Origin: a virus
Strand: one strand, 5' to 3'
Length of the DNA stretch: 47,636 nt
Virus record (IMG/VR): IMGVR_UViG_3300009529_003162
Location: 1-47,636 of that record
Position numbers and translations under genes: made by a program. Each line of letters opens with the position of its first letter. The first letter of the stretch is position 1. Shown here in pieces: positions 1 to 47,636 of this stretch. Under the pieces are notes generated by a model. It did not search any database, was not told where the DNA came from, and worked only from the letters and a program-made list of their open reading frames with translations.

Positions 1-48
1 ATCATTCGATTCATCAGAATCTTCCGCGAATCGAATCAATCTGATCAC

Positions 49-84
49 GAAATCAAATTCCTTATCGAATAAGGATTTGATTTC
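49..84. repeat. 16-bp inverted repeat with 3-nt loop
   Basis: GAAATCAAAT and CCTTAT (one extra T between them) at 49-65 pair with ATAAGG and ATTTGATTTC at 69-84 around a CGA loop. It has no T-run and no upstream gene in the window, so it is not an obvious terminator; a cruciform in the AT-rich region is more likely. Confidence 0.6.
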
Positions 85-231
85 CTTTCCTTCCTTCATT
101 GATCTTTCCTTCATTTCCTTTCCTTTCCTTTGATTGATCTTTTTATTTTCAATTTAATCATATATAGGATAGAATCCTATGAAAATTGGATGATATTGAA
201 TAAATTAAAAAATAATCGTGGCAATTAAATC

Positions 232-442
232 GTTGATTATAAAGAATTTAATCAAATACAATCCTTAAATCCTTCCTATCTATATCAATCTTCTATGGAA
301 ATATCTGTGGATCGTAAATCGTTGGTTATTAAAGATTTAGCAGTGGAAATCTTATGATTTTATCCTTAATATAATAAGAATATATCTGAATATATTAAGG
401 AATGAGTTTTTAAGGGTGATAGTGTTGATTATTAAGGATTTA
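232..442 (+). repeat. three iteron-like 19-bp direct repeats
   Basis: Near-identical 19-mers occur at 232-250, 321-339 and 424-442, all of the form GTTGRTTATNAARGAWTTTA with one-base slippage in the first copy. Spacings are about 89 and 103 bp. Repeats of this length and spacing are typical initiator-protein binding sites, but the cognate protein is not identified. Confidence 0.5.
363..401. repeat. 11-bp perfect inverted repeat
   Basis: TCCTTAATATA at 363-373 is the exact reverse complement of TATATTAAGGA at 391-401. It sits between the second and third iteron-like repeats. A related 14-nt palindrome, CTTAATATATTAAG, follows at 469-482. Confidence 0.55.
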
Positions 443-585
443 CATTCTTAATATCCAACGAATTTATCCTTAATATATTAAGATTGGATATTGAAATCCG
501 TAAGATAATAAGGATATATCTTAATAAATTAAGGCGATATAGGAATTAGGAATTTTATCGGGATTCGATAGGATATATCCAGAAT

Positions 586-682
586 CAATCATATCATAAT
601 CAACATTATCATTATCAACATTATCATTATCAATCATATCATTATCAATCATATCATAATCAACATTATCATTATCAATCAT
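586..682 (+). repeat. low-complexity tandem repeats
   Basis: Alternating TATCAT/TATCAA-type units. A longer segment starting CAATCATATCATAATCAACA at 586 recurs at 646, 60 bp later, and runs to about 680. The units contain no G on the + strand. Possibly origin-associated repeats or simple replication-slippage DNA. Confidence 0.55.
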
Positions 683-714
683 TTGAAAAATCGAACCCGA
701 TTTCCTAATTTGGG

Positions 715-1009
715 ATGAGGACTTTTTGTTTCAAACCCCAAACTCACCGCCTCCCACTTACTATTCAACAAAAAATCCCTAATTTTCACTTCCCCAAAAG
801 GCCTTGCCCCACAATCCTGTCTCCATTCATCCCTATATTTATATCCATCCGGCCTCCACTATCGGCTTTTAGCAAAAACCCTCAACTTTTACCATCCTAA
901 AAGACCTAATTTCAACAATTAGGCAGCTTATTCCTGGGTTCAGGAACGCTCTTGTCCTTATTGGGTATATTTCTATAAGATAAACTTTCGAGATTAGGAG
1001 AAGAGAACG
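715..1009. other. non-coding leader, G-poor on the + strand
   Basis: No supported gene. The + strand from about 735 to 920 is rich in C, A and T with very few G. A perfect hairpin CCTAATT-tcaac-AATTAGG lies at 905-923. A 61-codon frame exists here but has no ribosome binding site and a composition dictated by the base skew. Confidence 0.5.
952..979 (+). promoter_or_regulatory. possible sigma70-type promoter
   Basis: TTGTCC (952-957) and TATAAG (974-979), 16 bp apart, lie 30 bp upstream of the lipoprotein start. They match the bacterial -35/-10 pattern moderately. The surrounding AT-rich DNA makes chance matches common. Confidence 0.3.
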
Positions 1010-1393
1010 ATGAAGTCGATAATAAGAGTTTTAATCTTGGGCGGACTTTTAGTGGTAGGATGTAACAAGGATTGTCCCACTATGATAAGCAACCATCCTC
1101 CGACTGTCCCTTTTAATCCTTTTCCAGAGGATGGTTATAGATGCGAAGGCCATGAAATTACTTTGTCTTGGGATTGTTATGATGAGGATGGTGATTCTTT
1201 GACTTACGATTTTTATTTTGTATTTAAAGAAGCTGGAGAAGAGGACTGGATTATATTTCGAACTTTAAGGAAAGCAGAATTTCGTCTTATCTTTGGTTGG
1301 AGGTCCAGTGGAAATTGTGGTTGGCGGGTCAGTGTATCAGATGGGCACCATTATATACTTGGTCCTTGGTGGGCTTTTAGAAAGGTCTGGTAG
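1010..1393 (+). CDS. small lipoprotein with Ig/FnIII-like domain
   Basis: A 127-aa protein with an N-terminal signal peptide: basic start (MKSIIR), hydrophobic stretch, then a lipobox ending LVVGC, so Cys18 would be lipidated after signal peptidase II cleavage. The rest (PPTVPFNP..., DEDGDSLTYDFYF) resembles the opening strands of fibronectin type III or Ig-like domains common in secreted bacterial proteins. The ATG follows aggagaagagaacg, a good Shine-Dalgarno. It ends with tandem TAG TAA stops. A phage-borne lipoprotein at the host surface could alter receptor access or superinfection; that role is inference. It is set apart from the following genes by a structured non-coding stretch. Confidence 0.75.
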   Translation: MKSIIRVLILGGLLVVGCNKDCPTMISNHPPTVPFNPFPEDGYRCEGHEITLSWDCYDEDGDSLTYDFYFVFKEAGEEDWIIFRTLRKAEFRLIFGWRSSGNCGWRVSVSDGHHYILGPWWAFRKVW

Positions 1394-1399
1394 TAAGTC

Positions 1400-1660
1400 G
1401 AGTTAAAAGTATCTTTATGCCGGTCATTGGATGGAAGTCGATCTGAAAGCCGAATTGTGGCGATTTATATGCCTTTCCGGTCGGGTATGGAGGAAGCTTG
1501 GGTGAAAGACCGGGACTATAAGTAGGGTTGGGTCTTCAGCAGGAGACCGCCTCTGCGAACAGGAGGCGCATCCCCTGTGAATGGCGTTCGCAGACTGTCC
1601 CTCAGCCAGTTTATCCTGTATTCGATGAATCCGGGATATTTAATTCCTGGTAGGTAATGA
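1400..1660 (+). ncRNA. candidate structured RNA 1
   Basis: No gene lies between 1394 and 1740, but several strong stems are visible: TTCCGGTC 1475-1482 with GACCGGGA 1508-1515 (one G-U); GGTCT 1531-1535 with AGACC 1544-1548; a perfect 9-bp pair TCTGCGAAC 1552-1560 with GTTCGCAGA 1586-1594; and a long hairpin TATCCTG...CGGGATA at 1612-1638 with an inner ATTC/GAAT stem. GCCTC 1549-1553/GAGGC 1563-1567 is an alternative that competes with the 9-bp stem. No known RNA family is recognised. Strand and ends are not determined. Confidence 0.45.
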
Positions 1661-1740
1661 GCAGCGGCTTATCAATGCATCACTAAAAAGGTAAATTGAT
1701 AGTTTAGTATATTTAAGGAGAAGTTACTTAAGGAGAGATT

Positions 1741-1935
1741 ATGACTAAAGGAATAGTTAAGGGGGGCATTTTCGTTCAGCTTTCTATGATGGATAGTTGG
1801 GCGAAATCTCTTTCTGATATAGCTAAAACTGTTGAAGATGGAGAAGTAATCTTTAAAATTGGTAAAATTGTGGCTCAGATAGAGGCCCGAATTGAGATCT
1901 ATGAGAAAGGAAAAAGTTACAAAGCAGGTACTTAA
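1741..1935 (+). CDS. small hypothetical phage protein
   Basis: A 64-aa protein preceded by a strong Shine-Dalgarno (ttaaggagagatt) ending right before the ATG. It starts MTKGIVKGG, has a mixed helical middle (SLSDIAKTVEDGEVIFKIG) and a charged C-terminus, with no transmembrane segment. No family is recognised. Its end overlaps the start of the downstream zinc-ribbon gene by about 35 nt in another frame, which suggests translational coupling of two small early proteins. Confidence 0.6.
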   Translation: MTKGIVKGGIFVQLSMMDSWAKSLSDIAKTVEDGEVIFKIGKIVAQIEARIEIYEKGKSYKAGT

Positions 1936-2182
1936 TAGGTGCATTATTTGCAAAGCTGAGTGTGTTAAATATAACACTTGTTCAGCTTGTAGATTAAGAT
2001 ATGGGGATCTGCCGAAGAGGTGCCATAGATCTTTGAAGAAGCTGGAGGCAGCTATGATTTTAGCAACTGGTGATTATTCTCCTCTTGAAAATCCTTACGA
2101 TATTATTGTGATTGCGTATGAGGAGGAGCCTGAGATAGATGATCATGCGACATTTGATGTTCCTTATATGCAAACGAGGTAA
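1901..2182 (+). CDS. small zinc-ribbon protein
   Basis: About 93 aa from the ATG at 1901 (a TTG at 1892 is an alternative). Near the N-terminus it has CIIC and, about 9 residues on, CSAC, a four-cysteine zinc-binding arrangement. The C-terminal half is acidic. Small zinc-ribbon proteins are common in phage early regions, often as DNA-binding or host-takeover factors; the exact role is unknown. It overlaps the previous gene, and its TAA falls 1 nt before the structured RNA candidate at 2184. Confidence 0.55.
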   Translation: MRKEKVTKQVLNRCIICKAECVKYNTCSACRLRYGDLPKRCHRSLKKLEAAMILATGDYSPLENPYDIIVIAYEEEPEIDDHATFDVPYMQTR

Positions 2183-2183
2183 A

Positions 2184-2442
2184 TTGGCTCGCTGTGGCGG
2201 AAGATAGACGCCGACGACCATAGGAAACGGAGGGAGCGTGAACCATCCCTATGGGACAGATATAAGGCTTACTTATACCCTTATACAGACGCCCCTCGCT
2301 TGCCAGCATCGAATCTGGCCAGCGAGCCAAACATTAGACAGGCTGCGAGCGTCGGTTCAGCTCTACTCCATTTACCCACAGCGCAGATGTAGTAGATGTA
2401 CCAAATCCTGCCGACAGCGACCGACGCTCCCCCTGTCTTTTT
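2184..2442 (+). ncRNA. candidate structured RNA 2, cloverleaf-like with 3' terminator stem
   Basis: A perfect 11-bp stem TTGGCTCGCTG (2184-2194)/CAGCGAGCCAA (2320-2330) closes a multi-branch region. Inside are GGCG 2196-2199/CGCC 2209-2212; CCATAGG 2218-2224/CCTATGG 2248-2254; TATAAGG 2261-2267/CCTTATA 2279-2285; and GCCAG 2302-2306/CTGGC 2315-2319 with an ATCGAAT-containing loop. A second element pairs AGACAGG 2336-2342 with CCTGTCT 2432-2438 and GAGCGTCGGT 2347-2356 with ACCGACGCTC 2420-2429, then ends in a T-run. The arm order and the tgtGGCGGAA...GACGCC segment recall a tRNA (acceptor, D, anticodon, variable, T arms), but at about 147 nt with an oversized anticodon-position loop it is not a normal tRNA. 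Family unknown. Confidence 0.55.
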
Positions 2443-2454
2443 AGGAGTGAGCCG

Positions 2455-2592
2455 ATGCCTATTATAGAAGTGGATATAGATAGTAATGTTATCCTTCATT
2501 TGGAATCAAGCTTGAAGGGGAAGCAAACATCCCGGAACCTGTGGCGATTACCGCCGAAAGGAGAGGACAAACTGAAGGAGGCAGGAAGATGA
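2455..2592 (+). CDS. 45-aa hypothetical protein
   Basis: Starts at ATG 2455 after taggagtgagccg (good Shine-Dalgarno) and reads MPIIEVDIDSNVILH..., ending KLKEAGR. Its TGA overlaps the next ATG in an ATGA junction at 2589-2592, a classic sign of translational coupling. It has a short beta-like N-terminus and a basic C-terminus. No family is recognised. The coupling and ribosome binding site support its being real despite its size. Confidence 0.55.
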   Translation: MPIIEVDIDSNVILHLESSLKGKQTSRNLWRLPPKGEDKLKEAGR

Positions 2593-3107
2593 TAATAATA
2601 GCGAAGCAGCTTGAGAAGCTTAAGGCTTGCCAAAAGCAAATCGACAGGTTTAGGGAGCTGTTCGGTGAATCGGTAGAGGTCAGCGAAAAACTCTGCCTCA
2701 AACACGCCGAAGAATTTGACTGGCATTGGGCCGCGGGTAATTTGCTGTCAGCCCCAGCTCGGCAGGAATACGAGCGTATTGAAGCCCCAGCTCAGCAGAA
2801 ATACGAGCTTGTTAAAGCTCAAGCTCGGCAGGAATACAAGCGTGTTGAAGCTCAAGCTTGTCAGGAATACGAGCGTATTAGAACTCAAGCTCTTTCCTCG
2901 GTCTATCAAACTTCGTGGGAATACGAGCGTGTTGAAGCCCCAGCTTGGCAGGAATACAAGCGTATTAGAACTCAAGCTTGTCAGGAATACGAGCGTGTTG
3001 AAGCCCCAGCTTGGCGGGAATACAAGCGTGCGCAAGCCGAGGTGTTTGGTAAGATTGCATCAAGGCAATCAACTAAAACCCCGCACAGCGCCTTAATCGG
3101 CGTTTGA
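2589..3107 (+). CDS. repeat protein with EYERV/EAQA-type 11-residue repeats
   Basis: About 172 aa from ATG 2589 (Shine-Dalgarno aaggaggcagg; the frame also opens upstream at a GTG at 2541). Residues 1-50 form a charged helical head (AKQLEKLKACQKQIDRF). The middle is eight or so 10-11-residue repeats of the pattern QEYERVEAQA, sometimes with a Trp or Cys before QEY. Regular Ala, Arg and Glu spacing predicts a long helix or coiled coil. Proteins with this AQAEYERV-type repeat recur in phage genomes with no known function. A helical spacer or multimeric scaffold is a reasonable inference. Confidence 0.6.
   Translation: MIIIAKQLEKLKACQKQIDRFRELFGESVEVSEKLCLKHAEEFDWHWAAGNLLSAPARQEYERIEAPAQQKYELVKAQARQEYKRVEAQACQEYERIRTQALSSVYQTSWEYERVEAPAWQEYKRIRTQACQEYERVEAPAWREYKRAQAEVFGKIASRQSTKTPHSALIGV
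2747..3037 (+). repeat. in-gene tandem repeats of about 33 bp
   Basis: Units reading gctcrgcaggaatacgagcg plus a variable linker repeat roughly every 30-33 bp and encode the QEYERVEAQA array. Copies differ by a few bases and one has an insertion (tctttcctcggtctatcaaa at 2890-2909), consistent with slippage or unequal recombination. Confidence 0.65.
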
Positions 3108-3188
3108 GCCCTTTTCGGCAACCAGAGAGAAATTCAGGATAAAAGATGAAACCGCGTTTGTCAAGTACACAAGAACATCGTGTCTAAA

Positions 3189-3308
3189 ATGATAACTGGT
3201 GCGCCGCCTGGTATTTCTGATGATTTTGTTAAAAAAATTCTTGAAGCTATTAAAGCTAAAGATAAAACCATATTTCTTAGTTTATCAAAAATTAATAGCA
3301 AGGAATAA
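3189..3308 (+). CDS. 39-aa hypothetical protein
   Basis: Reads MITGAPPGISDDFVKK...LSLSKINSKE from ATG 3189, or GTG 3180 for three more residues. The composition looks protein-like (amphipathic helix with DDFVKKILEAIKAKD), but no strong ribosome binding site is seen. Tiny frames around it (MKPR peptides at 3146 and 3355) may be leader peptides or chance. Nothing else is recognised between 3108 and 3459 apart from a CTCTA/TAGAG hairpin near 3320. Confidence 0.35.
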   Translation: MITGAPPGISDDFVKKILEAIKAKDKTIFLSLSKINSKE

Positions 3309-3459
3309 TTGTAGCGCGGTCTCTATCCGGTAGAGTAATTCAAACAGGGGGTAAAATGAAGCCACGTATTAGAAGAAGTAAAACGTGAAAACAACAGACA
3401 TCACCAACAGCGCCAAATTGGACGAAGCTCTGGTGTTTAATTAAATGTAAGGAGACAAA

Positions 3460-3843
3460 ATGACCGAACCAACTAAAGATGAAATCTGTAAAGTATTAGC
3501 AGAGTCTGACGGGTGGACAGAGATTGACCTCTGTTATGCTGGCACTGGCAGAGGCAAGTATATGGGGTGGAATCCTCATAAGCTTTTCTTGAGACTTCCC
3601 AACTACTTTGAAGACCTCACCGCTTGCAATCGAGTCGAGAACAAGATACTGGATGATGAGCAGCATCAAAAGTTTGTAAGGCTTCTCTGGGATTCATCAA
3701 AGAATGCAAATCCAGAAGTTGCTGACCTGTCAGCAAAAGTTATGAGAGGAATAGTATCCGCTCCTGCTGGAGTCAGAGCAAGGTGCCTGTGGCAGGTGCT
3801 GAGCAAGAATAAGGAAGGAGTAAGTAATGGAATAGACGAGTGA
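3460..3843 (+). CDS. hypothetical phage protein, ABA-sandwich-like
   Basis: A 127-aa protein with a clear Shine-Dalgarno (taaggagacaaa) before the ATG. The central LPNYFEDLTACNRVENKILDD recalls the phage ABA sandwich domain family, where a LPxYxxDLxAxxxxE segment is followed by a helix and a short C-terminal helix; this is a resemblance by eye only. The usual context is small genes in early or middle regions, as here. Its 3' end carries the Shine-Dalgarno and start of the next frame (3827), overlapping by 17 nt. Confidence 0.6.
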   Translation: MTEPTKDEICKVLAESDGWTEIDLCYAGTGRGKYMGWNPHKLFLRLPNYFEDLTACNRVENKILDDEQHQKFVRLLWDSSKNANPEVADLSAKVMRGIVSAPAGVRARCLWQVLSKNKEGVSNGIDE

Positions 3844-3940
3844 TTTCTGGATTTGCATAATCGGGATCTTTGCGATAAGTCTAATAGTTGCCTTATCGTC
3901 AACTCTTGGTGGAACGGCAAGAGAGCTATTTATCGAATGA
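3827..3940 (+). pseudogene. 37-codon membrane peptide with an amber at codon 3
   Basis: A strong Shine-Dalgarno (aaggaaggag, 3811-3820) points to ATG 3827, which reads M-E-TAG. Past the amber the frame stays open to TGA 3938-3940 and encodes TSDFW then a hydrophobic helix (ICIIGIFAISLIVALSS), ending ARELFIE. Its stop overlaps the next ATG (ATGA), as neighbouring pairs do. The gene architecture is therefore intact except for one amber. Other genes here end in TAG, so genome-wide TAG recoding is unlikely. A recent mutation, a sequencing error or suppression are all possible. Confidence 0.45.
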
Positions 3941-4041
3941 TGCAGCGGCAGTTAAAGAAAAAGGAAGGAAGGATTGCTGAACTTCGTGAGATGGTGGGGA
4001 AAGGAAAAAAAGGAGGAAAAGGAAATGGAAGCAAAGCTTAG
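3937..4041 (+). CDS. 34-aa basic Lys/Gly-rich peptide
   Basis: Starts at ATG 3937 (or the adjacent ATG 3940), overlapping the stop of the preceding small membrane frame by 4 nt. It reads MMQRQLKKKEGRIAEL and ends in a run of Lys and Gly (GKGKKGGKGNGSKA). The helical first half is charged and the tail is highly basic, suiting nucleic-acid or membrane contact; function unknown. The frame is open from 3853, but the overlap argues for 3937. Its 3' end holds the Shine-Dalgarno aaaggaggaaaagg of the next gene. Confidence 0.45.
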   Translation: MMQRQLKKKEGRIAELREMVGKGKKGGKGNGSKA

Positions 4042-4264
4042 GGAAATCAAAATCCGCAAGGCGGATAAGCCTCACCTGAAGGAACTTTCCGACGAGAACG
4101 AAAAGGGTCATCTGTTGATGGAATTTGGGGCGGCACTCTCAAAATCGGCCAGTGCCAGGTTCTGGAAAACGGCAATACTGTTATACCCAGAGCTGGCTGA
4201 GGGCACCTGGAGAGTTAATATCGAGGAGAGCGTTTTCAGGCAACTGTCGTTGTCGAAATTGTGA
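4025..4264 (+). CDS. 79-aa hypothetical protein
   Basis: Start chosen at ATG 4025 because aaaggaggaaaagga precedes it; an upstream in-frame start at 3974 would ignore this signal. Reads MEAKLREIKIRKADKPHL and ends VFRQLSLSKL. Largely helical, basic at the N-terminus, with a short hydrophobic segment (FWKTAILLYPELAEG). No family is recognised. It overlaps its neighbours on both sides (17 nt and 4 nt) within a chain of translationally coupled small genes from 3460 to 4401. Confidence 0.55.
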   Translation: MEAKLREIKIRKADKPHLKELSDENEKGHLLMEFGAALSKSASARFWKTAILLYPELAEGTWRVNIEESVFRQLSLSKL

Positions 4265-4401
4265 AATCCATACTTACAGCATTCCTCGCCCTGCTGTTCC
4301 TATATCTGGCGTTCAGTGTTGGGAGATCTGTTGGCAAGCAGGCTGGCCAACAGGTAATAGTGGCAGAAGTGGTGGCAATGCAGAAAGCCAACAACGGGTA
4401 G
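4261..4401 (+). CDS. 46-aa membrane or secreted peptide
   Basis: GTG start overlapping the upstream TGA (GTGA). Reads MKSILTAFLALLFLYLAFSV then GRSVGKQAGQQ and a short polar tail. The first 20 residues form one transmembrane helix or an uncleaved signal anchor. Small one-helix proteins in phage early regions are often host-membrane effectors or accessory holins; which applies here is unknown. Confidence 0.5.
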   Translation: MKSILTAFLALLFLYLAFSVGRSVGKQAGQQVIVAEVVAMQKANNG

Positions 4402-4426
4402 AAGGAACTAACAAAGGAGGAGTGAA

Positions 4427-4771
4427 ATGAGCTATCCAATAACAATCTGGTATGATCCGAAAAAACGGGTCTGGAGGGCGTGGTTCGAGGATTTTGGGCG
4501 AGGAAACTTTGAGCTTGGGAAAACTATGCGGGCATCCATACGAAAAGCCCGCAAGATGCGAGTGGCCCTAATAGCGTCCCTCATAGGGCGGGGAATACCA
4601 ATACCTGAACCATTGGCGTTTGATTGGAAATACGGCTGGGTTATTAAGAGGCTTAAAGCGCGGGTCAAGAAGACCTGGATTGTTAATAGTGGGGGCGATG
4701 TGCGGGAGCGGCAGGTCTTGGAAGATATTATCCAACGACTTGAGTTGCTGCGGGATAGAGTTAGTGAGTAG
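4427..4771 (+). CDS. HicB-like small protein
   Basis: A 114-aa protein with an excellent Shine-Dalgarno (aaaggaggagtgaa). Residues 1-60 follow the HicB-like pattern: MSYPITIWYDPKKRVWRAW, a Gly-containing loop, a helix with repeated Arg/Lys/Ala, then GIPIPEP, the hallmark end of that fold. No HicA-type toxin (a short dsRNA-binding-like protein) is seen next to it, so a toxin-antitoxin pair is not supported. The C-terminal half (KRLKARVKKTW..., LEDIIQRLELLRDRVSE) is basic then helical. A solitary regulator or RNase H-like fold of unknown use is likely. Confidence 0.5.
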   Translation: MSYPITIWYDPKKRVWRAWFEDFGRGNFELGKTMRASIRKARKMRVALIASLIGRGIPIPEPLAFDWKYGWVIKRLKARVKKTWIVNSGGDVRERQVLEDIIQRLELLRDRVSE

Positions 4772-4830
4772 TCACTGCTTAATCCAAGAGGAGTTGCGCG
4801 TTTTAGCGAAATTACTTTTGGTTTTATGAG

Positions 4831-4872
4831 GTTACCTGCATCATTCTATCAGGTGACGCCAAGTTTTTTTGG
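4831..4872 (+). terminator. possible intrinsic terminator
   Basis: GTTACCTG (4831-4838) pairs with CAGGTGAC (4850-4857) with one G-U, around an 11-nt loop; gccaag then a 7-T run (4864-4870) follow. The 6-nt gap before the T-run is longer than ideal. It fits the end of the small-gene chain at 3460-4771. Confidence 0.45.
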
Positions 4873-4887
4873 AAAAGGGAAAAGTTA

Positions 4888-5085
4888 GTGAAAATTGAGC
4901 ATCCTGTTATTGAAGCACTCAAGCAAGCAAAAACCCCTCTTAGCGCGGTAGACTTGCGAAAGAGGCTAAGTTTAAAACTTCAAGAGGTGGTAAAAGTACT
5001 AAATCAACTGTACGATTATAACCTTGTTGAAAGACATCGTGCTGCTACGGGTTATTTAGTTTACCGTTGGAAAGGCGACCTATAA
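4888..5085 (+). CDS. small winged-helix DNA-binding protein
   Basis: A 65-aa protein starting at GTG 4888 after aagggaaaag. It reads as a minimal winged helix: helix 1 (VIEALKQAKTPLSA), helix 2 (VDLRKRLS), recognition helix (LQEVVKVLNQLYDYNLVERH) and a beta wing (TGYLVYRWKGDL). The layout matches MarR/Dot-like wHTH folds that bind DNA as dimers. It stands alone with about 110 bp of AT-rich DNA on each side and may regulate the module beginning at 5200; the target is unknown. Confidence 0.6.
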   Translation: MKIEHPVIEALKQAKTPLSAVDLRKRLSLKLQEVVKVLNQLYDYNLVERHRAATGYLVYRWKGDL

Positions 5086-5199
5086 ATTTTTGGGTTAAGC
5101 TGCCCCGTTAGTAAAATGGGTATTTAGGGGATAGGTATATTTAATTATCGGGTTTATTTTTGCGAATTAAATTTTTGTTAATTTATTGAGGAGTAGATA

Positions 5200-5619
5200 A
5201 TGGCGACAATCTCTCGACCAAAGCGTTGGCAGAACGCTTGCAGTGAAATCCTCACAGCGATAGAGGCCATCCGATTGTTAATCTCAGAGGACACTATAGA
5301 TGATCAAGCGGATAAGATCGAAGAGCACTGCACTCAAGTTAAAGCTGCTCAAGAAGAACTCAGTGATTTGCTGTCTGAGTATGGGGAGTGGCTGGATAAT
5401 CTTCCAGAGAATCTGCGGGACTCAGTAATTGCGGAGAAGCTGGAAGAGCTTATAACCTTAAACGTAGATAGTTTCGACGAGGGCTTGGCTACTGTAAGAG
5501 GCGAGCTTCAGACTCATCCAATTGATATTGAAACTATTGAGATGGGTTGTGAGGAGTTAGAGAATCCTGTCGACTTTTTCGACAGTGCTGATTTGCCTTT
5601 GGGCTTTGGTAGAGACTAA
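5200..5619 (+). CDS. conserved-type phage protein, WLDNLPENL motif
   Basis: A 139-aa acidic helical protein with a clear Shine-Dalgarno (attgaggagtagata). Residues around 65-75 read EYGEWLDNLPENLRDS, a signature of a widespread but uncharacterised family of small phage proteins (W..A...I, QEEL..Y..WLDNLPENL, KLE.L). The Trp at residue 10 and the long helical pairs also fit. Its 3' end overlaps the start of the MT-A70 gene, which suggests coupled expression in a nucleic-acid metabolism block (methyltransferase, exonuclease, queC). Confidence 0.6.
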   Translation: MATISRPKRWQNACSEILTAIEAIRLLISEDTIDDQADKIEEHCTQVKAAQEELSDLLSEYGEWLDNLPENLRDSVIAEKLEELITLNVDSFDEGLATVRGELQTHPIDIETIEMGCEELENPVDFFDSADLPLGFGRD

Positions 5620-6178
5620 ATACTCAATTATTCTTGCAGACCCGCCTTGGGAGTTTAAGGTTTGGTCGGATAAGGAAAGTGTTAGAATAGCGGTTCATCA
5701 CTATTCGGTTATGTCTTTGGATGAGATTGTAGCTCTGCCCGTTTTTCAGATTGCAGATAAAAACTGCGCTCTCTTCCTTTGGACAGGCCGCGCTGTTTTG
5801 AAAGAGAGTTTCGAGGTTATAAAAGGATGGGGGTTTGAGTTTAAATGTATTGTTTTTACGTGGATAAAAAGAACTCGCACTGGGCGCGATCATATTGGAA
5901 TGGGTTATTATACAAGAGCTAACCCTGAATATGTTTTGTTAGGAGTGAAAGGAAGTATGTCTCCAGTTGATCATAGTGTTAGGGAGCTGACTTATTGCCC
6001 AGTGCGGGAACATTCTCGCAAACCAAAAATAATTCATCAGAAGATTGAGAAATTATTTGGCAATCTTCCTCGCATTGAGCTTTTTGCCAGAGAGAAAGTG
6101 GAAGGTTGGCATACTATTGGAGATGGTATTGATGGTATGGACATTCGTGAAAGTCTTGCAAAACTTATAAGAGGGTAA
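5606..6178 (+). CDS. MT-A70 family N6-adenine methyltransferase
   Basis: About 190 aa from TTG 5606; a GTG at 5585 is the alternative start and both lie inside the previous gene. Residues 12-15 are DPPW, the catalytic motif of MT-A70 enzymes, within the usual YSIILADPPWEF. FLWTG, a central Trp/Phe-rich strand, YTRANPEYVLLGVKG and EHSRKPKIIHQKIEKLFG follow the family. Members methylate adenine N6 in DNA or RNA using SAM. In phages they typically mark phage DNA against host restriction. No cognate restriction enzyme is seen, so self-protection or regulation is the likely role. Confidence 0.88.
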   Translation: MVETKYSIILADPPWEFKVWSDKESVRIAVHHYSVMSLDEIVALPVFQIADKNCALFLWTGRAVLKESFEVIKGWGFEFKCIVFTWIKRTRTGRDHIGMGYYTRANPEYVLLGVKGSMSPVDHSVRELTYCPVREHSRKPKIIHQKIEKLFGNLPRIELFAREKVEGWHTIGDGIDGMDIRESLAKLIRG

Positions 6179-6179
6179 G

Positions 6180-6908
6180 GTGAGTTGGATTTTAGATGAT
6201 GAGCTTATTATTTTGGATACGGAGACGACTGGTCAGATTCGAGACCGCGCCAGAATAGTAGAGTTAGCGGTTGCTCGGATTGATCCAGATGGAAAGATAA
6301 TAGAGACTTTTCAAGAGCGGGTTAATCCTGAAATACCTATTCCCAGTACAGCAACTTTAATTCACGGTATTAAAGACAAGGATGTAGTCAACTGCCCAAC
6401 TATAAAAGAAGTTTTGCCTCGATTTTTCGATTATAGTAGTGGCTTGATTCTTACTGCTTATAATCTTCCTTATGATCAAACTATCGTTCGTTGTGAGATG
6501 GATAGATGTGGGGTTTGGCCGCCTGGTAAACCAACCTGGAGGTTTTGCTCTTTTGTCCTTGCCAAGCGATTAGTTCCAGTAGGAGAGGTAGAAAACTATA
6601 AATTGGCTACTCTTGGAAAGCATTATAATATTGATACCTCCGGAGCTCATGGAGCTCTTGAAGATGTTATGATAACTTTAAATCTTTTACAATTATTATT
6701 CAGCTTGTTTAAGAGGAAATATCCGAACTGGGCATTTAAAAGCTGGATGGAAAGACCTTTTTTGTTGAATGAGTGGCCAGTCGGAAAGCATCGAGGTAAG
6801 TTAATTAAGGATACTCCGAGTGACTATTTGCGTTGGGCGCAAAAGAAAATGACAGGGGATGAGCTGCATAGTATTAACTTTTGGTTGGAGCGTCAATATG
6901 AATCTTGA
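6180..6908 (+). CDS. DnaQ-like DEDDh 3'-5' exonuclease with DUF3820-like tail
   Basis: 242 aa from GTG 6180. Exo I motif ILDTETTG puts Asp13 and Glu15 in the metal site. HGIKDKDV, Exo II (TAYNLPYDQTIV) and Exo III (HGALEDV, His plus Asp) follow, defining the DEDDh class of proofreading-type nucleases. Residues from about 195 (EWPVGKHRGKLIKDTPSDYLRWA) resemble DUF3820, which often follows such exonuclease domains. It lies 1 nt after the methyltransferase stop and overlaps the next gene by 11 nt. Likely roles are phage replication proofreading, nucleotide recycling or host DNA degradation; no polymerase is in the window. Confidence 0.88.
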   Translation: MSWILDDELIILDTETTGQIRDRARIVELAVARIDPDGKIIETFQERVNPEIPIPSTATLIHGIKDKDVVNCPTIKEVLPRFFDYSSGLILTAYNLPYDQTIVRCEMDRCGVWPPGKPTWRFCSFVLAKRLVPVGEVENYKLATLGKHYNIDTSGAHGALEDVMITLNLLQLLFSLFKRKYPNWAFKSWMERPFLLNEWPVGKHRGKLIKDTPSDYLRWAQKKMTGDELHSINFWLERQYES

Positions 6909-7206
6909 GTTATTGACTTTTGGTTTAGTGATTATTGTTCTTGTGGGGCTGGTAGCGGCATTTTTGTTTGGATATAAATTTCGAGGAACCGTTTCCACTT
7001 CGATAACTGATTACATGACTCCAACTCAGCGACGTAAGTGGGTTAACTCTTTAAAAGAAAATAGTGAAGTGTCTGTGGTTGCTAAAGTAGTTGAGGTCTC
7101 TCGAAAAGGATCGTATATTAGAATTAAAGTTGATGTTTCAGAGTGGTTGTTTGAATCGGATGTTCATCCAAGAATCGAAATCTTGTTTAATGACTTTAAT
7201 TACTAA
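6898..7206 (+). CDS. membrane-anchored hypothetical protein
   Basis: 102 aa from ATG 6898, chosen for ggag 7 nt upstream; the frame is open from 6859. Residues 5-25 (LLTFGLVIIVLVGLVAAFLFGY) form one transmembrane helix, followed by a cytoplasmic-like domain (MTPTQRRKWVNSLKEN, then alternating strands SVVAKVVEVSRKGSYIRIKVDV). Topology and function are unknown. It overlaps the exonuclease gene and precedes the queC leader. Confidence 0.55.
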   Translation: MNLELLTFGLVIIVLVGLVAAFLFGYKFRGTVSTSITDYMTPTQRRKWVNSLKENSEVSVVAKVVEVSRKGSYIRIKVDVSEWLFESDVHPRIEILFNDFNY

Positions 7207-7209
7207 ACT

Positions 7210-7283
7210 TGGGGACGCGTAACCTTCCTATCCTGCTCACCTTGAGCCTTCGATTGGTTGGCCTTCACCTAAACGCGTCCCCG
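7210..7283 (+). promoter_or_regulatory. structured leader of queC
   Basis: A perfect 10-bp stem GGGGACGCGT (7211-7220)/ACGCGTCCCC (7273-7282), extendable by a T-G pair, closes a 52-nt region with an inner GCTCA-cct-TGAGC hairpin and an AGCC-ttcgatt-GGTT hairpin. It ends 29 nt before the queC ATG. There is no T-run, so it is not a standard terminator. A cis-acting riboswitch or RNA-processing element is possible; it does not match the preQ1 motifs I know. Confidence 0.4.
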
Positions 7284-7311
7284 CTTTGTTGCAATAAAAA
7301 AGAGAGTAGAA

Positions 7312-8019
7312 ATGGCTAACTATCCTATCGTTTTACTGTCTGGTGGGCAAGACTCTGCTACTTGTCTTATCTGGGCACTGAAACAATTTGACGACGAGCC
7401 AATAGCTATCAGTTTTAAATATGGCCAGCGTCATTTTGAGGCAGAGAATCATGCGGTGGCGAATATTTGTAGGTATGTGAAGATTCGTCGGCACGTGGTA
7501 GATTTAACTGGAGCTTTTAAAGCCTTGACCGATAATTCTCTTATCAATCATACAAAGGAGATTAAGTTTAATAAGAATACGGAATTACCTACTACCTTTG
7601 TTCCCGGTCGAAATATTTTGTTTTTGACAGTGGCGGCGGCATTTGGTTATCAACTGTCAAAGGATCATCGAGAGCCGATTAATTTGGTTATTGGAGTTAA
7701 TCATATTGATTACTCAAATTATCCAGATTGCAGACCTTACGCAATGAGTGCTATGCAAAACACTCTTCATCGAGCATTAGATTGTCCGGTTCAGATTCAT
7801 ACTCCTTTGATCGAGATGAGCAAGGCTGAGATTGTTCAGTATTTTTATGAACTTCGAGGAACCGATCAGCTTATGGCTATGACTCATAGTTGTTATGAAG
7901 GAGTCGTAGGGGGTTGTGGCTCTTGCCCTGCTTGTGAGTTGCGAGCTAAGGGTTTCGCCGAGGCAGGAAGAATTGACCCATCGAGGTTGAAGGAGGGAAC
8001 TGATGAACTCAACCCTTAA
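7312..8019 (+). CDS. queC: 7-cyano-7-deazaguanine synthase
   Basis: 235 aa, typical length. The PP-loop SGGQDS (residues 10-15) binds ATP. FVPGRNILFLTVAAAFGY and GVNHIDYSNYPDCRP are family motifs, and Cys194, Cys202, Cys205 and Cys208 form the structural zinc site near the C-terminus. QueC converts 7-carboxy-7-deazaguanine and ammonia to preQ0 with ATP. In phages preQ0 can feed 7-deazaguanine DNA modification or tRNA queuosine. queE is 4.7 kb downstream; queD, folE and a transglycosylase are not seen here, so precursor supply from the host is inferred. Shine-Dalgarno: agagagtagaa. Confidence 0.95.
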   Translation: MANYPIVLLSGGQDSATCLIWALKQFDDEPIAISFKYGQRHFEAENHAVANICRYVKIRRHVVDLTGAFKALTDNSLINHTKEIKFNKNTELPTTFVPGRNILFLTVAAAFGYQLSKDHREPINLVIGVNHIDYSNYPDCRPYAMSAMQNTLHRALDCPVQIHTPLIEMSKAEIVQYFYELRGTDQLMAMTHSCYEGVVGGCGSCPACELRAKGFAEAGRIDPSRLKEGTDELNP

Positions 8020-8221
8020 TTTTTTCGAGCAAAGAGAGCATAGCAATTTCATGATTGAGTATTTAACTCGCTTGCAAAAACTCCTTGATGGTGAAGGTCT
8101 TGATGCGACTGTAATGGTTATTCATGGTGACATTGAAGTCTCTTGCTCTCCAGAGGACAAAGAGGTAGTAAAGTCATTTGTTGCTCAAGCGATGGCTATT
8201 GGATGTAAGACTATTCAGTAG
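8003..8221 (+). CDS. 72-aa hypothetical protein
   Basis: Starts at ATG 8003 inside the end of queC with Shine-Dalgarno aaggagggaactg, so it is probably translationally coupled. Reads MNSTLNFFEQREHS, then MIEYLTRLQKLLDGEGLDATVMVIHGDIEVSCSPED, and ends AMAIGCKTIQ. An alpha/beta fold with no known motif; it does not look like QueD (no His zinc triad). It is the last gene before the 8293 terminator. Confidence 0.55.
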   Translation: MNSTLNFFEQREHSNFMIEYLTRLQKLLDGEGLDATVMVIHGDIEVSCSPEDKEVVKSFVAQAMAIGCKTIQ

Positions 8222-8292
8222 AGTAGAGTTTCTCTTAACTTAGCAGAGTGTAGTTTTGGTTTTTTGTTAACAAATTCGACAAGATAGCAACC

Positions 8293-8334
8293 GGGCTGAC
8301 CGGAATTCGTCCGGTCAGCCCTTATTCATTTTTT
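8293..8334 (+). terminator. strong intrinsic terminator
   Basis: Perfect 12-bp stem GGGCTGACCGGA (8293-8304)/TCCGGTCAGCCC (8310-8321) with loop ATTCG, followed by ttattcatttttt. It separates the early/middle block ending with 8003-8221 from the head module. A TTTGTTAACAAA palindrome lies just upstream at 8263-8274. No clear promoter is visible between it and 8344. Confidence 0.85.
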
Positions 8335-8343
8335 GAGGGAATA

Positions 8344-8664
8344 TTGTCCAGTCGAGAGCATTGTGAAAGAATTGGCTGCGGACGCTTTACCTTTGATCTA
8401 AAAGCTACTCAGGTGGGATTGAAGCGGCTGAAGTTGTGTGCTCACTGCCGAGCTATTATATTTGATAGGTCGCTCCAAAGGCTTGAGCGGCAGGAATCAC
8501 CTTTTAAAGCAGTTGTTTTTTACGTGGCTGACTTTTTTACTCATCTATTAAGCGAAGATGGTTTTTCGTCAGATCAGGTTCAAGGAGTTACTCTTTTTCG
8601 ACCTTGGGCAAGTCGTCGATCATCTACTACTGCGGAGAATGATAATGAGATTGTTCATCACTAA
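8344..8664 (+). CDS. small cysteine-rich protein before portal
   Basis: 106 aa from TTG 8344 (gaggg 5 nt upstream). The N-terminal half has paired Cys/His residues (HCERIGC ... LKLCAHCRA) suggesting a zinc-binding knuckle. The C-terminal half is polar and low in structure. Position just after the terminator and before the portal gene, with 20 nt overlap into it, is where small terminase or head-assembly accessory proteins often lie, but no such family is recognised. Confidence 0.5.
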   Translation: MSSREHCERIGCGRFTFDLKATQVGLKRLKLCAHCRAIIFDRSLQRLERQESPFKAVVFYVADFFTHLLSEDGFSSDQVQGVTLFRPWASRRSSTTAENDNEIVHH

Positions 8665-10411
8665 AAAGAGGCTTGATAAGCTGCAACATAAGGCTCGTAG
8701 AGCGGGGGTTCAGGATCGCGTTGAGCAGGAGCTAATTGATAAAGTAGATGATTTACAGGAGCAGGAGGAGGCTGGAAGGTCATTAGATGCTTCTAAAGTT
8801 TTAGAGTCTTCTCAAGAGGACTTTCCTATTTCTGAGGCGTTTCGTGAGGCGGATCGGGAAAGAGCTTTTGACATGTTATCTAAAAAGTTCGCTAAGGAGT
8901 CTTTTTGGACTAAGCTGGTTGAGACTACGAAAGACCTCGTATATTCTATTGCTAATGATATTAAGTTTGAGCAGGCGCGTCTTTATCGAATTATGCAGCG
9001 ATCTGCTGCTATGTATCGAGAAGACGTTCTTGTTAGAGCAACTGGAAACTTGGTTAGGCGCTCTGTTATTGGCAATGGTGTTACTTTTTCTACTGGAAAT
9101 GCTGATGTAGATAAGTATCTTAAAGATTTTTGGAGTGCTCGGGGCGTAAATATGGAGTTTCGTCAAAAAGAGATTGGACTCCACTCCTATTTGCTTGGTG
9201 AGTACTTTTTGGTGTATTTCATTAATAGTAATTCTAAGCGTGAGTCTGTGGTTCCTCTTCCTGATATTGATATACGTAAGTTCTTCCCCTGGGAGATCAA
9301 AGAAGTTTTAACTAAAGATGATGATGATGAGTTTATTATTGGTATTACCAGAGCAGCCGATTCGGCAGGCACTGACGTTGAAACCTATAATTTGATTGGA
9401 GCTTATCTTGATCCTGATCGATGGAAAGACCTTTCTCCTGCTGGAGCAAAAGAGAATGTCTACGTTCAATTTATCCGGATGTCCGATGGTTTTGATATTC
9501 GTGGTTATCCACAAATGTTTCCAATGCTTCGATGGGCAACCATTATTAAGGAGTTGGTGTATGATATAGCGAGTAAGTTTCATGAGTGGAGTAAAGTTTT
9601 GTACATTCTTAAAGTTAATCGTAAAGATAAAGCTTGGAGAGATGACACTGCCAGACGTGCCCCCAAAGGAGGAACTGTCCTTGTATCGTCCCCCGATGCG
9701 CAGTGGGATAAGTTTGAGTCCAAGTTTGATGCTCAAGGTATTGAAAAGGTTTGGGAGGTATTGTTATATTACTTTGCTGCTGGTATTGGATTTCCTTATC
9801 AGTTCGTAGTGCAGGATTATAGCAACAACAACTACGCCAGTGGCAGGGAAGCTCGTATTCCTCTTAATCAGTTGATTCAAGACCTTCAAAATCCTCTTGG
9901 AAAAGAGTTTGTAACTGTTTTGCAGGTAGGAGTTAAGGCTGGAGTTGCAGCTGGTATTCTTAAGAAAAGAGTTAGAGTTCCACGTTTAAAGGAATCTACA
10001 ATAGTTGCAGTAATGGATGAAGTCTGTAAGATTTTGAGAGAAGAGCATCAGATTGAGAAACGCGTCAGTCTTATTCTACCTCTTATTAAAGAAAACGTCG
10101 AACATGTTTCTGTAGATACAGAGACCATTCCAATCACAGTGGAGTTTCCTAAGCCTCCTATATTGTCCGAGAAAGAACGAGCGGAAGTTCTTAAAATTTA
10201 CAGAGAGGTAGGCATTGATGATAGAAGTATTGCAGAACTCGCCGGGTTCAATTGGGAGACAATTGTAGCTCGTAAGTTAGCTCAAGTTGATTTAGATATA
10301 ACTCTTCGAAAAAGGTATAGTCAGGCAACTGATCAAGGTGATGATGTTATGCCGGATGATGATGCAGGTATTCCACCAGGTGATGAGAATCAGGATGGGA
10401 ATGAGGGATAA
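8645..10411 (+). CDS. portal protein
   Basis: 588 aa from ATG 8645, chosen because ggaga lies about 7 nt upstream; in-frame ATG 8639 is too close. After a charged N-terminal coil (LDKLQHKARRAG...) come portal features: helices with YRIMQRSAAMYREDVLV, RSVIGNGVTFS, a wing with PLPDIDIRKFFPWEI, then the core SKFHEWSKVLYILKVNRKDK, GTVLVSSPDAQWDK, GIGFPYQFVVQDYSNNNYASGREAR and EFPKPP. It forms the dodecameric DNA channel at one capsid vertex. The NYASGREAR-type segment and size fit Mu gp29/SPP1-like portals. The acidic Gly-rich C-terminus is probably disordered. The gpF-like gene follows 3 nt later. Confidence 0.85.
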   Translation: MRLFITKKRLDKLQHKARRAGVQDRVEQELIDKVDDLQEQEEAGRSLDASKVLESSQEDFPISEAFREADRERAFDMLSKKFAKESFWTKLVETTKDLVYSIANDIKFEQARLYRIMQRSAAMYREDVLVRATGNLVRRSVIGNGVTFSTGNADVDKYLKDFWSARGVNMEFRQKEIGLHSYLLGEYFLVYFINSNSKRESVVPLPDIDIRKFFPWEIKEVLTKDDDDEFIIGITRAADSAGTDVETYNLIGAYLDPDRWKDLSPAGAKENVYVQFIRMSDGFDIRGYPQMFPMLRWATIIKELVYDIASKFHEWSKVLYILKVNRKDKAWRDDTARRAPKGGTVLVSSPDAQWDKFESKFDAQGIEKVWEVLLYYFAAGIGFPYQFVVQDYSNNNYASGREARIPLNQLIQDLQNPLGKEFVTVLQVGVKAGVAAGILKKRVRVPRLKESTIVAVMDEVCKILREEHQIEKRVSLILPLIKENVEHVSVDTETIPITVEFPKPPILSEKERAEVLKIYREVGIDDRSIAELAGFNWETIVARKLAQVDLDITLRKRYSQATDQGDDVMPDDDAGIPPGDENQDGNEG

Positions 10412-10414
10412 TTA

Positions 10415-11938
10415 ATGCCACAAATCCTTTCATTTGCCCACAATTCAAAAAGATTCATATCTAAAGAGGATAGGCGTATAAGAGGAGCGCTTCGCCAAGG
10501 AATGCTTGCTTATCGCCCTACCTTACTTTCTGCTATTGAAGAAGCTCTGTCCAGAGTCTCTGGCGGTAGGCAGTTAGACCCAACCACTTATTATCCCCAA
10601 GAAAGAGTCTTAGTAAGTTTAATAACTGATCGAATGCAAGCTTGGTGGGATGCTTGGATTGATGTTGCGGTTAGTCAGGCCGAAAGAACCTATAAAGGTC
10701 TTCGAAAAGTAACAATAAAGGAGTTTTCAATACTCTTTGAAATAGAGTATAATGAAGTTTCTGATGATGAGTTGCCAAAGGAACCCGATCTGGACTCTGC
10801 TGCAGATATTGATTTGCGGACTGGAGAGCTAAAAAGATCAATGGAGGCGGAAAAAAAGCAGCCTCTTTTAACCTTGGTCGTAGGGGAGGGCGGTATTGAT
10901 AGTGAATTTGAACGTCATTTGCAGAACCAGTTTAACGCAAAGCTTGATCCCCGTAATCGGATAACGACTTTTAGCGCAAGAGATGTGGCTCGGATTAAGA
11001 ATGAGATGATACTTGGCATGAGAAGGGGAGTTGATCAAGGGGTTATTCGTAATAAGTTAACTCGGCAGTTGGTTAAAGTGGGGGCTTTACCGGACACTCG
11101 AAGAATGATAGCTTCGAGAGTAATGACAATTCTTCGAACAACTCATCAAAACGCTGCTATTGCATCCGCTTTTATGTTTGCGAGGACTAACCCTGTTGTA
11201 GTTGGAGTGGTTAGGCAGGTGGGTCCTCGTCCTTGCATGGCTTGTTTAGTATTAGCAGGTAGAATTTACAGAAGGCGGCAGCAGTTTCGAGATCATCCTA
11301 ACGGGATGTGCTATGTAACTTATCTTATGCCCACTCCTGAGTCAATGGGAATAAATGTTACTACTCTGGCTGTTGCAACAAGGCGAGCATGGCGTAGAAA
11401 CTTTGGTGAAGTAAAAAATCCTCAATATAGCTTTTTGGAATTACCTGAGGTAGAGCAACGTGCGAGATTTGGAAGTGACTCTTTGTACCATTTGTGGAAG
11501 GAAGAGAAGTTTCCTTTAGAAAAGCTCGCTGTTTATAAGAGTGGCGTTTTTGTTCAAGCATCTTATCAGGATGCCCTTGCAGGGCTGCATACTTGGGGTG
11601 GAGTATCTTATCCCTTAGCGAAGTTTGCCGATAGTAATTTGAAGCGGCGATTAAATCATCTAATCGACCCCCGGGACAGAGCAAATGCTGCACTTCTCAT
11701 TATTGCCCGTCCTCCGCCTGGAGCTGATTCCCGTCTTTATCCTTCAAAAATTACAGATGATATGGTATCTCATACAGTTGGAAGAGCAAGAGATGCTGCA
11801 AATCAAGCGATGGCTGGATATGAGAATGTAGGCGCGCTTCCATGGTATGCTTATAATGAGTTGGCGCGGGCACTAAATTTTCGGATTCGAAAATCAATTT
11901 CTGGTACCGTATATTTTGTTATATACCAAGAGGGGTAA
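10415..11938 (+). CDS. Mu gpF-like minor head (morphogenesis) protein
   Basis: 507 aa. Helical N-terminus, then the SPP1 gp7/Mu F-type core: AARIKNEMILGMRRGV-like helices, RRMIASRVMTILRTTHQNAA, and the zinc-like CMACLVLAGRIYRRR...DHPNGMCYVTY motif that typifies head morphogenesis proteins. The C-terminal third (YPSKITDDMVSHTVGRARDAANQ) is extra and unassigned. It is injected or head-bound and assists portal and DNA entry in relatives. Its place right after the portal matches Mu-like head order. Confidence 0.82.
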   Translation: MPQILSFAHNSKRFISKEDRRIRGALRQGMLAYRPTLLSAIEEALSRVSGGRQLDPTTYYPQERVLVSLITDRMQAWWDAWIDVAVSQAERTYKGLRKVTIKEFSILFEIEYNEVSDDELPKEPDLDSAADIDLRTGELKRSMEAEKKQPLLTLVVGEGGIDSEFERHLQNQFNAKLDPRNRITTFSARDVARIKNEMILGMRRGVDQGVIRNKLTRQLVKVGALPDTRRMIASRVMTILRTTHQNAAIASAFMFARTNPVVVGVVRQVGPRPCMACLVLAGRIYRRRQQFRDHPNGMCYVTYLMPTPESMGINVTTLAVATRRAWRRNFGEVKNPQYSFLELPEVEQRARFGSDSLYHLWKEEKFPLEKLAVYKSGVFVQASYQDALAGLHTWGGVSYPLAKFADSNLKRRLNHLIDPRDRANAALLIIARPPPGADSRLYPSKITDDMVSHTVGRARDAANQAMAGYENVGALPWYAYNELARALNFRIRKSISGTVYFVIYQEG

Positions 11939-11952
11939 AAAGGTGGTAGTCA

Positions 11953-12150
11953 ATGGAAATTGCATGTCCGCGTTGTAAAAAATCCTCTATTAGGCATTAT
12001 GCCGCACGTTCAATACATGATGGCTATACTCAGATTTGTACTGGCTGCGCGGCCAAAGAGCAGAATGAGCGGGAAGGAATTGATCCTCCTTATACCGGAA
12101 AACCCTACTGGCGAGAAGATATAAAAATTGTGCGTGGTGGAAGAGCCTAA
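11953..12150 (+). CDS. 65-aa zinc-ribbon protein
   Basis: Starts at ATG 11953 after ggtggtagtca. CPRC near residue 5 and CTGC about 24 residues later form a zinc ribbon; the rest is polar (AARSIHDGYTQI, AKEQNEREGIDPPYTGKPYW). Such minimal ribbons are common phage ORFs of unknown role, often in transcription or DNA metabolism. It overlaps the start region of the next gene. Confidence 0.6.
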   Translation: MEIACPRCKKSSIRHYAARSIHDGYTQICTGCAAKEQNEREGIDPPYTGKPYWREDIKIVRGGRA

Positions 12151-12445
12151 AATTAAACCCGACCGATTAAAATTGGTAGTGGACAAAATAATCCAACTGC
12201 GCGCTGACCGAGGTGATTGGAAGTATGGTACCGTGGGAGGTTACCGATTAGCTTTTAAGCACTTCATTGTTTGGTATGACGGTTGTTTTGATAGATTTGA
12301 TTCTACTCCCGCTATTATAAGAGAGTGGATATGTAGAGCCAAAGCTCGTAATGATAACCTGAATAACTATAGAGTTATTGGTAATCTGGTACAAACTATC
12401 GTTGATACTTTAGGCGCAACCGATGAGATTGATGAGACCCGTTAA
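12137..12445 (+). CDS. hypothetical protein
   Basis: About 102 aa from GTG 12137 (TTG 12128 and GTG 12134 are alternatives). Mostly helical with many aromatic residues (DWKYGTVGGYRLAFKHFIVWYDGCFDRF), resembling in outline a SAM-like or recombinase N-terminal core-binding domain, but no catalytic domain follows. No firm family. It overlaps both neighbours, so it belongs to the packed block between the minor head protein and queE. Confidence 0.5.
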   Translation: MEEPKIKPDRLKLVVDKIIQLRADRGDWKYGTVGGYRLAFKHFIVWYDGCFDRFDSTPAIIREWICRAKARNDNLNNYRVIGNLVQTIVDTLGATDEIDETR

Positions 12446-12698
12446 AGAGTTAGCCAGTAGAAAAATAGAGATTGCCGTACTCGAAGCGCAGCGACCTTTT
12501 ATCGAGGAGAATTGGTCTGAGTATAGATTTATTGGATGGGAGGGAGTAAAAGTTGAAGTTAAGGAATCTTCTCCTAAAATAGTAAAACTTAGATTTGCCG
12601 TGTATAAAGTGTCAGCAATGCGGGCTTTAGAGTTTGTACCAGGTGGTTTCTGGATTAGACTTGATAAGCCTCCAATGTGGAAGAGAGTTGATGAATAA
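12423..12698 (+). CDS. 91-aa hypothetical protein
   Basis: Starts at ATG 12423 within the previous gene. Reads MRLMRPVKELASRKIEIAVLEA and ends GGFWIRLDKPPMWKRVDE. Alternating charged strands (VKVEVKESSPKIVKLRFAVYKVS) predict a beta-rich fold. No family is recognised. Its TAA overlaps the queE start (GATGAATAA), suggesting coupling. Confidence 0.5.
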   Translation: MRLMRPVKELASRKIEIAVLEAQRPFIEENWSEYRFIGWEGVKVEVKESSPKIVKLRFAVYKVSAMRALEFVPGGFWIRLDKPPMWKRVDE

Positions 12699-13599
12699 AA
12701 TGACAGCAAAAGAGGTAACCGATCAGTTTGGAAGAGCTGGCAGTAGAGTTATTATTGATGAGCCGACATCCCTCTCATTTGACTCATCCTGTAATCTTAA
12801 GTTGAGCGAGCATTTTTACTCAATTCAAGGAGAAGGAATACGAGCAGGTAGATTAGCATACTTTATCAGATTTAACCTCTGTAATTTGCACTGTCAATTT
12901 TGCGAAACCTCTTATTCGTCGTGGGATTGCAGGGAACCGGTTATTATTAACATCCTTGATTTAGTAAATGCAATATTTGAAAAACCTGTTAAAGATGTCG
13001 TAATTACAGGAGGAGAGCCTTGCATATGGGAGTATGAATTATGTGAGTTAACTAAGGCAATTAAATCAAAGGCGTCTGAGCGAAATCGATCTGCTTTTAT
13101 TACAATAGAAACAAACGGTACTCAATATGTACCGAACGCATTAGTAGACCTTGTATCTATAAGTCCTAAATTGGCATTTTCTACAAGACCTTTTCTGGAC
13201 GAGAAACCTTCTAATCCGAGTTGGACTCCAGAGCACGCTGACGATCATGAAAGATTACGACATCAGCCTGATCAAGTTGCTCAGTGGTTGACGCATAATT
13301 ACAGATTAGGACACCATAAGTACGCTGCTGATTGGCAGTTAAAGTTTGTAGTGGCGGAGCGGGCTGATATAATAGAGGCAACAGCAGTAATTAATGATTA
13401 CTGTAAAAGTTTAGTTGGATCTCTTGTTCCTGATATAGTGGATCAGATAAGAGATCGAACTTTTCTAATGCCAGAAGCAGCTACTCGTAAACAGTTGGAA
13501 AATAGAGGATTGCGTATAGTTAGTTTATGCAAGGAGTTTGGTTTAAACTATACTGATCGACTTCAAGTTCGCATTTATGATATGCAGAGAGGGGTATAA
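12691..13599 (+). CDS. queE: 7-carboxy-7-deazaguanine synthase (radical SAM)
   Basis: 302 aa from ATG 12691 (ATG 12700 is possible). HFYSIQGEG (residues 41-49) is the QueE N-terminal signature. Cys64, Cys68 and Cys71 (CNLHCQFC) bind the 4Fe-4S cluster. TGGEP and IETNGT follow, then SPKLAFS. QueE rearranges 6-carboxytetrahydropterin to 7-carboxy-7-deazaguanine, the substrate of QueC. At about 300 aa it is longer than compact QueE proteins, with an insertion after the SPK motif (PFLDEKPSNPSWTPEHADDHE). It sits inside the head module, apart from queC, and overlaps the NYN gene by 1 nt (TAATG). Confidence 0.92.
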   Translation: MNKMTAKEVTDQFGRAGSRVIIDEPTSLSFDSSCNLKLSEHFYSIQGEGIRAGRLAYFIRFNLCNLHCQFCETSYSSWDCREPVIINILDLVNAIFEKPVKDVVITGGEPCIWEYELCELTKAIKSKASERNRSAFITIETNGTQYVPNALVDLVSISPKLAFSTRPFLDEKPSNPSWTPEHADDHERLRHQPDQVAQWLTHNYRLGHHKYAADWQLKFVVAERADIIEATAVINDYCKSLVGSLVPDIVDQIRDRTFLMPEAATRKQLENRGLRIVSLCKEFGLNYTDRLQVRIYDMQRGV

Positions 13600-14159
13600 T
13601 GTCACAGCGAGGGGTTGTTTTTGTTAGTGGTAATAACATCTATGCTCAGTTTCGAGAGCATCTTGGCGATGGGCGAGTTGATTTTGATTTGCTCCGACAA
13701 TGGATAGAGGAAGTTTCTGGTATTCCTATTGTTAGAGTGTACTTTTATACACCGGAGTTAACTAAGGCTCATGCTCATCACTCAAGACAGCAAGCCTTTC
13801 TCCACTCTTTGCGGCGAAAGAACTACATAAACATTCGCACTCGTCCTCTGGTAACTACTGATGATGGAAGAGACCTTGTGGAAGGTCTTGATGTTCAAAT
13901 GGCCGCTGACCTTTTTAGAATTGTGGTAAATAGAGGAGTAGATCACGTTTTTGTAGTGTCGGGGGATCAAGACTTGCAACCAGCTTTGAATCTAATCAAG
14001 GATTATGGTGTGACTGTGTGGGTAGTTAGTTTTGCAGATAAATGCGCTACTTGTTTAATTGAAGAAGCCGATAAGTTTCTTGATTTGAGTCAAGAAATAG
14101 CTATGGGATTAGTTGTTAAAGATGAATCTACTAGCGAGCTTACCCAAACTAAAAGTTAA
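13599..14159 (+). CDS. NYN (LabA/DUF88-like) domain protein lacking one catalytic Asp
   Basis: 186 aa with the full NYN layout: beta1 VVFVSGNNIY (residues 6-15), VYFYTP, the EGLDVQMAADL motif, VFVVSGDQDLQPAL, and GVTVWVVSF. NYN proteins are PIN-like metal-dependent ribonucleases. The usual first acid (FIDGNN) is Ser10 here, whereas the Asp residues of EGLD and SGDQD remain. It may be an inactive RNA binder or have relocated a ligand. It starts directly at the queE stop. Phage roles could include RNA processing or countering host defence; unproven. Confidence 0.85.
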   Translation: MSQRGVVFVSGNNIYAQFREHLGDGRVDFDLLRQWIEEVSGIPIVRVYFYTPELTKAHAHHSRQQAFLHSLRRKNYINIRTRPLVTTDDGRDLVEGLDVQMAADLFRIVVNRGVDHVFVVSGDQDLQPALNLIKDYGVTVWVVSFADKCATCLIEEADKFLDLSQEIAMGLVVKDESTSELTQTKS

Positions 14160-14415
14160 TCCTCTGAGCAATCTGCTGTATTACCTTCCCCCATTTGGAA
14201 AAAAGTCTCACAGGATAGTGGAGTTTTCTACTCTACCTATTCGAACTTATTGTGGATTAAAAATAACTTCCCACTCTATTCAGAAAGGTGGAGTTTTTTC
14301 AACAAAAGTTAACAGTTTATGTAAATCATGCGGTAGAGTAGATAGAGGAGTTTTGAGTGACTGCTTTAGAACCAAGAAAAGGCGTCAGAAGGGCTTATCG
14401 GTTAGAGTTAAATGA
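14122..14415 (+). CDS. possible small zinc-binding protein
   Basis: 97 aa from ATG 14122, overlapping the end of the NYN gene. Its middle reads YCGLKITSHSIQKGGVF then SLCKSCGRVDRG, a spaced C...CxxC...C arrangement like small phage zinc-finger proteins. The C-terminus is basic and overlaps the next gene by 59 nt, which lowers confidence; the true product may end functionally before it. Confidence 0.45.
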   Translation: MNLLASLPKLKVNPLSNLLYYLPPFGKKSHRIVEFSTLPIRTYCGLKITSHSIQKGGVFSTKVNSLCKSCGRVDRGVLSDCFRTKKRRQKGLSVRVK

Positions 14416-14692
14416 TCTACAAGAAGTAGCCAAGTCTCCGAGTCAAGCCTCCAGACTGCTATTTACTATTCAACGTACTATTATGACTAACCTGTTCGAT
14501 AAGGGACTTATTGCTTTGAAAGACCCTAATACTGGCAGAGAGCAGGGAGTTATAATTGATTTTACTCCCACGTCTGGATATTTGGAGTTAGCAGTCGTGT
14601 TAAAAAAGAATGTTGCTTTACCTACCATAAATTTTACTTTTCCTTTGTTTGAGAAAGAAGAGCCAATTACAGTAACTCTTCGCGAAGTCTGA
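14357..14692 (+). CDS. hypothetical protein
   Basis: 111 aa from GTG 14357, with a clear Shine-Dalgarno (gatagaggagttttga). Reads MTALEPRKGVRRAYRLEL, then helices (QEVAKSPSQASRLLFTIQRTIMTNLFD) and a strand-rich end (GYLELAVVLKKN, TVTLREV). No family is recognised. The neighbourhood, between minor head protein and protease, suggests a small head-associated or accessory role. Confidence 0.55.
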   Translation: MTALEPRKGVRRAYRLELNDLQEVAKSPSQASRLLFTIQRTIMTNLFDKGLIALKDPNTGREQGVIIDFTPTSGYLELAVVLKKNVALPTINFTFPLFEKEEPITVTLREV

Positions 14693-14816
14693 ATCCCTCC
14701 TTTTACTAAATTCCTTACTAATTCGTTTGTGACAGAGAAACTCGCGTGCAGGTACGTTTTATCCTTAACTTTTAGATATTAACTTTTTTGCAGTATCTAA
14801 CAAGTGAGGAGTTTCT
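14693..14816 (+). other. intergenic region with a stem-loop
   Basis: No gene. A 7-bp stem TTAGATA (14772-14778)/TATCTAA (14794-14800) flanks a 15-nt T-rich loop, ending 16 nt before the ATG at 14817, so it could hide or expose the next ribosome binding site (gtgaggag). No clear promoter was found. Confidence 0.4.
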
Positions 14817-15029
14817 ATGCCATGGTCAGCTGCTTCCGCCAAACAAAAGAAAGCGGATATGACAGATGCCGAGGCAAAAATCTGGGCGCGAGTAGCTAAT
14901 GATGCTTTAGCTCGTTGTTTAAAAGATGGTAAAAAGTCTCGGGGAGCATGTGAAACTTCTGCTATTCGAATTGCGCACTCCGTGATCAATAAAAGAAGAG
15001 CAGCGAGGAGTTCTTACATAAGATACTAA
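14817..15029 (+). CDS. small phage protein, MPW...VAN family-like
   Basis: 70 aa after a good Shine-Dalgarno (gtgaggagtttct). Reads MPWSAASAKQKKADMTDAEAKIWARVANDAL..., then SAIRIAHSVINKRRA. This matches a recurring small phage protein with MPW at the start, a W..VAN helix and an Ala/Ile/Arg helix ending in a VxNK-type motif, usually found just before the head maturation protease, as here. Function is unknown; a structural or scaffold accessory role is likely. Confidence 0.6.
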   Translation: MPWSAASAKQKKADMTDAEAKIWARVANDALARCLKDGKKSRGACETSAIRIAHSVINKRRAARSSYIRY

Positions 15030-15052
15030 ACTCAATTAAAACGGAGTTTTTC

Positions 15053-16234
15053 ATGAGTCGCAGATTAAGAGTTGTTACCTTAAAAGAAGTTGTTACTGCT
15101 CCTGATGGACTTGTAGTTCAAGAGAGCTTTGATGACAAAGATAAGACGTTTGGAATTCAAATTATTCAACCTGGTCGGTCAATGAATAATACAGTTTACT
15201 CTGATCAAAACATGGGAGAAATTGTAAAGATTCTGAACGATAAAAGTACCATGAGTCAAAAAATGTACATTGATCATGGTAAAATTGTAAAAGGTAAAAC
15301 GGAATCACGAAGTCTGCGTGACTGGGCGGCAACTATATTAGAGGCATTTAGCCCCAATGATGATTCAAGTAAAGGCGCTCAAGCCAATGTTCAAACCAGT
15401 CCATTTAATCCCGAAATCTATACTGCGGCTAAAGAGCAACCAGAGCAACTGGGGGTTTCCATTGATGGCGCAGCTATTGTGGAGGAGTTAGATGACGCCG
15501 GTGATGGTAAACCCGGAATTAAGGTGCATCAGATCGTTGCTTTAAATAGTGTAGACTTTGTAACTCAGGCCGCAGCTGGGGGAGGCGTTCTAATGGAGTC
15601 TTTTGCCGGTAAGGATGCAGAAGCGGTATTAGGAGTAGCGGAAAAAGCCGCAGCTGGTAACAGAAAGTTAATAACCATTATTAAAGAAGCAAAAAAAATA
15701 ACTTCTTCTGTTAAACCCACTTCTGATCTTTTACTCAAGCTTATGATAGCTGAGGAAGATGATGATGAAGATGATACTGAAATCACTTCTTTCTCTAAAG
15801 TACTAAAGGCTCAACAAAGCATTGATAAAGTTTACAACGTATACTATGCAGTATCTACTTACGTTCGACAGATGGCTTTCAAAGTGAAAGCAGACCTGGA
15901 TAAGCGCATTGAGGCAGCTCAAGATGCTGTTGACGTTGGTTTTCGGCGGATTGAGGAGCTTATAGCTGACGCTGATGAGGATGAAGTTAATAAGATACTT
16001 CAATCCGCTTTTGATCCAGTCTTGATCGCACGTTCTGCAATTGTGGAGGACATGGTTAACCGCGACATAATTTCCTCCGTCGATGCTGTAACTCTGTTAG
16101 AAGCGGAGTCGGAACAATCTAAATCCCCCCTTCTTTCTCCCAGTGAAATTGAAGAAGAGAGTAGAAGGGCGTTAAACGCTAATTTGAGTCAGCGTGGCTT
16201 CAAGCTGCAAGTTAAACCTGACAATGGTTCGTAA
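15053..16234 (+). CDS. head maturation (prohead) protease, Mu I-like
   Basis: 393 aa. The N-terminal half holds the protease: MYIDHGK supplies a candidate catalytic His (near residue 81) and LGVSIDGAAIV a candidate Ser, then IVALNSVDFVTQAAAGGGVL, the typical end of phage prohead serine proteases. The C-terminal half (about 200-393) is acidic and helical (EEDDDEDDTE, coil-rich) like an attached scaffold or delivery domain. It cleaves scaffold and capsid precursors during maturation. A separate scaffold-like gene follows 24 nt later, in Mu-like order. Confidence 0.78.
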   Translation: MSRRLRVVTLKEVVTAPDGLVVQESFDDKDKTFGIQIIQPGRSMNNTVYSDQNMGEIVKILNDKSTMSQKMYIDHGKIVKGKTESRSLRDWAATILEAFSPNDDSSKGAQANVQTSPFNPEIYTAAKEQPEQLGVSIDGAAIVEELDDAGDGKPGIKVHQIVALNSVDFVTQAAAGGGVLMESFAGKDAEAVLGVAEKAAAGNRKLITIIKEAKKITSSVKPTSDLLLKLMIAEEDDDEDDTEITSFSKVLKAQQSIDKVYNVYYAVSTYVRQMAFKVKADLDKRIEAAQDAVDVGFRRIEELIADADEDEVNKILQSAFDPVLIARSAIVEDMVNRDIISSVDAVTLLEAESEQSKSPLLSPSEIEEESRRALNANLSQRGFKLQVKPDNGS

Positions 16235-16258
16235 CATTAATTTCTTAGGAGGAGACTT

Positions 16259-16774
16259 ATGTCTCAAGAGATGACAGTCGACCTCCTCCGAGCGGGTTAC
16301 CCTTCGTTGATTGAGGACATCGAGAAGCGAGTAGTTGAGAAGGCAACTGCTCCACTGACCGAAGAACGCGATCAACTGAAAAAGCGGCTTGAAGAGGTCG
16401 AGCCTAAACTCCAAGAGTACCAAGCTAAAGAAGCATCCTCTCAGGTGGAGGTATCTATCCGAAGCTTGATCGAAGAGCGAGCAAAGGCTAAGGAAATTGA
16501 CCTCGGCAAAGTTTCAGAGGTCACGATTAAAAGGGTAATTCCTTATCTGGTAAGTTTGGATGAGTCCAAGCGTGCCGAAGAGGTTGACACTCTAATAGAG
16601 GACTGGAAACCCAGTGTCTCTGCGCCGAAAAAGCATTTGGGAGAGCGCCCTGATGAGTCTGACAAGGGCGATGATCTTTCTTCGGATGATGACGGCGATG
16701 ATCTAACGCCGAAGATGGAAGGTTACATCTCGGATAAAGTGGAAGAGGCTGCTAAAGCCTTGACCAATGGTTAA
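16259..16774 (+). CDS. scaffold-like protein
   Basis: 171 aa, strong Shine-Dalgarno (ttaggaggagactt). Highly charged and helical: coiled coil at about residues 25-60 (ATAPLTEERDQLKKRLEEVEPKLQEYQ) and an acidic patch (DDLSSDDDGDDL) before a final helix. These traits, and the place between protease and capsid genes, fit an assembly scaffold, normally degraded by the protease. No sequence family can be named with certainty. Confidence 0.6.
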   Translation: MSQEMTVDLLRAGYPSLIEDIEKRVVEKATAPLTEERDQLKKRLEEVEPKLQEYQAKEASSQVEVSIRSLIEERAKAKEIDLGKVSEVTIKRVIPYLVSLDESKRAEEVDTLIEDWKPSVSAPKKHLGERPDESDKGDDLSSDDDGDDLTPKMEGYISDKVEEAAKALTNG

Positions 16775-16790
16775 TCGGGGAGCATAACTT

Positions 16791-17261
16791 ATGGCATCAA
16801 CTTACCGATCAACCCTGCTTGTTGACTTAAATCCCGGACTGAAACTGACCTTTGAGGTGAATACCAGCTCTGAAGCCATTCAACCTGGTGATTTGCTGGA
16901 GTTAAACCTCTCTACAGGTCAAGTTGCCCTTCTGGAGGATGATGAAGTCACAGCAGGGTGTAAGTTTGTCGGCATCTCCGATTCCTACTGGAAATCAGAC
17001 ATAAACGACGCTGCTGATCGTAATGAGATCGAGGTTGTAGGTGTCTGTATAGTAGAGGCGGTTCTGGCTTCAGCTACTTACGCGTTTGGAGAGGCGCTGG
17101 ATTACGACGCCTCTAACGATGACGGGCGGCTGAAGAGCTTTACGACCGGTAACCAACTAATTGGTTGGTTCTGGGAGTTCCAGTCTTCCGCTGTTACCAG
17201 TGGAAAGGTGCTGATAGACATCACCGATCCGTCCAGTGGTTTGCTTGAAGTAAGCTCATAA
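16791..17261 (+). CDS. capsid cement/decoration-like protein (DUF2190 type)
   Basis: 156 aa, all-beta. TFEVNTSSEAIQPGDLLEL, GCKFVGISDSYW, EIEVVGVCIVEA and YAFGEALDYD follow the DUF2190-type pattern (a GD.. strand, an ...VGI... strand, a G-rich turn then GKVLI). Such proteins sit on the capsid exterior and stabilise hexamers. It lies 10 nt before the major capsid gene. A related frame occurs at 40086-40502. Confidence 0.55.
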   Translation: MASTYRSTLLVDLNPGLKLTFEVNTSSEAIQPGDLLELNLSTGQVALLEDDEVTAGCKFVGISDSYWKSDINDAADRNEIEVVGVCIVEAVLASATYAFGEALDYDASNDDGRLKSFTTGNQLIGWFWEFQSSAVTSGKVLIDITDPSSGLLEVSS

Positions 17262-17271
17262 GGAGAAAGCA

Positions 17272-18447
17272 ATGCTTAAAATCATTGATCTCGTTGAGAG
17301 CCGCAGGCAAGACGCTGGAGGAGACTTCAATAAGGGAGCTGATCGAGCTGCAGCAATGTTACTTGAGATGCTTCACGTCAAGCCTGATTTACGGCTAATT
17401 CAGCCCAATGAGCTTTCCGTTGGAGAGCTTTTTGAGGCATTCGTCATTAGAAAGCTGTTGGCTGAAGGGAAACCGGTAGCTGCTATCCTCAGTGGCGAGG
17501 CTGTTGCCATTGCAGAGGCAGTAAATACCACTCAGTTCCCTCGCATCCTCAGCCGAATGGCGGAACTCAACATTTTGGATAACTATGAGCTCGCTCTGGA
17601 AGGAGCTGATGCTCTGGTAACCAATGTTGATATTAAAGGGACTTTCGCGTATTTCCAGCGCATTACCGGTAAAGACCTTCCTGAACTTGTCCACGAAGGG
17701 CACGCTTACGAAGAAACTGCCATGGGTGAGTGGGAATGTGTGATCAAGGCCCGCAAGTACGGTCGTCTCCTGAAAATCACCAAGGAGATGATTATGGAAG
17801 ATCGCACCGGCGATATTCTTCAGAATGCCTCGGACTTTGGTTTGGAGCTGGGTTATCATCGTCAGACCGAAATTTTTGAGGCTTGCTCTATGAGAGCCTC
17901 AACAATTCACGGTGGTGGAACTACTGACATCTTCAAGGTGAATGGTACAGGTTACGCCATTTACGCTGATACCCATGCTACCGTGCCTGGCAGCGGTGGG
18001 CATGCCAATGATAACAACATCACCAGCGCTTCTATGGATTCAGACGGCTTATCGGCCGCCCTCCTGAAGTTGCGTAAGGTTGTTAACATTCATGGCATTC
18101 CGCTTCGAATTCGGGCCAGCCAAGTACTTGTCGCTCCTGAAACGGAGGAGTCGGCTTGGAAAATGTTTAACTTTGACAATACACCTGGCGCAACTAGTCA
18201 GGCAGATAAGAACATTCACAAGGGCCGATTTACTCCGTTTATGGATCCCGACAACCCAAATACTTACTGGTATATGGGCGATTTCCCTCGCCAAATGCGG
18301 TATGTTTGGGCGTGGCATCCTACAATACGTAACGTCTCGCCGGTTGAGATGTCGCTTACTCATGACATCGTTCTTCTAATCCAGGCGAGTTATAAGGGTG
18401 GTTGTGCAGCAGTCGATCATCGCTTTGCGGTGCGCGCTGCTCTATAG
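17272..18447 (+). CDS. major capsid protein (Mu gpT-like)
   Basis: 391 aa with Shine-Dalgarno aaggagaaagca. The N-terminal helical part (GADRAAAMLLEMLHVKPDL) leads to FEAFVIRKLLAEGKP, NTTQFPRILSRMAELNILD, and then a capsid-fold core with KYGRLLKITKEMIMEDRTG, LGYHRQTEIFEAC, LLKLRKVVNIHGIPLRIRASQVLVAPETE, and the C-terminal YKGGCAAVDHRFAVRAAL. The series matches the Mu gpT/HK97-fold group. It would form the hexamers and pentamers of the icosahedral head. It is preceded by scaffold and cement genes. Confidence 0.85.
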   Translation: MLKIIDLVESRRQDAGGDFNKGADRAAAMLLEMLHVKPDLRLIQPNELSVGELFEAFVIRKLLAEGKPVAAILSGEAVAIAEAVNTTQFPRILSRMAELNILDNYELALEGADALVTNVDIKGTFAYFQRITGKDLPELVHEGHAYEETAMGEWECVIKARKYGRLLKITKEMIMEDRTGDILQNASDFGLELGYHRQTEIFEACSMRASTIHGGGTTDIFKVNGTGYAIYADTHATVPGSGGHANDNNITSASMDSDGLSAALLKLRKVVNIHGIPLRIRASQVLVAPETEESAWKMFNFDNTPGATSQADKNIHKGRFTPFMDPDNPNTYWYMGDFPRQMRYVWAWHPTIRNVSPVEMSLTHDIVLLIQASYKGGCAAVDHRFAVRAAL

Positions 18448-18464
18448 TACCCTTGAACTAATTG

Positions 18465-18546
18465 AATGATGGGCTGTCTATAGCTGTGAGCTCTCTCCGA
18501 CCCTAACCTACTCTTCTCATAGTGTTAGCTTTGGCGGCCCATCATT
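18465..18546 (+). promoter_or_regulatory. long-range stem after the capsid gene
   Basis: A perfect 10-bp pair AATGATGGGC (18465-18474)/GCCCATCATT (18537-18546) closes 62 nt that include CTAAC/GTTAG pairing. It begins 18 nt after the capsid stop and ends about 26 nt before ATG 18572. There is no T-run. It could protect the capsid mRNA 3' end, attenuate downstream transcription or be a processing site. Confidence 0.45.
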
Positions 18547-18571
18547 AATCTCTACTTTTGTGGAGGAAGCG

Positions 18572-19525
18572 ATGTCCCTCGTAGATAAAACCGTCCGCTC
18601 TAAGCAGTCTCAAACTCCCCCCTCCGAAATAGAAACTCGGCATCACTTAAGCGTTGGTGGTTATGATCGAGACAGCGGTCAGTACGAACTATTTGCTGTT
18701 GACTCAGAGGGTAGACAGAAAGTCGCAACCGGTCTTGAGTTTCCAACTACAGCAGGTGGTGGTGGTAATAGTTATCATACCAACGCTCCCGGCCAAGATG
18801 ATTTTGTCGTAACGCCTACAGCAGACTCTACCATTGTTGTTATAAGCGCTATTGGTTTTTCAATTGATGCGCTTAATGTGATGGGGGGAAAATATGTTGA
18901 AGTTTGGCGTACGGCAGATAACAGCATAGAAGATGTACCACTGACCAGTATCAAAGTTACTGACAACGGTGATGGTACTTTCGATGTTGATTTTGCTGAT
19001 TTAGGAACCAACTTTGCAACCGGAGATAAAGTTCTTCTTCGGTTATTGGGACCGGATAAGAATCGTGATTCTACTCTTGATTCTGAGAAGGTGGTGAGGA
19101 TAGATGCAGATCGACTTGATCAGACTGATCCCGATCCTGTCATTGATGCGGATGACTTGGTTGATGGTACAACTCGATACGAGTTCGATTTTCAAGGCTA
19201 CAAACATGCCAGTTTTCATATATTTATGAATGCTGCAACCAAAACTGCACACCACAATAAATTGGTACTTACTATGTGGGCTACCAATAACAAGGATGCA
19301 GATATATCGGCTGATACAAGTTGGGTGGATGTTAGTACCGACTATCTTGGAGCTGCCAATATAACTGTAGATTCCTCTGTATCAGACCCTGATCCAAAAG
19401 AGAGCGTACATTTCATTAAGGACGCTGTAGTCCCGTTGAAGTTCATGTTCAAGGTAGTTGCCACTGTTGGCACCCCTACAGATGAAAACAATGAGATTAG
19501 TATCCTTGCAAGGAAGTCGTCATAA
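18572..19525 (+). CDS. virion-associated beta-rich protein
   Basis: 317 aa from ATG 18572 (ggaggaagcg upstream); an upstream in-frame start exists at 18560. Residues 1-40 have Gln/Thr/Ser-rich linker character with YDRDSGQYELFAVDSEGRQKV, then Ig-like stretches (FVVTPTADSTIVVISAIGFS, NGDGTFDVDFADLG) and a second domain ending ISILARKSS. The fold looks like beta-sandwich modules, typical of head fibres or adaptor/decoration proteins. Its place right after the capsid gene suggests a head-exposed protein. No specific family is assigned. Confidence 0.55.
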   Translation: MSLVDKTVRSKQSQTPPSEIETRHHLSVGGYDRDSGQYELFAVDSEGRQKVATGLEFPTTAGGGGNSYHTNAPGQDDFVVTPTADSTIVVISAIGFSIDALNVMGGKYVEVWRTADNSIEDVPLTSIKVTDNGDGTFDVDFADLGTNFATGDKVLLRLLGPDKNRDSTLDSEKVVRIDADRLDQTDPDPVIDADDLVDGTTRYEFDFQGYKHASFHIFMNAATKTAHHNKLVLTMWATNNKDADISADTSWVDVSTDYLGAANITVDSSVSDPDPKESVHFIKDAVVPLKFMFKVVATVGTPTDENNEISILARKSS

Positions 19526-19540
19526 TATCTGCATAGAGTA

Positions 19541-20527
19541 ATGTCACGAGCAATTAGAAACTTTGCACTTCCAGATTCGCTACCTTATTCTCTGACTCAC
19601 GAGCCTGGACTTGTAGGTGCCTGGGATATGAAGAATCAAGGAGGTAAAGTCCTTGATTTGTCTGGTAACGGAAATGATGGAACTATTTATGGTGCTCTTG
19701 ATTGTAAAGGTATAACTGGGAGAGCTTTGAAGGCTGATGGTGTGGGTGACTATGTTGCAACTTCCTATTTTAATCTTGGTGCTATTTCTACGGTTACAAT
19801 GTCAGCATGGGTTAAACTTGCTAATGCAGCGTCAGGGTCTGGCGGAATTTTGTACAAGGCAAGCTCGGTTTTGGAGTTCTGTCTCTCAGTTGGTAGATTG
19901 TCTGCATATGTTACAAACAGCGTAGCTTGGCATAGTGTAGGGCTTTCACCAACCTATACAGATTGGGATAAGTGGCACCATGTAGCAATTGTTTGCAATG
20001 GGATTAATATTATATTCTATCGAGATGGAGTTCAAGTATTTATAAGTGGATCAGAAACAGGCAACTTACCATCTTCAAATCGTGAACTCAAGTTGTTTAG
20101 GAGTTCTGGGGGTTTATATGTGGACGCCATAATTGATAAACCTCGTATTTATAATCGCGCTTTATCTCCAGCAGAGATACAAGCTGAGTTCAACGAAGTG
20201 GCAGGTCAAGTTATTCTGTATGAGACCCTTGAGGATGTAATTCCAGATGATACTCTCCTTCAAGTTCCTCATGGTTGGGTAGCTGAAGATAGTGGTGAAT
20301 TTAAGATTAAAGAGGACTCAGACAGTAGGTATATTGAATGCGCAACAGCTGGACTTCTAACAGTACGAGGACTTTCGACAAGCGGTCTTATGAATCACGG
20401 TCATGTTAGAAAGTTTGGAGGCGATAAATCAAGCCTTCGGGTTGGAATGTATGCAAGTGAAGCATTGGGGATTGAGTATTCAGATAATAAGTTAGGCGTA
20501 AGATTAGAGGTGGATGAAAAGATATGA
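19541..20527 (+). CDS. LamG/concanavalin-like adhesin
   Basis: 328 aa. Residues about 22-220 form one LamG (jelly-roll lectin) domain: LVGAWDMKNQGGKVLDLSGNGNDG, TMSAWVKL, KWHHVAIVCNG, IIFYRDGVQV, IIDKPRIYNRALSPAEIQ. The C-terminal 100 residues are a separate beta-rich part ending LEVDEKI. Such domains bind carbohydrate and are common in phage fibres. It ends at TGA 20525-20527, but the frame stays open past it into the LRR gene, so the two may be one gene split by a stop or joined by readthrough. Shine-Dalgarno is weak. Confidence 0.78.
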   Translation: MSRAIRNFALPDSLPYSLTHEPGLVGAWDMKNQGGKVLDLSGNGNDGTIYGALDCKGITGRALKADGVGDYVATSYFNLGAISTVTMSAWVKLANAASGSGGILYKASSVLEFCLSVGRLSAYVTNSVAWHSVGLSPTYTDWDKWHHVAIVCNGINIIFYRDGVQVFISGSETGNLPSSNRELKLFRSSGGLYVDAIIDKPRIYNRALSPAEIQAEFNEVAGQVILYETLEDVIPDDTLLQVPHGWVAEDSGEFKIKEDSDSRYIECATAGLLTVRGLSTSGLMNHGHVRKFGGDKSSLRVGMYASEALGIEYSDNKLGVRLEVDEKI

Positions 20528-20590
20528 CCTCCTTTACTAATATCCAGAGAGAGAAGATCATTCGATCCACGAGCTGCGTGGCAAGACCGT

Positions 20591-21700
20591 ATGCTCGCCA
20601 GCTACAAGGCAATTCACGGGACACTTCCCGACGGCGTTGAGGCTGAGCTTTACAACCGCCTAAAGCCGGGCACGTATCTCTACAACACGTTCGGGCCGCC
20701 TGGTCAGAACAAGTCGGTCTGTGATTTCGTGTTGGGGTTCAGGTTCACGGATGATATAACTACAAAAGGCTGGTCTAAATCAGGTGATGTGTTAAGATGG
20801 GATGCTGACGGAACGATTTACACCCAGGATGATTTACCAAACCACACAATAGGTGCTGGTGCGGGAATTATTACTGTCAGCACGACGGATGGGTGGAGTG
20901 GGTTGACATCAGTCTCTATCCAAAATAGCCCATTTACCGGAAGCATACCCCATTTTACAAATGCAGGGCTGACGTCTTTGACAAATTTAGATCTCAGCTG
21001 GACACCTGTTTCGGGTGATATAGTTAATTTATCAGGGTTGACATCTTTGACGACTTTATATCTTCACAGCACATCTGTTTCGGGCGATATAGTTAATTTA
21101 TCAGGGTTGACATCTTTGACGACTTTATATCTTCACAGCACATCTGTTTCGGGCGATATAGCTAATTTATCAGGGTTGACATCTTTGACGGTTTTATCTC
21201 TTCACAGCACATCTGTTTCGGGCGATATAGCTAATTTATCAGGGCTGACATCTTTGACGGTTTTATCTCTTTACAGCACATCTGTTTCGGGCGATATAGC
21301 TAATTTATCAGGGTTGACATCTTTGACGGTTTTATATCTTCACAGCACATCTGTTTCGGGCGATATAGCTAATTTATCAGGGCTGACATCTTTGGCGAGT
21401 TTATCTCTTTACAGCACATCTGTTTCGGATGTATCGGGCAATTTTGTTAATGCAGGGCTTATAATTCTTCGGGTTCAGTACTTAGGTTTAGTTGAAGCCG
21501 AAGTTGACATCATACTTGCAGACTATGTAGATGTCGCTGGTGTAGATGGTGTCAATCTTGACTTGTCAAAGGATTATGTTATAAATCTTGGCGGAAACAA
21601 CGCACCTCCAAGCGCACAAGGACTTGCTGATAAAGCTACGCTTGAGGGATTCGACTGGGCTGGAAACGGCGGTTCAATCACAATAACCGTATCCAGTTAG
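20591..21700 (+). CDS. leucine-rich-repeat protein, frame opens from 20528
   Basis: 369 aa from ATG 20591. No ribosome binding site precedes this ATG, and the frame is open back to the TGA of the LamG gene, reading PPLLISRERRSFDPRAAWQD. After an N-terminal segment (GTLPDGVEAELYNRLKPGTY) of noticeably more GC-rich codons come LRR-type turns: about seven 23-residue units (LSGLTSLTTLYLHSTSVSGDI), then a capping region with LSKDYVINLGGN. LRR solenoids bind proteins or glycans. It is probably part of the adhesin cassette; whether it is made alone, as a fusion by TGA readthrough, or not at all is open. Confidence 0.65.
   Translation: MLASYKAIHGTLPDGVEAELYNRLKPGTYLYNTFGPPGQNKSVCDFVLGFRFTDDITTKGWSKSGDVLRWDADGTIYTQDDLPNHTIGAGAGIITVSTTDGWSGLTSVSIQNSPFTGSIPHFTNAGLTSLTNLDLSWTPVSGDIVNLSGLTSLTTLYLHSTSVSGDIVNLSGLTSLTTLYLHSTSVSGDIANLSGLTSLTVLSLHSTSVSGDIANLSGLTSLTVLSLYSTSVSGDIANLSGLTSLTVLYLHSTSVSGDIANLSGLTSLASLSLYSTSVSDVSGNFVNAGLIILRVQYLGLVEAEVDIILADYVDVAGVDGVNLDLSKDYVINLGGNNAPPSAQGLADKATLEGFDWAGNGGSITITVSS
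20964..21429 (+). repeat. 69-bp tandem repeats encoding LRR units
   Basis: Six near-identical 69-bp units (tcagggttgacatctttgac...gatatagytaattta), preceded by one degenerate copy. Copies differ mostly at one or two codons (LYLHS, LSLHS, LSLYS), so they have expanded recently or are kept homogeneous. Copy number may vary between relatives. Confidence 0.8.
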
Positions 21701-21713
21701 GAGGAGAATTGAT

Positions 21714-21908
21714 ATGCAGGAAATAGGGCCGAAAGAACAACCTGACAGGTGGGTGCTCATCCATAGGGACGGACAGATTCTCCATCATTATCAGGTCGAT
21801 GAGGATGACATAACGACCGTTCGGGGTGCGACTCTTCACATTGGGACGAAGCAGAGCTGCGAACAGCAGATGGAGAAGCTGAAGCTGGTGGATTTGAGGA
21901 GGTTATGA
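21714..21908 (+). CDS. 64-aa hypothetical protein
   Basis: Good Shine-Dalgarno (taggaggagaattgat) before ATG 21714. Reads MQEIGPKEQPDRWVLIHRDG and includes IGTKQSCEQQMEKLKLVDLRRL. Charged, with short strands then a helix. GC-richer codons resemble the LRR N-terminal segment, suggesting it moved with that module. Function is unknown; it may be a chaperone or clamp for the neighbouring adhesin (typical position), but this is inference. Confidence 0.5.
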   Translation: MQEIGPKEQPDRWVLIHRDGQILHHYQVDEDDITTVRGATLHIGTKQSCEQQMEKLKLVDLRRL

Positions 21909-21941
21909 GCGAAAAATCAATCAGTAACCTATCGTGATATA

Positions 21942-24308
21942 ATGAGTATTACCGCGCAAGATAGCCTTATTGGCCGTTGGCTTGTAAATGGATCACTCCG
22001 TGATTGGTCGGGTCATGGTAATCATGGGATATTAACGCCAGGTAATGGAGGCTTCCGGCGCACTGAGAAGGGTCTGGCGATGCTATTTGATGGGGCTGAT
22101 ACTAAGATTGATACCGGTGCGGATATGATTGGTGTGGGCGCTTGTAGTGTTAGTGCTTGGATACATCCTGACGATTTGGGAAATAACACTTCTCCCAAAA
22201 TCATAGATAATGGAAAATTTAGTTTTATTTGGTTTCATACTAATCAGAATTTGAAAGCAAAAAGTGATGGAAGCACGCAGATAGCCTCTCCTATTAATTC
22301 AGTTTTACTAAATAAATGGTCTCATGTGGTATTTACAAGAGATGCTACGGGAGCCAGTAGTAATCTTTATGTAAATGGTGTTTTGTCAGGAACGGCTAAT
22401 CGAGATACTGGAACTCCGGTGGCTGGAGATTATAATGTGCTTATTGGGAATGATAGTATTCAAATGCTGTCTTTTGACGGCAAAATCCTTGATACCCGCA
22501 TCTACAACAAAGTCCTTTCTTTATCCGAAGTACAATCTATCTACCGAGAAGGTCTTGAAACGTTAATTCCAATAGTAAAGGCTAAACGATTCTTCTATCC
22601 CGATCCCAAGAGTATTCCCCAGAGGTCAGTTGCTTATAGTATGCGTAAGGTGGGGAATAGGATAGAGGATATTTCAGGTCATGGAAGCCATGGAACTGCT
22701 CATAATATGGTCGAAGATGTTCCCGGTGTTATTGGAAGGGCTTGTAGATTCCGCGCAGCTCGCCAGTCCTACATTGATTGTGGAAATGGGGATAATGTAA
22801 GAATCACAGGCACAAAGTTAACTGTATCGGCTTGGATAAAGCGTCCTGTGGGTTCTGGGCAAGGCGATAATTATTGGGGGGTTTTGGGTAAGTCTGGAAC
22901 CAATAAATATAGAAGTGCTTATGCCTTTATAATTCATGACAATACAAGTCTCTGGTTCTATATTAACTATGTTTCAAGTTGGGCGGCTTTGGCGCCACTT
23001 TGTTGTGATGATCAGTGGCACCATGTTTTAGCCACTTATGATGGGAGTCAGATAAGGATATGGGTTGATTTGGTAGAAGGAACTCCGAAGTCTTGTTCGG
23101 GTGATATAATTGATACAGAGCAGAGTTTTGAGATTGGACGACAGGCGAGTAGTTATTGTAATGCTTGTATTGATGAGGTGGAAGTTGAGAATAGAGTATG
23201 GTCTGAGGAAGAGATGCGCAATGTCTATCTGAGGGGAGCAGCTAAGTTGCTGTTTTACGACGACTTCAGTGATACGCCAGCAGACGGTATTGGTAGAGTG
23301 CCCAGAGGATGGTCTCAGCTTAGAGATCCACTTTATTGCGAAATGGATGGTGGCTATCCTCCGCCTTTACTTAGTGGACACGAAATTCTTCCTAAAGTAA
23401 CTTCAGGTGAACTTATAACTAACGGAGGATTCGCTGCAGATTCTGGTTGGAGTAAGGGAACAGGGTGGTCTATTTCAGACGGCAAGGCAACACATACAGG
23501 GCAGAATGACGGCACGCTTTCTCAAGATGTTGGCGGAGTTGCGGGAAGGAAATATAGGCTCTCTGTTGATTTAGTAGGTGCAAACCCACCGCCAACGAAT
23601 AATTACGTTAATGTGTATGCAGGAGGAGTCGAGCTTAGGTGTTTAGTTCTTAGACTTAATAAGTATTCTTGGTTGCGTGGGAATATTACTTATACGATTG
23701 ATTTTATATGGGCGGGAGCTGATTCAACTCTTCGTTTCATAAGTCCGAATTATGCTACTCATTACCTTGAGGGCTCTATAGATAATGTTATGCTTGAGGA
23801 GGTAGAATCCGAACTTCCTGTACTTACAAGGTACGCTCAAGCTTATAGTGGTATATATTTTATAGGATTCCCTTCGGAACAAGCTTATGGGACTTGGGAA
23901 TTTGATGTCAATCTGGGGATGTCTAATTTTCAGCTCTACCTTATGGGATCTGCCCTCGGTAACGAAGTTACAAGTGGTTATCTTCTCAGGCTTAATAGTA
24001 GCGGTTGCTTACACTTTGATCGCGTTGTGGATGGTGCCGGATCACGTATATTTGAAAATGCCGTGATGCGTCCCGATGGTTCTTATATTCCTACTATACC
24101 TTGGGGCACCTGGGGCAGACTTAAAATAACAAGGAATTACAAAGGAGTGTGGCATATCTACCTTAATGGTGAGTTGGTAGTTTCAACAGGCGCATATACC
24201 AACCCATTTACAGATAATACAATCAAAACTTCTAAGTATTTTCTATGGGCAACGAGTAGCATAATGCATCGTATGACCAACTTGAAGCTTACTCGTGGAA
24301 TAGTTTAA
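21942..24308 (+). CDS. large adhesin with two LamG domains
   Basis: 788 aa. LamG 1 at about residues 8-205 (LIGRWLVNGSLRDWSGHGNHG, CSVSAWIHPDD, KWSHVVFTRDATG, ILDTRIYNKVLSLSEVQ). LamG 2 at about 225-435 (RSVAYSMRKVGNRIEDISGHG, TVSAWIKRP, QWHHVLATYDGSQIRI, CIDEVEVENRVWSEEEM). Two C-terminal beta-sandwich regions follow (CBM-like GTLSQDVGGVAGRKYRLSVDLVG and GTWGRLKITRNYKGVWHIYLNGELV). All suit sugar binding at the host surface or a virion-attached lectin. It starts with weak ribosome-binding context (atcgtgata ATG). A paralogous first LamG occurs at 19541. Confidence 0.78.
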   Translation: MSITAQDSLIGRWLVNGSLRDWSGHGNHGILTPGNGGFRRTEKGLAMLFDGADTKIDTGADMIGVGACSVSAWIHPDDLGNNTSPKIIDNGKFSFIWFHTNQNLKAKSDGSTQIASPINSVLLNKWSHVVFTRDATGASSNLYVNGVLSGTANRDTGTPVAGDYNVLIGNDSIQMLSFDGKILDTRIYNKVLSLSEVQSIYREGLETLIPIVKAKRFFYPDPKSIPQRSVAYSMRKVGNRIEDISGHGSHGTAHNMVEDVPGVIGRACRFRAARQSYIDCGNGDNVRITGTKLTVSAWIKRPVGSGQGDNYWGVLGKSGTNKYRSAYAFIIHDNTSLWFYINYVSSWAALAPLCCDDQWHHVLATYDGSQIRIWVDLVEGTPKSCSGDIIDTEQSFEIGRQASSYCNACIDEVEVENRVWSEEEMRNVYLRGAAKLLFYDDFSDTPADGIGRVPRGWSQLRDPLYCEMDGGYPPPLLSGHEILPKVTSGELITNGGFAADSGWSKGTGWSISDGKATHTGQNDGTLSQDVGGVAGRKYRLSVDLVGANPPPTNNYVNVYAGGVELRCLVLRLNKYSWLRGNITYTIDFIWAGADSTLRFISPNYATHYLEGSIDNVMLEEVESELPVLTRYAQAYSGIYFIGFPSEQAYGTWEFDVNLGMSNFQLYLMGSALGNEVTSGYLLRLNSSGCLHFDRVVDGAGSRIFENAVMRPDGSYIPTIPWGTWGRLKITRNYKGVWHIYLNGELVVSTGAYTNPFTDNTIKTSKYFLWATSSIMHRMTNLKLTRGIV

Positions 24309-24353
24309 TACCCAAAATTGTTTCTTGTTAAGCATTAACTGGGAGGATTAATT

Positions 24354-24761
24354 ATGTCACCGCACGACATTGGGCAAACAATCGTAAACGCTTTTCTTTA
24401 CTTACTTCTCTTGTCCGCTATTGGGTCTGCTGTTGCAGATGTAATAGGCCAAATGTTTGGAGTTGTTGGTAAGAGCAAGCGTATCATATCAACAATTTTT
24501 TGCGCTGTTATCGTTTTGTGGTGGAAGATAGGATTATTCACAATCTTGTTTGGCCCACCACAATTAAGTTTTATACCGTGGTTTGCCTCTACCATCGACA
24601 TTATAGGCACGTCTTTAATTGTGGGTGCTGGAAGCGGCGCAGTATTTGACATGTTTCAAATGATTATATCAAAAGTAAAAGAATGGAAAGAAGTGGCAAT
24701 TTTAAATAAGTATGAGACAAGAAAAAAGGTTGTTAATGTTCATAAGCGCAAAGATGATTAG
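24354..24761 (+). CDS. multi-spanning membrane protein, candidate holin
   Basis: 135 aa with Shine-Dalgarno (gggaggattaatt). Three hydrophobic segments: FLYLLLLSAIGSAVADVIG, IISTIFCAVIVLWWKIGLFTILF, and IDIIGTSLIVGAGSGAVFDMF, followed by a basic tail (NKYETRKKVVNVHKRKDD). Length, three helices and charged C-terminus are holin-like, but no family is certain. It begins the membrane-protein block after the adhesins, and the endolysin lies 12.5 kb away beyond the sugar island. Confidence 0.55.
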   Translation: MSPHDIGQTIVNAFLYLLLLSAIGSAVADVIGQMFGVVGKSKRIISTIFCAVIVLWWKIGLFTILFGPPQLSFIPWFASTIDIIGTSLIVGAGSGAVFDMFQMIISKVKEWKEVAILNKYETRKKVVNVHKRKDD

Positions 24762-24775
24762 TGAGAGAAATAGGT

Positions 24776-25021
24776 ATGGATATTACTTTTACTTTTCGAG
24801 ACGCCATATATATTGTTGTAATTGTTGTGGGGCTTGTGGGCAGTTATTGGCGTACACAAAATAAGATAGACAAGATTTCTTTAGAAATCCAACAAATACG
24901 TAACAATTCAATGAATCGAAGTGATTGTTATGAAAAACATGCTTGTGCCGCTAAAGAAGTTACTGACGTTAAAAATCAAGTGTCATTCATCAAAGGGATG
25001 CTCTCAGAGCGTAATAGATAG
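24776..25021 (+). CDS. one-helix membrane protein with coiled coil
   Basis: 81 aa from ATG 24776 (GTG 24761, overlapping the previous stop, is an alternative). Residues 7-22 (DAIYIVVIVVGLVGSYW) are a transmembrane helix; then a coiled coil (KIDKISLEIQQIRNN, TDVKNQVSFIKGMLS). N-terminal anchor plus coil resembles holin accessory proteins or inner-membrane spanins of the lysis cassette; unproven. Confidence 0.5.
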   Translation: MDITFTFRDAIYIVVIVVGLVGSYWRTQNKIDKISLEIQQIRNNSMNRSDCYEKHACAAKEVTDVKNQVSFIKGMLSERNR

Positions 25022-25169
25022 TCAAGAAGAGCATAACCCTTCTGACGAAGACCTTAAGCACCTTGACTTTGAAACGGATCAGGCAATTCAACAGATAAAA
25101 ACTGACCTGCAAGATATTACCCAACTGTTGAAGGATAATCCCAGTTTAGGGAACAATCTTGCCCTCTAA
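24930..25169 (+). CDS. overlapping acidic small protein
   Basis: About 79 aa, in another frame, overlapping the end of the previous gene by about 90 nt. It starts KNMLVPLKKLL then turns acidic and helical (SDEDLKHLDFETDQAIQQIKTDLQDITQLLKDN). Overlapping pairs are typical of Rz/Rz1-like spanins, but it lacks a lipobox and a clear signal. Start uncertain. Confidence 0.4.
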   Translation: MKNMLVPLKKLLTLKIKCHSSKGCSQSVIDSQEEHNPSDEDLKHLDFETDQAIQQIKTDLQDITQLLKDNPSLGNNLAL

Positions 25170-25175
25170 TTTTTG

Positions 25176-25553
25176 ATGCTGTTCTACAAGAATAAGAGCG
25201 ATCCGCCCGGTATCTTACGATTTATGTTGGTACCGGGTTTCAAATTTAACACTCTTTGGATTGCAGATAAGCATTCCAAGTGGCATCTTGTACTATCCAC
25301 TTTAAGTGCAGTAGTTTTATCGATCTGGATACCCGATCGTTTGGCATTCTTAACTGTTTGGATTGCTGGATTGTTTTGGGAAATAGGGGACGGATTTAAA
25401 AAAGGTTGGTGGACTTTGGGGGCTCGCCAAGCATCTTATCTAAGTCAAAACTTACTTTACAGTGATGGTTTTTCATGGTCAGACTGGATAGTGTATGATC
25501 TAACTGGTTGTATATTAGGGTGGGGGATTATATTTTTATTGGGAACATTATGA
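25176..25553 (+). CDS. membrane protein, YfiM/VanZ-like outline
   Basis: 125 aa from ATG 25176 (TTG 25173 is in frame). HSKWHLVLSTLSAVVLSIWIP and AFLTVWIAGLFWEIGDGFK are membrane segments with conserved-looking His, Glu and Asp; DWIVYDLTGCILGWGIIFLLG closes with D..G. This H...E..D...D..G pattern occurs in small bacterial membrane proteins such as YfiM- or VanZ-like ones; exact function unknown. Its stop overlaps the first glycosyltransferase (ATGA). Confidence 0.5.
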   Translation: MLFYKNKSDPPGILRFMLVPGFKFNTLWIADKHSKWHLVLSTLSAVVLSIWIPDRLAFLTVWIAGLFWEIGDGFKKGWWTLGARQASYLSQNLLYSDGFSWSDWIVYDLTGCILGWGIIFLLGTL

Positions 25554-26218
25554 GTAGTGTTAAGTTAAGTGTTGTCATACCTACTTTAAACCGAAAAGAC
25601 TTGCTTCAACAGGCTCTCCCTAATTTACTAAAGCAAAGAGATCACTTTGAGCTGCTTCATATTATTGATAATGGTCAGCAAGGTATTGACGTTCCAGACG
25701 ATCCTAAAATTTTACTTCAAGTTCCGGGGCGCAATTTAGGAGTGGCGGCTTCTTGGAATTTGGGGATAAGCGTTGGATTCAAACTCCCCCAGGTAACTCA
25801 CATCCTCGCAATAAATGATGATATAGAATTAGGTGAGAATCAACTGTTGGTTATTAGGCAGTTTATTGAGGATACTCCAGATTATTGGTTCTATGTAGGG
25901 CAGTACTACTGGAGCGTGTGGGTAATTAGTCGGAATGGGGCTAAAACCATGGAGTATCGACCAGCAGAATTTTTTGATTCTCGATTTTACCCCGCCTACA
26001 CGGAAGACAACGATTTTCACCATCGGCTAAACCTAATAAACGCTTCTAAATATCTTGGCAACATTCAGGAATTGCTACCAAAGATAATGCGTAACTCTAT
26101 GACTGCTCAGAAAATGCCTTACATAAATCACGAGCGTAGTGAACGTTTTTATTGTAGAAAGTGGGGTGGAAAACCGGGAAAAGAACAATTCGCAATACCG
26201 TTTGACGGAAAATTATAG
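25550..26218 (+). CDS. GT-A (family 2-like) glycosyltransferase 1
   Basis: 222 aa from ATG 25550 (ATGA overlap). LSVVIPTLNRKDLLQQAL is the GT2 opening strand and helix; GRNLGVAASWNLGI, then the metal-binding region HILAINDDIELGE supplies the DxD-like IND-D, and YTEDNDFHHRL a second acidic motif. It is a compact GT-A enzyme lacking membrane segments. It would transfer a sugar from a nucleotide donor to an unknown acceptor (phage virion protein or host glycan). First gene of the sugar island. Confidence 0.82.
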   Translation: MSSVKLSVVIPTLNRKDLLQQALPNLLKQRDHFELLHIIDNGQQGIDVPDDPKILLQVPGRNLGVAASWNLGISVGFKLPQVTHILAINDDIELGENQLLVIRQFIEDTPDYWFYVGQYYWSVWVISRNGAKTMEYRPAEFFDSRFYPAYTEDNDFHHRLNLINASKYLGNIQELLPKIMRNSMTAQKMPYINHERSERFYCRKWGGKPGKEQFAIPFDGKL

Positions 26219-26227
26219 GAGAGAAAA

Positions 26228-26380
26228 ATGAACATTGCTGAAAAAACCCGTCCAAGAAAGGATGGTAGTGGGGGAGGTAAAAAGGGAGGTCTTGATAAAA
26301 ATACTGGGCCTTGTTCTAAAGGCGGGCCTGGTGGAGGAAAAGGTGCTGGTAGGGGAGGCGGAAGTGGGAGAAAAAAATAA
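26228..26380 (+). CDS. 50-aa Gly/Lys-rich basic peptide
   Basis: Starts after ataggagagaaaa at ATG 26228. It reads MNIAEKTRPRKDGSGGG, then repeats of Gly with Lys (GGKKGGLDKN, PGGGKGAGRGGG) ending GRKK. Low complexity and highly basic, with one Cys. It abuts the next gene. Similar Gly-rich small proteins appear in phages but their function is unknown. Confidence 0.5.
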   Translation: MNIAEKTRPRKDGSGGGKKGGLDKNTGPCSKGGPGGGKGAGRGGGSGRKK

Positions 26381-27142
26381 TTGGAGCAAGAGCCAGAAAA
26401 AATACAAATAATTTTAACATCATTCAATAGAACCTGGCTGCTTCGACAAGCAATCGAAAGCGTACTTAATCAGACTTGTCGAAACTTTCATCTCTATATA
26501 ATGGATGATTTTTCAAACAATGCTAAAACCCATGAAATTCTTGACGAATATGCAAAACATTCTAAAGTGGTAGTGTATAAAGGTATTATTCCAAAAGGAA
26601 TTGACCGTTATAGTAGAACTGGCTATAGCATTGGAATTAACCACGCGCTTGCTATGAGCAGTAGTCCACTTATTACATATTTAACTTGCGATGATATATA
26701 CTATCCAGATCGACTTGAGCGAATGATAAAACATCTTGACGAAAATCCTGAGTATTACATCGTGTATGGTAAGCAGCTACTTGTTTCGATTAATGGCGTA
26801 ATGAAATTCAGACAAAGGGGAATAAGGGTTTCGGGGCAGGTTGTTGAACGAGCTGCCTGCCATGTCGACCATAATTCAGTAATGCATCGTCGAATTTGCA
26901 TTGATACTGTTTGTAGAGAAGATGGGCTTTTGCCTTGGTTCGAGGAAGTGGATTATATTTGTGGAGCAGATGCCAAGTTATGGGAAAGATTTAATAGACA
27001 TTGGCCGTTTCATTTAGTTCCGGGCGGCCCTACAGATGAGCACCGATTTCACGAGGGATCATTGCAGGATATTGCAACTCGCGTTGCCAGAGCTGCTGAA
27101 AAGGGTATTTCAATGCGTTTGGATGGGAGTATAGTGGAATGA
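26381..27142 (+). CDS. GT-A (family 2-like) glycosyltransferase 2
   Basis: 253 aa from TTG 26381, immediately after the previous stop. IQIILTSFNRTWLLRQAIESVLNQT is a textbook GT2 start, then YIMDDFSNN and LTCDDIYYPDRLERM (DxD-like). HVDHNSVMHRR and EEVDYICGADAKLWERF follow the GT2 pattern with an acidic catalytic region. No membrane helix. Overlaps the next gene by 4 nt. Confidence 0.88.
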   Translation: MEQEPEKIQIILTSFNRTWLLRQAIESVLNQTCRNFHLYIMDDFSNNAKTHEILDEYAKHSKVVVYKGIIPKGIDRYSRTGYSIGINHALAMSSSPLITYLTCDDIYYPDRLERMIKHLDENPEYYIVYGKQLLVSINGVMKFRQRGIRVSGQVVERAACHVDHNSVMHRRICIDTVCREDGLLPWFEEVDYICGADAKLWERFNRHWPFHLVPGGPTDEHRFHEGSLQDIATRVARAAEKGISMRLDGSIVE

Positions 27143-27759
27143 AGTTTTCGGTAATAACCGCTGCCAGCAGGTCTTTGGAGGTAATGAAAAACCTTAGAGC
27201 TTGCTTTGAGAAACAGACCTTCAAGGATTTCGAGCATATAATAGTTTATGATGGCCCTCCTCCGGAAGATATAAAGAAGTACTTAGTTGGCGAGCCGGTA
27301 GTATTTGACTTCTTACCTGCGAAGGATGGTCGTTATGGAACAGCGCCGAGGAATCGAGGTACTGAATTGGCTTCTGGCGAGTTCATAATTTTTGCTGACG
27401 ATGATGATTATTATAGTGAATATTATTTGCAGGCGTTTGCTGATCTTGAGCCTGACAACAATTCTCTATGTGTAGTGAGGATGAATGATTATGGGAGAAT
27501 CCTACCGGGAGTGCCTATCAATAAATTCCCACAAAACTGTGATGTTGGAACCCCAATGTGCTGTTTTCCAAGAATTTGGTTTGATAATATAAACATTCGA
27601 TGGGAGTATCATGGTGGCTATTCTCACGATTTTGAATTTGTAAAAAAATGCACAGATACTTATAAACCTATAATAAAATATAGTGATAAGGTAGTGGTAG
27701 CTGCCAGAAATTTGGGGCGCCTTGCAGAATATGATCTATTAGATTCACTTCCCTTTTGA
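27139..27759 (+). CDS. GT-A (family 2-like) glycosyltransferase 3
   Basis: 206 aa, ATGA overlap with the previous gene. KFSVITAASRSLEVMKNL opens like GT2; FEHIIVYDGPPP, TAPRNRGTELASGEFIIFADDDDYY (GT2 NRG and DDDD metal-binding site), and HDFEFVKKC complete the fold. It seems to be a short, soluble enzyme, part of the same operon. Confidence 0.85.
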   Translation: MKFSVITAASRSLEVMKNLRACFEKQTFKDFEHIIVYDGPPPEDIKKYLVGEPVVFDFLPAKDGRYGTAPRNRGTELASGEFIIFADDDDYYSEYYLQAFADLEPDNNSLCVVRMNDYGRILPGVPINKFPQNCDVGTPMCCFPRIWFDNINIRWEYHGGYSHDFEFVKKCTDTYKPIIKYSDKVVVAARNLGRLAEYDLLDSLPF

Positions 27760-27769
27760 GAGGTAGAGT

Positions 27770-28369
27770 ATGAGAAAAAGACAGAAAATGTCGTTAGGGA
27801 CTCGTCGTAAAATGTCTGAGGCTCGCAAAGGAAAAAGGTTTTCTGAAGAAACTCGTCGTAAAACGTCTGAGGCTAAGATCGGTGTAAATCATCCTAATTG
27901 GGGTAAAATTATTACAAAAGAAATACGTTGTAAAATATCAAAAGCTCTGAGAGGTAAGAACAATCCTAATTATGGTAAACATAAAACAGAAGAAACTGAA
28001 CGTAAAATGAGGCTATCTGCTATAAAAAATCTTAAATCTCGGTTTAATCAAATAAGGATAAATTATAACGCAGAAGCGTGTAAGGTATTTAATACCATTA
28101 ATGATTTCTTCGGATGGAGTGGAAAGCACGCTGAGAATGGAGGCGAAGTTCATCTTAAGGAACTTGGATACTGGCTCGACTTCTATGATAGGGAGAGGAA
28201 TATTGTCATTGAGTATTATGAAAAAAGTCACTACAGATCATTATCTGTACTAACAAAAACCTTACTCAGAGAACAGGAAATTATAAAACACCTTGGCTGT
28301 CAGTTCTTTAGAATAGATGCTCGTGATCCATTGAAGTTAAAAATGACTATTATAAAGCGAGCTGCATAG
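27770..28369 (+). CDS. NUMOD3 homing endonuclease-like protein
   Basis: 199 aa after agaggtagagt. Residues 1-85 have three NUMOD3-type repeats (RRKMSEARKGKRFSEETR, CKISKALRGKNNPNYGK), helical DNA-binding motifs of mobile endonucleases. The C-terminal half has a Vsr/PD-(D/E)XK-like layout: YWLDFYDRERNIVIEYYEKSHY, then REQEIIKHLGCQFFRI. Free-standing homing endonucleases move between phage genomes by cutting an empty site. It sits between GT genes without disturbing frames. The catalytic set is inferred, not verified. Confidence 0.72.
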   Translation: MRKRQKMSLGTRRKMSEARKGKRFSEETRRKTSEAKIGVNHPNWGKIITKEIRCKISKALRGKNNPNYGKHKTEETERKMRLSAIKNLKSRFNQIRINYNAEACKVFNTINDFFGWSGKHAENGGEVHLKELGYWLDFYDRERNIVIEYYEKSHYRSLSVLTKTLLREQEIIKHLGCQFFRIDARDPLKLKMTIIKRAA

Positions 28370-29097
28370 TGACGAATAAAAATTGTACAATCTCTGTATT
28401 AGTTCCTACACGAAAGCGCCAAGCAGATGTTACCCAATTGGTGGCAACTGGTCTCGAAATGACAACACGGGAGAATAGCCTTGAATTTTGTTTTTGCTTT
28501 GATGATGATGACAATATTTCGGGGGAATTTATTCCTAAATTAAAAAGGAAATATCCCGAGAATATAAAATACATAGAAGTGGAACGTAATAGATTTAAGT
28601 TAAGTGAATTAACCAACCAATGCTATAGTGTTTCGACAGGCGAATTGCTGTTGATGTTGGGGGATGACTTTGCTTTCAGAACGCGACGATGGAATGAACT
28701 TGTAATAGCCGAATTCCTAAAGTACCCTGACAATATTCTGCTTGCGTACGGATATGATGGGCACCAACCAGCGGGTAAGTTGGCGACACATGGGGTTGTT
28801 CATCGCGATTGGGTGAATGTATTAGGTTATTGTACTCCTCCCTATTTTTCTTGCGATTATGCTGACACGTGGTTGTATGACGTTGCAACAGCTATAAATA
28901 GATGCATTTGTCTTGATATATATTTTGAACATTTACATCCTATGCAGGGAAAGCATGAATGTGATGATACACATCGGGAGAGATTGGAGAGAGGAAAAAG
29001 AGATAATAATCAGGCGCTTTATTCCAGTTCGCAAATGAAGAGCTTGCGAGAAGTCGATGTGGCAAAATTGCAAAGTTTTATAGAGAGTAAGAAATGA
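28369..29097 (+). CDS. GT-A (family 2-like) glycosyltransferase 4
   Basis: 242 aa from GTG 28369 (overlap with previous stop). ISVLVPTRKRQADVTQLV opens the domain; FCFDDDDNIS and LLLMLGDDFAFRTRRW give acidic metal-site motifs, KHECDDTHRERL is the C-terminal DxD-like segment. It differs from the neighbours in the middle (YCTPPYFSCDYADTWLYDVA), suggesting another acceptor. Overlaps the methyltransferase by 4 nt. Confidence 0.78.
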   Translation: MTNKNCTISVLVPTRKRQADVTQLVATGLEMTTRENSLEFCFCFDDDDNISGEFIPKLKRKYPENIKYIEVERNRFKLSELTNQCYSVSTGELLLMLGDDFAFRTRRWNELVIAEFLKYPDNILLAYGYDGHQPAGKLATHGVVHRDWVNVLGYCTPPYFSCDYADTWLYDVATAINRCICLDIYFEHLHPMQGKHECDDTHRERLERGKRDNNQALYSSSQMKSLREVDVAKLQSFIESKK

Positions 29098-29744
29098 TTA
29101 ACAATATTGCTTTGGAAATAATAAAAAGATTTAACATAAATACTCTTGTGGAGACGGGTATTTGGAGGCAAAATACGCTGCTCCTTCTGCAAGATTGGAA
29201 CAGCTTTGAACTGAACTGCCCTGTCAAATACATAGGGGTAGATACAGATGAAAAAGCCGTAAAAGATGTTGAAGAATTGCACGGTAAAGACAATTCTTTG
29301 ATAAGAGTAGTGTGGGGCGATTCCAGAGATTTCTTGAAGGCATTGATTGAGTCTGGAGAATTGGAAAAGTCAAACGTATTGTTTTACTTGGATGCCCATT
29401 GGAATTATGACTGGCCGCTTTTGGGGGAATTAGAAATACTGATGGGCTTTCCCAAGTCTATTATAGCAATTGACGATTTTTATACGCCTGCTCATCCAAA
29501 ATACGGCTTTGACAGCTACCATGGAAACGATTGTGGAGCGGATTATATTAAACCCATTATTATTCAAAGAACTAACATAATCTATTACGCCGCTCTCTGT
29601 AACAAAGATCAAAGGGGAATGTGCATAATTTTTATTGGTTTTAGCGAAAAAATGGTGGATGATACTTTATTTAATCTAAAACCCCTTAACATTGATGATA
29701 TATATTTTACATCTGTTCTTGAAATAATTAAAGATAAATTATAA
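29094..29744 (+). CDS. SAM-dependent methyltransferase-like protein
   Basis: 216 aa. NTLVETGIWRQNT is a motif I variant (VETG), YIGVDTDEKAVKDVEEL motif II with acidic Asp for SAM ribose, WGDSRDFLKAL and NVLFYLDAHWNYDWPLLGEL motif IV (DAHW), IIAIDDFYTPAHP. Resembles Methyltransf_24-like O-methyltransferases that modify sugars in polysaccharide clusters. ATGA overlap with the GT before. It would methylate a sugar hydroxyl in the glycan made by the island. Confidence 0.75.
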   Translation: MINNIALEIIKRFNINTLVETGIWRQNTLLLLQDWNSFELNCPVKYIGVDTDEKAVKDVEELHGKDNSLIRVVWGDSRDFLKALIESGELEKSNVLFYLDAHWNYDWPLLGELEILMGFPKSIIAIDDFYTPAHPKYGFDSYHGNDCGADYIKPIIIQRTNIIYYAALCNKDQRGMCIIFIGFSEKMVDDTLFNLKPLNIDDIYFTSVLEIIKDKL

Positions 29745-30599
29745 ATGGATAAACTAAGATTATTGGAGGCGCTTCCTGGGCACTTTGGTTTTTCTTCCCA
29801 CTTACTCCATGCGCTGTTGGCTATATATTTGTCTGAAAAGGATGGAATTCCATTGGTTATAGATTTTTCAAAGAATCATTCTTTCATTCAAAAGGATGGA
29901 GAAAATGTTTGGGATAACTACTTTGAGCAGCCTTGGGGTATCTCTTTATCAGAAGCACGCGAATTGGCATCGCAGAATAAAGTAGAATTATTGGTAGTGC
30001 GGGGGTTTTGTAATAGTTCTGAGTTTAATGCTGTTTGGGCGTGTCCGAACTCCATTAATTATTACGTAATAGATTCCAAGATTAGGGATAGAGGCGTCAA
30101 TGCGGCAAAAAGAATAAGACCAAGAGGAGAGACTAAAGAACTGATAGATAGTTTCTTTGAAAAAAATATGTTGGGGCACAAAGTAATAGGCGTTCATCGT
30201 AGGGGTAGTGTTTCTCACATGCATGGGGAACCTATACTACCTACGAAAGAGTTCTTTGATATGATTGATCATCATTTATGTTCTGAACAAGGCTTCGATA
30301 GAATTTTCTTAGCAACAAATGAGATTGAACAAGTTGATAAGTTCAAAAGTAAGTATGAAGATAAGTTGCTTTTGCAAGATAATGTTTTGAGATTGCCCCA
30401 CAATGTATATCTTAATACCAACGAATATTCCGAAACCAATAAAGATTTGTATAGGTTAGGCAGAGAAGTTGCAGTAGATATATTTTTACTATCGAAAACA
30501 GATTTACTTATAAGAACTTTTTCTGGTTTATCTGCGATGGTTATCTTCTTAAATGGTGATTTGGTATACATTCAACTTAACCAAAGGTTTTATCGGTGA
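29745..30599 (+). CDS. fucosyltransferase-like glycosyltransferase
   Basis: 284 aa. GHFGFSSHLLHALLAIYLSEKDGIPLVIDFS matches the N-terminal half of fucosyltransferase folds; VIGVHRRGSVSHMHGE is the family HxRxG-type donor (GDP-sugar) loop; FDRIFLATNEIEQVDKFKSKY and EVAVDIFLLSKTDLLIRTFSGLS follow the NodZ/GT11-like layout (second motif with xTxSxxS). No membrane segment. It would transfer fucose or a related deoxysugar from a GDP donor. Exact family uncertain. Confidence 0.68.
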   Translation: MDKLRLLEALPGHFGFSSHLLHALLAIYLSEKDGIPLVIDFSKNHSFIQKDGENVWDNYFEQPWGISLSEARELASQNKVELLVVRGFCNSSEFNAVWACPNSINYYVIDSKIRDRGVNAAKRIRPRGETKELIDSFFEKNMLGHKVIGVHRRGSVSHMHGEPILPTKEFFDMIDHHLCSEQGFDRIFLATNEIEQVDKFKSKYEDKLLLQDNVLRLPHNVYLNTNEYSETNKDLYRLGREVAVDIFLLSKTDLLIRTFSGLSAMVIFLNGDLVYIQLNQRFYR

Positions 30600-31135
30600 A
30601 CATTAAACAATCAACCATTTTTGATCTTGTAAAGATAATAGAACCAGATGTTTTTCGTGATCATCGGGGGGAATATATAGAAACTTTCAACGAAGACCAG
30701 TATAAAGAAATGTGTCCAAAGAAGTTTGTAGTGGATGACATTTCAATTTCCAAGAAAAGTGTTTTAAGAGGACTTCATGGTGATTATAAAACGTGGAAAC
30801 TTATCCAATGTTTATATGGATCAATTTATTTTGTTGTAGTGGATTGGAGACCAGAATCACCTACTTATAAAATGTGGGAAGCTTTTAAGGTGAATGATAA
30901 AAACCATATTCAAATTCTCGTTCCACCGGGATTTGTAAATGGGCATTTGTGCTTATCAGATATGTGTATTTTTCACTACAAGCAGACAGAATATTACGTA
31001 GTGTCTGGATCAGCGAACCAAATTTCTGTGAAGTGGGATGACCCGGAATTGAAAATTGATTGGTTGATAAATAGTTCTTATCTTTCACATCTTCCTTTTC
31101 CGATTTTATCGAAGAGAGATTTACATGCTTTGTAG
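30596..31135 (+). CDS. RmlC-like cupin (3,5-epimerase family)
   Basis: 179 aa, GTG start in a GTGA overlap. PDVFRDHRGEYIETFNEDQY and SVLRGLHGDYKTWKLIQCLYGSIYFVVVDWR are the RmlC signature; RGLH includes the catalytic His. VPPGFVNGHLCLSD replaces the usual PxGxAHGF. Canonical RmlC epimerises dTDP-4-keto-6-deoxyglucose at C3 and C5. The changed residues near the active site (RGLHGD rather than RGLHYQ) suggest a different substrate or a 3-epimerase. No rmlA, rmlB or rmlD is visible. Confidence 0.8.
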   Translation: MNIKQSTIFDLVKIIEPDVFRDHRGEYIETFNEDQYKEMCPKKFVVDDISISKKSVLRGLHGDYKTWKLIQCLYGSIYFVVVDWRPESPTYKMWEAFKVNDKNHIQILVPPGFVNGHLCLSDMCIFHYKQTEYYVVSGSANQISVKWDDPELKIDWLINSSYLSHLPFPILSKRDLHAL

Positions 31136-32675
31136 ACGGTTAGATTGCTTGTTCGTAAACCCCGGCGCTGCTAATATTATCTATCAGGATTTGAGTAAAA
31201 GATACAGTGCTATCGAACCCCCAACTTGGTCACTTCTTCTTGCACAAGCTTGTAGAAGTAAGGGATTTGGTACCGCAATATTGGATCTCAACGCAGAACG
31301 TATTACTGAAGAACAAGCAATTCAGAGGGTAAAAGAATGTGATCCCAGATTAGTTTGTTTTACTGTGTACGGTCAAAACCCAAATTCCGGAACAACTGAA
31401 ATGACGGGTGCTACTTCACTGGCTAAGAAATTAAGACAGCGCTATCCTGAGTATAAAATATGTTTTGTGGGATCACATACGAGCGCCCTCCCTCTTGATG
31501 TTCTTTCGTATCCTTTTGTGGATTTTGTTCTATTGAATGAGGGGGTTTATGCTTTACAGCATCTTCTTTCGAGTAACTTAAAAGATTGTTTGGGTAATAT
31601 TAATGGTATTGGCTACAAAGAGGATGGGGGTATTTTGAAATTAAACGATCCTGAAAAACCGGTACCAACCAATAGAATGGATGTGGACTTACCGGGATAT
31701 GCCTGGGATCTTCTTCCATATGAAGAGAAACCTTTAGACTTGTATAGATCACATTTTTGGCATGCTGATTGGCAGGACAAATATAGAACACCCTTTGCTG
31801 CAATATATACGTCGTTGGGATGCCCCTTTAAATGTGATTTTTGTATGATTAATATATTAAACCGCGTTGACAATTCTCCCAATGTAACAGCTGCTAATAG
31901 TGCATATGTAAGATTTTGGTCACCAGAATTTATTATCAAGGAATTTGACAAACTTGTGAAGTTGGGGGTTTATACCATGCGGATTAGTGATGAGTTGTTT
32001 TTCTTTCGCCGTAATCATTTTGAATCATTGTTAAAACTATTAAAAGAGCGTGACTATGCTAAGGACTTGCGAATGTGGGCTTATGCCAGAATAGACATAG
32101 CTAACCATTACAAGGACTTCAGTCTGTTTGAAAAAGCGGGGATCAAAGCACTTGGTTTTGGTATAGAGAGTAGTTCTAATGAGGTTAGAGAAAATGTATC
32201 AAAAGGAGCGTTTGATGTATCATCCATAAAACAGGCAATTAGTAAGATGCGGGATTTTGGAATGATTCCGGGAGTAAATTACATTTTTGGTTTGCCTAAA
32301 GATACCATTGAAACTATGCAAGAGACTTTGGATTTGAGTTTGGAGCTTTGCACAGAAAATTGGAATGCGTATGCGTGCTATGCTCTACCAGGCAGTCCTT
32401 TATATATGCGAGCCCTGAAGTTAGGATGGAAGTTACCAACAAAATATTCCGAGTATTCGTTTTTTTCATATGATAGTTTACCTTTACCGACCAACAGCTT
32501 GCCTGCTGCCGATGTTCTTGAATTTCGTGATAATGCTTTCCATACGTATTATAAGCATAAGCCGTTCATAAATTTAATAGAAAAGAGATTTGGGCAGGAT
32601 GCCAAACGAAATATTATAGAGATGGAAAAAGTAAGATTGAAACGAAAAATAGTAGAGGAGAAATATCAAAAATGA
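31125..32675 (+). CDS. B12-binding-domain radical SAM enzyme
   Basis: 516 aa, overlapping the cupin gene. Residues 10-180 have a cobalamin-binding-like domain (CLFVNPGAAN, KICFVGSHTSALPLDVL) used to hold B12 or as a Rossmann shell. CPFKCDFC near residue 235 is the CxxxCxxC cluster-binding motif, followed by RISDELFFFRRNHF, RIDIA, GIKALGFGIESSS and GVNYIFGLPKDT. This family carries out methylations or rearrangements of unactivated carbons. In this island it may C-methylate or otherwise modify a sugar or lipid carrier. The reaction cannot be read from sequence. Confidence 0.85.
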   Translation: MLCRRLDCLFVNPGAANIIYQDLSKRYSAIEPPTWSLLLAQACRSKGFGTAILDLNAERITEEQAIQRVKECDPRLVCFTVYGQNPNSGTTEMTGATSLAKKLRQRYPEYKICFVGSHTSALPLDVLSYPFVDFVLLNEGVYALQHLLSSNLKDCLGNINGIGYKEDGGILKLNDPEKPVPTNRMDVDLPGYAWDLLPYEEKPLDLYRSHFWHADWQDKYRTPFAAIYTSLGCPFKCDFCMINILNRVDNSPNVTAANSAYVRFWSPEFIIKEFDKLVKLGVYTMRISDELFFFRRNHFESLLKLLKERDYAKDLRMWAYARIDIANHYKDFSLFEKAGIKALGFGIESSSNEVRENVSKGAFDVSSIKQAISKMRDFGMIPGVNYIFGLPKDTIETMQETLDLSLELCTENWNAYACYALPGSPLYMRALKLGWKLPTKYSEYSFFSYDSLPLPTNSLPAADVLEFRDNAFHTYYKHKPFINLIEKRFGQDAKRNIIEMEKVRLKRKIVEEKYQK

Positions 32676-33430
32676 ACTCTTGGTTAGAAGATAAGACGAT
32701 ACTTATTACAGGAGCTACCAGTGGTATTGGTCTTGAACTTGCGAGAAGATTGGAATGCGTTAAGTTAAAGAGGCTATTGCTGCTGTCGTGGGATAGTTGC
32801 GGTTATTTTGGACAGATTGCAGAAGAACTTAAAGTGAATACCCCACAAATTATGATGGTAAGTGTTAATAACACTAAGGGAATGATAAAAGCTTTTAGAG
32901 AAGTAAAGAAAATAAATGTTTTAGTTCATTCAATAGGCAGTTGTTGCAAATATGATCTGTTTAAGAATCTCTTGCACGATGATATAGAAAATATTTTGAC
33001 AACAAATTTAACCGGATCATTGCATTTGTTGAAAGAAGTTATGCCCAAAATAGTTGATGGATCAAGAAAAATTAATTCGCTGAAAAAGGGACATGTTGTT
33101 TTATTGTCATCTCGATCAGGAGAACGTGCATTGCCAAGACTTTGCCCATACACAGCATCAAAAGGTGGTATTGAAAAAGTGGCCCAAACTCTGCAAATGG
33201 AATATGCTAAAGATGGAATCTCGTTCACGTTGATAAATCCCGGATCAATTAAGACTAATTTTACAAGGAGTTGGAATGGCCGAGCAAAAGCAAATCACAA
33301 TGAAGAATCAATGACAATAAAAGAAGCCGTTGAGCCTATATTGTTTGTTTTGCACGCTGAAACATTTTTCAATAAAATATCGTATGAATCTGGTTTACAA
33401 TGGAGAAATGAACCGGGGGTGCTTTTATAA
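32672..33430 (+). CDS. short-chain dehydrogenase/reductase
   Basis: 252 aa. TGATSGIG at residues 13-20 is the NAD(P) glycine motif; NVLVHSIGSC (variant of NNAG), YTASKGG (Tyr and Lys of the catalytic site), and INPGSIKTNF complete the SDR signature. It would reduce or oxidise a keto or hydroxyl group on a sugar or acyl intermediate. It lies next to the E1-like pair and shares a TAATG junction with the alpha subunit, so it may act on the same product. Confidence 0.9.
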   Translation: MNSWLEDKTILITGATSGIGLELARRLECVKLKRLLLLSWDSCGYFGQIAEELKVNTPQIMMVSVNNTKGMIKAFREVKKINVLVHSIGSCCKYDLFKNLLHDDIENILTTNLTGSLHLLKEVMPKIVDGSRKINSLKKGHVVLLSSRSGERALPRLCPYTASKGGIEKVAQTLQMEYAKDGISFTLINPGSIKTNFTRSWNGRAKANHNEESMTIKEAVEPILFVLHAETFFNKISYESGLQWRNEPGVLL

Positions 33431-34257
33431 TGGATAATGAAACGAGACTGAAGATATTCCGCAAAGCCTCTTTATGCCGACATTTTGAGAATAAAGTGTT
33501 TAATTTAATAAAGCAAGGAGTGTTTAAAATACCCATATACTTATCTGCGGGCGAAGAATTTATACCATCTACAATTTCAACATTATTTGAGAACAAGCAA
33601 CCTTTAATATTTGCACAGCACAGGGCACACTCAACTTATATAGCATTTGGCGGTAACTTGGAAGAATTAAGAGACGAATTGTTAGGAAAAGAATCTGGGT
33701 GTGCCAAAGGAATGGGGGGTTCTGCTTCCATACATTCTCCAAAGATTAATATGTACGGTCACGATGGTATGTTGGGTAGCCAGGTCCCAATTGCCGTTGG
33801 AGCGTGTCATGCGACAGGAAAATTCACTATTTGTATTCTTGGGGATGGCGCTGCTGAAGAAGATTATGTATTAGCTGCAATGGGTTATGCTATTACAAAA
33901 TCCTTACCTATATTGTTTATAATTGAGGATAACAATTTATGCGTTCTTACAGAGAAGAAGATTAGAAGGTCTTGGAGTATGGTTAATGTAGGAAAAGGGC
34001 TCGATATAGATTCTTTTGAGTGCGATGATTCCCCTGTTTCCATAGAAGGAGTTGTGAATAAAATAACACGTTACCCCGTACTTATAAATGTAAATACGTG
34101 CAGGTTATTTTGGCATGCAGGCGCAGGTATAGATGATATGCCTGATCGAGTAGACAGATATGAAATAGAGAAGAGCTTATTAAGCAAAGCCAACTACCCT
34201 ATGATAACACAAATAGATAAATCTTGCAAAGAGAAGATTAATAGGTTGTGGGGATGA
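33430..34257 (+). CDS. thiamine-diphosphate-dependent E1 alpha-like subunit
   Basis: 275 aa, short relative to pyruvate dehydrogenase E1 alpha (about 320-400). AQHRAHSTYIAFGG, GCAKGMGGSASIH, GSQVPIAVGACHATG and the TPP motif GDG (138-140)...NN (168-169) are all present. The fold of the E1 alpha/TK family decarboxylates 2-keto acids or transfers ketol units. Alone it lacks the partner, supplied by the next gene. In a sugar cluster this pair may make a branched or extended sugar or an acyl-like group; E2/E3 partners are not seen. Confidence 0.85.
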   Translation: MDNETRLKIFRKASLCRHFENKVFNLIKQGVFKIPIYLSAGEEFIPSTISTLFENKQPLIFAQHRAHSTYIAFGGNLEELRDELLGKESGCAKGMGGSASIHSPKINMYGHDGMLGSQVPIAVGACHATGKFTICILGDGAAEEDYVLAAMGYAITKSLPILFIIEDNNLCVLTEKKIRRSWSMVNVGKGLDIDSFECDDSPVSIEGVVNKITRYPVLINVNTCRLFWHAGAGIDDMPDRVDRYEIEKSLLSKANYPMITQIDKSCKEKINRLWG

Positions 34258-35153
34258 ATCTTAGAAATACCATTAAAGAGATAGTTAGAAGCCATCTCAA
34301 TAATGGGGGAGTAGCAATGGGGCAATGCCTTACCGCTGTTGGTTGGGTAGGTGGTACCTTGCCTAAATTATATGAGAAAGATGGTATGATTGAGATGCCA
34401 ACTTGCGATGTTGCAGGTGGCGGTATCGCTGTTGGATTTGCGCTTACGGGGAAGAGGCCAATTTACATCGTTAGATACCAGGGCTTTCAGTGGTATAATG
34501 CTATTACAATACTAAACTATGCTGCTAAAGCTAAGGAAATGTGGGGGACGCCTTGTCCAATATTTGTACGTTCAATAGGTATGGAAGGTGGGATGGGACC
34601 TGTAGCTGGCAATTGCCATCATGGGATATATATGCGAATACCCGGGGTTAAAATAATTGCGCCTATAACACCTAACGAATACAAGGAGACTTGGCAACGT
34701 TTTATGGATGATGATGATCCTTACTATGTTAGTGAACACAGAAAGAGCTTTGATATTGATGACGATTTACCAAGACCTATGTTTTTTGTGTATTCAGATA
34801 TAACTTTAGTATCTATTTCCATAACAAGGTTGGCGGCAAGGGAAGCCCAAAAATTACTATATGAATATGGTATCAAAGCAAACGTCATAGATTTATTATT
34901 ATTAAAACCACTTGGATTAACGGCGGACAATTATAAGATGATAAAACGATCCAGATTTGGTGGATTGGTGCTGGATACGGATTATGCCAACGGGGTTGCC
35001 AAACCTATTGCAAATGATATATCAACAGCGACAAAGAAAATAATTCACGTATTGGCTCTTAAAGAAAAGGCAGCTGGTTTCAGCCCACGTCTGGATAACT
35101 TACCACCCAATAAAGATGAAATTGTTAACAAAGTGAGGAGAATAGTGAAGTGA
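34254..35153 (+). CDS. E1 beta-like (transketolase-type) subunit
   Basis: 299 aa from ATG 34254 (ATGA overlap). CDVAGGGIAVGFALTGKRPIYIVRYQGFQWYN resembles the E1 beta Pyr domain (GxAxGxAxxGxRPI), VRSIGMEGGMGPVAGNCHHGIYMRIPGVKIIAPITPNEYKE is the loop before the C-terminal transketolase domain (VIDLLLLKPLG, VLDTDY). With the preceding subunit it would form an alpha2beta2 E1-like enzyme. An acidic Glu is expected in the Pyr domain; E (IEMPTCD) may fill it, which I infer. Confidence 0.83.
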   Translation: MNLRNTIKEIVRSHLNNGGVAMGQCLTAVGWVGGTLPKLYEKDGMIEMPTCDVAGGGIAVGFALTGKRPIYIVRYQGFQWYNAITILNYAAKAKEMWGTPCPIFVRSIGMEGGMGPVAGNCHHGIYMRIPGVKIIAPITPNEYKETWQRFMDDDDPYYVSEHRKSFDIDDDLPRPMFFVYSDITLVSISITRLAAREAQKLLYEYGIKANVIDLLLLKPLGLTADNYKMIKRSRFGGLVLDTDYANGVAKPIANDISTATKKIIHVLALKEKAAGFSPRLDNLPPNKDEIVNKVRRIVK

Positions 35154-36181
35154 ATATATTGATAACCGGGGGAGCTGGTTATATTGGTAACGTATTAGTT
35201 GCTAAGCTGTTTCAAGCGAAGAATAGTCAGACAAGTTTATCCTTTTATGATAAGTTGGTTTTTGACCATTCAGACGTCGATTATAATAAATTGTCACATT
35301 ACGTAAATTTTAAAAAGCTTACAGTATTTGACAACCTTATGTATAGACAAGTCTGTTTGACTGATTTCTGTTATCGGGGTGATTTTGAGTTTGTGTTTGG
35401 TGATGTTCGAGATAAAACCTTATTATTGAAATATATTAAAGAGGCAGATGTTATCATTCCCTTAGCTGCTATTGTTGGTTTTCCTGCATGTGAGAGAGAT
35501 AAGAAGTTGAGTAAACAGATTAATTTTGAACAGGTAAAATTCATATTGGGTAATACCAGTAAAAACCAAAGGATTATTTTTCCGAATACTAATAGTGGTT
35601 ACGGCGTTGGTGATAGAACAACACTTTGTACAGAAGAGACACCATTAAGCCCCATTAGTGTTTATGGTAGAACTAAGTGCGCTGCTGAGAAACTATTGTT
35701 AGATTCAGGTAGGGCAATTATCTTAAGACTGGCCACCGTTTTTGGAGTTTCCCCTCGCATGCGCCTTGACTTAATAGTTAACAACTTTGTTTATAAAGCT
35801 TTAAATGATGAATATATTGTTTTATTTGAAAAAAACTTCAGGCGTAATTTTATACACATACAAGATGTAGCATTAACCTTTATATCTGCGATAAATAATT
35901 ATGATCGTATGGTAGGAAATGCTTTTAACGTAGGGCTTTCCGATACGAATTTAAGCAAGTTAGAATTGTGTGAAAAAATTAAGGAGTATGTCTCCACGTT
36001 TGTGATTAAATGTGATGATTTTAGGGAAGATCCCGATAAAAGAGATTATATTGTTAGTAACAAAAAATTGGAAAAAATAGGTTGGACTCCTTATTATACG
36101 TTAGACCTGGGCATTCGGGAGCTACTAAAAGCCTATCGAATCATAAATCATCATCAAAATAAGTATTTTACGAATTTATAG
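35150..36181 (+). CDS. NAD-dependent nucleotide-sugar epimerase/dehydratase
   Basis: 343 aa, GTG start (GTGA overlap). GGAGYIG (residues 7-13) binds NAD; VIIPLAAIVGFPAC, NTNSGYG, and SVYGRTKCAAE (Tyr/Lys) complete the extended SDR active site. RRNFIHIQDVA and AFNVGLSD follow. It resembles UDP- or GDP-sugar 4-epimerases, dehydratases or 4,6-type enzymes. The substrate is unknown. Likely supplies the sugar donor used by the GT enzymes in the same operon. Confidence 0.87.
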   Translation: MNILITGGAGYIGNVLVAKLFQAKNSQTSLSFYDKLVFDHSDVDYNKLSHYVNFKKLTVFDNLMYRQVCLTDFCYRGDFEFVFGDVRDKTLLLKYIKEADVIIPLAAIVGFPACERDKKLSKQINFEQVKFILGNTSKNQRIIFPNTNSGYGVGDRTTLCTEETPLSPISVYGRTKCAAEKLLLDSGRAIILRLATVFGVSPRMRLDLIVNNFVYKALNDEYIVLFEKNFRRNFIHIQDVALTFISAINNYDRMVGNAFNVGLSDTNLSKLELCEKIKEYVSTFVIKCDDFREDPDKRDYIVSNKKLEKIGWTPYYTLDLGIRELLKAYRIINHHQNKYFTNL

Positions 36182-36183
36182 TC

Positions 36184-36600
36184 ATGAGAAAATATTTACC
36201 GATTTTTTCAGACTTAGTAGATAAGCTATCAATTTGTCAATTGAAACAAATCTATATTCCGGAAAACGCAGATTCCTATAAACAAGAAATTGAAGATATT
36301 TTGCATGATATTGACTTAATTATTGAAGAGAAAGATATTCAATTCACTGCTAAATTGTTGTATTATTCACAAATAATAATGCTCGCTAATAAGACAATCT
36401 GGGAGAGTGAGAGCAAGGCAAGAGCTGGTGGATCAGAACAGGATAAACTGTTAAAATTCACACACTCCATAAATGGTGTCAGAAATACCGCAAAAAATCT
36501 TATAAGTCAGTTGCTGGATGAAAGAATGGATTTAAAAGTGGACTGCCTCGCCACTGATCTACCAGAAGAATTTGGAAACTGGGGGATATTTGGATTATGA
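36184..36600 (+). CDS. conserved-type small protein of sugar clusters
   Basis: 138 aa, all helical: FSDLVDKLSICQLKQIYIPENADSYKQEIEDILHDID, KLLYYSQIIMLANKTIWESESKARAGG and INGVRNTAKNLISQL...KVDCLA. The NxxIWxxES and NGVRNxAKN patterns resemble an uncharacterised family seen next to sugar biosynthesis and GT genes, including in phages. Reading from memory only. Non-enzymatic adaptor or cluster-specific stabiliser is possible. Overlaps the next gene by 4 nt (ATGA). Confidence 0.55.
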   Translation: MRKYLPIFSDLVDKLSICQLKQIYIPENADSYKQEIEDILHDIDLIIEEKDIQFTAKLLYYSQIIMLANKTIWESESKARAGGSEQDKLLKFTHSINGVRNTAKNLISQLLDERMDLKVDCLATDLPEEFGNWGIFGL

Positions 36601-37307
36601 ATGTCTTGATAATTCTCTTATATTATAACCGGCCAAACCTTGTACACAATGCTTTAGGCTCAATTCGAGAACTAAACCATGGAAATATTGTTGAGGTAGT
36701 GGCAATAGACGATGGAAGTGATATTCCTCTCCGGTCTATTGTTGACATGCACTACTATGACATTATTCACAAGTTCAAATTTTACAGGATTGATGATAGT
36801 AAAGATCAAAAAGAGAAGCAAGGTGGGTCTCGCATTGGTCAGTTTATCAATTTAGCTATAAAGGAGTCAGCGGCCGATATTAGTCTTATTCTTTGTGATG
36901 ATGATGCTTTAATTCCAAGCGTTGTTAAAAGAACAGTCAGGTGGTTTGAAAATAATCTATCTGAGCAGTATGGTTATTATCACCTTATTGACTTTAATCC
37001 ACTAAACGCTTTGCCAGATAAGAATGTTTCAAATAACGGATTGACTAACTACACAAAGTCTATAAATCCCAGCGGTTTTCTCGAAAAGTCGCAGGTTGTT
37101 TGGAGATTACATGCAAGTAAAGGCTCTGACATTTGGTTTCCTTATCCAATGACTTACCACTACGAAGAGTTCTTCTATCGAGAGATGTTTGAGAAGTTTG
37201 GAGAGTGTAAATTTATGGGATTTACTGGCCAGTATAAGGCCAGATTTAATGGTCAGTATTTATTAAGAGGATGTCACTATGATGGCGCAGAAGGAAGAGT
37301 TGGCTAA
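36597..37307 (+). CDS. glycosyltransferase-like protein 5 (divergent GT-A)
   Basis: 236 aa. NVLIILLYYNRPNLVHNALGSI is a GT2-like opening, EVVAIDDGSD the first acidic motif, SRIGQFINLAIKES the N/G region and LILCDDDALIP the metal site. The C-terminal SDIWFPYPMTYHYEEFFYREMF resembles GT2 ED-like region. It closes the island; its 3' end overlaps the endolysin by 26 nt, linking the island to lysis genes. Confidence 0.72.
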   Translation: MNVLIILLYYNRPNLVHNALGSIRELNHGNIVEVVAIDDGSDIPLRSIVDMHYYDIIHKFKFYRIDDSKDQKEKQGGSRIGQFINLAIKESAADISLILCDDDALIPSVVKRTVRWFENNLSEQYGYYHLIDFNPLNALPDKNVSNNGLTNYTKSINPSGFLEKSQVVWRLHASKGSDIWFPYPMTYHYEEFFYREMFEKFGECKFMGFTGQYKARFNGQYLLRGCHYDGAEGRVG

Positions 37308-38127
37308 TTGGGCGGGTGGTTATCCTTCACCTTTACCGAAGGGGCTAAAAAAGGGTAAAACTGGCCCAGATGTAAAACTCTTACAAGAGTTTTTAATGCT
37401 AAATGATTATAGCTTAGAGCTGGATGGTATCTTCGGCCCGGTAACCAATATGGCTGTCGCGGACTTCGCTACTTGCTTCAATACGGTATATAGTCTTGAG
37501 GTAAATTCCAGCATTTGGAACTCACTTACTCGCAATTATAATACTGCGATTCGAAGGCTCAAAGCCTATCCAACTGTTGATGATTTTATGGATATTGCTC
37601 TTGCGTACGCAAAACAGCACTTAAAAGCAAGAGCTCAAGAGTTAAGAGGTCGGAATGAGGGCCCGTTTGTGAGGCTTTATATGCAAGGGTATGAAGGCCC
37701 AGAGTTTTTCTGGTGTCTTGGTTTTGTATCATTTGTCATAACTCAAGCAACAATAAGCCTTAACATTCACCGAGATCATGCTACTTTGCCTGGTTATACC
37801 TTCTCTTGCGATGCCCTTGCTAAATGGGCGTTAAGTAAGGGTAAGTTATCTACTAATCCTGTGAAGCTGACTTATATTAAGCCTGGGGCTATATTTTTAG
37901 TTTACAGGGGCGGTAACAATTGGATACATGGTGGGTTTGTAGAAAAAGGATTTGTTAATGGAATTGTTACAATTGAGGGCAACACAAATCTGAAAGGACA
38001 TCGAGAAGGTACTCATGTAATGCGACGCTATAGATCTCTTAAAAATCTCCACATCATAAATTCCTACGGAATTTCTCGACTACCTATAAGAGGCAAACAT
38101 GCTCATAGTAGAAAAGCCGTTGTCTAA
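37282..38127 (+). CDS. endolysin: peptidoglycan-binding plus CHAP-like peptidase
   Basis: 281 aa from ATG 37282 (ATG 37279 adjacent). GLKKGKTGPDVKLLQEFLMLNDYSLELDGIFGPVTNMAVADFAT is a peptidoglycan-binding 1 domain (residues about 20-75). FFWCLGFVSFVITQATI supplies the CHAP Cys, WIHGGFVEKG the His, and VTIEGNTNL the end of the CHAP motif. CHAP enzymes cut peptide or amide bonds in peptidoglycan. It has no signal peptide, so export needs a holin; candidate membrane proteins lie 12-13 kb upstream, beyond the sugar island. Confidence 0.82.
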   Translation: MAQKEELANWAGGYPSPLPKGLKKGKTGPDVKLLQEFLMLNDYSLELDGIFGPVTNMAVADFATCFNTVYSLEVNSSIWNSLTRNYNTAIRRLKAYPTVDDFMDIALAYAKQHLKARAQELRGRNEGPFVRLYMQGYEGPEFFWCLGFVSFVITQATISLNIHRDHATLPGYTFSCDALAKWALSKGKLSTNPVKLTYIKPGAIFLVYRGGNNWIHGGFVEKGFVNGIVTIEGNTNLKGHREGTHVMRRYRSLKNLHIINSYGISRLPIRGKHAHSRKAVV

Positions 38128-38911
38128 AAAAGCGTTCCCTATCATTATACTTGCGGGGTTTGCGGTTTTCTTCGTAATCTCTACAGCTTACTTGTCTAAG
38201 AAAGCTGCTAACTTGGAATTTCAACTAATTCAAAAAACTGCCGATGCTGACTCGCTTCGAATGATCGGATCAACAACTGCTCAAAAGTTAGCTAACATTG
38301 CCTCCTCTGAAAAAGACATCCGCTTAATCACTGAAAGAGAATTGGCACTTAAAAAAGGAGAGTTAGCAGGCTGGATTAGAGCTTATACTGACTTAGAAAT
38401 TCAGTTTGGTGATTTACGAGATACTCTTATTACTGATTCACCAGAGGCCATAGATACTACAGGGGAAACTGCAGCAATAACTTATACTGAAAGGAAGGAG
38501 TTTAAGCCTGGCTATACTATCGGTTTTAAGCCTACTTTGTCTCTTCCCAAGCCTTTGGTCATATATGCTGATGATTTTTCAATTGTGGCAAGTATTCACG
38601 TGAAATTCCAGCCATTTTTTATTAGATTGGCTTTAACTGAGGATAAAAAAGGACAATGGGAAACAACTGTTACTACTGACAGTCCTTTGTTCCAATCTTA
38701 TGGTAGGATGAATACTATTGTGAATCCGTACAGATTGGCATTCTGGGACAAGCTGAAAGTCGGCGCGGGAGTAGGGATCACACTTCCGATTGGTTTGTAT
38801 GGAAAAGTAGGAGCAGGTTATAATCAATGGGCAGCTCATTTAGTCGCGGGTAGTGAGTTTGTAGGATTAGAGTTTTCTTGCCTTACCCCTGTTAGTTCTA
38901 TTTGGAGATAA
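38099..38911 (+). CDS. membrane-anchored protein with beta-rich C-terminus
   Basis: 270 aa, overlapping the endolysin end. FPIIILAGFAVFFVISTAYLS is an N-terminal transmembrane anchor, then a coil (KKAANLEFQLIQKTAD..., ELALKKGELAGWIRAY), then a strand-rich end (GAGVGITLPIGLYGKVGAGYNQW). Such anchor-coil-beta layouts near endolysins suggest an envelope-spanning lysis helper (spanin-like), by position and topology only. It could instead be a virion or superinfection protein. Confidence 0.5.
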   Translation: MLIVEKPLSKKAFPIIILAGFAVFFVISTAYLSKKAANLEFQLIQKTADADSLRMIGSTTAQKLANIASSEKDIRLITERELALKKGELAGWIRAYTDLEIQFGDLRDTLITDSPEAIDTTGETAAITYTERKEFKPGYTIGFKPTLSLPKPLVIYADDFSIVASIHVKFQPFFIRLALTEDKKGQWETTVTTDSPLFQSYGRMNTIVNPYRLAFWDKLKVGAGVGITLPIGLYGKVGAGYNQWAAHLVAGSEFVGLEFSCLTPVSSIWR

Positions 38912-38913
38912 GA

Positions 38914-39801
38914 ATGCCTAACATCCCTATTGATATTCGAATGCTTGATTTGCCATTTATCAGGATTGATGATAATGGTGAGTTATCAGTAAAGGGACTG
39001 GATTCAATCTCTCAGCTCAAAACTGGCTCTATCGCTCCTCATCACTTTAACAAAAGCTTTAAGCTTGTAACCGGCAGAGGGAATCTTAATCTTACCAAAA
39101 CAGCTGGTCGACTTCCAGCTACTTCCCAACTTCCCACCGCCGCCGAGACTCACTTTAATCAACGAGGCTCCTATTTAACCCACCGAGCTGCCTTTACTTC
39201 TGCTGATTGGATTAATAATGCTTTAAGCTTGTATGTTCCTGCAGGGCATGCTTTCTACGGTGAGTACACTGACGGCTCTCCTCCTCTTGTTCAGGTACTT
39301 GAAAGAAGTGGTTCACCAGGTTCTTATATTTATACGCCTGTGCAAGTAGCCTATGGCATTTCTTACGCTTTTAGAGCTGCGAAGTTAATAGGCAGTTCCG
39401 ATAGTGTTGGTGGAACTACTACGCCATGGCAGGTGATAGCAGATGGGGAATTTAATTTTACTGTTGATGAGTTACAACAGACTTTAACAGGTTTAGATTT
39501 TACTGGTATTGCAACAATGGCAGATGTGGCAAGTGTTATAGATGCTGCTATAACAGGTTGTACCTGTATATGGGAAACAGATCACTTCGAATTTGAATCT
39601 GATGCAATAGTAGGTATGACCTATGTATCCCTTCTGAAGAAAATAGCGGGGGGAGTTGGAACGGATATATCGGGTATCAATCGAATAGCTGGTAATAAGG
39701 GAACCGGTGTTGAAATGGAAGGTATAGATGGTCAGTGGGCAATAACTTTGGAGAAGGATGCAGATGTATCTTCATTCGATGGTTTATTGGAGATAGGATA
39801 A
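38914..39801 (+). CDS. putative virion (fibre or baseplate-type) protein
   Basis: 295 aa from ATG 38914; upstream frame open from 38902. N-terminal TGRGNLNLTKTAGRLPATSQLP and a Gly/Ser-rich middle, then WQVIADGEFNFTVDELQQTLTGLDFTGIATMADVASVIDAAI with CTCIWETDHFEFESD. That stretch resembles modules in phage structural proteins with a repeated W..I.DGEF..TVD pattern (DUF3383-like). Fold and site on the particle are not known. Confidence 0.5.
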   Translation: MPNIPIDIRMLDLPFIRIDDNGELSVKGLDSISQLKTGSIAPHHFNKSFKLVTGRGNLNLTKTAGRLPATSQLPTAAETHFNQRGSYLTHRAAFTSADWINNALSLYVPAGHAFYGEYTDGSPPLVQVLERSGSPGSYIYTPVQVAYGISYAFRAAKLIGSSDSVGGTTTPWQVIADGEFNFTVDELQQTLTGLDFTGIATMADVASVIDAAITGCTCIWETDHFEFESDAIVGMTYVSLLKKIAGGVGTDISGINRIAGNKGTGVEMEGIDGQWAITLEKDADVSSFDGLLEIG

Positions 39802-40089
39802 ATGAATAACAAAAAAAGTAGTACTAAACCTAAGGAAGGTATTATAATGGAATCCCATCCAATTACTATTTCCCCCGAGGATATAGATCAGGTGATAAAG
39901 CACCTGGAACTGAAAATAGGCGAAGTGGCTATGGAGCTTGCAAATGTGGATAAAAGTTTGAAAATGTGTGAACTACAAATGGATAAACTGGAACAGCAAT
40001 CAGAAGAGTTGCGTGACCGGCAAGGTACGTTGTTAGGTCAGATAGATGCTTTCCGGTATACATTTAATTTATTGAGACCACCCCAGTGA
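39802..40089 (+). CDS. small coiled-coil protein
   Basis: 95 aa from ATG 39802; ATG 39847 preceded by aaggaaggtattata is a better-signalled alternative start (80 aa). Strong coiled coil after ISPEDIDQVIKHLELKIGEVAMELANVDKSLKMCELQMDKLEQQSEEL. No family. It shares GTGA overlap with the following decoration-like gene. Possible assembly chaperone or structural spacer. Confidence 0.55.
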   Translation: MNNKKSSTKPKEGIIMESHPITISPEDIDQVIKHLELKIGEVAMELANVDKSLKMCELQMDKLEQQSEELRDRQGTLLGQIDAFRYTFNLLRPPQ

Positions 40090-40502
40090 TACCTTTTAAA
40101 ACTACATTTGGCTTTGAGGAGAAGATTAGAATAACGCCTAATGGCATAGATATTTATGCAGAAAGCAATGGTGATGGGGCATTTAATGCAGGTGATTGGG
40201 TAGTTCTTTGTGGTACCGATTTTCTTGATCCTATACCAACTATACAAACGTGCGATCCTGGTGGTGATCCGGGACCCGATGCTGTTTTAGGTGTATGTGT
40301 GGAAGGAATTACTATAATAGGATCGGGTTGGGTAAGAATTTTAGGAAGGGTAACTGCTTCCCTCGATGTAGGGGTTCTTACAGGTCAGGCGCTTGCCGTA
40401 ACACTTGGGGCTACTTCAGCAGGTGTTTATGTTGCTGGTAAACGAGCAGGTGTTGCATTGTCAGATGAAGTCGGGGGTTCTGGGACAGTTTGGGTAGGAT
40501 GA
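40086..40502 (+). CDS. DUF2190-like decoration protein
   Basis: 138 aa, GTG start overlapping the previous stop. GDWVVLCGTDF, DAVLGVCVEGITIIGSGWVRILGRVTASLDVGVLTGQALAVT and AGKRAGVALSDEVGGSGTVWVG follow the DUF2190-type beta pattern, like the cement gene at 16791. It may cap capsid or tail pores, or be a second head-decoration protein. Lies between virion genes and neck proteins. Confidence 0.5.
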   Translation: MIPFKTTFGFEEKIRITPNGIDIYAESNGDGAFNAGDWVVLCGTDFLDPIPTIQTCDPGGDPGPDAVLGVCVEGITIIGSGWVRILGRVTASLDVGVLTGQALAVTLGATSAGVYVAGKRAGVALSDEVGGSGTVWVG

Positions 40503-40528
40503 TAACTTTTTAAACAAGAGGCGATAGC

Positions 40529-41278
40529 ATGAGTGGTTTGCTTTACTGCCACGCCATTGATGTTGGTTTGGCAGTTGCAGGAGAATTTGAGGAGACTGAT
40601 GCGTTGGGAGCGCTCGTTAAAGAGAGTAGAATAAAACGGGAAATTGAAACTCAGTCTGGACTCATACGCGCTATTTTACGAGTAGAGTTTGGAGCTAATC
40701 TATTTAATTATGACTTTTGGCATACTTCTCCTATCTCTCATCCTGCAAATGGAGCTGGTGATGTTGAGCTGGCGAAAGCAACTATGCCCTCAACTTTTAA
40801 TATGCAGCAGCTTACCTTAAAGTTTCTTGACGCCGACAATTACAGTATTACTGGAAGTGTGTCAGGAGTTATTCAGGCTTCTCAAGCAAAAGCATCGGAC
40901 TACAACTTGGGGGGTCTTGTTATATTGGCAGCTGACTGGTCTGGTACTGCAGCGGCAGACGATAAAGTTTACATTTTAGGATATACTGTTGATCCTATCA
41001 TCGCTGGTATCTGTGCAAAGTTGGTAGCTACCCAATTAGTAAAGGAATTAGTTCAACGTCACGCTATGGACTCGGACTTGAAGATAATTCGAGACATGCG
41101 CAAAGAGTATCTCCAACACTTATATGACATTAGAGATGGAAAGTCAGATCTCGGCGGCAGGCAATATCAGGACATTGGGCGTTGGATTAACCTGCCCTCT
41201 TGGAACATTGATGAGTTAGGTAAGGATGTATCTAAGTATCGACGGTTCGCTGATAATTACCAAACTGACTTAGACTAA
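40529..41278 (+). CDS. head completion/adaptor-like protein
   Basis: 249 aa. It ends with a helical part (IIAGICAKLVATQLVKELVQRH..., MRKEYLQHLYDIRDGKSDLGG), the pattern of Mu gp36-type (DUF1320-like) adaptors where a helix is followed by a GK/GD..L segment. The N-terminal 170 aa are extra, beta-rich (LLYCHAIDVGLAVAGEFEE, NFDADNYSITGSVSG). Position before gpG-like and gp37-like genes supports a neck role. Overlaps the next gene by 1 nt (TAATG). Confidence 0.55.
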   Translation: MSGLLYCHAIDVGLAVAGEFEETDALGALVKESRIKREIETQSGLIRAILRVEFGANLFNYDFWHTSPISHPANGAGDVELAKATMPSTFNMQQLTLKFLDADNYSITGSVSGVIQASQAKASDYNLGGLVILAADWSGTAAADDKVYILGYTVDPIIAGICAKLVATQLVKELVQRHAMDSDLKIIRDMRKEYLQHLYDIRDGKSDLGGRQYQDIGRWINLPSWNIDELGKDVSKYRRFADNYQTDLD

Positions 41279-41790
41279 TGCCACGCGTATTGACAATGGA
41301 AGACTTAGGCAGGTCTTTCAAAAGAAACATTAAGACGCTAAGAGATTTTAGACCTTTCTGGCCAGTCTTAGCTGTTCACATTCATAATCTTACAATGTTT
41401 CGGTTTGCAGTAGGAGGCCCGGGTTGGGCACCCTTATCTCCACGAACGATCGCAGCAAGAAAAAGAAAAGGTATGTGGGGAGGAGGACAGCAGATTCTTA
41501 TAGGAAGAGGAACTTTACGCAGTTCGGTAATGGCTTCTATAATGGGGGCGTCTGCTGATCATCACGAAACTATGACAAAAACTCGAATGGAATATGGAAC
41601 TTATCTATCCTACGCAAAGTATCTGCAAGGCGATTTAAACGCCTGGCAACCAGGTGCCTCCGCTTCCTCATATAGCACCCGATTGCCCCCCCGCCCCTTT
41701 CTATACCTAATCTCACCGGAAGACACTCGCAGTATCGAGGACATGGCAGCACGTTTTTTTGAAGCTCGGTTAAGCAAGGATTTTAAATAA
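41278..41790 (+). CDS. phage virion morphogenesis (Mu gpG-like) tail completion protein
   Basis: 170 aa. GGPGWAPLSPRTIAARKRKGMWGGGQQILIGRGTLRSSVMASI is the core of the family: W.PLS..T, then ILIGRGTLR. MEYGTYLSYAKYLQG and LPPRPFLYLISPEDTRSIEDM are the other hallmarks. It is a neck/tail completion protein in Mu-like phages. The gp37/DUF1834-like gene follows after 14 nt. Confidence 0.85.
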   Translation: MPRVLTMEDLGRSFKRNIKTLRDFRPFWPVLAVHIHNLTMFRFAVGGPGWAPLSPRTIAARKRKGMWGGGQQILIGRGTLRSSVMASIMGASADHHETMTKTRMEYGTYLSYAKYLQGDLNAWQPGASASSYSTRLPPRPFLYLISPEDTRSIEDMAARFFEARLSKDFK

Positions 41791-41803
41791 AGAAGGTTCA
41801 AAA

Positions 41804-42301
41804 TTGGCTAATTCTACATTACAGGACATAGAAGACGCTATAAAAGTTATAATTGCAAGCGAGGTTGATTATCTTACTTCCGCTCATATCTATACAGTTC
41901 CAGCGGAAGCAGATTTGACTGGCCCTTTGCAAAATATGAAGTTCAAAAGATTTCCATCTGTAATGCTCGCCCTCGAAGGATTTGACTCGTCTACTGATGA
42001 GGATGAAAGAGAGCCAGGTACTTTTGTCTGGACAGAGCACTACTACTGGATGGTTTTTATAGTTGCTAAATCTTTTAGAACTGCCTCTAAACAAATACGT
42101 GGAGACTCTACTCTTAAAGGAGCATACGATTTAATAGAAGATGTTACAAATGCTCTTCAAAACGTTGTTTTTATAAATGGTATGATTCCTTGCCAAGTAA
42201 GCTCGGCAAAAATGATTAGTAAAACACCAACACTTACTATTTACAGAATTGATATTACTTGTGGTCAAGATCGTGGAAAGGAAGTAAATGCTCCTTGTTA
42301 A
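41804..42301 (+). CDS. tail terminator-like (Mu gp37, DUF1834) protein
   Basis: 165 aa from TTG 41804 (gaaggttc upstream). LQDIEDAIKVIIASEV, FPSVMLALEGFDSSTDE, EHYYWMVFIVAKSF, GAYDLIEDVTNALQNVVF and TIYRIDITC match the tail-terminator fold (antiparallel sheet with flanking helices). Mu-like order (gp36, G, gp37) supports this. It would cap the tail tube for joining to the head. Confidence 0.75.
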   Translation: MANSTLQDIEDAIKVIIASEVDYLTSAHIYTVPAEADLTGPLQNMKFKRFPSVMLALEGFDSSTDEDEREPGTFVWTEHYYWMVFIVAKSFRTASKQIRGDSTLKGAYDLIEDVTNALQNVVFINGMIPCQVSSAKMISKTPTLTIYRIDITCGQDRGKEVNAPC

Positions 42302-42316
42302 AAGACATTTGCAGTA

Positions 42317-42991
42317 TTGAGTGTTGGAACTGATCAAACCCCTCCAACTCAAGATGGTTTTCCGTGTTGGTACGTTGATAGTCGGGGAAGATGTGTATGT
42401 ATTCCTACATCTTTTTGGATTGATACTCTTAATGAAGGTCTTCCTGAAGATAAAAAGTTCGTTCCAGTTCAAATTCATTACACCAATCCTCTTGGCATTC
42501 GGAGTAAAACTTTAGTCCACCGCCCATCCGGTGGATTGGGGGATTTAATTTGCATTCACTCTGCTGTAGAAAGCTACATGCTTCAACACCCTGATGTAGA
42601 GATCACTCTCGCAATTTCAACTGATTATCATTGGTTATTTAAACACCTAAAAACCAATATTCAACTATTGGAATATCAGAAGTTTCACTCAGTGGGATTC
42701 AATACTGCTCGAAAATCCTTTAAAGAGCAGTTTTTTTTGTGGTGTCCAGCAGGAATGCATGAGTGGAGGAGTCATTATAAGCCTACCAAAGGAAGAGTTA
42801 GAAACTTTGCCGAGGCTCTTCAGGTAATACCAAAAACTCCTCTGGTTTGTTTATCTACTCCATCGACAAAACTAAGAACTCACTTATTTGCAAAAAAGAT
42901 TGGTTTGCTATGTCAGATAGTCTTGACTCTAACAACCTTTTATTTGATAGACCGAGGAAAGAGTTTGTTGAGTTCAGCTCCTACTTTGTAA
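42317..42991 (+). CDS. truncated GT9-like protein (N-terminal half)
   Basis: 224 aa from TTG 42317. HRPSGGLGDLICIHSAVESYMLQHPDVEITLAISTDYHWLF is the GT9 (heptosyltransferase) N-terminal Rossmann domain, then FFLWCPAGMHEWRSHYKPTKGRVRNFAEALQV. It stops there; the C-terminal donor-binding domain is missing and the last 60 residues run in frame with the start of the next gene. The next gene has the same N-terminal layout (GGLGDLLTT, FCPAGFHENM, SFCDLL), so this is a paralogue, cut short by deletion or working without domain 2. Confidence 0.65.
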   Translation: MSVGTDQTPPTQDGFPCWYVDSRGRCVCIPTSFWIDTLNEGLPEDKKFVPVQIHYTNPLGIRSKTLVHRPSGGLGDLICIHSAVESYMLQHPDVEITLAISTDYHWLFKHLKTNIQLLEYQKFHSVGFNTARKSFKEQFFLWCPAGMHEWRSHYKPTKGRVRNFAEALQVIPKTPLVCLSTPSTKLRTHLFAKKIGLLCQIVLTLTTFYLIDRGKSLLSSAPTL

Positions 42992-43995
42992 ATAGACAAG
43001 GATTTAAGTTGAAAGCTCGCAGTGCCTTCGAGCTTGAAAGATTTAAGCGTTGGGGATATAAGAGGCTAGTGTTAGATACAATTTACCCAAATGCCGAATA
43101 TCAGGACACTGCTCTAATCCATAGATACCGGGGAGGGCTCGGTGATCTTCTTACCACTCGACCAGGAATTGAGAATTTGGTTTGCAAAGGATGGCCAAAT
43201 GTAGTAGTAGCAGTTCCCTCTTGCTATCACTTTATCTTTAGGGGAATACCAAAAGTAGTACTAATAGATTACTTCTCTTTGTTTGCAGGATTAGATGGGA
43301 AAGCGACTGTTTATTACTTCAGTGTTAGAAAAAAGTATAAATTGGCTATTGATTTATTTTGCCCTGCCGGATTTCATGAGAATATGACTAACTGGAGAAT
43401 CACAAAAAGTCGACTTAGAAGTTTTTGTGATTTGTTAGAGGGCCCTCCCTTCGCCCCTAAGTTAAATTTAAAACTACCTTCAAAAACTGATTTGAAAAGT
43501 TTATTGCACTTACCTAACGCTCCAATTGTCGGTATGCAGATTATATCGGAGCGAACCGAGAAAGATTGGCCATTAAAAAGATATGAGGAGTTATGCCATA
43601 AATTACTGGCGAATGGTATTGTGCCTGTCACATTCCATCAAAAAAAGAAGATTAGGGCTATCCCTCATATAACTGGAGCATCTTTAGAGGAGGTAGCGAG
43701 CTTAATATCAGAAGTTGATCTATTCATTGGGCCTGATTCCGGACTGCTTCATTTAGCAGCTGCTTTAGGAAAACCAACTATTTGGTTGTTTGGGCCTACA
43801 AATGGTCGACTAACTCTGGAGTTTTATCCAACAGCAAGAATGATTCAATACCCTGGTCAAAACGGTTGCCATTCTCCTTGTTACTACAATGAAATTTACA
43901 ACAAGTTTAACTGCCATGGTCGATATGGTGACTGTATGCTAAGGATCTCTGTAGGCGAGGTGTTTCGCAATATTTTAGAGGTTCTCAATAGATAG
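42910..43995 (+). CDS. GT9 heptosyltransferase-like glycosyltransferase
   Basis: 361 aa from ATG 42910; the frame opens at 42847 with a less typical start inside the previous gene. N-terminal HRYRGGLGDLLTTRPGI and C-terminal VDLFIGPDSGLLHLAAALGKPTIWLFGPTN are the two defining GT9 motifs (donor binding GPDSG..H.A.ALG.P). GQNGCHSPCYY lies near the end. GT9 enzymes add heptose to LPS; here the sugar and acceptor are unknown. It lies between tail terminator and tail tube genes, unlike the main sugar island. Confidence 0.82.
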   Translation: MSDSLDSNNLLFDRPRKEFVEFSSYFVNRQGFKLKARSAFELERFKRWGYKRLVLDTIYPNAEYQDTALIHRYRGGLGDLLTTRPGIENLVCKGWPNVVVAVPSCYHFIFRGIPKVVLIDYFSLFAGLDGKATVYYFSVRKKYKLAIDLFCPAGFHENMTNWRITKSRLRSFCDLLEGPPFAPKLNLKLPSKTDLKSLLHLPNAPIVGMQIISERTEKDWPLKRYEELCHKLLANGIVPVTFHQKKKIRAIPHITGASLEEVASLISEVDLFIGPDSGLLHLAAALGKPTIWLFGPTNGRLTLEFYPTARMIQYPGQNGCHSPCYYNEIYNKFNCHGRYGDCMLRISVGEVFRNILEVLNR

Positions 43996-44053
43996 ATAGT
44001 ATTGAGCAATCTGTAAAGTTCTTAACTTAATGTAGTAGAAACTTGAAAGACTC

Positions 44054-45436
44054 ATGGATCAAAAGATAGCAATATTATTCGCACTTCAAGAAGTAGGGGT
44101 TATTGGCAGTACAATGATAACAGTCGCTTGGACTCCTGACGTTAAGTGCAATATTCAGCGGGTAGCTGCCTCTTGCCGAGCTAAAGAGGCAGTTCAGCCG
44201 GTCGAGGCAAATCCTTATGGTCCTCCACCGGAAAAAATCAACGATGGTATCTTTCTTGTTTATGGTCAAGTCAATCCTTCTGACTTTGCAGATGGGTGGA
44301 TAGACCTATTAACGAATTGGATGTCCCCCAAAAACCATATCTTACTTTGTGGCCCAAACATTCAACTCCAAGCCTGGTACAATGAAATACCAGGCATTCA
44401 AAAACATCTTCCAGGTAAACCACTTCGAGACATGAAGTCAGTATGGTTAATAGGGCCTGCCAAAATCTCCAAAGTAAAGCCCCTTCAAAAGGAAAAGTGG
44501 ATAGCATTCTCAACGGGAGGTGGAATAGGTGACTTAATCCATCACTACGTTGCCGGAGAGTATACTAACTCAATCAAAAAACTTAGGGATGCCTTTGGAA
44601 GTAAATTAAAAGTAAGAGTTTATTTGTATGCCGCCTCTAAAGCAGGTTTGACTTTTTTTGATAATTGTCCTTTGGTAGATGATGTCGTCCGGACAAACGT
44701 CCCAATTATTGACAATGAAGAGTGGATTCCTTCTATGGGGGAGGAGACAGTCAATCGGTTTGTTGCTCGACATGGAAAGAAGATGTCTGACTTTTTGTCG
44801 GATGAGCCTCAATCTCTTCCTACCGGCAAAATAGCTCACTTATCTACAAGAGAAAAAACCTTTTACTCCAATTCTATATTCTTACATTTATTTAGCGCAG
44901 ATGAGGCAAAGTTATTCATCTCTCCACAGTGGTGGATCGATCTTGTAACTAAACTAATAGAAGCCGATTATAACGTTGTGATTCTGGGTTGCCCATCAGA
45001 TCGGGACACCTGTCCTTATATGATAGAGTTTTGGGATTGGATGATAAAATTTAAGTCGTCTAAACTAAAACTTATGATTGACGATGCCCCATTTTTGGCT
45101 AAAGCGAATTACTTGAAGTTCGCAAAGGGGGCAATTGTTATTCCCTCATCATGGGCGCATGCTGTGGAGGCTCTAAAAGTGCCGGCAATTATGTTTCAAC
45201 AAGATGCCTTCTATCAACAGTACATGAAATCTATGGAAAGATCGGATTATGATAGATATTGGCACCCCGATGTGCGAGCGAAAATTCGAGAATATAACTT
45301 AATAGCAGTAAGCCCTATTGAGGAGGAGTTATTCAGGGTATTTTGGGGGTTTCGAGCTGGGCCAGCTCCTCCTTTTAACGATATTTTCAAGACGTTAAAA
45401 ATCGTCCAAAGCATAAAGCTAAAAGTGGACGAGTAA
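44054..45436 (+). CDS. divergent GT9-like large protein
   Basis: 460 aa. The N-terminal 145 residues (MDQKIAILFALQEVGVIG..., NLFDLLTNWMSPKNHILL) are an additional Rossmann-like domain. STGGGIGDLIHHYVAGEYTNSIKKL (GxGIGDL) and IPSSWAHAVEALKVPAIMFQQDAF are degenerate forms of the two GT9 motifs (GPDSG replaced by PSSWAHA). The usual Asp is lost, so activity is doubtful. The acceptor is unknown. A cluster of three GT9-like genes here is unusual. Confidence 0.65.
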   Translation: MDQKIAILFALQEVGVIGSTMITVAWTPDVKCNIQRVAASCRAKEAVQPVEANPYGPPPEKINDGIFLVYGQVNPSDFADGWIDLLTNWMSPKNHILLCGPNIQLQAWYNEIPGIQKHLPGKPLRDMKSVWLIGPAKISKVKPLQKEKWIAFSTGGGIGDLIHHYVAGEYTNSIKKLRDAFGSKLKVRVYLYAASKAGLTFFDNCPLVDDVVRTNVPIIDNEEWIPSMGEETVNRFVARHGKKMSDFLSDEPQSLPTGKIAHLSTREKTFYSNSIFLHLFSADEAKLFISPQWWIDLVTKLIEADYNVVILGCPSDRDTCPYMIEFWDWMIKFKSSKLKLMIDDAPFLAKANYLKFAKGAIVIPSSWAHAVEALKVPAIMFQQDAFYQQYMKSMERSDYDRYWHPDVRAKIREYNLIAVSPIEEELFRVFWGFRAGPAPPFNDIFKTLKIVQSIKLKVDE

Positions 45437-45454
45437 TCTGTTTACATTCACCGA

Positions 45455-45516
45455 CTCCAGTTTGTTCTTAGGGAAAGTTATCCCTCTCCAGTTTGTTCTT
45501 AGGGAAAGTTATCCCT
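45455..45516 (+). repeat. tandem 31-bp direct repeat, each copy with a hairpin
   Basis: CTCCAGTTTGTTCTTAGGGA plus AAGTTATCCCT occurs twice in tandem at 45455-45485 and 45486-45516. Each copy holds an AGGGA-aagtta-TCCCT stem-loop. It follows the GT9-like stop by 18 nt and precedes the tail tube gene. A second region with competing stems GGAGA/TCTCC and TTGAGG/CCTCAA lies at about 45537-45570. Possible processing, termination or mRNA-stability element. Confidence 0.7.
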
Positions 45517-45607
45517 ATTTTACGTTATCAAAAAAAGGAGAGTTGAGGCAGCTGTTATCTCCTCAATTCATCCTACCAGCTTACTAAGTTTTTCATAGGA
45601 GAAAAAC

Positions 45608-46243
45608 ATGGGATCCTACAACCCACTCTTCCGTAAGCTGGGAGACGGCTATACGTACTACAAAGAGTACTCTCAAGATGCTGGCGGGTCTGATCCTTAT
45701 GGTGAGCCTACCATTATTGAGGTAATGGCAGACGACCAAACCTTCGGGGGAACAGATCCCACTGGAGCTGAGATAGCTGTTGAGCGGGAAACATATGAGG
45801 ACGTGATTTCTCAGGAAGTTGCTCCTATCCAGAAGTTAGTCATTGGAGAGCGAGCTACGTTCAAGATTACAGTAGTCGCTGGAAGGCTTGAAAATCTGAC
45901 AATGGCAGCGGGTCGAGCTATCGCCGACATAGCTGACATTGATTCAGCCAATCTACCGGACAGCAACTCAGGCAAGGGCATCATTATTGGAGGCGAACTC
46001 ACTCTTCAAAATGTTGCCATTGTTCATAAGGTGTGTAACAGTGTATCACCTAACTTGAGCGAGTACTTCTATGCTCCTAACTGCACTGCGGCAGAAAACT
46101 TCGGATTTAAGTTCGAGAAGAACCGGGTTCGGTATGTCGAACTTACCTACGATGTTTACCCTGCTCTGCAGGACGACTTCATTGTTGCCAGCTCTTGCGG
46201 TTCCCGGCACGGACTGTTTCAAGTCATTTATGAGTATGCTTAA
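45608..46243 (+). CDS. major tail tube protein
   Basis: 211 aa with strong Shine-Dalgarno (cataggagaaaaac). Sequence suits a tail tube: SYNPLFRKLGDGYTYYKEYSQDAGG, ERATFKITVVAGRLENLTMAAGRAIADIADIDSANLPDS and GGELTLQNVAIVHKVC, then C-terminal FEKNRVRYVELTYDVYPALQDD. Its place before the chaperone pair and tape measure is decisive in context. No sheath is seen, so siphovirus tail tube is favoured. Confidence 0.72.
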   Translation: MGSYNPLFRKLGDGYTYYKEYSQDAGGSDPYGEPTIIEVMADDQTFGGTDPTGAEIAVERETYEDVISQEVAPIQKLVIGERATFKITVVAGRLENLTMAAGRAIADIADIDSANLPDSNSGKGIIIGGELTLQNVAIVHKVCNSVSPNLSEYFYAPNCTAAENFGFKFEKNRVRYVELTYDVYPALQDDFIVASSCGSRHGLFQVIYEYA

Positions 46244-46254
46244 GGTAACAACTC

Positions 46255-46319
46255 GCCGAGCCTTTATCTGTTTACCACCCAGATTTCCTGCCTGGCTCGG
46301 CTCAGGAAATTTGGGTAGT
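46255..46319 (+). promoter_or_regulatory. competing stems: terminator versus alternative pairing
   Basis: CCCAGATTTCCTG (46278-46290) pairs with CAGGAAATTTGGG (46303-46315; one G-U), followed by tagttttta, a good intrinsic terminator 18 nt before the chaperone start. GCCGAGCC (46255-46262) also pairs perfectly with GGCTCGGC (46294-46301), which lies in the terminator loop. The one-nucleotide loop left between the two stems is too short for both to form fully, so they exclude each other, as in an attenuator. Confidence 0.6.
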
Positions 46320-46336
46320 TTTTATAGGGAGAAGTT

Positions 46337-46837
46337 ATGTCTCTCGAATCTGTTAACGAGTGCGTTAAAGTTGAACTCAACGGTAAAACCTTTATAACTC
46401 GCGAGTTGACCGCCACTCAAGATCAAGCCCTTGCTTCCCTCTTCATCGGGATTGACATCAGTCCTATCTGGGCTCTATTCCAACCGCAGGAAGGTGATCA
46501 AGCTCTTGTTACTTTAGAACAAGAATTGATTACTACTATTCTTAAATTACTGGGTGAAGAGAATCGCTTGGTAAGATTTCTGTCCATCATTCTTGTTCCT
46601 GAAGAGGCAGGTGTTTACCGACAGGCTATTGCCAAAGAGTTCATTGATTACTTTGGTGATATTCCAAACTCGACTATTAAGAGGATAGTAACCGATTTTT
46701 TCGGCAGAAACGGGCTCTCAGCCAGCAACATAGCAAGCTCTTTAGCCAGAGTGGCAGCGAGCACGGAGCTGAAGAGCAGCAAGAGTCCGACTGGGGAAAA
46801 TCAGTCTGGGGAATTAGAAATGAATACACCAGATTAA
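46337..46837 (+). CDS. tail assembly chaperone (gpG-like)
   Basis: 166 aa in the zero frame. Reads MSLESVNECVKVELNGKTFITRELTATQDQALASL, then helical IDISPIWALFQPQEGD, LLGEENRLVRFLSIILVP, AIAKEFIDYFGDIPNSTIKRIVTDFFGRNG, typical of tail assembly chaperones that coat the tape measure. Between residues 119 and 122 the RNA has the slippery U UUU UUC. In most relatives a small share of ribosomes shifts -1 here to make a longer GT protein, and the -1 frame is open as expected. Position before the tape measure fits. Confidence 0.8.
   Translation: MSLESVNECVKVELNGKTFITRELTATQDQALASLFIGIDISPIWALFQPQEGDQALVTLEQELITTILKLLGEENRLVRFLSIILVPEEAGVYRQAIAKEFIDYFGDIPNSTIKRIVTDFFGRNGLSASNIASSLARVAASTELKSSKSPTGENQSGELEMNTPD
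46696..46702 (+). other. -1 programmed frameshift slippery site TTTTTTC
   Basis: In frame: GAT TTT TTC, so the heptamer T TTT TTC is a canonical -1 slippery sequence. The -1 frame has a stop at 46678-46680 just upstream and stays open past 47000 downstream, which brackets the shift to this short window. A ratio of products is not measurable here. Confidence 0.88.
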
Positions 46838-47130
46838 CTTATTTCGTATCTTCTAACCCCATAGACTACTACAAGTTAATGGACTTTCCTCTTTGGTTGC
46901 TTTATAGTTATGCGATTCGAAGATTAGAAGAGATGGAACAACAAACCGAGGCTTACAAGCAGGCATCTGAAGAGATGGCGAATGATCAATCTGAAGAAGA
47001 CTCTATTAAACCATCAGAGCTTGCAGCTTCACTTGGATATGGAGTTAAAGCTATGCCTGCTGGAACAATTGAAAGTCAAGTAAAAGATTTAAGAGATAAA
47101 CGTGGCAAAAACAGCAACAATCTCACTTGA
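46702..47130 (+). CDS. frameshift extension of tail assembly chaperone (gpT-like)
   Basis: Reached by -1 shift, giving a 264-aa product: 122 residues of the zero frame plus 142 from the -1 frame (RQKRALSQQHSKL..., VWGIRNEYTRLTYFVSSNPIDYYKLMDFPLWLL..., ESQVKDLRDKRGKN). An internal ATG at 46879 exists, but the frame is protein-like well upstream (NPIDYYKLMD), so the fused form is favoured. The longer form binds the tape measure during assembly in relatives. Confidence 0.78.
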   Translation, partial: RQKRALSQQHSKLFSQSGSEHGAEEQQESDWGKSVWGIRNEYTRLTYFVSSNPIDYYKLMDFPLWLLYSYAIRRLEEMEQQTEAYKQASEEMANDQSEEDSIKPSELAASLGYGVKAMPAGTIESQVKDLRDKRGKNSNNLT

Positions 47131-47636
47131 AATTGTTAGTGAAGTTCGACAGGCTATTAGTGACGTAAAGCGATTGGCAGCGGCGTCCAAAGATTCTGCC
47201 AAAAAGTCAGAGAAAGCTTGGAAAGTATCTCAAAAGAGACTGGAAGAGTTTGGCAGAACAGCGCAACTGGTCGGTCGCAATATGCGTCGATATATTACTC
47301 TACCTATTCTCGCAGCAACAGCGGCTGCCAGTAAGTTTGCAATAGACTTTGAATATTCTTTTGCTGAGGTCAGAACTCTCCTTAATAAAACTACTGACGA
47401 TGTAGGCCACCTAAGAGACGGTCTAATAAACCTGTCAGAACGCATACCTAAGTCGCTGATTGACTTAACTGAGGGTATGTATCAAGTTCGTTCCGCCGGA
47501 GTTGCAGCTGCTGATCTTCTTACAGTGTTAGAAGTGTCTGGCGTCGCAGCAGTAGCCGGATTAGCTCCAACTGAAGTGGCAGTTCGAGCTATTACTAAAG
47601 CTCTTAATACCTATGGTGTGGAAGCGTCAAAAGCTA
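47102..47636 (+). CDS. tape measure protein, 3' end cut by window
   Basis: First 178 codons from GTG 47102, overlapping the chaperone gene by 29 nt. Reads MAKTATISLEIVSEVRQAISDVKRLAAAS, then coil (KSEKAWKVSQKRLEEFGRTAQLVGRNMRRYITLPIL) and SKFAIDFEYSFAEVRTLLNK, DLTEGMYQVRSAGVAAADLLTVLEVSGVAAVAG. These N-terminal helices, the conserved FE..F..V and Ala/Gly-rich helices are typical of phage tail tape measures, which set tail length and enter the host membrane. No stop appears before the window ends. Confidence 0.85.
   Translation, partial: MAKTATISLEIVSEVRQAISDVKRLAAASKDSAKKSEKAWKVSQKRLEEFGRTAQLVGRNMRRYITLPILAATAAASKFAIDFEYSFAEVRTLLNKTTDDVGHLRDGLINLSERIPKSLIDLTEGMYQVRSAGVAAADLLTVLEVSGVAAVAGLAPTEVAVRAITKALNTYGVEASKA

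Follow-up and report, generated by a model that had tools for sequence, protein, structure and literature searches.

A phage gene island with an E1-like ThDP enzyme pair and a B12-binding radical SAM enzyme, a candidate pathway to a C-branched, heptose-derived sugar

PDH-like alpha/beta pairs that place a pyruvate-derived acetyl branch on keto-sugars are known or have been proposed for avilamycin, paulomycin, everninomicin and kibdelomycin (PMC4753412, PMC4425429, PMC10338323, PMC12247030). These alphaKADH2 systems (AviB1/AviB2, Pau11/Pau12, EvdU5/EvdS3, KbDH-alpha/beta) lie in antibiotic gene clusters, not in phages; like the locus described here, to which we liken them by description and gene layout only, they combine keto-sugar genes with a PDH-E1-like ThDP enzyme of two subunits. 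YerE, the enzyme of yersiniose branching, likewise places a C2 branch on a 4-keto sugar, in this case one of a surface polysaccharide (O-antigen), its substrate being a 3,6-dideoxy-4-keto sugar (PMC12247030), but it is a single acetolactate-synthase-type flavoprotein and not an E1 pair (PMC4753412, PMC10338323). Modification of GDP-heptose at C4 and C3 has been described for Campylobacter jejuni (PMC10680097, seen in part). That system includes C3 and C3/C5 epimerases and a PLP C3-dehydratase, the last with a parallel in phages related to the present one (PMC10440746); the part of PMC10680097 available to us describes neither a ThDP pair nor a B12-radical SAM step, whereas the present locus has both and lies in a phage. 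A published list of viral auxiliary genes includes ascC/ddhC/rfbH and hldE-type genes (PMC10653327).

We analysed a stretch of 47,636 nt (IMG/VR virus record IMGVR_UViG_3300009529_003162), referred to below as the window. Within this tailed-phage contig, positions 25550-37307 form an island of fifteen open reading frames, all on the + strand and with the coordinates given in the preliminary description:

25550..26218, + strand, GT2-like glycosyltransferase (Pfam PF00535, 25.1 bits; ATG at 25550)
26381..27142, + strand, GT2 glycosyltransferase (PF00535, 77.7 bits; PHROG GtrB-like)
27139..27759, + strand, GT2-like glycosyltransferase (PF00535, 32.4 bits)
27770..28369, + strand, NUMOD3 homing-endonuclease-like gene in the glycosyltransferase array (PF07460, 77.3 bits; phrog_314 homing endonuclease; TIGR01453 below cut-off)
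28369..29097, + strand, GT2-like glycosyltransferase (PF00535, 27.2 bits; relatives in 15 loci)
29094..29744, + strand, putative methyltransferase (motifs read by eye)
29745..30599, + strand, FUT8/GT23-like transferase (PF19745, 25.2 bits, below the Pfam cut-off of 27.6)
30596..31135, + strand, RmlC-like C3 or C3/C5 epimerase (PF00908, 150 bits; 8DCL, E 1.3e-34)
31125..32675, + strand, B12-binding radical SAM enzyme (PF02310 and PF04055; CxxxCxxC)
32672..33430, + strand, classical SDR reductase (PF00106, 102 bits; TGxxxGIG and YxxxK by eye)
33430..34257, + strand, E1-alpha-like ThDP enzyme subunit (PF00676; family A1/F2, 85 loci)
34248..35153, + strand, E1-beta-like subunit (PF02779; E1-beta fold, Z 31)
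35150..36181, + strand, Cj1427-like NAD-dependent nucleotide-sugar C4 dehydrogenase (6VO6, E 3.4e-100, 339 bits)
36184..36600, + strand, 138-aa helical-bundle protein (AF2 pLDDT 86, four long helices)
36597..37307, + strand, GT2-like glycosyltransferase (PF00535, 26.2 bits; overlaps the endolysin gene)

Eight junctions are overlaps of 1 or 4 nt and two are overlaps of 10 and 11 nt; the gaps measure 0, 2, 10 and 162 nt, the longest containing a 50-codon Gly/Lys-rich ORF, and the last GT2 gene shares 29 nt with the endolysin gene. The island had been described as one polycistron with 1-4 nt overlaps; a single transcript is plausible, while that overlap range fits about half of the junctions. The list of enzymes proposed at the same time held at the level of family for five GT2 proteins, RmlC, B12-binding plus radical SAM, SDR, E1-alpha, E1-beta and the NAD epimerase, and the FUT8-like protein fell just under its cut-off. 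The putative methyltransferase gave no match in Pfam, PHROG or NCBIfam and weak relatives in two rSAM loci (tblastn). The ORF at 27770-28369 was rejected as a sugar gene, being NUMOD3 homing-endonuclease-like by both Pfam and PHROG. The FUT-like transferase, which possibly uses a GDP-sugar donor, had no relative in the viral contigs searched.

The genes for RmlC, radical SAM, E1-alpha/beta, the dehydrogenase and the 138-aa helical protein occur together, in changed order, in 7 other viral contigs, so that the six recur as a unit, contrary to the reservation that the set might not be conserved as one; the glycosyltransferases, the methyltransferase-like gene, the FUT-like gene and the SDR fall outside it. 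A ThDP pair, of this or the 'mini' type, was present in 73/84 loci carrying both radical SAM and dehydrogenase genes. The same families were observed in >150 IMG/VR contigs, in some of them between T4-type UvsY/UvsW and gp46/gp47/late-sigma-like genes, and relatives of parts of the set occur in hundreds of further uncultivated phages. Named phages have almost none: 50,697 named phage records yielded 0 relatives of the radical SAM or the small protein, and the open-licence literature contained no report of the module in phages. The window departs from its relatives in gene content. A ColD-like 3-dehydratase accompanies 72 of the 79 viral loci selected by E1-beta, yet a six-frame search of the window gave no ColD-type match, and the window is also without DJ-1 and cupin genes, neighbours of nearly all other E1-family members. 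Apart from the window, an E1 pair lacks DJ-1 only in L121, a truncated locus.

For the dehydrogenase at 35150..36181, 6VO6 was the sole match below 1e-20, and the family profile gave 463 bits for this best match vs. 130 for the next. We take 6VO6 to be the Campylobacter GDP-heptose C4-dehydrogenase Cj1427, and by sequence likeness the window protein likely performs a similar GDP-heptose C4 oxidation. The earlier 'NAD epimerase' label was right as to the NAD-dependent family, but the nearest structure points to a C4-dehydrogenase rather than an epimerase. The closest solved structure of the RmlC-like protein is a GDP-4-keto-heptose 3-epimerase, with a small margin over RmlC-named entries, and its score for the dTDP-rhamnose RmlC equivalog (142.9 bits) lies below the NCBIfam cut-off of 155.75. 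As both enzymes best match GDP-heptose C4/C3 enzymes, the pathway substrate is likely GDP-4-keto-heptose. Against this pathway counts the gene content of the window, which has no heptose-synthesis genes, 3-dehydratase, DJ-1 or cupin. We consider it slightly less than an even chance that the island's 3′ half (30596-36600) encodes a phage nucleotide-sugar pathway from GDP-heptose to a heavily modified, probably C-branched sugar, attached to a virion or host-surface glycan by the neighbouring glycosyltransferases.

From these relationships we infer a substrate, E1 and radical SAM reactions, an order of steps and a target as follows. The Cj1427-like dehydrogenase would oxidise C4 of GDP-D-glycero-D-manno-heptose to a ketone, and the RmlC-like enzyme would invert C3, perhaps also C5. 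E1-alpha/E1-beta with ThDP would decarboxylate pyruvate and add C2 to the ketone, giving a tertiary alcohol that bears an acetyl branch. The SDR, a candidate reductase, would reduce the branch or ring ketone, the B12-radical SAM enzyme would add a C-methyl group, and the GT2 and FUT8-like enzymes would transfer the product. A broader statement, that a virus-enriched ThDP carboligase family with Asp for the nearly universal activating Glu makes, with the B12-radical SAM enzyme, an undescribed C-branched, C-methylated heptose-derived sugar with which hundreds of uncultivated phages coat virions or alter host glycans, is tentative and, taken whole, on the doubtful side.

The radical SAM protein has 39 viral relatives, and the CxxxCxxC motif is present in 82/82 family members. 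It probably C-methylates, as judged from its sequence. In keeping with recycling of SAM products, MTA/SAH-nucleosidase genes accompany the radical SAM gene in 24/25 loci and APRT-like genes in 16/17 loci. The protein shares the radical SAM core and the N-terminal B12-type domain with AprD4 and with B12-radical SAM C-methyltransferases, but every NCBIfam match is far under cut-off, which sets it apart as a separate family. An unlikely but serious alternative is that it serves as a sugar dehydratase with the adjacent SDR, as AprD4 does with AprD3, to yield a deoxy sugar with no C-methyl group. AprD4 is indeed the best solved structure for the core (6FD2, 5e-11), the SDR gene directly follows in the window, and the window itself has no ColD-like 3-dehydratase. 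Most relatives, however, already possess a 3-dehydratase, the aligned AprD4 motif is CxxxCxxxC, and the AprD4 NCBIfam score was 53 against a cut-off of 500. AprD4 orthology was rejected by the cluster motif and the equivalog score.

The E1 pair has the fold, subunit layout and ThDP-binding motif of pyruvate and branched-chain 2-oxo acid dehydrogenase (PDH/BCKDH) E1; the motif occurs in 85/85 E1-alpha family loci, and the active-site histidines are intact. Identity to these enzymes is about 20%, and the pair sits in a phage sugar operon. In E1-beta, Asp54 occupies the position of the ThDP-activating Glu, aligning with that Glu of PDH E1-beta, and Asp is found in 86/86 family members. It is possible that the exchange alters or abolishes the chemistry. 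The preliminary description had raised the possibility of ordinary host metabolism, and this was not borne out. Curated family scores were low (TIGR03182, 105 vs. 394 bits; NF006667, 71 vs. 321 bits), the E1-family profile gave 545-605 bits in cellular genomes vs. 71-77 for ordinary E1-beta, and in the E1-beta tree the family is monophyletic and far from ordinary E1-beta, with the window on a long, unplaced branch. Lipoyl (PF00364) or E2 (PF00198) domains were found in none of 20 viral records with positive controls, although some of these records may lack sequence and the host could supply an E2. Scores, absence of E2/lipoyl genes and tree together led us to reject an ordinary PDH or acetoin dehydrogenase. 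E1-like pairs without E2/E3 had been called unusual in phages, which is true of named phage records, where they are nearly absent, but they are common in IMG/VR contigs, 'mini' pairs included.

Since no lipoyl E2 partner was found for the pair, its most likely reaction is C2 branching of a sugar ketone, by analogy with what is proposed for AviB1/AviB2. The ColD-like 3-dehydratase in other loci of the E1 pair and the ThDP pairs in most loci with radical SAM and dehydrogenase genes also speak for this reading. As in the alphaKADH2 systems, a PDH-like alpha/beta pair lies in a keto-sugar gene cluster. Of the branched, acylated or chain-extended products suggested earlier, the branched one is the best reading, in analogy to AviB1/AviB2, Pau11/Pau12 and KbDH-alpha/beta. 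A transketolase-like ketol or aldehyde transfer, making the sugar chain longer or shorter and giving a higher-carbon or truncated sugar, appears rather improbable: the E1-beta fold is shared with transketolase and DXS (Z 24-28) and the cassettes of relatives contain heptose-type kinase and nucleotidyltransferase genes, but in both sequence and fold the pair comes closest to PDH and branched-chain E1, not to transketolase, and the ketone-making enzyme adjoining the pair suits branching. Less probable again is that the pair works apart from the nucleotide sugar, supplying an acyl or aldehyde unit (N-/O-acylation donor) or cleaving an alpha-hydroxyketone such as acetoin. The superfamily of the pair includes acetoin:DCPIP oxidoreductases (PMC12247030), and most relatives adjoin DJ-1-like, cupin and HAD-like genes. 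Against this, the window keeps its pair in a sugar operon in which neither DJ-1 nor cupin is present, the 20 records hold no E2 or lipoyl gene, and identity to the ordinary AcoA/AcoB-like genes of phage records is just 21-29%.

It is very improbable that host DNA was misassembled into a viral contig here or that the island is inactive cargo: island GC (36.5-38.7%) is 3-6 points under that of the flanks (41.6-42.6%) and cellular contamination of viromes is known (PMC3877843, seen in part), but portal- and capsid/protease-like genes upstream and endolysin, DUF3383 and neck protein genes downstream enclose intact, overlapping ORFs, and on these flanks and the recurrence in IMG/VR we rejected contamination. 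The capsid-like protein had no relatives in the viral contigs or phage records searched, leaving no lead to an empty site or to a host.

Phage sugar genes are known, but making an exotic branched sugar with ThDP, probably cobalamin and, in some relatives, SAM recycling would be a large investment, which implies a strong advantage, for example a virion-hiding glycan or an altered host surface. A two-subunit carboligase family with an unusual active site would also be useful for probing ThDP activation. The module cannot be seen in today's collections of phage isolates. A sequence search of the PDB gave no relative of its 138-aa protein, and a fold search nothing significant; as the preliminary description held, this protein is conserved, with at least 530 confirmed viral relatives, and it is widespread in phage sugar cassettes.

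The fifteen ORFs between 25550 and 37307 of this 47,636-base IMG/VR virus record all lie on the + strand at the positions given in the preliminary description, with phage genes on both sides and a GC content 3-6 points below that of the flanks. Their junctions are tight, as described, but not 1-4 nt throughout. Pfam supports five GT2s, the RmlC-like epimerase, the B12-binding radical SAM protein, the SDR, E1-alpha, E1-beta and the NAD-dependent epimerase/dehydratase; the FUT8 match fell slightly short of the curated threshold, and for the methyltransferase-like ORF neither Pfam, PHROG nor NCBIfam gave a family match. Searches of the same databases identified, inside the GT array, the following gene, which may represent a mobile element in the operon:

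27770-28369, + strand, NUMOD3 homing-endonuclease-like gene

A Gly/Lys-rich ORF of 50 codons (26228-26379) separates the first two GT genes.

The E1 pair represents an E1-like family of its own, enriched in viruses and altered at the active site, and this family, within a recurrent phage sugar cassette, is what is new here; no published description of such a cassette was found in the open-licence literature. The predicted E1-beta structure matches, along its entire length, the fold of E1-beta from PDH (Z 31, rmsd 2.7, 20% identity). In E1-alpha the ThDP-binding motif is present in 85/85 family members and invariant histidines are retained. The pair is nevertheless far from an ordinary dehydrogenase, a reading that, together with a gene set not conserved as a unit, was to have undone the idea of a novel sugar: in cellular genomes with the E1 family, members score 545-605 bits vs. 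71-77 bits for ordinary E1-beta, and the family forms one clade with a long branch in the E1-beta tree. The alignment shows aspartate in 86/86 members at the position of the ThDP-activating glutamate of PDH, a residue whose role is well established (Glu59 of human E1-beta). Glutamate occurs there in two sequences only, both ordinary E1-beta paralogues; L206, a distant relative from a cellular genome, shares the aspartate. Searches of 20 viral records, none longer than 186 kb, detected no E2 catalytic or lipoyl domain, with control genomes positive. The family is rare in cellular genomes (3/369 from one class and 1/380 from one phylum, seed genomes included in each).

Viral relatives comprise 39 for the radical SAM protein, 79 loci for the E1-beta profile and at least 530 confirmed matches for the small protein, a few contigs being shared between sets; some lie amid T4-type replication, recombination and sigma genes. 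Neither the radical SAM protein nor the small protein had a relative among 50,697 named phage records, and E1 matches there were ordinary (21-29% identity). What the sequences show is gene anatomy and co-conservation: the window and 7 further loci each combine RmlC, radical SAM, dehydrogenase, small protein and E1 pair, in differing gene order. Loci selected by radical SAM alone (n=39) carry the dehydrogenase (34/39), RmlC (32/39), a DegT-type gene (29/39) and another ThDP pair with shorter subunits ("mini", about 200 + 178 aa; 27/39) that keeps the usual activating glutamate. One pair or the other occurs in 73/84 loci having radical SAM and dehydrogenase. The E1 and mini pairs share a locus in 3 cases only. 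Genes resembling MTA/SAH nucleosidase (24/25 cases) and APRT (16/17) accompany radical SAM. The DegT-type genes are ColD-like (top solved match ColD, 417 bits) and, as in ColD, have a His-His motif at the PLP lysine position of aminotransferases (first His 107/107, second His 87/107, Lys 0/107).

Mini pairs, as at L043:6882-8020, adjoin radical SAM, dehydrogenase or small-protein genes in >70 viral loci; their second subunit seems to miss its C-terminal domain. DJ-1-like, cupin and HAD-like genes (L048:7477-8705 and equivalents) stand beside nearly all E1 pairs, the window excepted. DJ-1, cupin and DegT genes, which nearly all other E1 pairs have, were not found in the window, but the phage may still carry them, since the record is possibly incomplete. 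A 301-aa family (L113:10885-11787; 31 loci) has HxD-type motifs recalling 2-oxoglutarate oxygenases and no Pfam match.

The "epimerase" (35150-36181) has a single strong solved relative, 6VO6 (339 bits; no other match under 1e-20), and its viral-family profile scores 463 bits against 6VO6 vs. 130 bits against the next entry. We take 6VO6 to be Cj1427, its PDB title giving only "putative sugar-nucleotide epimerase/dehydratase". Cj1427 acts as the C4 dehydrogenase on GDP-D-glycero-D-manno-heptose (PMC10680097). The top-scoring solved match of the RmlC-like protein is 8DCL, GDP-D-glycero-4-keto-D-lyxo-heptose 3-epimerase, closely followed by further heptose epimerases from Campylobacter and by dTDP-rhamnose epimerases. 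Two operon genes therefore independently indicate GDP-4-keto-heptose, with unequal strength.

The most economical reading is one pathway, whose substrate, product, step order and target we infer: GDP-heptose would be oxidised at C4 and epimerised, the E1 pair would add a C2 branch from pyruvate, the SDR would then reduce the branched product, and the radical SAM enzyme would C-methylate. It is also possible that the E1 pair is a transketolase-type enzyme changing the sugar chain or serves acyl supply, and the radical SAM enzyme may instead catalyse deoxygenation. C2 branching by an E1-type pair has precedents: AviB1/AviB2, Pau11/Pau12 and EvdU5/EvdS3 are PDH-like pairs with proposed acetyl branching of keto-sugars (PMC4753412, PMC4425429, PMC10338323), and KbDH-alpha/beta joins pyruvate to ketones in vitro (PMC12247030). 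YerE performs the same step in Gram-negative surface sugars but, unlike the E1 pair, is of acetolactate-synthase type (PMC4753412, PMC10338323). Giant viruses, which make rare bacterial-type sugars for their fibrils, offer a parallel for virion glycosylation (PMC10117803).

Elsewhere in the window, QueC (7312-8019; PF06508, 199 bits) and a radical SAM gene resembling QueE (12634-13599) suggest, from sequence, a preQ0/7-deazaguanine DNA modification pathway in the phage. An NYN-domain protein (13599-14159) and a DNA methyltransferase-like gene (5585-6178) are also encoded.
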